Positions 1 through 34,939 of a stretch of 34,939 bases of DNA are shown here, piece by piece. The position numbers were made by a program, and so were the translations under genes. Source of the DNA: Gammaproteobacteria bacterium (GTDB lineage Bacteria > Pseudomonadota > Gammaproteobacteria > Steroidobacterales > Steroidobacteraceae); assembly GCA_003134045.1 (NCBI GenBank), contig PLAH01000131.1:1-34939 (forward strand), written 5' to 3'. Below the pieces are notes generated by a model that saw only the letters and a list, made by a program, of their open reading frames with translations, was not told the origin of the DNA and made no database searches. The number at the start of each line of letters is the position of its first letter. Position 1 is the first letter of the stretch.

Positions 1-1628
1 ATCGGCGGGCGTGCCGGGCACCACCGTGGAGATGACAGCTCACTCATCGTTGAGCAAGAAGCCGAGTGAGTAAGACAGGTCGGTATTTTTCTTGAGGGCG
101 CTTTCGCCCTTCTCGACGGCCGTGGGCTCCGCGGTGAATGTCAGGTGCCAACCGCTGGCGGCGAGCCCCTCGAGCGGCGCGTCGGACCGAACTCGATTGA
201 GGCGCAGGGTCCAGAAATCACGCCAGTCATAGGGCATGATGGCATTGAGCGCTTTGACTATGTCATTGAAGTCATAGGGAACCACTTTCGGAGAGGTGCT
301 GGGCGGGCCGTAGAAAAGCCGGCAAAAGTCATCAAGACTTTTGGCGCCGTGAGTGGTCGTACGGATCAAGGAGTCCGCCTCCAGCCAAAGCATGGCGGAT
401 TCGGCGTAGAAATCCGTTGAGCGGGTTCTCGCACGCCAACCTGCAGCCTCGATGTAGCCCAGTTGTGCCGCGGCCGCGGTGTCGGCGAGCGGACGCCACT
501 CGCGGCCCTTGCTCGTCTGCAGCCACGCAGCGGCATCGGCCCATTCATCGCGCGCATCTTCGAGGGAGGCGAAACCGCTGCGCGCATTCAGCACCATGCC
601 GAGATACTCGGTGAGGCCCTCGTACACCCACAGCAACTCGCCGCGCATGGCGCGTCATAGTTGCCGGTGGCAAGACCGATGGGGCGCCTATACTTGCCGT
701 TCCAGGAATGCACATACTCGTGGGACAGCAGTTCCAACACGGAGGCGCTGCGGCGCAGATCCTCGTCGATGAGCGAGCGCTCGTTGGAACGATTGTCGCT
801 CGACTGATGGTGTTCAATGCCCTCCAATCCGATTTGATCGCTCAAGGTCCACAGGAAGTGATACTCGTTGTAGTGCGTCGCGCCGAACAGCGCCGTGGCC
901 TCTTGGACCAGCTTGCACAGTTGGGCGGTGGAGGCCACCGAAATACTGAGCGCCGCCTCGCTATCGGCCGCCAGGTGCAAGTACACCGCCGGCGCGCCTC
1001 CCAGTGAAACGGTCCGGAAATGGCGTCCGGACAGCACCGGCGAATCGATCAAGGTGGTGAGCGACACCTCGGCAAACTGAGTGGTATCGCCGGCGGTATT
1101 CAACGGCGGCAGCGCCGTTCCGAAACTCCAACCGGCGGGCAGCCGCAGGCGCGCCTTGTACTGCAGGTTATCGGACAACGCCCCGGCCGGGTACAGCACC
1201 AATTGATTCCATAGAATGATGGCGAGCGACTCGGTGCTGGTGCGCTCCGTGTTGTTGTCGGTTGCACCCCGTATCGCATCCACTTCGAACGCCACGTCGA
1301 GTACGCTCGATCTGGCCGGGACGTTGAGATGGAAAGCGTACATGTTGTCGGCGTCGCGCTGCCAAGCGATGGGCTGCCCGTTGCTCGAAAACTTGAGTCC
1401 CGATAAGCCAGCGATGGGGCCATCGGGAGAATGCTCGCCGGGGAGCCACTTCGGATACAACAAGGTGAGTTTGCCGGGCTTGACCGGCAGGACCAGGTGG
1501 ACGCGCTCGATGCCGCGCGGCGCTTCACGCGCATCGACGTCGACGCTGGCCGGCGGCGCCGCCCAGGCAGTGATGAACATAGAGGACGCGAGGATGGCGC
1601 CGAGCAGCCGGCATGTCAGGCTTGACAT
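1..1628 (-). pseudogene. M61 family metallopeptidase (glycyl aminopeptidase type), broken and cut by window start
   Basis: The product would be an exported zinc aminopeptidase. A signal peptide is visible at the N-terminus (MSSLTCRLLGAILASS, then a hydrophobic stretch ending AWA). The zinc motif HEYVH is encoded near 710-725, and the third ligand region WVYEGLTEY lies just after it. Two lesions are present. Around 649-653 one base appears to be missing, because NYDAP continues as MRGELLWVYEG only in another frame. At 40-42 a TGA interrupts the reading frame, and beyond it the frame continues to base 1 as AVISTVVPGTPAD, which looks like the start of the C-terminal PDZ domain usual in this family. 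The stop probably replaced a glycine codon. A GGGAGA ribosome site precedes the start. The gene lies 55 nt downstream of the M28 peptidase gene on the same strand, which is also broken. The family call is firm; loss of function is an inference from two independent lesions. Confidence 0.85.
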
Positions 1629-1683
1629 CGTCTGATTTCTCCCATTAGTTTGTCTTTACCGAAAACGCGTGCACCCCCGGCAT

Positions 1684-3044
1684 TCAATGCGCCCAGAACG
1701 CTCCCGCCGCACCCGGAAACACCACCGGACTTTCGAAGCCATCCGCGGAAACGCTGGCGACGCCGAATGCGAAATCATCGATTGCAATGTTCGCGAGCGT
1801 CAGTGCCTCGCCCCTCCCGGCATCGCGCGAATGCGTCCACGCCGGCTCGGTCGTGTCGCGCCAATAAACGCGATATCCCACCACCGTGGAATTGCGCGAC
1901 GCAGTCCACGACAGCTGGGTGTCAGACGTGACCCCACCGTTGATCTTGACGTTCGCGGGCGGCGGCGGCGCCGAGGCCATCGACGCGGCGGCGAGCGTAT
2001 TGGTGGCAGTCACCTTGGCGAGATAAGCGAAATCGATATTCGCCAGGGTGTCGCCGTACTCCACGCCGCCCTCCATGCGTAAATCCTGGTGCTGGTGCAG
2101 ATAGTTCTCGGCATTCTCGGTGAAGCGCACCGCCGGCATCCCCAGTGCGTTGAATGCCGAGTGATCGCCGCCGCGGTCGAAGCGGTCGAGGCGATACACG
2201 AGTGCCACGGTCCAATTGGGCATATAGCTTTCCGCGACGGCTTTGGCGTAGCGCGCCACGTTGCGCGATGCCGAATCGTCCTCGCCGCCCTCGAAACGCC
2301 GCCGCTGGGCGTCCTCGGCGGTTTCGGTGTCGCGGGTGCCTTCGGAGAACAAACGCAGCCGCGTGTTGTTCACGAGGCCGTTCTGCCCGCGGGTAGCGCC
2401 CACGATATCGTTATTGAGATCCGCCTCGACCCGCCAGCCCTTCGCCTTGGCATAGTCGGCGAGCACCTTGCCGCCGTACAGGTCCTGCTCCTCGCCCGAC
2501 AGCACGCCATAGACAATGGTTGCCGGGAACTTGTAACGGCTCAGAATTCTTGCGGCCTCGATCACCACGGCGACTCCCGAGGCATCATCGTCTGCGCCCG
2601 GCGCATCGGCGGTCGCATTCATGAGGTCGCTGACGCGTGAATCGATATGTCCGGTCAACACGATGACCCGCTCGGGATCGCTGCTGCCCTTTTGAATCGC
2701 GACCACGTCGACGATCTCAGCCGGCTTGGGCACACCCTCGCCGGTAACGGTCTGCGATGGCATCACGACGGTCAGACACCCGCCGCAATCGCGGCCGATC
2801 TGTTCGAATCGAGATTGTGTCCAGCGGCGCGCGGCGCCGATGCCGCGTTTTGGCGACGCGGTATCCGACAGGGTGTGGCGCGTGCCGAAGCCGACCAAGG
2901 CTGAACCGTAGCCTGCAACTGTGCTGGATCGGACGAGCCGGAGATTTCCCGCAAGATCGGCTGCTCGGCCGCCGCCGCGGCGCAGGCCGCCGCACCCAGC
3001 ATCGCGACCGCGCAACACTTCGTAGCGTACGAGGAGATTCCCAT
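1684..3044 (-). pseudogene. M28 family zinc peptidase with C-terminal fibronectin-III-like domain, frameshifted
   Basis: This is an exported M28 (aminopeptidase Y/S-type) peptidase. The start chosen at 3044 gives the signal peptide MGISSYATKCCAVAML followed by an Ala-rich cleavage region. After DPAQLQATVQ the frame is lost; it resumes in another frame as LVGFGTRHTLSDT, so about one base is missing near 2899-2901. The M28 zinc ligands can be followed downstream: GHIDSR (His, Asp), GADDDASG, SGEEQ, NNDIVG and GGDHSAF. The C-terminal ~95 residues after a PPPP linker (SDTQLSW, VVGYRVYWR) resemble a fibronectin type III repeat, as in several secreted M28 enzymes. A longer start at 3113 is possible but would put extra polar residues before the signal peptide. 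A single indel could be a sequencing error, but the neighbouring M61 gene is broken too. Confidence 0.8.
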
Positions 3045-3213
3045 TGCTACGTCGTTGTAGGCGCTCAAGGCCGGGAACTGACTGCGTATGCGCTCAACCG
3101 GGAAAGTTGTCACTTCGGGCCTTTGTGCTAGTGGTACCTCGCGCTGTTATGCCCGATTGTCTCGACAGTCACCATCCTCCCCGAGGACGAGGTGCTAGAT
3201 TGGACTGCACTTG

Positions 3214-3340
3214 CTGTCCGAGCTGAAGGAAGTCGCGTCGGCGCGATCGCGCTTGCCGACTTGGATGGAGGTCAGCGCCCTGGTGACCTATGGCTGAGTT
3301 CTTCCAGCTCTCCGCCACCGAACGCTTGGCGCACTCAACG
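3214..3340 (+). pseudogene. Scar of a DUF6088 antitoxin 3' end plus start of its AbiEii-like toxin gene
   Basis: This stretch is a diverged copy of 9655-9780. It reads in frame as SELKEVASARSRLPTWM, then EVSALVTYG and a TGA stop. The intact gene at 9151-9747 has the same protein end with two extra residues (AQ) and SHG at its terminus, so a 6-nt in-frame deletion separates the copies. The match continues past the stop into the first codons of the downstream toxin gene (CCACCGAACGCTTGGCGC versus CCGCCGAACGCCTGGGACGC) and ends near 3340. There the sequence switches abruptly to the integrase-proximal arm of the island attachment site. It cannot encode a functional product. It is read as what remains of an older related island after a large internal deletion. 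Confidence 0.85.
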
Positions 3341-3504
<164 letters not shown>

Positions 3505-3563
3505 TATATGCCATCGTTGGCGTAAGTTGCTGAAAAGTCTGACTATCTGCAAAATACGCGCGG

Positions 3564-3882
3564 GTGGTTCTGCAACGCAGGAGCGCGATCCGCACCGGTT
3601 TACGATGGTCCGCGCCGACGCCGCGAATTTCGGCGGCAGGAAAGAGCGCGCACGGTGCGGCAGTGACCATCATCGCCACCGAGCTGACGAATGCCAGCGC
3701 GGCCGACCAAGACGGCGATGGCTGCGACCTCGCGGCCGGGATGTTCGGGCCCGCGGTCAGTGCGTGGATCCGGAAGATGGCGGCCGACTACCTCACCGAG
3801 CAACGGGCACAACATCACGCGCGACATGGAGGATGACATCGACAGTCTGCTGCTCAATTGGCCCATAACTATTCCGTTGTAG
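3564..3882 (+). pseudogene. Possible decayed small ORF, unrecognised
   Basis: Two frames together give protein-like sequence. One ends IATELTNASAADQDGDGCD, MFGPAVSAWIRKMAADYLTE. The next frame continues from about 3808 as NGHNITRDMEDDIDSLLLNWP and stops at 3882. The acidic, helical ending and the seamless frame switch suggest a small protein gene with one frameshift. I do not recognise the family. The region lies between the outer att copy and the TumE promoter, and it could equally be non-coding. Confidence 0.3.
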
Positions 3883-3919
3883 TTATATACAACAAGGTAT
3901 TGTTGTTATAACCTACAAC
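3876..3919 (+). promoter_or_regulatory. Palindromic operator abutting tumE start
   Basis: Two dyads sit back to back: GTTGTAGTTATATACAAC (3876-3893) and GTTGTTATAACCTACAAC (3902-3919). Together they form one 44-bp imperfect palindrome that ends on the base before the ATG at 3920. A TATAAC hexamer at 3907-3912 could be the -10 element, so the mRNA would have almost no leader. Placement and symmetry suggest autoregulation by the TumA DNA-binding antitoxin or the TumE-TumA complex; that is an inference. Confidence 0.65.
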
Positions 3920-4216
3920 ATGAAAGCCACGAACATAATCAACACAAGGGCGCCGCTCTCAGAGAACGCCTTTGCCGAAATAGTCGTGTGGGAAGTCCCG
4001 AAACGCGTCCCCGGATCTTCCCACGATTTCAAGTATTCGCTTGCGTATGTCGTCAATAATGTGTGCGTGCTGCGACTCGACAACGAAGCCGGCAAAGGGG
4101 ATCACCTGCACTACGGCAACACCGAGTCTGCGTATCATTTCGTTTCGACCAACGCCCTTCTGAATGACTTCTACAGCTATGTTACGAGGTGGAATGATGA
4201 AAACGGTAACGCTTGA
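3920..4216 (+). CDS. tumE: TumE-family toxin (DUF6516)
   Basis: This 98-residue protein matches the TumE/DUF6516 pattern: an N-terminal strand region (LSENAFAEIVVWEVPKRVPGS), then HDFKYSLAYVVNNVCVLRLDNE, the family hallmark GKGDHLHYG, and the ending YHFVSTNALLNDFYSYV. Family members are annotated as toxins of a type II-like pair with TumA; the biochemical activity is not established from this sequence. No Shine-Dalgarno site precedes the ATG because the operator palindrome runs up to it. The 3' end overlaps tumA by about 20 nt, so the two are translationally coupled, toxin first. Confidence 0.85.
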   Translation: MKATNIINTRAPLSENAFAEIVVWEVPKRVPGSSHDFKYSLAYVVNNVCVLRLDNEAGKGDHLHYGNTESAYHFVSTNALLNDFYSYVTRWNDENGNA

Positions 4217-4538
4217 CGTGCGTTCTTTCGAGGACGTGATAGAGGACTCAAAAGCCGCGCTGCGCGCTCGGAAGCCGCAGGGGGCTCGAATCAGTTTCGC
4301 AACGCCGGAGCTGCTGTGGAAAATCTTGACAGTGAAGCGCTGGGAGCTGCTGCGAGCCCTGTGCGGTAAAGAGCCGATGACGCTGCGCGAAGCTGCAAAG
4401 CTAGTGGATCGAGACGTGAAGGTGGTTCACGGGGACGTCACTGCGCTGATTAAAGCGGGCGTGCTCCGCCGCGAAGAGGCGGGCGTCGTGTTCCCGTATG
4501 ACGCGATAAAGGTGGAGTTTTTGGTGCGCGCTGCATGA
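4197..4538 (+). CDS. tumA: TumA-family antitoxin, winged-HTH DNA-binding protein
   Basis: The protein carries the TumA pattern: FEDVIEDSKAALR, then ARISFATPELLWKILTVKRWELL, followed by a helix-turn-helix (PMTLREAAKLVDRDVKVVHGDV) and the ending GVVFPYDAIKVEFLVRAA. It should bind TumE and the upstream palindrome. Two adjacent ATGs (4194 and 4197) lie downstream of a GAGGTGG ribosome site at 4186-4192; 4197 gives the better spacing. A longer reading frame from 4164 would add ten residues with no family support. The start lies inside tumE. Confidence 0.85.
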   Translation: MKTVTLDVRSFEDVIEDSKAALRARKPQGARISFATPELLWKILTVKRWELLRALCGKEPMTLREAAKLVDRDVKVVHGDVTALIKAGVLRREEAGVVFPYDAIKVEFLVRAA

Positions 4539-4687
4539 CGTAAGCCCCAGAACACTCGAAATAACCGCAGGCGAGAAGGCGTTGCGCGACTCGGATTATT
4601 GGATTATTTGACGGCGGAAGCACCGCTCACGCTTCAAGAAATGCTCGGCTAACGTGGGGGGGGCAACCAACCAGGAAATAATTGACT

Positions 4688-4975
4688 ATGCCCAAAATGA
4701 AATTCACTCTAAATAGTCCCGCCAGGGAGCGGTCCATAAAAACCGGGATCGCAGCAGATCCCGACACAAGCGAAGCGAGCCCAGGGGAGATAAGGAAGAT
4801 GAAACCCTTTCGCCCGGGTCGCCCAAAACTTGCCGCGCCGAAGGAACACGTTTCGTTGCGACACGATCAGCAGGCGCTCAAGCACTATCGCGCCACGGGT
4901 GCGGGCTGGCAGAGCCGCGTAAACGCCGATCTTCTCGCAGTCATCACCAAAGCGTCCGCGAAGTCCAAACTATGA
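4688..4975 (+). CDS. Orphan BrnA-like antitoxin
   Basis: The 95-residue protein ends in the BrnA-type ribbon-helix-helix region: FRPGRPKLAAPKEHVSLRHDQQ and HYRATGAGWQSRVNADL. The N-terminal half (MPKMKFTLNSPARERSIKTG, DPDTSE) also resembles BrnA-type proteins. BrnA normally follows the BrnT nuclease, but the 149 bases upstream contain no BrnT reading frame, so this is an orphan or a remnant of a lost pair. AGGA at 4673-4676 could serve the ATG at 4688 (11 nt) or a TTG at 4682 (5 nt). The GxGWQ motif makes the family call fairly secure. Confidence 0.7.
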   Translation: MPKMKFTLNSPARERSIKTGIAADPDTSEASPGEIRKMKPFRPGRPKLAAPKEHVSLRHDQQALKHYRATGAGWQSRVNADLLAVITKASAKSKL

Positions 4976-5093
4976 TTTGAGCGCGCTAAGGAGCACTGGA
5001 CTTACATCCGGCCCGACTATCTCACCAAAGCGTTCGCCGCTTTATCCACAGGGAAAAAAGCGATGCAAGTGATTGATAGTAAGAGAGAAAACG

Positions 5094-5110
5094 TGGAGCG
5101 GGAAACGAGA
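5094..5110 (+). repeat. Internal att-like fragment of tRNA-Gly 3' end
   Basis: Seventeen bases (TGGAGCGGGAAACGAGA) are identical to the tRNA-Gly 3' end at 17842-17858. The following ~20 bases are degenerate (TTCACACTCAGATCC against CTCGAACTCGCGACC). It separates the TumEA/BrnA segment from the ParDE segment and is best read as an old, decayed attachment site. Confidence 0.65.
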
Positions 5111-5252
5111 TTCACACTCAGATCCCAAGCCATTGTAATTGCTAGGTTTCCTGTCCGCCTAGCCTCCAGAATGTCCTAGATTGTGACCTATTTTCGGCGC
5201 CATGCCAACGATGTCCCCGAGAGTCGAGCCGCCATACTAACTTGCTAACGCG

Positions 5253-5282
5253 TTGGCAAAATTTGCCAGATAGCAGTATGCT
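5253..5282 (+). promoter_or_regulatory. Promoter and palindromic operator of parDE
   Basis: TTGGCA (5253-5258) and TATGCT (5277-5282), 18 nt apart, form a plausible sigma-70 promoter. The -35 element lies in a perfect palindrome, TGGCAAA-A-TTTGCCA (5254-5268). ParD proteins are ribbon-helix-helix autorepressors, so this is a likely operator. The -10 ends 6 nt before the ATG, implying a leaderless mRNA. Confidence 0.55.
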
Positions 5283-5288
5283 CTGTAC

Positions 5289-5567
5289 ATGGCCACCATG
5301 AACATTTCGCTCACGCCCCAACTCGAAAAACTCGTCCACGACCGTGTGAAGTCGGGACGATATACCTCTGCAAGCGAAGTCATCCGCGACGCGCTTCGCT
5401 TGCTGGATTCCCGCGACCGAGGCACTGCCCAGCTAAACGCCGATGTGGAGGCGGGCCTGCGCCAACTGGACGCCGGACAATCGCGGCCCTTTGATGCCGA
5501 TGCAGTCGAGCGCATCACACAGGCCGGACGCGCTAAACTGGCGGCGGTCAAAGCCGGCAAGCCTTGA
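5289..5567 (+). CDS. parD: ParD-family antitoxin (ribbon-helix-helix)
   Basis: The 92-residue protein begins with the ParD ribbon-helix-helix (MNISLTPQLEKLVHDRVKSG, YTSASEVIRDALRLLD). A helical toxin-binding tail follows, with LNADVEAGLRQLDAGQS and AKLAAVKAGKP. An alternative ATG at 5298 would drop three residues. It should neutralise ParE and repress its own promoter through the palindrome at 5254-5268. The stop overlaps the start of parE by 4 nt (TTGA). Confidence 0.9.
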   Translation: MATMNISLTPQLEKLVHDRVKSGRYTSASEVIRDALRLLDSRDRGTAQLNADVEAGLRQLDAGQSRPFDADAVERITQAGRAKLAAVKAGKP

Positions 5568-5869
5568 GATATGCGGTCAACTCGGAACTCGCCGAGGCAG
5601 ACCTTGCGGACATTTGGGTAGAGATCGCCACCGACGACATCGACACTGCCGATCGGTTTATCCAAGGACTTCGAACCCTGGCACAGAAACTCGCTGAACA
5701 ACCCTTTATGGGTCGCGTGCGACCCGAATTAGGCCAGGACGTACGAGTGTTTCCGCATGAGCAATATCTCCTCATCTATCGACCAGCGACCCACGGAGTT
5801 GGTATCGCTCGAGTCGTGCATGGTGCTCGCGATCTGACAAGCATCGAGGTGCCAAGGCCTGAAGCGTAG
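5564..5869 (+). CDS. parE: ParE/RelE-superfamily toxin
   Basis: A protein of 101 residues typical of ParE: VNSELAEADLADIWVEIA, then ADRFIQGLRTLAQKLAEQPFMG, and the C-terminal strands VFPHEQYLLIYRP and IARVVHGARDL. Characterised ParE toxins inhibit DNA gyrase; which ParE-type target applies here is not visible. Translation should start at TTG (5564-5566), overlapping the parD stop; the nearby ATG at 5571 is out of frame. The RVVHGARD ending is intact, so the toxin looks functional. Confidence 0.9.
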   Translation: MRYAVNSELAEADLADIWVEIATDDIDTADRFIQGLRTLAQKLAEQPFMGRVRPELGQDVRVFPHEQYLLIYRPATHGVGIARVVHGARDLTSIEVPRPEA

Positions 5870-6014
5870 TGAATCTCCAAAGGACGGAGCGCGTCCCTCC
5901 GCACTTCCGTGGGGAAATGCCAACTGCGCCACTGGTTCCAATTCATCAGGGCCAGCGCATACTTGTTTCGCAGGCACTTGATGGGCGTGACGCGCCTTTG
6001 CCGGAGGGAGAAGG

Positions 6015-6515
6015 ATGCCAAGCCCGTATCGAAAATCCAGATGGAAGCCCAGCGGCTCCGGGTTTCCAAGCGCGGTTGCCGGCGACCGGTCAGCCACCTC
6101 TGTGGGCGTGCAACGACCGCGCAGCCGCGTTCAGAAATTCGCCGAGCACTTGAAACGGAACCCAACTCCGGCAGAACGCGAGTTTATAAGGATCCTCAAC
6201 ACGGTGGATGCTGGCAAGCTTCGCGACACCTTCACGTGTCAACGACGTGTTGGACGCAAGTGGATTCTGGACGTGTTCTTCTTCAAGCAGTGTCTGGGTA
6301 TTGAGATCGATGGCGGCTATCACAGCGATCCGAAGCAACGGCGCATGGACGCATTGAAGGAGCATGCGTGCGAAGAAGCCGGCATAACCTTAATTCGGAT
6401 CACTAATGGCGAGGTCTTCGGTGACCGGGACGTGTTACTGAAAAAAGTGCGAGAGGGCGTGCTGCGGGCGATGCTGCGGGAAAACCCCAAGGGCAGTAAC
6501 CCCTCGAATAGGTAG
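6015..6515 (+). CDS. DUF559 domain protein, PD-(D/E)xK endonuclease-like
   Basis: The 166-residue protein has the DUF559 core: a helix with NPTPAEREFIRIL, then FTCQRRVGRKWILDVFFF (catalytic-type Asp), LGIEIDGGYHSD (Glu, His) and a final helix-strand pair ALKEHACEEAGITLIRITNGEVF. This is the Vsr-like/PD-(D/E)xK nuclease fold; the substrate is unknown. GGAGG at 6003-6007, 7 nt before the ATG, supports this start. The first ~38 residues (SRWKPSGSGFPSAVAG) are basic and not conserved, so a later start at GTG in VGVQRPRSR is possible. It lies between parDE and an internal att fragment. Confidence 0.8.
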   Translation: MPSPYRKSRWKPSGSGFPSAVAGDRSATSVGVQRPRSRVQKFAEHLKRNPTPAEREFIRILNTVDAGKLRDTFTCQRRVGRKWILDVFFFKQCLGIEIDGGYHSDPKQRRMDALKEHACEEAGITLIRITNGEVFGDRDVLLKKVREGVLRAMLRENPKGSNPSNR

Positions 6516-6904
6516 TGCACACAGAAAACAAGGGATGCGAGTGCGACAGCCCATTGGCGAGCGTCGCTGAGCAACCGCGGGGGATAAGTGCATTATCTTG
6601 GCGGAATTGCCAAGCTATGCATACCAAAACTACCGCAAATCATTGACGCCAAAACGAAAGTTTTGGAGCGGGAAACGAGACTCGAATTCACGCTCCATCT
6701 CTTTGAAAAATTAAAATATTTTCGCGATCCAGTCCGATTGCTGTACCGCTTTCGGCGCTTCGGCAACTTTGCGCCTTACGATACACCACCCGCACATCAG
6801 AAGTCGAATGTAATCCCGTTGATGTACCTGGGTATGTACCCCAGAGAAGCGCCCTGGCAATACAGTCTTTATCTTCGGCTCCGCGATCGTCTATCTTGAC
6901 GGCT
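6516..6904. other. Gene-poor stretch with an att fragment
   Basis: No convincing gene is present in these ~390 bases. A reading frame of about 100 codons crosses the tRNA fragment at 6664-6687 and has no recognisable protein character. The part after 6687 is AT-richer than its surroundings and may hold the promoter of the gene at 6905. Confidence 0.5.
6664..6687 (+). repeat. Internal att-like fragment of tRNA-Gly 3' end
   Basis: The sequence TGGAGCGGGAAACGAGACTC and the next three bases match the tRNA-Gly 3' end at 17842-17864. The match then breaks down (TTCACGCTCC against CTCGCGACCT). It separates the ParDE/DUF559 segment from the large AbiE/ATPase/integrase segment. Confidence 0.75.
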
Positions 6905-7201
6905 ATGTCCGAGGAAACAACGACTTTGGGTGTTGACGATAGCCTGCTCGAGTCCGCTGCGCGCTGCCTCGACATGAACAGCGTGCGTGCTTTGAGTGAA
7001 CTGCAGCTGGACGACGCGGCGCGAGCACGACTGGATACCCTGGCGCAAAAGGCGAATGAAGGGCAACTTGCGCCGGAAGAAGCGCGTGAATACGAGCGCT
7101 TCATCAATGTAAGCGACATCATCTCCACGCTGCGTTTGAAAGCAGAGAGGCAAGTCGGCGCTCAAGCGCGTATGTGGCTGCGAGGTTACGATGGTTCATG
7201 A
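6905..7201 (+). CDS. Small conserved hypothetical protein
   Basis: The protein of 98 residues is acidic and mostly helical (VDDSLLESAARCLDMNSVRAL, LDTLAQKANEGQLAPEEAREYERF, IISTLRLKAERQVG). Small proteins with the KANEGQLxPEE-type centre often occur just upstream of HNH nuclease genes, but no HNH gene follows here; the next gene is abiEii on the opposite strand. A TTG start at 6896 is also possible. No function can be assigned. Confidence 0.6.
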   Translation: MSEETTTLGVDDSLLESAARCLDMNSVRALSELQLDDAARARLDTLAQKANEGQLAPEEAREYERFINVSDIISTLRLKAERQVGAQARMWLRGYDGS

Positions 7202-7211
7202 GTACGGTCTC

Positions 7212-8093
7212 CTAGCGACGCGACGACTCACGCAGCTGGTCGAAATCTGACAAAAGTCGCTTGACCTCGCGATAACAACCGTCGAATTCCGGCAGACTCA
7301 TCACTTGCATGCGCAGCCGATCATTCCATCGTTGCTTGAGCGCTTTCTCTACCTGCTCTAGGCGCGGGACCAGCACATCATCTGCGCGGCCTTCGCGGCT
7401 CGCCAGCTTTCGGTTGAGTCCGTCAATCAAATCCTCACGATGCGGGATATGTCCTTCATTGGATATGTACCAGAGATCGTAAAGATCTCGCGGCTCCCGT
7501 CGCGCGCCGTCGGTGATGGCAAGAGTTTTTTCTACGATGATTTCCGGGAACGAATAGACTTGTAGCGACGTGGCGTTCGGCAAATCAGAGAATTCGTCGT
7601 ACGTGCCGAGCACCGGCTTTCGCTCCAAAGCAAAGACCACCGTCTCACCTCGAGTGACATCCACTTTGACTTTATTGCCGACGGGGAGCGGTCCCTTATA
7701 ATCGAAATAGAACGTATCGTTGCGGACGTGTCGAGTGGGTTCGTCATCCGATCGGCGAAATCCAATCTCACTGGCCTCGTATAGCGTGTCGAACACTTCA
7801 TCGAATGCGCTGAATAGGCTTTCGAGAGGGAGATCGCTTGTTAACGTGAAGTCCAGATCCTCAGAGAATCGGTATTCACCGAAATGCACTCGGCGGAGCG
7901 CCGTACCACCTTTGAACGCGAGGGCCTCGGAGAGTACGGGGTGCGAGGCTATCGAGCACAAGAGCCACGCCAAGCGGTAGTCGCGCTCGATGGTGGTTTC
8001 CGGGATGCGCAGCGCCAGTTTCTTGCCGACTCGTTCGCAGGCCTCGACGTACAGTCGATTTGCCAATTTGGAAATGTTCTGCTGCCTGATCAT
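7212..8093 (-). CDS. abiEii: AbiEii toxin, nucleotidyltransferase
   Basis: The 293-residue protein has the AbiEii/AbiGii nucleotidyltransferase motifs in order: FKGGTALRRVHFG, RFSEDLDF (metal-binding DxD type), KVDVT, SFPEIIVEKTLAI and RDLYDLWYI. AbiEii is the toxin of the AbiE abortive-infection system, studied as a type IV toxin-antitoxin system. The start codon directly follows the stop of abiEi (TAG ATG, no gap), so the two are one operon. All motifs are intact. Confidence 0.92.
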   Translation of the reverse strand: MIRQQNISKLANRLYVEACERVGKKLALRIPETTIERDYRLAWLLCSIASHPVLSEALAFKGGTALRRVHFGEYRFSEDLDFTLTSDLPLESLFSAFDEVFDTLYEASEIGFRRSDDEPTRHVRNDTFYFDYKGPLPVGNKVKVDVTRGETVVFALERKPVLGTYDEFSDLPNATSLQVYSFPEIIVEKTLAITDGARREPRDLYDLWYISNEGHIPHREDLIDGLNRKLASREGRADDVLVPRLEQVEKALKQRWNDRLRMQVMSLPEFDGCYREVKRLLSDFDQLRESSRR

Positions 8094-8915
8094 CTAGTTG
8101 CTAACGGCCTTCTGGATCTCCTCGGCGGATACATTCAAACGTAAGCCCCATTTTGGATTGTGTATTCCGGCCATCGGCAATTGCGGGTCTAATTTGACTG
8201 CGCCCGGGAGCAGCCCCGCCTTGAGTTTGGTGACCAGAGCTTCGTCTGCAAGCCCGAGGGTTTCCAGGACAAACCCCATTCGTCGAATGATGGCGGCAAT
8301 TTTCATCCGATGCGCGTAGCCAACTAGCTTGTCAAAGTTGACTCGCGACTTCGCCATGAAAACCGCTTTCGCCACTTCGACCATCCCGCCGCAGTAATCA
8401 GGACGAGCGAATCCGTCAATGAGGGCTCGCTCGAGATCGCTGGCAAATACCGGATGGTTGCTTCCCAGATCGTGAGGGGCAAAGCCAAAGAACTGAGCGT
8501 TTCGGGTGGTGACGAAATGAACCATAGCCCCTCCCAGATTTCTCGTCGGAAGGCGATGGGTTGTACTGACGTACACATCGAACGACGGCTGCGTTACCAG
8601 ACCATGCAGATCCAGAGCAGAGACATGCGACAGATAATAGGGCTTCCCTTCCATGTTGGCGGCGACTATCGCGTATCGATTAGCGAGATGAAAATCGACA
8701 CTCCCCATTTCAAAAGGAACAAGATTGTAAAGACCCCTTCGGATGGGTGTGATTAGTCCGCGCTTCGACGCAGCGTGCAATATCCCCGCTGCGTGAACGC
8801 GGTCCACCTCCATCAATCGGGCAGCGGTATTCAAATCAAAGACCAATCGGTCTTGATCATGCAGTTTCGTGAATAGCAATGAGGTTTTCGGCCCCAAAGT
8901 CTTAGTGGCCTTCAT
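8094..8915 (-). CDS. abiEi: AbiEi antitoxin, winged-helix transcriptional regulator
   Basis: The N-terminus carries a winged helix-turn-helix (FDLNTAARLMEVDRVHAAGIL, ITPIRRGLYNLVPFE), followed by the AbiEi C-terminal domain (YLSHVSALDLHGL, FDVYVSTTHRLPTRNLG, ASDLERALIDGFARPDYCGGM). AbiEi represses its own operon and prevents AbiEii toxicity. I prefer the ATG at 8915 because GAGAG lies 5 nt upstream; a GTG at 8927 would overlap that site. Two tandem operator-like repeats lie upstream at 8933-9032. Confidence 0.9.
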   Translation of the reverse strand: MKATKTLGPKTSLLFTKLHDQDRLVFDLNTAARLMEVDRVHAAGILHAASKRGLITPIRRGLYNLVPFEMGSVDFHLANRYAIVAANMEGKPYYLSHVSALDLHGLVTQPSFDVYVSTTHRLPTRNLGGAMVHFVTTRNAQFFGFAPHDLGSNHPVFASDLERALIDGFARPDYCGGMVEVAKAVFMAKSRVNFDKLVGYAHRMKIAAIIRRMGFVLETLGLADEALVTKLKAGLLPGAVKLDPQLPMAGIHNPKWGLRLNVSAEEIQKAVSN

Positions 8916-8932
8916 GGTATCTCTCACATCGG

Positions 8933-9032
8933 TAATCGATCAATAATCAATTTATGTTGAATATAATATACGACACCCAGAGATAATGCAAATTATTCAA
9001 TGATAATCGACCAATAATCAATTATCGTTGAA
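8933..9032 (-). promoter_or_regulatory. Two tandem operator-like repeats upstream of abiEi
   Basis: A 29-bp element occurs at 8933-8961 and again at 9004-9032, 71 bp apart and differing at about four positions (TAATCGAyCAATAATCAAT, then TTGAA). Each copy has internal dyad symmetry (CAATAAT against ATCGTTG). Work on AbiEi showed cooperative binding to repeated inverted repeats in its promoter, which fits this layout. The region is much more AT-rich than its surroundings. Confidence 0.7.
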
Positions 9033-9110
9033 AACAATAATATTCGAGGAGGCTGCCTGAGGTAGTCGCCCCACGGACGAATGCCCTCCTCCAAAGGATA
9101 GAGTACTGTC

Positions 9111-9130
9111 AGAAATATCACTATATTTCT
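9111..9130 (+). promoter_or_regulatory. Palindrome upstream of the DUF6088 gene
   Basis: AGAAATAT-CACT-ATATTTCT is a perfect 8-bp inverted repeat with a 4-nt centre. It lies 20 nt before the ATG at 9151 and overlaps a possible -10 (TATATT, 9122-9127). It is a candidate operator for the AbiEi-like protein. Confidence 0.5.
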
Positions 9131-9150
9131 ACCACTTCGAAGCTATCGCC

Positions 9151-9747
9151 ATGCAGACCATCGCCAAACAAGTCCTTGACCACGCTGCCGGACTGCCGGA
9201 AGGCACACCTTTGGTCGCCAAAGAACTGTTGCACTTGGGCAGCCGCGCAACCGTAGACCAAGTACTGTCCCGCCTGATGCGGCGTGGCATCCTGCTGCGC
9301 GCCGGCCGTGGCATCTATGTGCTCCCCGTCGAAAGCCGCTTCGGGACCCGCGCGCCTTCAGCCGTCAAGATGGTCGAGGGTCTGGCGAACCGGCGTGGGG
9401 AAACCATCGTGTCGCACGGCGCAGCTGCCGCCAATGCGCTGGGCCTGACCACACAGGTGCCGATGCGAGCCGTTTATCTCACTTCCGGCCCCAGTCGCCG
9501 TTTGAAGTTGGGCGCACAGATGATCGAGTTCCGGCACGCGCCAATTTGGCAACTGATCTTTCCCGGGCGGCCAGCCGGCGAGGTGGTGCGTGCACTGGCT
9601 TGGCTGGGTCCAGAAAAAGCCGGTGAAGCAGTCCAGAAACTACGCGCCAAACTGTCCGCATCCGAACTGAAGGAAGTCGCGTCGGCGCGATCGCGCTTGC
9701 CGACGTGGATGGCTCAAGAGGTCAGCGCCCTGGTGAGTCATGGTTAA
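9151..9747 (+). CDS. DUF6088 family AbiEi-like antitoxin
   Basis: This 198-residue protein begins with a winged helix (GTPLVAKELLHLGSRATVDQVLSRLMRRGILLRAGRGIY). The AbiEi-type domain follows, with GETIVSHGAAAANALGLTT, AVYLTSGPSRRLKLG and IEFRHAPIWQL. DUF6088 proteins usually pair with an AbiEii-type nucleotidyltransferase toxin. Here the partner begins 8 nt before the stop but is truncated after about 38 codons, so this may be an antitoxin left without its toxin. A diverged copy of the 3' end survives at 3214-3340. It is transcribed away from the intact abiE operon. Confidence 0.85.
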   Translation: MQTIAKQVLDHAAGLPEGTPLVAKELLHLGSRATVDQVLSRLMRRGILLRAGRGIYVLPVESRFGTRAPSAVKMVEGLANRRGETIVSHGAAAANALGLTTQVPMRAVYLTSGPSRRLKLGAQMIEFRHAPIWQLIFPGRPAGEVVRALAWLGPEKAGEAVQKLRAKLSASELKEVASARSRLPTWMAQEVSALVSHG

Positions 9748-9854
9748 GTGTCCACCGCCGAACGCCTGGGACGCACTCAACGCCGCAGCTAACACATCGG
9801 GCCTGCTGCCCCATCTACTGGAAAAAGACATCTTGGTGGTCTGGTCGCTGAAAA
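9740..9854 (+). pseudogene. Truncated AbiEii-like toxin, N-terminus only
   Basis: The ATG at 9740 overlaps the DUF6088 stop. About 38 codons give NAWDALNAAANTSGLLPHLLEKDILVVWSLK, typical of the start of AbiEii-like nucleotidyltransferases paired with DUF6088 (the HLLEKDxxVVWxL stretch). The frame then runs into unrelated sequence encoding a PIN-domain end in another frame. The catalytic GG and DxD motifs are missing, so it is non-functional. Confidence 0.75.
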
Positions 9855-10004
9855 GATGCGCTTATGTCCGCTACCGCTCTCGTGCGCGGCATGAGCGTCT
9901 TCACCCGCAACGTGGGCGACTTGGAGTCCACCGGGTTTCTCCAACTGAATTTCCGCGGAAAACAGGGACGCGCCAGCCTCCATTTGATTAACCTAAGCCG
10001 ATAG
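9855..10004 (+). pseudogene. VapC-like PIN-domain toxin, C-terminal remnant
   Basis: In the third frame from 9855 the sequence reads DALMSATALVRGMSVFTRN, VGDLESTGF, QLNF and ends at TAG 10002-10004. This is the ending of VapC/FitB-type PIN ribonucleases (third acidic residue of DALIAATA, then the TRN motif). Everything upstream is missing and has been replaced by the AbiEii fragment. No vapB is visible. Confidence 0.6.
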
Positions 10005-10012
10005 GTTATTCT
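9984..10012 (+). promoter_or_regulatory. Promoter of the DUF4160/DUF2442 operon
   Basis: TTGATT (9984-9989) and TATTCT (10007-10012) are 17 nt apart. The -10 ends 5 nt before the ATG at 10018, so the transcript is probably leaderless. Inverted repeats AACCTA/TAGGTT (9990-9995, 10002-10007) and GATAG/CTATC (10000-10015) lie across the spacer and -10 and could be operator sites. Confidence 0.6.
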
Positions 10013-10017
10013 ATCAC

Positions 10018-10458
10018 ATGAGTCGGGTATTCATCTCTGAGGCGACAGGGGCCGGGATCTACGTCTTCTCGGACGACCATTGTCCGGCGCACGTCCATGC
10101 TCGACACCGCGGTGAGGGCTGGATCGCACGCGTGAGATTCTCTTACCTCAGTAGTACGCTGGAACTGATCAGCATTGCCCCGGTCAAGAACATTCCTCTA
10201 CAACGCGTAGTGAACCACCTCTTGAGCGATGTTCAGGAGCGACTACCGGATTGTCGGCGCAGCTGGTGGTTGACGCGAAGAACAACTTGTTTGGTTAATC
10301 AGTGGGCCGTGGTGGACGAACATGGAAGAGTCGAGCTTCTCTCGAAACCCACCCAGAGTGCGAAGCAGATCGCCGAGGCTCAGTACGATCCCGCGAACGA
10401 GCAGCTTCGCGTGGTCTTTCGGGATGGCACAACGGAAGAGGTGAGATTACGACGATGA
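10018..10458 (+). CDS. DUF4160 domain protein with DUF2442-like tail
   Basis: The N-terminal half fits DUF4160: SEATGAGIYVFSDDHCPAHVHARH with the HVHAR hallmark, then a strand WIARVRFSYLS and a helix near VNHLLSDVQERLPD. The last ~35 residues (KPTQSAKQIAEAQYDPANEQ, RVVFRDGTTEEV) resemble DUF2442. DUF4160 and DUF2442 genes are commonly paired and suspected, though not shown here, to be toxin-antitoxin-like. The stop overlaps the next gene by ATGA. Confidence 0.7.
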   Translation: MSRVFISEATGAGIYVFSDDHCPAHVHARHRGEGWIARVRFSYLSSTLELISIAPVKNIPLQRVVNHLLSDVQERLPDCRRSWWLTRRTTCLVNQWAVVDEHGRVELLSKPTQSAKQIAEAQYDPANEQLRVVFRDGTTEEVRLRR

Positions 10459-10898
10459 ACACACAACCGATCAGCGATGCCGAGTACGCCACGGCGCTTG
10501 TCACCGGCCGAGCCGAATCAGAGACCGAAATTCGGGCACAAGCCGCTCGCTACGTCCCTGAGCGGGATGCCATCGAAATCGTCACGAACCGTAATGCTGG
10601 CTTCTTGATTCCACGGCAGTGGATCGGTGCACTACAGGACGTGCCAATCGAGGAGCTGGGTAATCTCGAAGTGTGGCCAGACGGCTCGGCGATCGAACTC
10701 GAAGACCGAGACATTCACATCAGCGTCCACGGTCTCCTGACGGCGATCTTGCCTGCAATGCTGCCCTCGCGAACCGTCGCCGCCATCTTTGCGAGCCGCG
10801 GCGGCCAAGCGACCTCGCGCGCGAAGCGGCTCAGCTCGAAAGTCAACGGTCGCAAAGGCGGTCGACCAAGAAAGAGAGCAACGGCTGACGTCACATGA
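10455..10898 (+). CDS. DUF2442 domain protein
   Basis: The 147-residue protein has the DUF2442 core RDAIEIVTNRNAGFLIPRQWI, then LGNLEVWPDGSAIELEDRDIHISVHGLL. A basic C-terminus follows (SKVNGRKGGRPRKR) that could contact DNA. The ATG at 10455 overlaps the upstream stop (ATGA), and the stop in turn overlaps the next start (ATGA), so the three genes are one translationally coupled operon. It would be the antitoxin-like partner if the pair acts as a toxin-antitoxin system. Confidence 0.75.
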   Translation: MNTQPISDAEYATALVTGRAESETEIRAQAARYVPERDAIEIVTNRNAGFLIPRQWIGALQDVPIEELGNLEVWPDGSAIELEDRDIHISVHGLLTAILPAMLPSRTVAAIFASRGGQATSRAKRLSSKVNGRKGGRPRKRATADVT

Positions 10899-11474
10899 CT
10901 TCAGCGCGCTCGCAAAGTCGCGTGACCGACAACTATCAGTTGCTGCGCGCCGCAATCGACGCCCCAGACGGGTTCGGCCGATTCGAACATCGCAAGATGG
11001 TCGAAGATGTTGCGCGCAAGTACTCTCACAGCATCGTGTACCGGCCTCGAGAAGGAAGGTACATGCGTCACCTACGCGCTCGGGTTAACCGAAGACGCCA
11101 TCTATCGGTTCGTCGCCACTCGCTTTCAGCGAAAGATATTTGCAGGTCGCGACCTCATTGAGTGGTTAGTTCAACATCACCTGCGAGAGATTGAACCTCC
11201 GTACTCGCACTGCCTCGCGCTATATTTCTCGGATAACAAATGGGAGCACGTCGGTGTCGTATCTTCGGCCGGACGAGTCGTCTCCCAATGGGGGACTTTC
11301 CCAGTCTACGACCACCCTCTTTTGGAAATTCCAGCCCGTTACGGCGATGCAGTTCGCTACTTCCATTCACCTGGGAAGGCCGAAGCTCTTCGACTGTTTC
11401 TTGAGTACGCCAAAACATGGGGTCTGTCCGACAGCGACATTGATGTCGCAATACGTGCGGCCGGCGACAAATGA
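10895..11474 (+). pseudogene. Hypothetical protein with possible Cys-His (papain/NlpC-like) fold, frameshifted
   Basis: The start at 10895 overlaps the DUF2442 stop. The first frame reads NYQLLRAAIDAPDGFGRF up to SIVYRPREG, and the sequence then continues in another frame from about 11055 as TCVTYALGLTEDAIYRF. Together they would make about 190 residues. A Cys followed by a helix (TCVTYALGL) and a later WEHVGVVSSAGRVVSQWG resemble the Cys...His arrangement of small papain-like or NlpC-like proteins such as DUF7689; this is pattern-based inference. The ending is LRLFLEYAKTWGLSDSD. Whether the indel at 11050-11060 is real decides if the protein is made. Confidence 0.5.
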
Positions 11475-11803
11475 TTATCGGGAAATTCCTACAGTTTTTC
11501 GACAGCTGGTCTTTTGAGTCCGGTTGGACGGAATTTCCATACTGAGTGCTCGGGACGGGTTTCCTTGCATTGTGGAACGAGGTGTTATTCCTCATCAAGC
11601 CGTCAAAGTGTTTAGTTGCAAAGTCGGTACCGGCGGTGCCGGATTATGGAATCTGAGAGAGCCATACACATTCTCTCCTGACTTTTTATGTAGATATTAT
11701 CACCGGGAGTATTTTCGCGACGGCGACGGCCATTTGGTTGTTGCGTTCCGTCGAATATCAGCGGGACATGCCCGCGCAATCGACTAATGGGCAAGGAAGC
11801 GTT
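11475..11803. other. Intergenic stretch before the ATPase gene
   Basis: These ~330 bases show no recognisable gene; an 87-codon frame starting with TTG at 11524 lacks protein character. AT-rich sequence at 11680-11705 could contain a promoter for the downstream ATPase, but I cannot fix one. Confidence 0.4.
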
Positions 11804-14800
11804 ATGGGAACATCGTTATCAGAAGCAACCGGGCTACTGCTGACCGGCAAGAAGCTTGCCTGGAACAAGCATAAAGATCACAAGGCAGGATCAATCGCGC
11901 TCGACAAACCCGAACAGCGTCGCTTGCTTGAGTTCCTGCTGGCGGCCGATTCCAACAAAGTTGCCAGCGGCGACGAAACCCTATTCGCAGGACTCCTCGC
12001 AACGTGGGAAAACATAGACCATGACCCGGCGAAAACTAAAGCCGCAGGCGGCGGCAAAGCCAGCACACAATCGTGGCGGCTAGACCGCATCGAGGCTTTC
12101 GGCTTTGGCGGGTTGACAATCTTTGGTGGCAAACCGTTCGACCTCTACATTGGCGGCAGCAACTGGTGTCTCGAGGGCCAAAACGGCTCCGGTAAAACCT
12201 CCCTCGTGAGCGCGATCCTATGGGCGCTGACAGGCAAGCGCATCCGCGAACATGAAGGGCCGGTAGACGAGCGCGGTGCACGCGAGGATGTCCTAAATGA
12301 CGATGGGACAAGAATCGGGAACTGGCCGCCGCTGGCAGCCTACCCAATGAGCATCTCGGACCTCGGAAAGCAAGCCGAAGTGTGGGTGCGGCTTACCTTC
12401 AAGGCAGCGGACGGTGATATGGCAATGGCCTATCGCCGAATGATTAGCCCCCCGCTTGGCGACGCGCAGCTCGAAGAGCAGATTGATCCCCAGTTAGAGA
12501 CGGCGCTCCGCCTTGCTGAAATCGGCGTCTTGATGCCGGCGCGGCTTACTAAGATCGGCTTCGGCAAAAACAGCCTAACACTCTATGAGGCGGTTAAGCA
12601 GCTTACGGGGCTCGACCAGCTGTCCGATGTTGCCGAAGGCTGCGCCGCCTTCGGAGCCGGTAACCGCAAGTTCATGAAGTACGCCAAAGACCAAGGCATC
12701 GAGAATTACGAACGCAGGTTCGCAGAAAGTATTGCCAGCGCGAAACAATTGGCAGAGGAATTCGAGTTAAAGCTACCCGAGGTAATCGGTCTCGGGGAAA
12801 AAAATATGGATGTAACGCTCAAGGAGGCCGCAAAAATGGCATCCGAGGGCGCGGGGAAGCATCTTGAGACCCTGAAAAGCGAAATCTCCGCGACGATCGA
12901 CACTTCCACAGCCGAGGGACGCAACGCTGTCAAAACGGCAGTGTCGAGTGCGCGCGGACTAGTCACACAGGGACCGAAAGCTGTTCCCCTATTTCAGACC
13001 TGGAAGGCCCTGACGGACGCCGCTTCGGACGCTGGTTTCGCTAGCCTACCGGTCGCGTTGGAAACGGCCAAGGCGAATATAACCACAGGTTTGGAATGGC
13101 ACAACCGCCAGACAGCTGACGGCAAGCTGCGACTCAAGGCACTGGCTGCACAGAGCTTCACTCCCGTGAAGGGCGCCGACGCCGATTGCCCTCTGTGTAC
13201 GGCGCCGCTCGATGACGAAGCAAAGAGGGCGCTGTCGGTCGAGTTGGAAGAGCTGAAGACGAATGCCGCCGCCGCCGAGAGAAAAATCGCCGACGTGTGT
13301 CGCGGGATCCGAGAGTCGGTAACGCGAACGTTGCCTAACTCTATAAGCGATTCACGGACCTCGATCGACAAGATGGACCCCGCGGAATCGTACGTCACCG
13401 CTGTGCAAGAGAAGTTCGTCACCGACAAGCCATTCTCGAGCATCCTGACCGGGCTCGCCTCCTCGGTGAAGGCGCGAGTCGAGAGCCAAAAGAGCGATCT
13501 CCCTCACTTCACCTACGGGGAATTCAAGCCGACAGACGACGAGCCGGAGCCGGTGACGAAGCTGCGGCATGAAATTCATGTACTAGAACGCCTGATCGCG
13601 CTAGTGAAGTGGTGGAAGACTGCCCGACCGGCTTTCGGCAACGCATGGAGCGCGATAATTGGCAAGAAGCAAGAGGACGGAACTTTACCGGCCGACAGCG
13701 TGGAAGGTAAACTGGTTGTGCTTGAGCAAGCGTTGGAGCACGCCCGGCCGCTCGATGATTTATCCAAGCACCTAGGCAACGCTGCAGCGACGGTAGCGAC
13801 CTGGGACCAGATTGTCGCCGCGCAAAAGACGCGAGAAGCGATCAAAGAGGCGCTGGAACCCCTCAAGGCCTTGCGACTACTAGTCGCAGCGGAAACCGCC
13901 AGCTCTATTGCCACGCTGTCGGGCACCATCAATTCAATCTGTGAGCGAATTTGTTTGAAGGAGCGACTTGCTTACGAGCAAGCAGTCATTGGCAGGAAAG
14001 AAATCAGCGTTACCGGAAGTTTCACCCCTGGCATGCGCATCGACGCAGCCCTCGTCGCCAACACTTCGTGGTTGCGCGATCCTGTGGTCGTTCGTCTTCG
14101 CCCTCCGTGAAGAGACGCTTAATGCAATGGGTTTCAATCCACTACCACTTGTGGTGCTTGATGATCCGCAAGGAACCTTCGATCCGCGCAACAAGCGCAA
14201 ATGGGCACAGGAGTTGGTGCGCAGTGCCAACATGCCGACCGCCGGCCTTCTCAGCTCGCAGCTCATCGTGGCGACGCATGAACGTAATTTCTACCAAATG
14301 ATGATGGATCACGAAAAATTCAGCGCACAACAAGGCCTCATAGGTGGCGTGAACAAGGTTTCCGGCGTCGCTACAATCGCCAATGGCGGCGAACTTCAGC
14401 GACTGTATGACGAGGCAAAGAAAAATAACGACGACGCCAAGGCCCGCGAATTCATCCGCAAGGTCCGCATTTACTGCGAAGACTTGATCAAGTTTATGCT
14501 GCGCAGCGTCAGCAACCAGATCCCCGATATGACCCTTAACAAGCTCAAAGAGGAACTGAAAAAGCTGTGCAAAGATCATGTCGCTCCTTTCGATCGGAAG
14601 GCGTTCGACGGGCTTATCAGCGCCCTTAACGAGAGCCAGAAAGCTATTCAGTATATCAACGAGCCCCACCATAAAGATGATGAGAGCTTCGGTGTCGCCG
14701 AGGCCGACACGGTCAAGGAATACTGGGACAAGACGCTGCTCGACAAAATCCACGCTGCTTTCGTCGTCTTCGACAATTTCGAGCTATACATGGGTGAGCC

Positions 14801-15668
14801 GCGCACTTTTTCGTGGGCGAAAAACATCATCGAATTCCCGGATGGCTACAGGAGCAAAGTTAAAGAAGCCGAAATGCAGCAGACTGGCATCGCCGCAGCA
14901 GCAAAAACTGGCGGCCGTGCTGGCGACGGCATCTTAACCGTGAATGAATGGGACGCGGGCGAAAAAATTACACTGCCGAACCATGATGTATTCCAACTTG
15001 CGGCTGGCACTCTCGACCCTGTTGCGAACGTGGGCGACATCATCATCGTCAGCAACTATGCGACGATTAACCCACGCAACCTGGTGGTGGCTGCCTGGGG
15101 CAGCATGCTGTTGGCACGCCGCTTGAATAAGCCTGACAATCACTCAGAGATTGCTGTCTTGACCGGGCAAGCCGTCGATCCGTACGCGTTGCCCCAACCA
15201 GTGATCGTACAGCCCGACACAAATTTTCGAAAAATCGTCGGCACGATCTTCACGTCGCATCTTCTGCCTGTGCCGCCGATTGACCCCGAACGCGAGTTCG
15301 TCGCGGTTCCTGATCCCAATATCCTAGATAAAACGCTGAAAGGCGCTCGACTGTTTAAGGTCGAGGGGCGGAGCGCCGAGCCCATTGCACTTGAAGGGCA
15401 GTTTCTTATCACCCGCAACAAACCTGTGAAGCCCGACGCCATGGCCGCTCTCGATGGACGACTGGTTGTCGGCATCGATGAAGACGGCGCGCGGTATTTC
15501 AAGCGACTTCGCTGTCACCAAAAGATCGTGGTGCTGGAGAGCCTGAACCCGGACGGGCAAACCGCGGCACAGGTTCTGAGCTTGGACGGGTCGCATTCCT
15601 TGCCGAAAATCATGGAGGCACTGGAAGTCATTGGAGTTCTATTTGAGTTGCCAAGCGCGAAATCATAG
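11804..15668 (+). pseudogene. Large SMC/Rad50-like ATPase with C-terminal LexA/CI (S24)-like domains, split by a 2-nt frameshift
   Basis: With the frame restored the protein is ~1288 residues. AAGGAAG 4 nt before the ATG at 11804 fixes the start. In order: an N-terminal ATPase lobe with P-loop GQNGSGKTS (~125); a long helical arm with a central CPLC (462-465), like the Rad50 zinc hook; then a C-terminal lobe with Walker B VVLDDPQ (Asp codons 14160-14165) and H-loop IVATHERNF. The frame changes at 14074-14078: TTGCGC|GATCCTG fits LR-AILWSFVFALREE only if GC is restored. After a helical region, two LexA-like units follow. The first (~14940-15255; VANVGDIIIV, NLVVAAWG, LLARRL) lacks the catalytic pair. 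The second (~15285-15600; FKVEGRSAEP, LEGQFLITRN, GRLVVGIDEDGARYFKRL) keeps a Ser (15372) and a Lys (15501) 43 residues apart, as in lambda CI. Defence role and peptidase activity are inferred. Confidence 0.75.
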
Positions 15669-15693
15669 GCCAGAAGCGCCTAAGGTTCCCGGA

Positions 15694-15712
15694 GCGGTCC
15701 GCTATTTTTTTT
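15694..15712 (+). terminator. Weak terminator after the ATPase gene
   Basis: A short hairpin (AGCG-GTC-CGCT) is followed by an 8-T run at 15705-15712, about 40 nt after the ATPase stop and between convergent genes. The stem is very short, so the call rests mainly on the T run. Confidence 0.35.
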
Positions 15713-15779
15713 CCTCTTCTGCTTGTGTGTGACAGCGATCGACGGACGCGCGGCCGGTGTGCCCCATCAACCGCCCTCC

Positions 15780-17597
15780 TCAGTTCAAGCCTAACGCGAT
15801 CAACACCGCCCCCGCGGCCTCGTTAATGTTTTTCGCAGTGACAACATCCACGGGCGAACGCCCCTCTGGTCCCGCCAGAGGTTCTGACAAGGCTCGATAG
15901 AGGGTCCACGCATCAACTTCCGTGCGCTGCAGGACGGTATGAATCAACTGCAGACGCACGGGATCAAGCTGCCAATCGGGGATTCGCTGCCCTCGATTTC
16001 CGATGTTCAGCGATAAAAGACGACGGCCTTGGATCTCTCGGTTGATCTGATGGCGGGACTTCCCAGCCAACTTGGCGAACACGGGTAGTGGCAGATTGTG
16101 CGGCTCTTCAAACATCGCCAGCATCTTGGCACGCTCGCGCTGGATGTCCGTGAGTGCGGGTTGAGGACGCTGGTCAGTACGCGAAACGATCATCATCACC
16201 GCCGGTGTCATCGGCATCACGCTTGAACCGTTTGAAGCTTCCGGTGTTCCTGTGCCAAGGCTTGCCCCTTCATAATGGATAGGGCGCCCGCCGCCCTTCG
16301 TGGAAAGCTGTGACCCCACGATTTGAACAGATTCGGGCGCGGACATTGCGGCCGCTCCCGGGCGACCCTGACTCTCCCACTGGTCCAGCCGATCCGCCCA
16401 GTCCTGCATCATGCGTCGGCGCTGTTCGACGTACTCCGCATGGTTGAAAGCCTTCCTCACCTGATTGGGATCGGTGTGCGAGAGTTGGGCGTCGATCCAT
16501 TTCGTGCCGTAGCCGATTTCATGCAGCGCGGTGGAAATCGTGGCGCGTATGCCGTGTCCGGTCAGTTGGTCTCGGTAGCCCATCCGGTGCAGTGCACGGT
16601 TGAGCGTATTTTCGCTCACCCGCTCCTCTGGGTCACTGCGATGAGGTAAGAGATACCGTGCGGCTGGGGGTTTTGCCTCCAGCAGTTGCCGAACAATCGC
16701 GATGACCTGCCGGGACAGCGGCACAATGTACGGCGCAATGTCTTTAGTCTTCCAGACGCAGACGTTGTTGAAGCTGTTTCACCATCACGGGCGGGATGAT
16801 CCAAAGCCCGCGCTCCAGGTCGAACTGTTCGGCATCGCCGAGCGCAACTCGCCGGTTCGTACGCCCGTCAGCAACAACAGCCGCAACCCCGATCGCGTAG
16901 TGAGGTCGCCACCGTACTTTCACAGCTTGCACAAAAATGCCGGCAACTCCTTTATGCGCAGGAAGGGATTGTGCGTGACCGGGGCCTGGGGTATCGCCAC
17001 GATGTCGAGATCGTTGGCCGGATTGGTCTCCAGGTTCACCTCCACCATCGCGTACCGGAACAGCTGGTTCAACCACGTCCGACACTTCTCGGCCGTGGTC
17101 AGGGCATTCCGCCGCTCGATCTTGCGCAGCACCTCCACCAAGTCCCTCCGTGCGACGTCGAAAATCGACCGCCGACCGAGGGTGGGTAGGATGTCCTTGG
17201 CGAAAATCCGGTCGATCTGCGAGAGCGTGCTTTGGCGACCGGTCTTTAAGCTCAATGCTTTGAAATCGCGCCACAAGTGAAAGACGGCCTCGAACGTGGT
17301 CGCGCCCGCGACTTGGGCTGCCGTGCGCTCGCACAGCCGACGAGCGCGCGGATCGATGCCTTTGGCCAACAAGGACCGAGCTTCGTCCCGCCGGGCACGG
17401 GCGTCTCTCAAGCCGATTTCCGGGTATCTGCCGAGCGAAATGCGCTGTTGTTTGCCGTCCCAAGAGAATCGGAAGTACCAGTACTTGGTGCCTTTGGCTC
17501 TGACAAAGAGTGACAAGCCATCCAAGTCGTTGAGGGTGTAGTCCTTGCCCTTGGCCCGAGCCAGCCGGACGGTGGTATCCGAAAGTGCCATATCCAT
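15780..17597 (-). pseudogene. Tyrosine-type integrase (DUF4102 type) with Xre/MbcA-like C-terminal domain, inactivated
   Basis: This is the island integrase, reading away from tRNA-Gly. The N-terminal DUF4102-type domain is clear (ARAKGKDYTLNDLDGLSLFV, GKQQRISLGRYPEIGL), then the core-binding domain. The catalytic parts are GVRTGELR, GHGIRATISTALHEIGYG, LSH and FNHAEYVEQRR. Three lesions interrupt it: a TGA at 16920-16922 within KL*KYGGD (probably once CGA), a missing base near 16843 after GELR, and a frame change near 16744 before KDIAPYIVPLS. Beyond the recombinase, ~190 further residues include a helix-turn-helix-like PVFAKLAGKSRHQINREI and an ending like the MbcA/ParS domain (DAWTLYRALSEPLAG, GRSPVDVVTAKNINEA). 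AGGAG precedes the start; ATG 17591 (MALSDTTVR) is an alternative with better spacing. The island cannot excise on its own. Confidence 0.85.
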
Positions 17598-17721
17598 CTT
17601 CTCCTGCTTGTGAACAGGGTCAGATGATCATCTCGGCGCCCACTGCTCTCAACCCAAAAACCGGTGCGGACTATACCCGATTTTATGTACTGATTTATGT
17701 ACTAAAAAGTCGTGGAAGTCG

Positions 17722-17841
17722 GTGGATTTCCCTGGAACTCAGTGGACAATATTGGGTAATGTCAGAGGGGTCAAAACCCCTAGAGATCAACGACTTGTGG
17801 ACTTCCATGGACTCGCATGGAACTCAGCAGAACAAAATAAT
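17722..17841 (+). repeat. Integrase-proximal att arm with short repeats
   Basis: This 120-bp arm lies between the integrase start and tRNA-Gly and is repeated at 3341-3458. It contains several copies of TGGAAsTCrGTGGA-like and TGGACTTCCATGGA-like motifs plus an inverted repeat GGGGTCAAAACCCC. These are probable integrase arm-binding sites. Confidence 0.7.
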
Positions 17842-17917
<76 letters not shown>

Positions 17918-17948
17918 GCAGGCCACCAGCGCCCGAAACAGACGCGCA

Positions 17949-17976
17949 ATTGTAGGGCCGGTTCGCGCGGAGTCAA
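17949..17976 (-). promoter_or_regulatory. Promoter of tRNA-Gly
   Basis: On the minus strand TTGACT (17976-17971) and TACAAT (17954-17949) are 16 nt apart, ending about 31 nt before the tRNA 5' end. This is a strong sigma-70 promoter outside the island, so the tRNA keeps its own transcription. Confidence 0.8.
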
Positions 17977-17991
17977 GCCGAACGCGGTCGA

Positions 17992-18025
17992 AAATATCGC
18001 TAAGGTATTGAGTCAGGCGATATTT
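17992..18025. promoter_or_regulatory. Perfect inverted repeat upstream of the DUF6622 gene
   Basis: AAATATCGC (17992-18000) and GCGATATTT (18017-18025) form a perfect 9-bp inverted repeat with a 16-nt spacer. It lies 16 nt before the start at 18042 and next to the tRNA promoter. It could be a repressor site or a hairpin; no regulator is identifiable. Confidence 0.45.
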
Positions 18026-18041
18026 CCGGCAAGATGCGCGG

Positions 18042-18569
18042 ATGAACGTGTCCGTGTACGACATTCTGTCCCACACCCCCCCGTGGGTATTCATCTTATT
18101 GGCCTATCTGACATGGATCGGCCTGCTGCGCCTGCGTCCCGGCGTCAGGCAGCTGGGGCGGATTTGGATCACGCCCGCCATTTTCATCGTCTGGGGGCTG
18201 GTCGGCTTATTCCACAGACCCGGGGATTTCTCGTTCATTTTGGCGCACTGGACCGTGGGCGCCGTGGTCGGGGCCGCGCTGGGCTCGCTGGGCGGCATGC
18301 GCCTGATCGTGGACCGCCCGCGCCAACTGGTGCGGCTGCCGAGCAGCATCCTGCCCGTCGTCCGCATTCTCATCATATTCGGCGCGCATTACAGCCTGCA
18401 AGTGGCCGCCGCACTGCACCCCGACCACCGCGCGGCGCTATTGACCTGGGATATCTACGTGTCCGGGGCCAGCGCCGGCTACTTCCTCGCCTGGTCGGTG
18501 CGGTTTCTGCAAGCCTACCGTAAGGCGCCCCAAGCCGACCTGGCGCCCATCATCCCGCTCAAAGCCTAG
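18042..18569 (+). CDS. DUF6622 family inner-membrane protein
   Basis: A 175-residue protein with four to five membrane segments (WVFILLAYLTWIGLL, WITPAIFIVWGLVGLF, WTVGAVVGAALGSLGG, VVRILIIFGAHYSLQVAA, SGASAGYFLAWSV). The start YDILSHTPPWVF is the hallmark of DUF6622. The function is unknown. It sits on the opposite strand between pgsA and tRNA-Gly, and the first gene right of the island border shows no damage. Confidence 0.8.
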   Translation: MNVSVYDILSHTPPWVFILLAYLTWIGLLRLRPGVRQLGRIWITPAIFIVWGLVGLFHRPGDFSFILAHWTVGAVVGAALGSLGGMRLIVDRPRQLVRLPSSILPVVRILIIFGAHYSLQVAAALHPDHRAALLTWDIYVSGASAGYFLAWSVRFLQAYRKAPQADLAPIIPLKA

Positions 18570-18576
18570 ATTGCAC

Positions 18577-19191
18577 TCAAAGCCTGTCGCTGCCGCGCAG
18601 CTCCGGCCACGCCAACCGCAGATACGAGACCATCGACCACAGCGTCAGCACCACCGCGACCGCGGTCAGGCCCAAGCCTAGCTGGTAGACCGGGATGCCG
18701 AACAAGTTCTGCCGGAACAGCAGGAACGACAGGCCGACGATCTGCATGATGGTCTTGTACTTGCCCAGCAGCGAGACCTTGACGCGGGCACGCGCGCCGA
18801 TCTCGGCCATCCATTCGCGCAGCGCCGATATGGCGATCTCGCGCCCGATGATGACGATGGCGGCGATGGCCATGAACCAGCGCGGATCGCGGCTGACGAT
18901 CAATATCAACGCGGCCGCGACGATGAGCTTGTCCGCGACGGGGTCCAAAAACGCCCCGAGGCGCGAGGTTTGCCCCAGCTTGCGTGCGTAGTAGCCGTCG
19001 AGCGAGTCGGTGATGCCGGCGAGCGCGAACGCGGCGCAGGTCGCCGGATCCGCCCAGGGATACGGCAACAAATAGAACAGCAGCACGATCGCGGGGATCA
19101 TCAGAATCCGCAGCCACGTCAACGTGTTCGGCAGATTCCAATTCGATGCGGCCGGACGGCCGCCGTCACTGCCCGGGGTGGAGGTGCTCAT
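18577..19191 (-). CDS. pgsA: CDP-diacylglycerol-glycerol-3-phosphate 3-phosphatidyltransferase
   Basis: The enzyme makes phosphatidylglycerophosphate from CDP-diacylglycerol, the first committed step to phosphatidylglycerol and cardiolipin in the inner membrane. The CDP-alcohol phosphotransferase motif is complete (DSLDGYYARK, GAFLDPVADK). Hydrophobic segments follow (LIVAAALILIV, WFMAIAAIVIIG, IVGLSFLLF). The length of 204 residues is slightly above E. coli PgsA because of ~20 polar N-terminal residues. The start lies inside the end of uvrC (26-nt overlap), as in the common uvrC-pgsA operon. Confidence 0.95.
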   Translation of the reverse strand: MSTSTPGSDGGRPAASNWNLPNTLTWLRILMIPAIVLLFYLLPYPWADPATCAAFALAGITDSLDGYYARKLGQTSRLGAFLDPVADKLIVAAALILIVSRDPRWFMAIAAIVIIGREIAISALREWMAEIGARARVKVSLLGKYKTIMQIVGLSFLLFRQNLFGIPVYQLGLGLTAVAVVLTLWSMVSYLRLAWPELRGSDRL

Positions 19192-20995
19192 AAATTACCT
19201 GAGCGAGCTCCCGTCCGAGACCGCGAATCTGCACAAAATCGTCGATGCCGGCACGCAGTATTCCTTGCAGACCACCGAATTGCTTCAGCAGCTCGCGTCG
19301 TTTGACGGGCCCCAAGCCCGGAATGGTTTCGAGAATCGACTGGTTATGCCGTTTCGCCCGCTTGCGCCGGTGTCCCGCGATCGCAAATCGGTGCGCCTCG
19401 TCACGCACGCGCTGAATCAGGTGCAAAGCGCTGGAATCCGGCGGCAGTATAGTGGGGGTCTCCTGGCCCAACAAGAACAGTTGTTCCTGGCCGGGCCTGC
19501 GATCGGCGCCTTTGGCCACGCCGATCAGCGTGATTCCTTTGACGCCGAGTTCGTCGATGACTTTGGCCGCCTCCGCGAGCTGCCCCTTGCCGCCGTCGAT
19601 CAGGAGCACGTCCGGGGCCGTGATTTCCCCGTCGCGGACGCGCTTGTAGCGGCGGGTCAACGCCTGATACATCGCGGCATAGTCGTCGCCGGGCTGAATC
19701 CCGGCGATATTGAACCGCCGGTAATCGTTCTTGAGCGGCCCTTCCACGCCGAACACCACGCACGAGGCCACGGTGTCCGTGCCGCCCGTATGGCTGATAT
19801 CGAAGCATTCGATGCGATTCGGCGCTGCATCGAGATCGAACGCCTCGCGCAGTTCCTCGAGGCTCGATTCGATGCTGGCCCGCGCCAGGCCCCGCATCTT
19901 CAACGCCTGCTCGGCATTGTTGCGCATCATCTCGAGCCAGCGTGCCCGGATGCCGCGTACCGAGGAGGTGATGCGCACCTTGTGCCCCGCGCGCTCGGCC
20001 AGCGTCGCCTCGAGTACCTCCATGTCCTCGAAATCCCGCTCCACCAGGATCTCCGGCGGCGACTCGCGCTCCAGATAGTACTGTCCGACGAACTGCGCCA
20101 GGACTTCGGGTATTTCCGCGAACGGTGCTCTCGGGAAGAACGTCGTACTCCCGAGACTGCGGCCGCCGCGCACGAACATGAGCGCGACGCAGTACTCGCC
20201 GTTGCCCGCGGCGACGGCGATGACATCGGCATCGTGGTCGTTGCCGGCCGTCACGATCTGTTGCGACTGGATGATCTTGAGATTCGCGAGTTGGTCGCGC
20301 AGCCGCGCAGCGTCCTCGAAATTCAGTTGCTCGGCGGCCGCCTCCATGCGCCGCCCGAGTTCCTGCTGCACTTCGTCGTCGCGGCCTTCCAGGACTTTGA
20401 TGGCGGCGGCAGCGTCGCGCGCGTAGCTGTCCTTCGAAATCAGCCCGACGCACGGCGCCGTGCAGCGCTGGATCTGGTACTGCAGGCAGGGTCGCGAGCG
20501 GTTGGCAAAATACGAGTCCTCGCAATTGCGCAGGCGGAACAGCTTCTGCAGTTGTTGCAGCGTCTCGCGCACCGCGCCCGCCGACGGGTAGGGTCCGAAG
20601 AATCGGCCGGGCTCCTTGCGCGAACCGCGATAGAAGCTCAGGCGGGGAAATTCGTGCCCGGTCGTCAGGTGCACGAAGGGAAAGCTCTTGTCGTCGCGCA
20701 ACACCACGTTGAAACGCGGCCGGTGCTTCTTGATGAGATTGAATTCGAGGAGCAGAGCCTCCGTATCCGAATTCGTGATGGTGACTTCCATGTGCGCCGT
20801 GCGCGCCACCAGCGCCTGAACCTTGGGCTGGACGTTGCTCGGTTGAAAGTACGAGCCCACGCGGCTCTTGAGATTGCGGGCCTTGCCGACATAGAGGATG
20901 TCCCCTTGGTCGTCCAGCATGCGATACACACCCGGCCGAACCGGCAGGCTGTCGACGAAGGATTTCGCGTCGAAGGCGGGTGCGTTCACGCTCAT
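19166..20995 (-). CDS. uvrC: Excinuclease ABC subunit C
   Basis: UvrC makes the two incisions in nucleotide excision repair. The 609-residue protein has the GIY-YIG domain (RPGVYRMLDDQGDILYVGKA), a cysteine-containing linker (CLQYQIQRCTAPC), the UVR motif (NFEDAARLRDQL), the RNase H-like endonuclease core (ECFDISHTGGTDTVAS, LLIDGGKGQL) and tandem helix-hairpin-helix motifs (IPGLGPVKRRELLKQFG, IRGLGRELAQVIYEHL). The start at MSVNAPAFDAKSF overlaps the udg stop (ATGA); a longer frame from 21103 adds residues with no UvrC character. Confidence 0.97.
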   Translation of the reverse strand: MSVNAPAFDAKSFVDSLPVRPGVYRMLDDQGDILYVGKARNLKSRVGSYFQPSNVQPKVQALVARTAHMEVTITNSDTEALLLEFNLIKKHRPRFNVVLRDDKSFPFVHLTTGHEFPRLSFYRGSRKEPGRFFGPYPSAGAVRETLQQLQKLFRLRNCEDSYFANRSRPCLQYQIQRCTAPCVGLISKDSYARDAAAAIKVLEGRDDEVQQELGRRMEAAAEQLNFEDAARLRDQLANLKIIQSQQIVTAGNDHDADVIAVAAGNGEYCVALMFVRGGRSLGSTTFFPRAPFAEIPEVLAQFVGQYYLERESPPEILVERDFEDMEVLEATLAERAGHKVRITSSVRGIRARWLEMMRNNAEQALKMRGLARASIESSLEELREAFDLDAAPNRIECFDISHTGGTDTVASCVVFGVEGPLKNDYRRFNIAGIQPGDDYAAMYQALTRRYKRVRDGEITAPDVLLIDGGKGQLAEAAKVIDELGVKGITLIGVAKGADRRPGQEQLFLLGQETPTILPPDSSALHLIQRVRDEAHRFAIAGHRRKRAKRHNQSILETIPGLGPVKRRELLKQFGGLQGILRAGIDDFVQIRGLGRELAQVIYEHLHPGQ

Positions 20996-21648
20996 GCGGC
21001 CGGCGCGCTCGCCGCGGCCACCGCGATCTGTAGGGCGCGCGCGACCACGGCCTCGAACATGGGCGTCGTCAGGCGGCGCGTTTGCGTGTTGTAGCGGCTG
21101 CAATGATAGGAATCGACCAGCACCCGTCCATCCTCGAGCACGTGTTTCGCGCCGTGCGCGAATTTGAACTGCTTGGCGGGCAGACCATACGCCCGCAGTA
21201 CCGCCTCGTGCGCAATGGCGCCGAGTGCCAGCAGCGCGCGAACGCGGGGACTGCGGGTCAGTTCAGTGTGCAGGAAACCGTTGCAGGTCTTGATCTCCAT
21301 CGGCAACGGCTTGTTCGCCGGCGGCAAACACTTCACCGCATTGGTGATCCGCACGTCGATCAGTTCGAGGCCGTCGTCGGCCGCCGTCGATACGGGCCGG
21401 CTCGCCAGGCCAAATTTGAACAGCGTCGCATACAAGAGGATGCCGGCGTGATCGCCGGTGAACGGACGGCCGCTGCGATTCGCCCCGTGCATGCCGGGCG
21501 CCAAACCGACGATCAGCAGCCGCGCCTTCGGATCGCCGAAGGGCGGCACCGGTTTGGCGTAATAGCCGGGGTGCGCGGCGCGGACCCCGTCCAGGAACGC
21601 GGCAAGACGCGGACACTGTCGGCAACTGGGATCGAAAATTTTGCTCAT
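20992..21648 (-). CDS. Uracil-DNA glycosylase, family 5 (UdgB-like)
   Basis: The protein removes uracil and related deaminated bases from DNA. The motifs are GLAPGMHGANRSGRPFTGD and DSYHCSRYNTQTRR, which define family 5. Cysteines in CRQCPRL, NAVKCLPP and KTCNGF can ligate the 4Fe-4S cluster. I use the ATG at 21648 (MSKIFDPSCRQC); a longer frame to 21729 runs into the terminator hairpin region. The stop overlaps the uvrC start by 4 nt, forming a repair operon udg-uvrC-pgsA. Confidence 0.93.
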   Translation of the reverse strand: MSKIFDPSCRQCPRLAAFLDGVRAAHPGYYAKPVPPFGDPKARLLIVGLAPGMHGANRSGRPFTGDHAGILLYATLFKFGLASRPVSTAADDGLELIDVRITNAVKCLPPANKPLPMEIKTCNGFLHTELTRSPRVRALLALGAIAHEAVLRAYGLPAKQFKFAHGAKHVLEDGRVLVDSYHCSRYNTQTRRLTTPMFEAVVARALQIAVAAASAPAA

Positions 21649-21688
21649 GAAGCGATCGAGACCACGTGCGTTGCGTCGCACGCACCAT

Positions 21689-21725
21689 AAAAAACGGGCC
21701 ACGCGGAATTGATCCGCGTGGCCCG
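21689..21725 (-). terminator. Rho-independent terminator
   Basis: A perfect 13-bp stem (CGGGCCACGCGGA paired with TCCGCGTGGCCCG) and a 5-nt loop are followed, on the minus strand, by six Ts (21694-21689). It would stop minus-strand transcription coming from the DAHP synthase side just before udg. Confidence 0.85.
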
Positions 21726-22072
21726 CCATCGAGTGCGCCTGGAATTTGGACTAACCCGAGCGCAACCCAAACTTTGCCACCGCGTGGCGATGAAAATCTG
21801 CAACCCGCCCAACCAGCCAGCGGAGTCTTGTTGGACCACGCGGCGGACAAAAATTCCCGCGGCACCGCAAATTTTGCAGGAAGCCCTGCAAAATCGGCAA
21901 AGTCGCGCGTAAACAAGCGAAGCGGGAAAGATTTGCAAGTCAGAATATCACCTGCGTACCGCTAGGCAACCCGGTTTTTCCAAAACCGCTGACCGCTAGG
22001 TAGATGAGTTCTAGGTTATTCGCCTAAGTTATTGATCTACAAAACTTTGAATATGAATTTATTGTCAAAATC
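21726..22072. other. Long intergenic region downstream of the DAHP synthase
   Basis: No convincing gene is seen. The stretch holds a hairpin (CGGTTTTTCCAAAACCG, about 21971-21987) flanked by a direct repeat ACCGCTAGG (21958-21966 and 21992-22000). A second short inverted pair, TTTTGCAGGAAGCCCTGCAAAA, lies at about 21873-21894. It ends at the strong terminator at 21689-21725, so a structured 3' UTR or small RNA on the minus strand is possible. Confidence 0.4.
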
Positions 22073-23455
22073 TCAGCCACGAGCTTGCGCGGCTGTCCGC
22101 CTGCTGGCCACGGCGTGGCGCGCTATCAACATGGCCAGTTCCAGCGCCTGTTCGGCGTTCAACCGCGGATCCACCGGCGACTTGTAGGCACGCGCCAAAT
22201 CGGCTTCGGCGAGTCCGCGCGCGCCGCCGATGCACTCGGTTACATCCTCGCCCGTGAGCTCGATGTGCACCCCGCCCAACATCGAACCCAACTCCTCGTG
22301 GATGCGGAACGAGGCTTCGACCTCGCCCAGGATATTGTCGAAGCGCCGGGTCTTCACGCCGCCCGCGGTGGTTTCGGTATTGCCATGCATGGGATCGCAG
22401 ACCCACAGCACCTGCGAGCCGGCGGCGCGTACCGCATCGATCATCTCCGGCAGGCGTTGCTCGATGTCCTTGATGCCGAAGCGGTGAATGAACGTCAGCC
22501 GGCCCGGCTGATTCTGCGGGTTCAACACCTGCACCAGCTGTTGCAGCCACTCGGCGCTCATCGCCGCGCCCACCTTGACGCCGATGGGGTTCGAAATGCC
22601 GCGAAAATACTCGATGTGCGCGCCGTCGATGTTCGCCGTGCGCATGCCGATCCACGGCATGTGCGTCGACAGGTTGTACCACTTCTTCTGGCGCTCGATG
22701 TAGCGCGTCTGCGCCTGTTCGGAGAGCAGATGCAGGCCCTCGTGACTGGTGTAGAAATCGCCGCGCGTCACCGCGTGTACCCGCTGTCCGCTCATCGACT
22801 CGAAGAAATCGAGCGACTCGCCGATCGAATCGACGATTTTCTGGTAGGCATCCCGCAGCGGCGCGTGCCGCAGGAAGCTCAGGTCCCAATATTCGGGATG
22901 ATGCAGATCGGCAAATCCGCCGTCGATCAGCGCCCGCACGAAATTGAGCGTGAGCGACGCGCGCTCATAGCCGCGCAGCAGCAGTTCCGGATCCGGCTCT
23001 CGCTCGGCGGCGGTGAAGCCGGGTCGGTTCACGTTGTCGCCGCGATAGCACGGCAGCGTGATCCCGTTCTTCGTCTCGGAATCGGCGGAGCGCGGCTTGG
23101 CATACTGGCCGGCGAAGCGGCCCACGCGAATCACCGGCTTCTTCAGGCCCTGCAGCAATACCAGGCTCATCTGCAGCAATATCTTCAGCCGGCGCGCGAT
23201 ATTGTCGGATTCGCAATCGGCGAAGCTTTCGGCACAGTCCCCGCCCTGCAGCAGGAATTGCTCGCCGCGCTGCGCCTTGGCGAGCTTGGCGCGCAGCGCT
23301 TCGACTTCCCACGACACCACCAGGGGCGGCAGACGGCTGAGCGAGGCTACCGCCCGCTCGAGCGCAACCGGATCGGCATATTTTGGCTGCTGGGTGGCAG
23401 GCAGACCGTGCCAGGTCGCCGGATGCCAGTTGGTCAATGCGAGGCTTTTGGACAT
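22073..23455 (-). CDS. 3-deoxy-7-phosphoheptulonate synthase, class II
   Basis: The enzyme condenses phosphoenolpyruvate and erythrose 4-phosphate, the first step of the shikimate pathway. The 460-residue length and the motifs [80 protein letters not shown] and [18 protein letters not shown] are those of class II (plant/mycobacterial type) DAHP synthases. It is not the AroF/G/H type of E. coli. No phenazine genes are nearby, so a PhzC role is unlikely. It diverges from amaB with a 79-nt gap. Confidence 0.95.
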
Positions 23456-23462
23456 ACCGGCG

Positions 23463-23491
23463 ATGCTACGTCAAAATGCCGCCCCAACCAA
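23463..23491 (-). promoter_or_regulatory. Promoter of the DAHP synthase gene
   Basis: On the minus strand TTGGTT (23491-23486) and TAGCAT (23468-23463) are 17 nt apart. The -10 ends 7 nt before the ATG, so a leaderless transcript is possible. No ribosome site is seen. Confidence 0.5.
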
Positions 23492-23534
23492 CATGCCGGG
23501 CCCCTTTGCGGCCTTTCGACCATCGAGAATTCCT

Positions 23535-25064
23535 ATGCATAAAATCGGCGAAACGCTCAAGGCGCTCGGTCTGCACGAGCTCAATTCAGGCACTTGGTCG
23601 GGAAGCCACGGCTGGAGCCGCGATACGGCCGGGGCGCTGATCGAATCCTTGAATCCCACCACCGGCCAACGGCTGGCGCAGATTCGCGGCGCCACCGGCC
23701 AGGACTACGAGCAGGTGCTGACGGCCGCGGTGCACGCCGCCAAGCAATGGCGTCAGGTACCGGCACCGAAGCGCGGCGAGATCGTGCGCCTGATGGGAGA
23801 AGAGCTGCGGCTGCACAAGAACGCGCTCGGCAGCCTGGTGTCGCTCGAGAACGGCAAGATCAAGGCCGAGGGCGACGGCGAGGTGCAGGAGATGATCGAC
23901 ATCGCCGACTTCGCGGTGGGCCAATCCCGCATGTTGTACGGCAACACCATGCATTCGGAGCGAGCCCAGCACCGGATGTACGAGCAGTGGCATCCGCTGG
24001 GTATCGTGGGCGTGATCTCGGCGTTCAACTTCCCCGTGGCGGTGTGGTCCTGGAATGCGTTCCTCGCCGCCATCGGCGGCAATGTCGTGATCTGGAAGCC
24101 CTCCCCCAAAACCTCGCTGTGCTCGCTCGCCGTGCAGAACATCTGCAATCGCGTGCTCGAACGCCATGCGCTGCCGCCGATTTTCCAGCTGTTCATCGAC
24201 GCCGGGACCGAACTCGCGGCCCGCTTCGTCGACGATAAACGCGTCGCACTGATCTCCTTCACCGGCTCGACTCACGTGGGCCGGCAGGTGGGCATGCGCG
24301 TGGCCGAGCGCCTGGGCAAGAGCCTGCTCGAGCTCGGCGGCAACAACGCCATCATCGTGGACGAATCCGCCAATCTCGATCTCGCGGTACCGGCCATCGT
24401 CTTCGGCGCGATCGGCACCGCCGGCCAACGCTGCACCTCCACCCGCCGCGTGCTGGTGCACCGCTCGCGTGCCGCCGAACTCGAGCGACGCTTGGTTGCC
24501 GCATATGGCCAGGTGTGCATCGGTGACCCGTTGGAGCCGGACACCTTGATGGGTCCGTTGATCGATGCGGGCGCGGTGTCGCGCTACCAGGCGGCGGTGG
24601 CCGCGGCGCAGGCCCAAGGCGGCACGCTGCTGTGCGGCGGCAACGTGCTGCAGCGGCCCGGCAACTTCGTCGATCCCGCCATCGTGCGCGCCAGCGCCGA
24701 CATGCCCATCGTCGCCACCGAGACCTTCGCGCCCATCCTCTACCTCGTGACCTACGACTCGCTGGACGACGCGGTGGCGTTGCAAAACGCCGTGCCCTAC
24801 GGCCTCTCCTCGGCGGTGTTCACGGACCGACTGCAGGTGGCCGAGCGCTTTCTGTCAGCCGAGGGCAGCGATTGCGGCATCGCCAATGTCAATCTCGGCA
24901 CCTCCGGCGCCGAGATCGGCGGCGCGTTCGGCGGCGAGAAGGACACGGGCGGCGGCCGCGAGGCCGGCTCGGATTCCTGGAAGGCCTATATGCGGCGCCA
25001 GACCAACACCATCAACTGGAGTTCGCAGCTGCCGCTGGCCCAGGGCATTCAGTTCAACGTGTGA
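23535..25064 (+). CDS. amaB: L-piperidine-6-carboxylate / alpha-aminoadipate semialdehyde dehydrogenase (ALDH7)
   Basis: This NAD-dependent aldehyde dehydrogenase oxidises alpha-aminoadipic semialdehyde in lysine degradation. The 509-residue protein starts [16 protein letters not shown]. It has the ALDH7-type cofactor region ([28 protein letters not shown]), the catalytic Glu in [11 protein letters not shown] and the catalytic Cys in [12 protein letters not shown]. The ending [19 protein letters not shown] and [12 protein letters not shown] is specific to the ALDH7/AmaB/Pcd group. No other lysine-catabolism gene is in the window, so the physiological substrate is inferred from family. Confidence 0.9.
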
Positions 25065-25173
25065 GCCCCGCCCTGCGCCGCGCATGCCCGCTTACCGCGT
25101 GTGAGCCACGCCCCGCGCCCGCGTGAGCCGCGCCCCTGCAGCGTGGGCCAACGTCAGCGCGTAAGCCACGCCT
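25061..25173 (+). repeat. Degenerate GTGAGCCmCGCCC repeats
   Basis: Four copies of a 12-13-bp element begin at 25061, 25101, 25123 and 25161 (GTGAGCCCCGCCC, GTGAGCCACGCCC, GTGAGCCGCGCCC, GTAAGCCACGCC). The first overlaps the amaB stop and the last lies in the hrpA 3' end, filling the gap between the convergent genes. Confidence 0.6.
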
Positions 25174-28100
25174 CGATTTCCGCGGCGCGCGCCGCCAGGC
25201 GCGCCGCCGAGACCGGCCCCAAGGTCTTCAACTCCTGTGCATATAGGGACACGCGGTACTCCTCGATCCATGAGCCGAGCGCATCGAGCTGCGGAATCCA
25301 ACGCAGTTCCGCGGCCACCTGCGTTTCCAGATGTCGTAGCCGCGTGGTCCATTCGGCAATTTCGCGCGCGATCGGCGGCGGCTCGCTGCCGCGCGCGAAC
25401 AGACGTTGCCAGCGCCGCTCCTCGGCCTTGAGATACCGTGGCAACTGCCGCAGCCCATCAGCGGCCAGATTGACGACGGAGTCGGCGCTGAGCAGCCGGC
25501 TCAGATGGTCGCGGCTCTCCTGCGCCAGCGCCGACAACGAAGCGGCCCGAGGATCGTCCAGCAGACGCCGCACTGCGCGCGCCTCATTGAACCAAGTGAG
25601 CGCGCTGGCCGTGATCTCGGCGAGCGCCGGATAGAGCCGCTCGCGGCCCTGATCCAGCGCGGCGTCGAACGCCGCCCGAGTGCACAGCGCCGCCGCGCCC
25701 GACCACGTCGCATCCTGCGCCGCTGCGCCGACGCCAGCACCCGCACCGACATCCGCGCCCACGCCAGCACCCACGCTTGCGCCGGCACTCGCGCCCATGC
25801 CCGCACCAGCACCCACGCCCGTGCCAACACCCGCACCGACGCCCATGCGCGCGCCCGCAGCACGCGGCGCATCGTTGTCCGGCGCCCCGGCGGCCGGCCC
25901 ATCGGCGTCGTGGAAACACGCGCGGCGAAACACCAGCTGCAGCAGCGCGTCGACCAACCCGTCGCCGAGATACGGCCGCGCCGCCAGCATCAGCGGCACA
26001 TCGCTGCTGATTTTCTTCGCCAGGTCTTTCGCCTGCCGTTCCAATACCAGCCGCGCGAGGTACACCGCCGCCTGGCGCCAATGGCGCCGCGCCTCCGGCG
26101 CCGTCCACTCGAACGCGAACTCGAGTACGCCGTCGCGCCGCGCCAGCGTCGGATACACGGTCACGAATCCCTGGGAGAGTTCGATCGCCGCCGTCGCGGG
26201 CAGTGCCTCCCATTCGAAACGACGCCACGGCGCGGCGTGCGCCTGGCGCGCCTCGCGTTCCAGGTCCGCGCGCGCACGCGCGGCGCAACGCCGGCGCAGC
26301 AACCCGAGATCGCTGCCCTGAAGCAGCTCCTTCCCCTCCTCCATCACCGCCAGTTGCGCGGTCAGGTGCGCGGGCACCGCCTGCACGTCGAATCGAATGA
26401 GCGAGCTGGGAATGCCCCGCACGTCTCGCAGATACTCGGTGAGCCGTTGCAGGTTGGTCGACGGCCCACCCATGCGTGCCATGAAATCCGCCGCCGTGGC
26501 CGCAATCGGAATCAAGCCGCGGCGCGCGTCCTTGGGCAACGAGCGCAACAACGCCTCGACACGCGGCCCGGCCAGGCCAGGCACCGCGGCATCCACATCG
26601 GCCCGCGTCAGAGTCGGCAACGCGAGCAAGGGCACGTTGAGGGTCGCGCCGTCACGCAGCTCGCCGGGCGCGAATCGGTACTGCACCGGCACGCTCAACG
26701 CCGGCAGCGCCACCCGCTCGGGAAACTGCGCCAGCGCCTGCGCATCCGGGCGGCGCGCGAAGATGTCGTCCGGCCCCAGCGTGAGCACGGCGCGCTCGGC
26801 GTCGGTCAGATGCCGCGTGAAGTAGTCCAAGGTCGCCGCGCTCGACACCTGGCGCGGCAGGTGGCGATCGTAGAAGGCGACGAAAAACTCCGGCGCCTGC
26901 ACGAGGTCTCGCGTCCGCAATCGCTCTTCCATGCGCTGTGCCTCGCGGATGGCCTCATCGTTGGCGCGCACCCAGTCGGGCCGGCGTTGCAGCCGATGAA
27001 AGACCAGCGCCTCGCGCGCGAAGATCAAGCGCGATTCCTCCGGTGCGATGGGTCCGTAGTTCACGATGCGATTGGCGCTCAAGGTCAGCCCCAGATAGCC
27101 GACGCGCTCGCGCGCCACCACTTCCTCCCGGCCCTCGTCCCAGTCCGGCTCCAGATATTCGCGCTTCAGCAGATGCCGCGCGGCCGCTTCGATCCACATG
27201 GGCTCGATTTCGGCGACGCGGCGCGCAAACACCCGCGACGTCTCGACGATGTTGGCCGCCATCACCCAGCGCGGCCTGCGGCGCTTCAACGGCGAGCCGG
27301 GGAAAATATGAAAGTGCACCCCGCGGGTGCCCAAGTAAGTGCCGTCCTCGCCGCGCGTGCCCACCATGGTGCAAAAGCCGGCGAGCAGCGAGCGGTGCAC
27401 GCCCGTGTAGCTCGCTACCTTCTGTTGGCCGACGATCCCTACGTCCTTCGCACGCTCGACGACCTGGTTGTAGACATCTTCCCATTCCGACAGACGCAAT
27501 ACCGACAGGCCTCGCTCCTTGCACCAGCGCCGCACTTCGCGCCGTGGACCCTCGCGCAGTTTGCGGTAAGCACGCCACAGCTTCACCAGCGCCGAGAACT
27601 CGGATTTGCTGTCCTCGAAGGCCGCGGCGGCCGCCGGATCCTCATTGGCGCCGTCCGAATTCGCGAGGCGCGCGTCCGGCACGCTCAACCCCGACACGAT
27701 GGCCAGCACTTCGCTCTCGGCATGGAAACGCTGACTTTCGAGCAAGGCGCGCGCGAGCCGCGGATCCAAGGGCAGCCGCGCCATGGCCCGGCCGCGCCGC
27801 GTGATGCGCCGCTCGGCATCGAGCGCCTCCAATTCCTGCAGCACGCGGTAGCCGTCGCCGAGCGCGCGCGAGTCGGGCGCGTCGATGAAGGGAAAATCCT
27901 CCGCCGCGCCGAGGCCGTCGGCAGCGAGGCGCAGCAGCAAGGCCGCGAGATTGGTGCGCAGCACCTCCGGTTCGGTGAACGCGGCACGCGCCTCGAAGTC
28001 GGCTTCGGAATACAGCCGCACGCACAGCCCCGGTCCCAAGCGCCCGCACCGTCCCTTGCGCTGCTCTGCGCTCGCCCGCGACACCGGTTCGATGGGCAGC

Positions 28101-29089
28101 CGTTGCAGACGATTGCGCGGACTGTAGCGGCTCACCCGGGCGAGTCCGGAATCGATGACGGCGCGGATGCCCGGCACGGTGATCGAGGTCTCGGCGACGT
28201 TGGTCGCGAGGACGATGCGCCTGCGCGCGCCGCGCTGGAAGATCTTGCTCTGCTGATCCCACGAGAGGCGCGAGTACAGTGCCAGCACGTCGACGCTCGA
28301 GGACAGTTCGCGCTCCAGAAAGTCGCCCACATCGCGGATCTCGCGCTCGCCCGGCAGGAACACCAGCACATCGCCGTTGCCGGCGGTGCCGGGGGTGGTC
28401 ACGATGTCCTGGTAGGCGGTGAACACGGCCAGCGGCAGGTCCGGATCCTCGGCGTCGGACTCCGCCGCGTAACGCACTTCGATGGAGTGGTTGCGGCCGC
28501 TCACCGTGACGATGGGTGCGTCGCCGAAGAACCGCGCCACGCGCTCCACGTCGAGAGTCGCCGACGTCACGATCAATTTGAGGTCAGGCCGCCGCGGCAG
28601 CAAGCGCTTCAACACGCCCAGCAGCAAATCGATGTTGAGCGTGCGTTCGTGGGCCTCGTCGACGATGATGGTGTCGTAGCGCCGCAGCAGCGGATCGGAC
28701 GTGAGTTCGGCCAGGAGCAGCCCGTCGGTCATCAGCACCAGCCGCGTAGCCTCCGACACCTGATCGGCAAAGCGCACGCGAAAACCCACCGTGGCGCCGA
28801 CGGATTGCGACAATTCGTCCGCGATGCGTGCCGCCAGCGCGCGCGCCGCGAGCCGCCGCGGTTGGGTGTGCGCGATCAGGCCGTCGATGCCGCGGCCCCA
28901 CTCGAGACAGTATTGCGGCAGCTGGGTGCTCTTGCCGGAGCCGGTATCGCCGGCGACGATCAGCACCTGGTGCCGCCGCAGCGCCTCGCCGATTTCCTCG
29001 CGTCGCGCCGTAATCGGCAGCTCGGCATCGTGCTTGAAGACTAGCCGGGCGAGCCCGCGCGCCGCGGCCAGCCGCACCTCATTCGCCAC
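25154..29089 (-). CDS. hrpA: ATP-dependent RNA helicase HrpA
   Basis: A DEAH-box helicase of 1311 residues, close to E. coli HrpA. The motifs are I (GDTGSGKSTQLPQ), Ia (QPRRLAAR), II (DEAHERTLN), III (VTSATLD) and VI (QRKGRCGR), followed by the HA2/OB domains and the long HrpA-specific C-terminal region (DUF3418). E. coli HrpA rescues stalled ribosomes and processes daa mRNA. The GTG start overlaps the mazG stop by 11 nt. Residues ~1080-1120 are a Gly-Val-Ala repeat absent from typical HrpA proteins. A very long reading frame on the opposite strand is a GC-bias shadow. Confidence 0.95.
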   Translation of the reverse strand: MANEVRLAAARGLARLVFKHDAELPITARREEIGEALRRHQVLIVAGDTGSGKSTQLPQYCLEWGRGIDGLIAHTQPRRLAARALAARIADELSQSVGATVGFRVRFADQVSEATRLVLMTDGLLLAELTSDPLLRRYDTIIVDEAHERTLNIDLLLGVLKRLLPRRPDLKLIVTSATLDVERVARFFGDAPIVTVSGRNHSIEVRYAAESDAEDPDLPLAVFTAYQDIVTTPGTAGNGDVLVFLPGEREIRDVGDFLERELSSSVDVLALYSRLSWDQQSKIFQRGARRRIVLATNVAETSITVPGIRAVIDSGLARVSRYSPRNRLQRLPIEPVSRASAEQRKGRCGRLGPGLCVRLYSEADFEARAAFTEPEVLRTNLAALLLRLAADGLGAAEDFPFIDAPDSRALGDGYRVLQELEALDAERRITRRGRAMARLPLDPRLARALLESQRFHAESEVLAIVSGLSVPDARLANSDGANEDPAAAAAFEDSKSEFSALVKLWRAYRKLREGPRREVRRWCKERGLSVLRLSEWEDVYNQVVERAKDVGIVGQQKVASYTGVHRSLLAGFCTMVGTRGEDGTYLGTRGVHFHIFPGSPLKRRRPRWVMAANIVETSRVFARRVAEIEPMWIEAAARHLLKREYLEPDWDEGREEVVARERVGYLGLTLSANRIVNYGPIAPEESRLIFAREALVFHRLQRRPDWVRANDEAIREAQRMEERLRTRDLVQAPEFFVAFYDRHLPRQVSSAATLDYFTRHLTDAERAVLTLGPDDIFARRPDAQALAQFPERVALPALSVPVQYRFAPGELRDGATLNVPLLALPTLTRADVDAAVPGLAGPRVEALLRSLPKDARRGLIPIAATAADFMARMGGPSTNLQRLTEYLRDVRGIPSSLIRFDVQAVPAHLTAQLAVMEEGKELLQGSDLGLLRRRCAARARADLEREARQAHAAPWRRFEWEALPATAAIELSQGFVTVYPTLARRDGVLEFAFEWTAPEARRHWRQAAVYLARLVLERQAKDLAKKISSDVPLMLAARPYLGDGLVDALLQLVFRRACFHDADGPAAGAPDNDAPRAAGARMGVGAGVGTGVGAGAGMGASAGASVGAGVGADVGAGAGVGAAAQDATWSGAAALCTRAAFDAALDQGRERLYPALAEITASALTWFNEARAVRRLLDDPRAASLSALAQESRDHLSRLLSADSVVNLAADGLRQLPRYLKAEERRWQRLFARGSEPPPIAREIAEWTTRLRHLETQVAAELRWIPQLDALGSWIEEYRVSLYAQELKTLGPVSAARLAARAAEIEAWLTR
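25725..25850. repeat. Minisatellite inside hrpA encoding a Gly-Val-Ala tract
   Basis: Hexamer-like units GCACCC, GCGCCC and ACGCCC repeat for ~125 bp. They give, in HrpA, runs such as GVGAGVGTGVGAGAG and GASVGAGVGADVG. The tract is in frame and lies between the DGPAAGAPDNDAPRAAG linker and AAAQDATWSG. Confidence 0.85.
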
Positions 29090-29945
29090 GCTTCACTTCT
29101 TGCCACAGCGCCTCCTGCGCGGCCAACCCTAAGCCCGCGAACTCGAGCCCACGTTGCGCAGCCAATCGCTCCATGCCATGAAAGCGCCGCTCGAACTTGA
29201 GGTTGGCCGCGCGCAGCGCCGCCTCCGCGTCGACATCGAGCTTGCGCGCCAGATTGGCGGCGGCGAACAATAGATCGCCGATCTCCTCGACGGTTTCCGC
29301 GGACGCGGCCGCGCCTGAATTCGCCTCGGCCGCCTCGCGCACCTCGGCCAGCTCCTCGGCCACCTTGTCGGCCGTCTCGCTCGCGTGCGCGAAATCGAAC
29401 CCGACGCGGGCGGCGCGCTTGCTGAGTTTGAAGGCCCGCATCAACGCCGGCAACGCCAGCGGCACGCCCGCCAACGCGCTCACCGAATCCGCGGCGGCGG
29501 CACGTTCGCCCGCCTTGATGTCTTCCCAGACCGCGCTTTGCTCCCCCACGCTCAATGCGCCGCTCATGCGGTCATCGGCGCCCGCGCGGCGTCCACCGGC
29601 ATCCGCAGGCGCGAGCCCCGCCGCGCCAAACACGTGAGGGTGACGGCGCACCAATTTATCGCGGATGGCCGCGGCCACCGCGTCGAAATCGAAGTGTCCG
29701 GACTCGCGCCCGATCTGCGCATGGAACACCACCTGGAACAGCAGATCGCCCAACTCGTCCTTGAGATGCGGCAGGTCGTTGCGCTCGATGGCGTCGGCGA
29801 CTTCGTACGCCTCCTCGATGGTGTACGGCGCAATGCTGGCGAAGGTCTGCGCACGATCCCACGGGCAGCCGTCGGCGCTGCGCAGCCGTTCCATGATGGC
29901 GAGTAGTTCGCGCAGCGCACAGTTGCCCGCCGGCGGTGCCGTCAT
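29079..29945 (-). CDS. mazG: Nucleoside triphosphate pyrophosphohydrolase MazG
   Basis: The enzyme hydrolyses NTPs/dNTPs to monophosphates and pyrophosphate. The N-terminal MazG domain is textbook (LLAIMERLRSADGCPWDRAQ, YTIEEAYEVADAI, HLKDELGDLLFQVVFHA), and a second EExxE/ExxD domain follows (KVAEELAEVREA, VEEIGDLLFAAANLARKL). At 288 residues it exceeds E. coli MazG (263) by an Ala/Gly-rich insertion around PADAGGRRAGADDRMSGAL. It overlaps nudL by ATGA and hrpA by 11 nt in one operon. Confidence 0.95.
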   Translation of the reverse strand: MTAPPAGNCALRELLAIMERLRSADGCPWDRAQTFASIAPYTIEEAYEVADAIERNDLPHLKDELGDLLFQVVFHAQIGRESGHFDFDAVAAAIRDKLVRRHPHVFGAAGLAPADAGGRRAGADDRMSGALSVGEQSAVWEDIKAGERAAAADSVSALAGVPLALPALMRAFKLSKRAARVGFDFAHASETADKVAEELAEVREAAEANSGAAASAETVEEIGDLLFAAANLARKLDVDAEAALRAANLKFERRFHGMERLAAQRGLEFAGLGLAAQEALWQEVKRGE

Positions 29946-30592
29946 CGCGGCGCGGCGCCCCGCGCCAGCAGCAGACGCCGCAGCGTCAGCAACATGCCGG
30001 CCGTCGCGCCCCAGATATTGCGCTCGCCGTACGGGATGTCGTACACCTCCAGCGTCACGCCGCCCAATTGCCGCACCCGGGCCTTGTGATTCGCGGCGTC
30101 GAGGATGAATTCCAGCGGTACTTCGAAGACATCGTGCACCTCGGCCGTCGCGATGCGTAATTCGTAGGCCGGATTCACGAATCCCACCGCGGGTGTGACG
30201 CGAAATCCGGTTCCCACCCAGTGATCGGGCAGATACCCGGCGAACTCCACGAAACTCCCCGCCAGTCCGATTTCCTCATGCGACTCGCGCAGCGCCGCAT
30301 GCCACGCATCGGCATCGGCGGGTTCGATGCGGCCGCCGGGAAAGCTGATCTGGCCGGCGTGATCCTTGAGGGTGGCGGCGCGCTGCGTCAGCAACACCGT
30401 CATGCCATCGGCGCGCTCCACCAGCGGCACCAGCACCGCCGCCGGCACGGTGGCGGCGGGCATCACGGCGCGAACCTGCTCCACCAGGTGCGGCGGCGCA
30501 TCCACCAGCCACAGCATGTCCTGGTCCGGCGCGGTCGCTTCGGCTTGCAGGGACTCGCGGATGTGCGCCTTGGTGAAAAGAGGATCCAACAT
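29942..30592 (-). CDS. nudL: Nudix hydrolase, CoA pyrophosphatase type
   Basis: A 216-residue protein with the Nudix box GGRIEPADADAWHAALRES followed by HEEIGL, preceded by VLLTQRAATLKDHAGQISFP, the pattern of the CoA-pyrophosphatase (NudL/YeaB) group. These enzymes cleave CoA and its derivatives. The ATG at 30592 (MLDPLFTKAHIRESL) shares one base with the fumC stop; a longer frame extends into fumC but encodes Arg-rich shadow sequence. Confidence 0.88.
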   Translation of the reverse strand: MLDPLFTKAHIRESLQAEATAPDQDMLWLVDAPPHLVEQVRAVMPAATVPAAVLVPLVERADGMTVLLTQRAATLKDHAGQISFPGGRIEPADADAWHAALRESHEEIGLAGSFVEFAGYLPDHWVGTGFRVTPAVGFVNPAYELRIATAEVHDVFEVPLEFILDAANHKARVRQLGGVTLEVYDIPYGERNIWGATAGMLLTLRRLLLARGAAPR

Positions 30593-32103
30593 CAACCGGA
30601 CGATCCCGCGCCGTTGCCCGCAGCATCGGGCGCTGCGCCGCGTTCGCCGGCGCGCGCGTCCGCGCCCGCATCGCTGCGCACCCCGGTACCGGCCTCGCTG
30701 CGCACGGCGCGAGCCACGTCCTTGATTCCGCCCGCGGTGAGTGCCAACGGCTCCAGCAGCCGTTTGAGCTCCTCGATGCCGAGGTCGGTCATCTCCAGCG
30801 CGACGTCGAGCACCGGGCGCTTCTCCGCATAGGCCTTCTTCGCGATGGCGGCGCCGCGCTCGTAGCCGATCACCGGATTCAACGCCGTCACGAGAATGGG
30901 GTTGAGGCTCAATGCCTCGCCCAGGCGTTCGCGGTTGACGGCGAAGCCTGCGAGCGCGTGGTCGGCCAGATTGCGGCATCCCAGACCGAGCAGTTCCAGA
31001 CTCTGCAGCAAGTTCAAAGCGATCACCGGCAGCATGACGTTCAACTGGAAATTACCGGACTGTCCGGCGATGGTGATGGTCGCGTCGTTGCCGATCACTT
31101 GCGCGGCCATCATGGCCACCGCCTCCGGAATCACCGGATTGACCTTGCCGGGCATGATGCTGCTGCCGGGCTGCAAAGCCGGCAACGCGATCTCGCCGAG
31201 GCCGGCCAAGGGACCGCTGTTCATCCAACGCAAGTCGTTCGAGATTTTCATCAGGCTGACACTCAAGACTTTCAGCTGGCCCGAGAGTTCCACCGCCGTG
31301 TCCTGGCTCGACAGCGCGCTGAAATAATTCCCGCTCGGGCGAAACTCGAGATGCGCGCGCGCCGCGAGGTGGCGTGCGAAGCAGGCGCCGAATTCCGGGC
31401 GCGCGTTGATGCCGGTGCCGACGGCGGTGCCGCCCTGCGCGAGTTGCAGCAGCCGCGGCATGACCTCCCCCAGCCGCGCGCGGCACGCGTCGATTTGCGC
31501 GCGCCAGCCCCCCAACTCCTGGCCGAGCGTGATCGGCATGGCGTCCATGAGATGGGTGCGACCCGTCTTGACCAGGCCGTCCAATTCGCGCGCGCGACGC
31601 TCGAGAACCGCGCTCAGATGCTCGAGCGCCGGCAGCAACTGCTCCGTGAGCAGCAAGGCTCCCGCCACGTGAATCGCGGTGGGCACCACGTCGTTGCTGC
31701 TCTGCCCCATGTTCACGTGATCGTTCGGGTGCACGGCCAGCCCGGAGTCACGGCTGGCCAACGTCGCGATCACCTCGTTGGCATTCATGTTGCTGCTGGT
31801 GCCCGAGCCGGTCTGAAATACGTCCACCGGGAACTGGTCATCGTAACGGCCGTCCGCAACGGCGAGCGCCGCGCGTTGAATGGCGTCGGCCAGCGCGGCG
31901 TCGAGATCCCCCAGTTCCGCGTTGGCGCCCGCGGCAGCATGCTTGATGAGTCCCAACGCGCGGATGAAGGCGCGCGGCATTTTCAGGCCGCTCGGCGGGA
32001 AATTCTGAATGGCGCGCTGGGTCTGGGCGCCCCACAGGGCGGCCGTCGGGACGTCGAGCGCGCCCATGCTGTCGTGCTCGACGCGATAGGATGCGGTAGT
32101 CAT
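30592..32103 (-). CDS. fumC: Fumarate hydratase class II
   Basis: The enzyme interconverts fumarate and malate in the TCA cycle without an Fe-S cluster. The signature GSSIMPGKVNPVIPEA and the active-site regions SGTSSNMNANEVIA, NDHVNMGQSSNDVVP and KTGRTHLMDAMPITLGQE are intact. At 503 residues it is about 35 longer than E. coli FumC because of a Gly/Ala/Asp-rich tail (SEAGTGVRSDAGADARAG onward). It is the first gene of the fumC-nudL-mazG-hrpA operon and is divergent from purB. Confidence 0.96.
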   Translation of the reverse strand: MTTASYRVEHDSMGALDVPTAALWGAQTQRAIQNFPPSGLKMPRAFIRALGLIKHAAAGANAELGDLDAALADAIQRAALAVADGRYDDQFPVDVFQTGSGTSSNMNANEVIATLASRDSGLAVHPNDHVNMGQSSNDVVPTAIHVAGALLLTEQLLPALEHLSAVLERRARELDGLVKTGRTHLMDAMPITLGQELGGWRAQIDACRARLGEVMPRLLQLAQGGTAVGTGINARPEFGACFARHLAARAHLEFRPSGNYFSALSSQDTAVELSGQLKVLSVSLMKISNDLRWMNSGPLAGLGEIALPALQPGSSIMPGKVNPVIPEAVAMMAAQVIGNDATITIAGQSGNFQLNVMLPVIALNLLQSLELLGLGCRNLADHALAGFAVNRERLGEALSLNPILVTALNPVIGYERGAAIAKKAYAEKRPVLDVALEMTDLGIEELKRLLEPLALTAGGIKDVARAVRSEAGTGVRSDAGADARAGERGAAPDAAGNGAGSSG

Positions 32104-32156
32104 TGTTGTTTCCGGTAATATCGTTCATATTCTAACACCGAGTGCCGCCCCCTCCG
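32104..32156. promoter_or_regulatory. fumC/purB divergent promoter region
   Basis: The 53-nt gap must hold promoters for both directions. For purB, TTGTTT (32106-32111) and TATTCT (32128-32133) with a 16-nt spacer are the best match. The minus strand contains TAGAAT and TATGAA hexamers but no clear -35. Confidence 0.35.
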
Positions 32157-33536
32157 ATGCCAGCCACCGCTATTGAGGCGCTTTCGCCGCTCGACGGCCG
32201 CTACGCCGCCAAACTTGCCAAAGTCCGGTATTTGTTCAGCGAAGCCGGCCTCATGCGCGAACGTGTGCGCGTCGAATGCGCGTGGGTTTTGGCCTTAGGC
32301 AGGGGCCCGGCCGCCGCCACGATGGCGAGCTTGCCGCTCGCGGCCCGGACGTGGCTGCAGGAACTCGCCGCCAATCCCGCAAGCACCGATGTCGCGGCGA
32401 TCAAGACGTTCGAATTGCGCACCAATCACGACGTCAAGGCGGTCGAGTATTGGATTCGCGCCAGACTTAAGACGCTGGGTGCAAGTCCCGCTCAGCTGGA
32501 ATGGGTGCACTTCGGCGCGACTTCGGAAGACATCAACAATCTGGCGTACGCACTCATGTTGCAGGCGGCGCGCACGAGCGTGCTGCTGCCCTCGCTCGAG
32601 ACCATCGGCGGGCTGCTCGATGCGCTCGCCGTCGAGCATGCCGCCGTCGGCATGCTGGCGCGCACGCACGGTCAAACCGCGACGCCGACCACCGTGGGCA
32701 AGGAGATTGCCAACGTGAGCGCGCGCCTGCGCGGCCAGCGCGCGGCGCTCGAGCGCGTGGTGATCATGGGCAAGATGAACGGCGCCGTCGGCAATTTCAA
32801 TGCGCATGTGGCGGCGTTGCCGCAGGTCGATTGGCTCGCCTTCAGCACGCACTTCGTCGAGTCGCTCGGCCTCGCGGCGAACGCCTATACCACGCAGATC
32901 GAACCGCACGACTGGATCGCCGAATACTGTCATGCGCTGATGCGCATCGACACGGTGCTGCTCGATTTCGCGCGCGACATGTGGAGCTATATCTCGCTCG
33001 GCTACTTCAAGCAGCGCCTCATCGCAGGTGAGGTCGGCTCCTCCACCATGCCGCACAAGGTGAATCCCATCGACTTCGAGAACGCCGAGGGCAATCTGGG
33101 ATTGGCCAACGCGCTGCTCGGGCATTTTGCGGACAAGCTGCCGCTGTCGCGGCTGCAGCGCGACCTCACCGATTCGACGGTGCTGCGCAATCTGGGCGTG
33201 GCCGTGGGGCACGCGGAGCTCGCCTTTCGCTCCCTCGCCGTGGGCTTGAGCAAGGTGCAACTCGACGCGCAGCGGCTCGCGCAGGATCTGGATCGCGCCT
33301 GGGAAGTGCTGGGCGAGGCGGTACAAACGGTCATGCGCGCCCACGGCCTGCCCGATGCCTATGATCGCCTCAAGAGCTTCACGCGCGGAAAACCCATCGA
33401 TCAAGCGGCCATGCGCGATTTCATCCAATCCTTGGAACTGCCCGCCGCTGAGAAGCAGCGCTTGCTGCAGCTGACGCCCGCTGGGTACTTGGGCCTCGCG
33501 CCCGAATTGGCGCGACGCACATGTGACGCAGACTAG
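32157..33536 (+). CDS. purB: Adenylosuccinate lyase
   Basis: PurB acts twice in purine synthesis, releasing fumarate from SAICAR and from adenylosuccinate. The protein (~459 residues) starts MPATAIEALSPLDGRYAAKL. It has WVHFGATSEDINN, ARTHGQTATPTTVGKE and the superfamily signature GSSTMPHKVNPIDFENAEGN of the E. coli-type enzyme. A GTG at 32142 would add five proline-rich residues. It diverges from fumC; both enzymes share the fumarase/aspartase fold, and PurB produces the fumarate that FumC uses. Confidence 0.96.
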   Translation: MPATAIEALSPLDGRYAAKLAKVRYLFSEAGLMRERVRVECAWVLALGRGPAAATMASLPLAARTWLQELAANPASTDVAAIKTFELRTNHDVKAVEYWIRARLKTLGASPAQLEWVHFGATSEDINNLAYALMLQAARTSVLLPSLETIGGLLDALAVEHAAVGMLARTHGQTATPTTVGKEIANVSARLRGQRAALERVVIMGKMNGAVGNFNAHVAALPQVDWLAFSTHFVESLGLAANAYTTQIEPHDWIAEYCHALMRIDTVLLDFARDMWSYISLGYFKQRLIAGEVGSSTMPHKVNPIDFENAEGNLGLANALLGHFADKLPLSRLQRDLTDSTVLRNLGVAVGHAELAFRSLAVGLSKVQLDAQRLAQDLDRAWEVLGEAVQTVMRAHGLPDAYDRLKSFTRGKPIDQAAMRDFIQSLELPAAEKQRLLQLTPAGYLGLAPELARRTCDAD

Positions 33537-33656
33537 CAATCCCAGGTTGCGAAACGTGACGCGGTTGGCACGGGACGGCGCAACGCAAACGGTACTATCT
33601 CCGGCAAGTATGCGGGATCGGGGCACTTCGCCCAACGCGCATCGAGGCACGAAGCT

Positions 33657-34214
33657 ATGTCGGGCGATACGGACGAACGGGCGAGGCCGGCCACTGAGCG
33701 GACTGCAACAGTCAATGGCGAACCCATGCTGGGTTCGGGCACCCGCACCATTCTGACCACCATGCCCGAAGTGCGCGAATCGAGCCTCAAAGTCGCCAAA
33801 TCGGCACAGCGCCTGCTGTCCATTTTCACCCAGGATCTGGAACCTCTGATTTACGGCGAAGAGCCGTTTCTCGAAGCCATCAAACGGCTGGTTTTGGCGC
33901 GCTCCTACGCCAAGGTGCGGGTTCTGCTCGCCGACCCGTCGCGAGCCATGCTCGACAACAACCGCTTTTTGGCCCTGGCGCGCCGCCTGACCAGCTGCAT
34001 CGATCTGCGCGCCATGGGCCCTGAGTACGCGGCCAGCGCCGGCGCCTTCATCATTGCCGACGATAAGGCCCTGGTGTACCGGTTGCAGGCCGACCGCTGG
34101 GACGGGATCTCGGACATGAACGACCCCGCCGTGGTACGCAAGTACCTCAATTTCTTCGACGAAGTCTGGCAGACCAGCATGCAAGAATCGCAAATGCGCC
34201 AAATGCTGATGTAG
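33657..34214 (+). CDS. Conserved hypothetical protein (DUF7931-like)
   Basis: The 185-residue protein has no signal peptide or membrane segment. The centre (LSIFTQDLEPLIYGEEPFLE, ARSYAKVRVLLADPSRAMLD, FLALARRLTSCIDLRAM, AFIIADDKALVYRL) resembles the phospholipase D-like, non-catalytic domain called DUF7931 in proteobacteria. I see no catalytic HxK motif. It lies between purB and mnmA on the same strand. The first ~40 residues look disordered and a start at the internal MLGSGTRTIL is possible. Confidence 0.65.
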   Translation: MSGDTDERARPATERTATVNGEPMLGSGTRTILTTMPEVRESSLKVAKSAQRLLSIFTQDLEPLIYGEEPFLEAIKRLVLARSYAKVRVLLADPSRAMLDNNRFLALARRLTSCIDLRAMGPEYAASAGAFIIADDKALVYRLQADRWDGISDMNDPAVVRKYLNFFDEVWQTSMQESQMRQMLM

Positions 34215-34228
34215 CGTGCCCGCGCCGG

Positions 34229-34234
34229 TATAAT
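34229..34234 (+). promoter_or_regulatory. -10 element of mnmA
   Basis: A consensus TATAAT lies only 6 nt before the mnmA ATG. The -35 region is weak (CTGATG at 34206-34211, 17 nt upstream). The spacing implies transcription starting at or next to the start codon. Confidence 0.55.
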
Positions 34235-34240
34235 CGGCGC

Positions 34241-34939
34241 ATGCCAACCCTCCCGGATCCTCGAGCCGCCGGCACCGTCCTCGTCGGCATGTCCGGCGGC
34301 GTGGATTCGGCCGTCGCCGCCTGGCAGCTGCGTGAGGCAGGTTTCGCCGTACAGGGCTTGTTCATGTCCAATTGGGACGATGACGACGCCTACTGTACCG
34401 CCGCCGGCGACTTCCAGGATGCGCGCCGGGTATGCGGAATCTTGGGAATCCCCCTGCACCGCGTGAGCTTCGCCAACCAGTACCGGGAACGCGTGTTCGC
34501 ACACTTCCTGCGGGAATATGCCGCCGGGCGCACCCCCAACCCGGATGTGTTGTGCAATCGGGAAATCAAGTTCGGCGTCTGCCTGGACTACATGCATCGT
34601 TTGGGTGCGTCATGGATTGCCACCGGCCATTACGCCCGCATCGAGCGCAGCGCGAGCGGCGTTCGCCTGCTGAAAGCGGTCGACACGGCCAAGGACCAGA
34701 GCTATTTCCTGCACCAGGTGGCACCCGCCGCGCTCGCGAAGACGTTGTTCCCCTTGGGCGATCTGCGCAAGGACGAAGTCCGCCGGCGCGCCCATGCGGC
34801 GGGGCTGCCGGTGTTCGACAAGCCGGACAGTACCGGCATCTGTTTCATCGGCGAGAGGCCCTTCGAGGAGTTCTTGAGCCGTTACCTGCGCCAGGCCGCG
34901 GGTCCCATCGAGAACGCCGCGGGCGAGGTCATCGGCGAA
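34241..34939 (+). CDS. mnmA: tRNA-specific 2-thiouridylase MnmA, 3' end beyond the window
   Basis: The enzyme thiolates U34 of tRNA-Lys, -Glu and -Gln. The frame from the ATG at 34241 is open to the last base (233 codons; full-length MnmA has about 360-370). Visible are the PP-loop SGGVDSAVAA, the first catalytic Cys in NPDVLCNREIKFG, ATGHYARI, KDQSYFLHQV and the second catalytic Cys in STGICFIGER. The C-terminal beta-barrel is cut off by the window end. Confidence 0.95.
   Translation, partial: MPTLPDPRAAGTVLVGMSGGVDSAVAAWQLREAGFAVQGLFMSNWDDDDAYCTAAGDFQDARRVCGILGIPLHRVSFANQYRERVFAHFLREYAAGRTPNPDVLCNREIKFGVCLDYMHRLGASWIATGHYARIERSASGVRLLKAVDTAKDQSYFLHQVAPAALAKTLFPLGDLRKDEVRRRAHAAGLPVFDKPDSTGICFIGERPFEEFLSRYLRQAAGPIENAAGEVIGE

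What the first reader, a model, noticed from the sequence alone, without database searches (positions are those of the whole stretch)
11804..15668. SMC/Rad50-like ATPase fused to tandem LexA/CI-like domains
One gene combines a P-loop/Walker B ATPase, a long helical arm with a CPLC zinc-hook-like motif, and a C-terminus that looks like two S24-type units. The second unit keeps a Ser (codon 15372) and a Lys (codon 15501) 43 residues apart, the spacing of Ser149 and Lys192 in lambda CI. The first unit has lost both. I recall no named antiphage system with this build. A DNA-end-sensing SMC ATPase carrying a self-cleaving SOS-type domain would suggest a defence protein that is switched on or off by cleavage. 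The setting between AbiE and an integrase supports defence.
Basis: partly seen in the sequence, partly recalled or inferred. Interest (0 to 1): 0.8.

Follow-up and report, generated by a model that had tools for sequence, protein, structure and literature searches.

The report
RloC-like ribonuclease with LexA-like tail
A mobile bacterial gene (broken in this genome, intact in relatives) joins a DNA-break-sensing motor, a probable RNA-cutting toxin domain and a pair of LexA-like domains, the second with a conserved self-cleavage site, which suggests a suicide-type defence wired to the DNA-damage response.

Summary
At 11804-15668 one gene, broken once by a frame shift, encodes a Rad50-like ATPase, a CPLC zinc-hook motif and two tandem S24 (LexA/CI) units; Ser 15372 and Lys 15501 lie 43 codons apart, as stated. 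Relatives, mostly intact and ~1300 residues, occur on plasmids and in genomes (36 genome loci and 11 plasmid records fetched). Unit-2 Ser and Lys are kept in 47 of 48 sequences with letters there; unit 1 is a degenerate copy. AlphaFold plus Foldseek finds LexA (weak E-values, high probability).

It has an invariant Arg-x3-Glu...His triad (50 of 50), aligns with RloC anticodon nucleases (hhalign P 3.8e-8 with the ATPase, 0.0018 alone), and its model's top structural hits are HEPN domains (weak). So it is best read as an RloC-type ABC-HEPN ribonuclease that gained a tandem LexA-like module. In 16 of 45 relatives' loci Mre11-like genes lie nearby.

I propose a DNA-break-activated, translation-stopping toxin whose tail self-cleaves on the RecA signal. 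Anatomy is shown; activity, cleavage and its direction are inferred. New variant of a known kind.

The parts
11804..14110 (+). N-terminal piece of the gene: small N-terminal region, ATPase N-lobe, coiled-coil arm with hook
   Evidence: ORF; AAA_23 6.2e-10, Rad50_zn_hook 6.3e-4 (below cut-off); 44% identical to L003 residues 1-760
12176..12202 (+). Walker A GQNGSGKTS
13187..13198 (+). CPLC zinc-hook motif
   Evidence: CxxC in 37 of 39 aligned sequences with letters there; the exceptions are L010 (interrupted gene) and L037
14057..14077 (+). ABC-signature-like stretch ANTSWLR; the frame is lost at about this place
   Evidence: nucleotide comparison with L019
13968..15668 (+). C-terminal piece of the gene (homology from ~14076): ATPase C-lobe, HEPN-like domain, S24 unit 1, S24 unit 2
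   Evidence: ORF; 49% identical to L003 750-1290, 87% to L019
14151..14171 (+). Walker B VVLDDPQ
   Evidence: DDPQ in 41 of 41
14334..14891 (+). HEPN-like (RloC/PrrC-type) ribonuclease domain, probable
14466..14480 (+). Arg-x3-Glu of the predicted catalytic triad
   Evidence: invariant in 41 of 41, 5 of 5, 4 of 4
14670..14672 (+). His of the predicted catalytic triad (INEPHH)
   Evidence: invariant in the same sets
14895..15130 (+). S24 unit 1 (degenerate): Thr codon 15009, Arg codon 15117
   Evidence: homologous to unit 2 by hhalign P 5.1e-5, reversed control 0.25; Thr/Arg 41 of 41
14919..14924 (+). Ala-Gly in GRAGDG, candidate LexA-type cleavage position ahead of unit 1
   Evidence: by analogy only; Ala-Gly is not strictly conserved
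15231..15560 (+). S24 unit 2 with Ser 15372 and Lys 15501
   Evidence: Pfam S24; conservation; LexA matches of the L019 model
15783..17597 (-). tyrosine integrase in two ORFs (arm and core domain 16923-17597; catalytic domain 15783-16724)
   Evidence: Pfam
17842..17917 (-). tRNA-Gly (gcc), probable target of the island
3383..3504 (.). left end repeat of the island (122 nt, 93% to 17766-17887)
17766..17887 (.). right end repeat, overlapping the tRNA-Gly gene
7212..8927 (-). AbiEii and AbiEi pair
   Evidence: PADLOC 2.3e-67 and 4.6e-69
9151..9991 (+). second AbiEi (9151-9747) and an 83-aa ORF where its AbiEii would lie
   Evidence: PADLOC AbiEi 3.6e-66; no Pfam match for the 83-aa ORF at E 0.001

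Best explanation
The gene encodes an RloC-type ABC-HEPN toxin to which a tandem LexA-like module has been added. Inferred working: the Rad50-like head and zinc-hook arm sense DNA ends, as in RloC; ATP-driven change of the head releases the HEPN domain, which cuts RNA (most likely tRNA anticodon loops) and stops translation. The C-terminal pair reads a second DNA-damage signal: unit 2 is an active Ser/Lys self-cleaving protease of the LexA kind, presumably stimulated by the RecA-ssDNA filament, and unit 1 is its dead copy, which gives the pair a built-in dimer and perhaps the loop to be cut. Cleavage would separate the tail from the ATPase-HEPN body. I favour release of an inhibitory tail (switch on) over destruction of the toxin (switch off). 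In this window the gene is frame-broken, hence probably silent, on a decaying island; most fetched relatives have an open full-length frame. Shown: domains, residues, conservation, tandem homology, LexA-like fold, context. Inferred: RNA target, DNA-end trigger, RecA dependence, cleavage site and its direction.
For: S24 in Pfam in 28 of 30 C-halves at E 0.1; LexA structures among Foldseek hits of the L019 model, e.g. RecA-bound LexA 8s7g_A, E 4.7e-3, prob 1.00, rmsd 2.3 over 101 columns. Unit-2 Ser/Lys in 38 of 39, 5 of 5 and 4 of 4 while unit 1 varies at the Ser position. Arg-x3-Glu...His in 41 of 41, 5 of 5 and 4 of 4. hhalign of 22 family members to 11 RloC-like proteins: prob 95.0, P 3.8e-8, 213 columns, with Arg-x3-Glu and His paired to RloC's; HEPN part alone P 0.0018, prob 15; reversed control 0.41; an SbcC control (five close sequences) P 0.019, stopping at the end of the ATPase. 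Foldseek of the middle-domain model: ranks 1, 2, 4 and 5 are HEPN entries. RloC is activated by linear DNA and break inducers (PMC3874168, abstract and passages). Mre11-like genes near the gene in 14 of 39 loci plus two further loci by annotation, 0.07-0.58 expected for the 39. dN/dS 0.15 and 0.09 against L019.
Against: Glu-to-His spacing (57-67 residues between) exceeds RloC's 36-52. HEPN Foldseek E-values are weak (best 0.32; none at or under 0.001), and LexA ones are above 0.001 too. No Pfam HEPN model matches the middle domain at E 1. The first HEPN-only hhalign was not significant against PrrC and P 0.04 against RloC; the stronger figures came after I changed the family set and the cut points. 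No cleavage, RNase or anti-phage data exist. Ala-Gly ahead of unit 1 is not strictly kept, and none is obvious ahead of unit 2. The window's own genome has no match at E 1e-8 to the two metallophosphoesterases tried, and 25 of 39 loci show none, so such a partner is not required.
Confidence: 0.6

Rival explanations
1. Same RloC-like toxin, but S24 cleavage switches it off: DNA ends activate it at once, and the RecA filament formed during repair destroys it, so toxicity lasts only until repair starts.
For: RloC's activity is said to end when its DNA end is repaired (PMC3874168, passages); LexA and CI cleavage inactivates the host protein (established knowledge); SbcCD/YhaON-type neighbours fit end processing that leads to RecA loading.
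Against: No direct evidence; if cut ahead of unit 1 the ATPase-HEPN body stays whole.
Confidence: 0.22
2. The tandem S24 pair is not a working protease but a dimerisation or RecA-binding scaffold; Ser and Lys are kept for structure.
For: Unit 1 persists without the Ser/Lys pair, so a non-proteolytic unit can be maintained. No clear scissile Ala-Gly ahead of unit 2.
Against: Unit-2 Ser and Lys are kept in 47 of 48 while unit 1 drifts at the Ser position in distant members, the contrast expected of selection on catalysis.
Confidence: 0.2
3. The middle domain is not an RNase but a structural helical bundle; the protein is a Rad50/Lamassu-like DNA-end sensor regulated by S24, with Mre11-like nucleases as its effectors.
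For: Weak HEPN statistics on their own; PADLOC LmuB is the best defence-model hit to the N-terminal piece (1.3e-8); neighbouring Mre11-like genes.
Against: Arg, Glu and His are three of only six invariant columns of 239 in that stretch (26 sequences) and pair with RloC's mutationally tested triad in the alignment. 25 of 39 loci show no Mre11-like neighbour, some with short flanks.
Confidence: 0.15

Closest known systems
RloC anticodon nuclease (ABC-HEPN)
   Same: Rad50-like ATPase split by a coiled coil with CxxC, then Arg-x3-Glu...His; hhalign P 3.8e-8 over 213 columns
   Different: ~1300 residues against 725-796 (stop to stop) in the 11 RloC-like ORFs used; 57-67 residues between Glu and His against 36-52; a ~270-residue tandem S24 tail
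PrrC anticodon nuclease
   Same: ATPase C-lobe matches PADLOC PrrC in 15 of 30 members (best 4e-7); same order of triad residues
   Different: PrrC has no hook insert and is silenced by a linked type I restriction enzyme (PMC2610378, passages)
LexA / lambda CI / UmuD (S24)
   Different: Two units in tandem, first degenerate; N-terminal partner is an ATPase-HEPN body, not an HTH; Ala-Gly site uncertain
SbcC / Rad50
   Same: ATPase head and zinc hook; SbcC/SbcD-type genes beside some members
   Different: The alignment of its C-lobe to our family stops at the end of the ATPase; no HEPN or S24 tail (established knowledge)
Lamassu LmuB
   Same: SMC-like ATPase of a defence system; PADLOC hit 1.3e-8 with its best stretch at the P-loop (residues 123-162)
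   Different: Only short motif stretches match; no LmuA match among nine window proteins

Membership tests
RloC | ABC ATPase with Walker A, signature, Walker B and His switch | tested here: met
RloC | CxxC zinc-hook motif inside the ATPase insert | tested here: met
   37 of 39, 5 of 5; metal binding not tested
RloC | Arg-x3-Glu...His triad after the ATPase | tested here: met
   50 of 50 over; paired with RloC's triad in hhalign
RloC | 36-52 residues between Glu and His (PMC2610378) | tested here: not met
   57-67 residues between
RloC | Protein ends after the nuclease domain (~700-800 aa) | tested here: not met
   ~1300 aa with an S24 pair; the 11 RloC-like ORFs used are 725-796 aa
RloC | tRNA anticodon cleavage | not testable with these tools
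   needs assay
HEPN superfamily | HEPN helical-bundle fold | tested here: inconclusive
   HEPN structures rank first but best E 0.32, prob 0.77; no Pfam HEPN match
Peptidase S24 (LexA/CI/UmuD) | Profile match above the curated cut-off | tested here: met
   31.2 bits against 23.3; 28 of 30 members match at E 0.1
Peptidase S24 (LexA/CI/UmuD) | Ser-Lys dyad | tested here: met
   unit 2: 38 of 39, 5 of 5, 4 of 4; unit 1: not met
Peptidase S24 (LexA/CI/UmuD) | Ala-Gly (or Cys-Gly) cleavage site ahead of the core | tested here: inconclusive
   AGDG ahead of unit 1 in 14 of 18 rows of one subfamily, AG/VG/SG/LG in the other; none clear ahead of unit 2
Peptidase S24 (LexA/CI/UmuD) | RecA-stimulated self-cleavage | not testable with these tools
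   needs assay
Lamassu | LmuB with LmuA effector in an operon | tested here: not met
   PADLOC scan of nine window proteins: LmuB-type matches only to short stretches of this gene and no LmuA; not tested systematically in relatives

The most novel reading that the evidence does not exclude
A two-key abortive-infection toxin: DNA ends open the Rad50-like head, and the RecA filament makes S24 unit 2 cut the loop of its own pseudo-protease partner (unit 1), freeing an HEPN tRNase. This would be a toxin governed by SOS-type proteolysis within its own polypeptide, in some genomes working beside Mre11-Rad50-type nucleases.
Probability: 0.28. Interest if true: 0.88.

Novelty: new variant of a known kind. 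Interest (0 to 1): 0.72.

Why it matters
RloC is known to couple DNA breaks to tRNA cleavage, but how its toxicity is limited or committed is open. A natural family that fuses the RloC plan to a conserved LexA-type Ser/Lys domain and to a pseudo-protease twin would give a directly testable link between RecA signalling and translation-stopping immunity. It would be the first use of a LexA-type switch inside a toxin that I know of (recall, not a search of all literature). It also hints that Mre11/Rad50-type gene pairs take part in defence modules.

Tried and rejected
Known defence system: PADLOC hits to this gene are short ATPase or coiled-coil stretches (LmuB 1.3e-8, mad3, PbeC, PrrC); no listed model covers it.

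S24 match by chance: rejected by conservation, fold and unit-to-unit homology.

Middle domain by Pfam, by profile against PDB sequences and by HMM against 398 genomes: nothing beyond the family itself except one weak hit to what looks like an ABC-F protein (L048), which I take as chance. The S24 part alone against PDB sequences gave nothing useful either. hhalign against PrrC was not significant; RloC in place of PrrC, then a smaller but more diverse family set with other cut points, made the difference. A planned YhaN control did not run, as only one sequence qualified; the SbcC control rests on five close sequences.

Obligatory partner: no neighbour is universal. Metallophosphoesterase genes are the commonest (14 of 39 loci), then YhaN-like (6 loci), SbcC-like (5), DUF3320 (3). 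The Poisson figures treat related loci as independent and rest on a rough density, so they overstate; L008, L029 and L032, for one, are close kin.

Phage or viral origin: no relative in viral contigs (67 pattern stretches checked) or phage records.

Rows dropped before counts: L006 (99.8% identical to L005), L004 (same locus as L010), L047 (same as L002), L052 (no match on re-check); plasmid hits H10-H12, H14-H16 and H20 were not fetched. L010 and L006 were not in the neighbour count. L010, L037, L038, L039 were left out. A2 and A5 (30 sequences each) leave out the plasmid loci, which the folding tool does not take, and L010, L014, L032, L035, L037-L039; A3 holds 26. One search used 22 family members.
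Full report
What is there. The gene at 11804-15668 lies in two frames. Its pieces match, end to end, one intact 1290-residue protein on a Sphingomonas plasmid (44% over residues 1-760, 49% over 750-1290). The nearest relative found, from a Methylocystis assembly (L019), is 81.8% identical at DNA level over 3866 bases with one break of the frame near 14,070-14,080; dN/dS is 0.150 for the N piece and 0.086 for the C piece. So the gene was under purifying selection until recently and is broken here, or the assembly is wrong at that point; intact copies exist elsewhere.

Motifs and domains. Pfam gives AAA_23 (6.2e-10) and Peptidase_S24 (2e-7, two stretches) above cut-off. Pfam S24 matches 28 of 30 C-terminal halves of the family at E 0.1. 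An AlphaFold model of the L019 C-half (631 residues, mean pLDDT 78.5, pTM 0.47) gives Foldseek matches to SMC/Rad50 heads (the only four with E at or under 0.001) and, less strongly, to LexA and lambda CI (3k2z_B, 8s7g_A, 1jhe_A, 2ho0; E 4e-3 to 8e-3, prob 0.99-1.00). The two units are homologous to each other (hhalign P 5.1e-5, prob 67, reversed control 0.25), with AGTLDP over GRSAEP and ARR over KR.

The family. A scan of 84,980 species genomes found 36 relatives; plasmid searches found 6 and 15 records, partly the same; I fetched 11 plasmid records. The family is sparse: with the own genome counted, 2 of 398 genomes of the phylum, 1 of 23 of the genus and 5 of 200 of the bacterial family, one of these a weak match that failed on re-check. 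None was found in viral contigs or phage records. The tree (midpoint root) splits two groups; the window pairs with Methylocystis L019 (100/100), with one row each labelled Nitrospirota and Acidobacteriota among the rest, as expected of mobile genes, though assembly bins can be contaminated. 35 of 41 loci have an open frame of 1290-1404 codons stop to stop; the five added plasmid members are 1304-1337 aa.

Catalytic residues. In the first alignment (40 loci and the window), unit 2 has Ser and Lys in 38 of 39 rows with letters there, 42-48 residues apart; the exception, L037, has a C-terminus that no longer resembles the family. Unit 1 has Thr and Arg in 41 of 41, 36-37 apart. In five further plasmid members unit 2 has both in 5 of 5, while unit 1 has Ser in three, Asn in one and no clear equivalent in one. 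In four further unnamed-genome members unit 2 has both in 4 of 4; unit 1 has Thr in two, Gly in one and Asn in one. Strict keeping in unit 2 against drift in unit 1 is the best sequence evidence that unit 2 is an active enzyme and unit 1 a pseudo-enzyme.

The missed domain. Between the His switch and unit 1 lie about 180 residues. Alignment A3 (26 sequences, 239 columns) has six invariant columns there, three of them Arg, Glu (Arg-x3-Glu) and His; the triad is kept in 41 of 41, 5 of 5 and 4 of 4. The RloC paper defines Arg-X3-Glu-X36-52-His and found alanine mutants of all three inactive (PMC2610378, abstract and passages). I collected RloC-like proteins. The first comparison, HEPN part against PrrC, was not significant. 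Against 11 RloC-like proteins the Walker B to HEPN stretch gave P 1.5e-5 and, with a set of 22 members that included the five more diverse ones and somewhat different cut points, P 3.8e-8 (prob 95.0, 213 columns), pairing Arg-x3-Glu with Arg-x3-Glu and the INxxHH His with the INrxSH His. The HEPN part alone gave P 0.04, then 0.0018 (prob 15); reversed controls 0.69 and 0.41; an SbcC control (five close sequences) gave P 0.019 and stopped at the end of the ATPase. A separate model of this domain (187 residues, pLDDT 77.3, pTM 0.71) has HEPN entries as Foldseek ranks 1, 2, 4 and 5; of the 50 rows listed (115 matches at E 10) 12 are titled HEPN and 6 more are MntA-HpeT-type toxin-antitoxin entries, which I recall as HEPN-MNT pairs; the best E is 0.32. 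The HEPN survey classifies the RloC/PrrC nucleases as HEPN (PMC3710099, abstract and passages). I take the HEPN/RloC reading as probable (about 0.8), not proven.

Context. The window gene lies on an island at tRNA-Gly (17842-17917). A 122-nt repeat at 3383-3504 and 17766-17887 (93%) bounds it, and copies of a tRNA-end-like sequence at 3445, 5080, 6650 and 17828 suggest three tandem insertions, the last (6650-17828) holding two AbiE loci, this gene and an integrase that lies in two ORFs. Among relatives' neighbours, single AbiEi or AbiEii models match up to 3 of 111 ORFs scanned (25 of 153 families shown); other neighbours include a reverse transcriptase with a SLATT gene and Shedu. SbcD/YhaO-type metallophosphoesterases lie within 10 kb in 14 of 39 loci, 13 of these also with an SbcC-like, YhaN-like or DUF3320 gene, in several arrangements. 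By annotation the Phyllobacterium locus and L088 add two, so 16 of 45 relatives' loci, the window not counted. The background (27 and 47 matched places in 150 genomes each) predicts fewer than one among the 39. The window's genome has no match to any of the three neighbour proteins tried.

Mechanism. RloC is a break sensor and effector: linear DNA and break inducers activate it, and it is held to stay active only while bound to DNA ends (PMC3874168, abstract and passages). I propose that this family keeps that body and adds a LexA-type module that reads the RecA filament, the usual trigger of S24 self-cleavage (established knowledge of LexA, CI and UmuD). Unit 1 begins with a stretch that in one group reads, for example, VVGRLAARAAGAPL, like LexA's cleavage-site strand (that likeness is recalled), and contains AGDG in 14 of 18 rows of the other, so a cut there, freeing the whole tail, is the most natural guess. 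Whether that arms or disarms the HEPN domain is open; I favour arming.

Novelty. No PADLOC 2023 model listed covers it and no NCBIfam model reaches its cut-off. Text searches for RloC/PrrC with cryo-EM, HEPN, LexA, self-cleavage or S24 terms, and for SMC or ABC ATPase with S24/LexA and defence terms, gave listings in which I saw no paper on this fusion; two searches listed 12 of 45 and 12 of 20 papers. Two recent surveys have none of the words LexA, S24 or UmuD in their main text. Most subscription journals and preprints are not in the library. I call it a new variant of a known kind.

Noticed in passing
window 3445, 5080, 6650, 17828: Four copies of a tRNA-end-like 43-nt sequence (65-100% to the reference copy) suggest three tandem island insertions at one tRNA-Gly gene.
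   Followed up: partly
window 3217-3299 and 9661-9749: The 3' end of the second AbiEi gene is repeated (96% over 52 nt, 84% over 32 nt) just left of the left end repeat, a remnant of another copy.
   Followed up: no
window 15783-17597 (-): The integrase lies in two ORFs, arm and core domain apart from the catalytic domain, so the island is probably no longer mobile by itself.
   Followed up: partly
window 3920-4535 (+): TumE toxin-like ORF followed by an HVO_A0114-type ORF: a probable toxin-antitoxin pair in the first insertion.
   Followed up: partly
window 6015-6512 (+): DUF559-type ORF (also a sub-cut-off REase_MTES_1575 match) in the second insertion.
   Followed up: partly
L004 / L010 (Phyllobacterium sp. 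628 plasmid): The 5' part of the relative is interrupted by sequence that reads to me like an IS3-type transposase.
   Followed up: partly
L007, L033, L043: A ~2000-aa gene (annotated DUF3320 in L007) lies directly upstream of the relative on the same strand in all three, with a metallophosphoesterase gene on the other strand further upstream.
   Followed up: partly
L085 (Pseudomonas veronii plasmid) 1771-7869: A distant member follows SLATT and reverse-transcriptase genes, possibly one defence operon.
   Followed up: no
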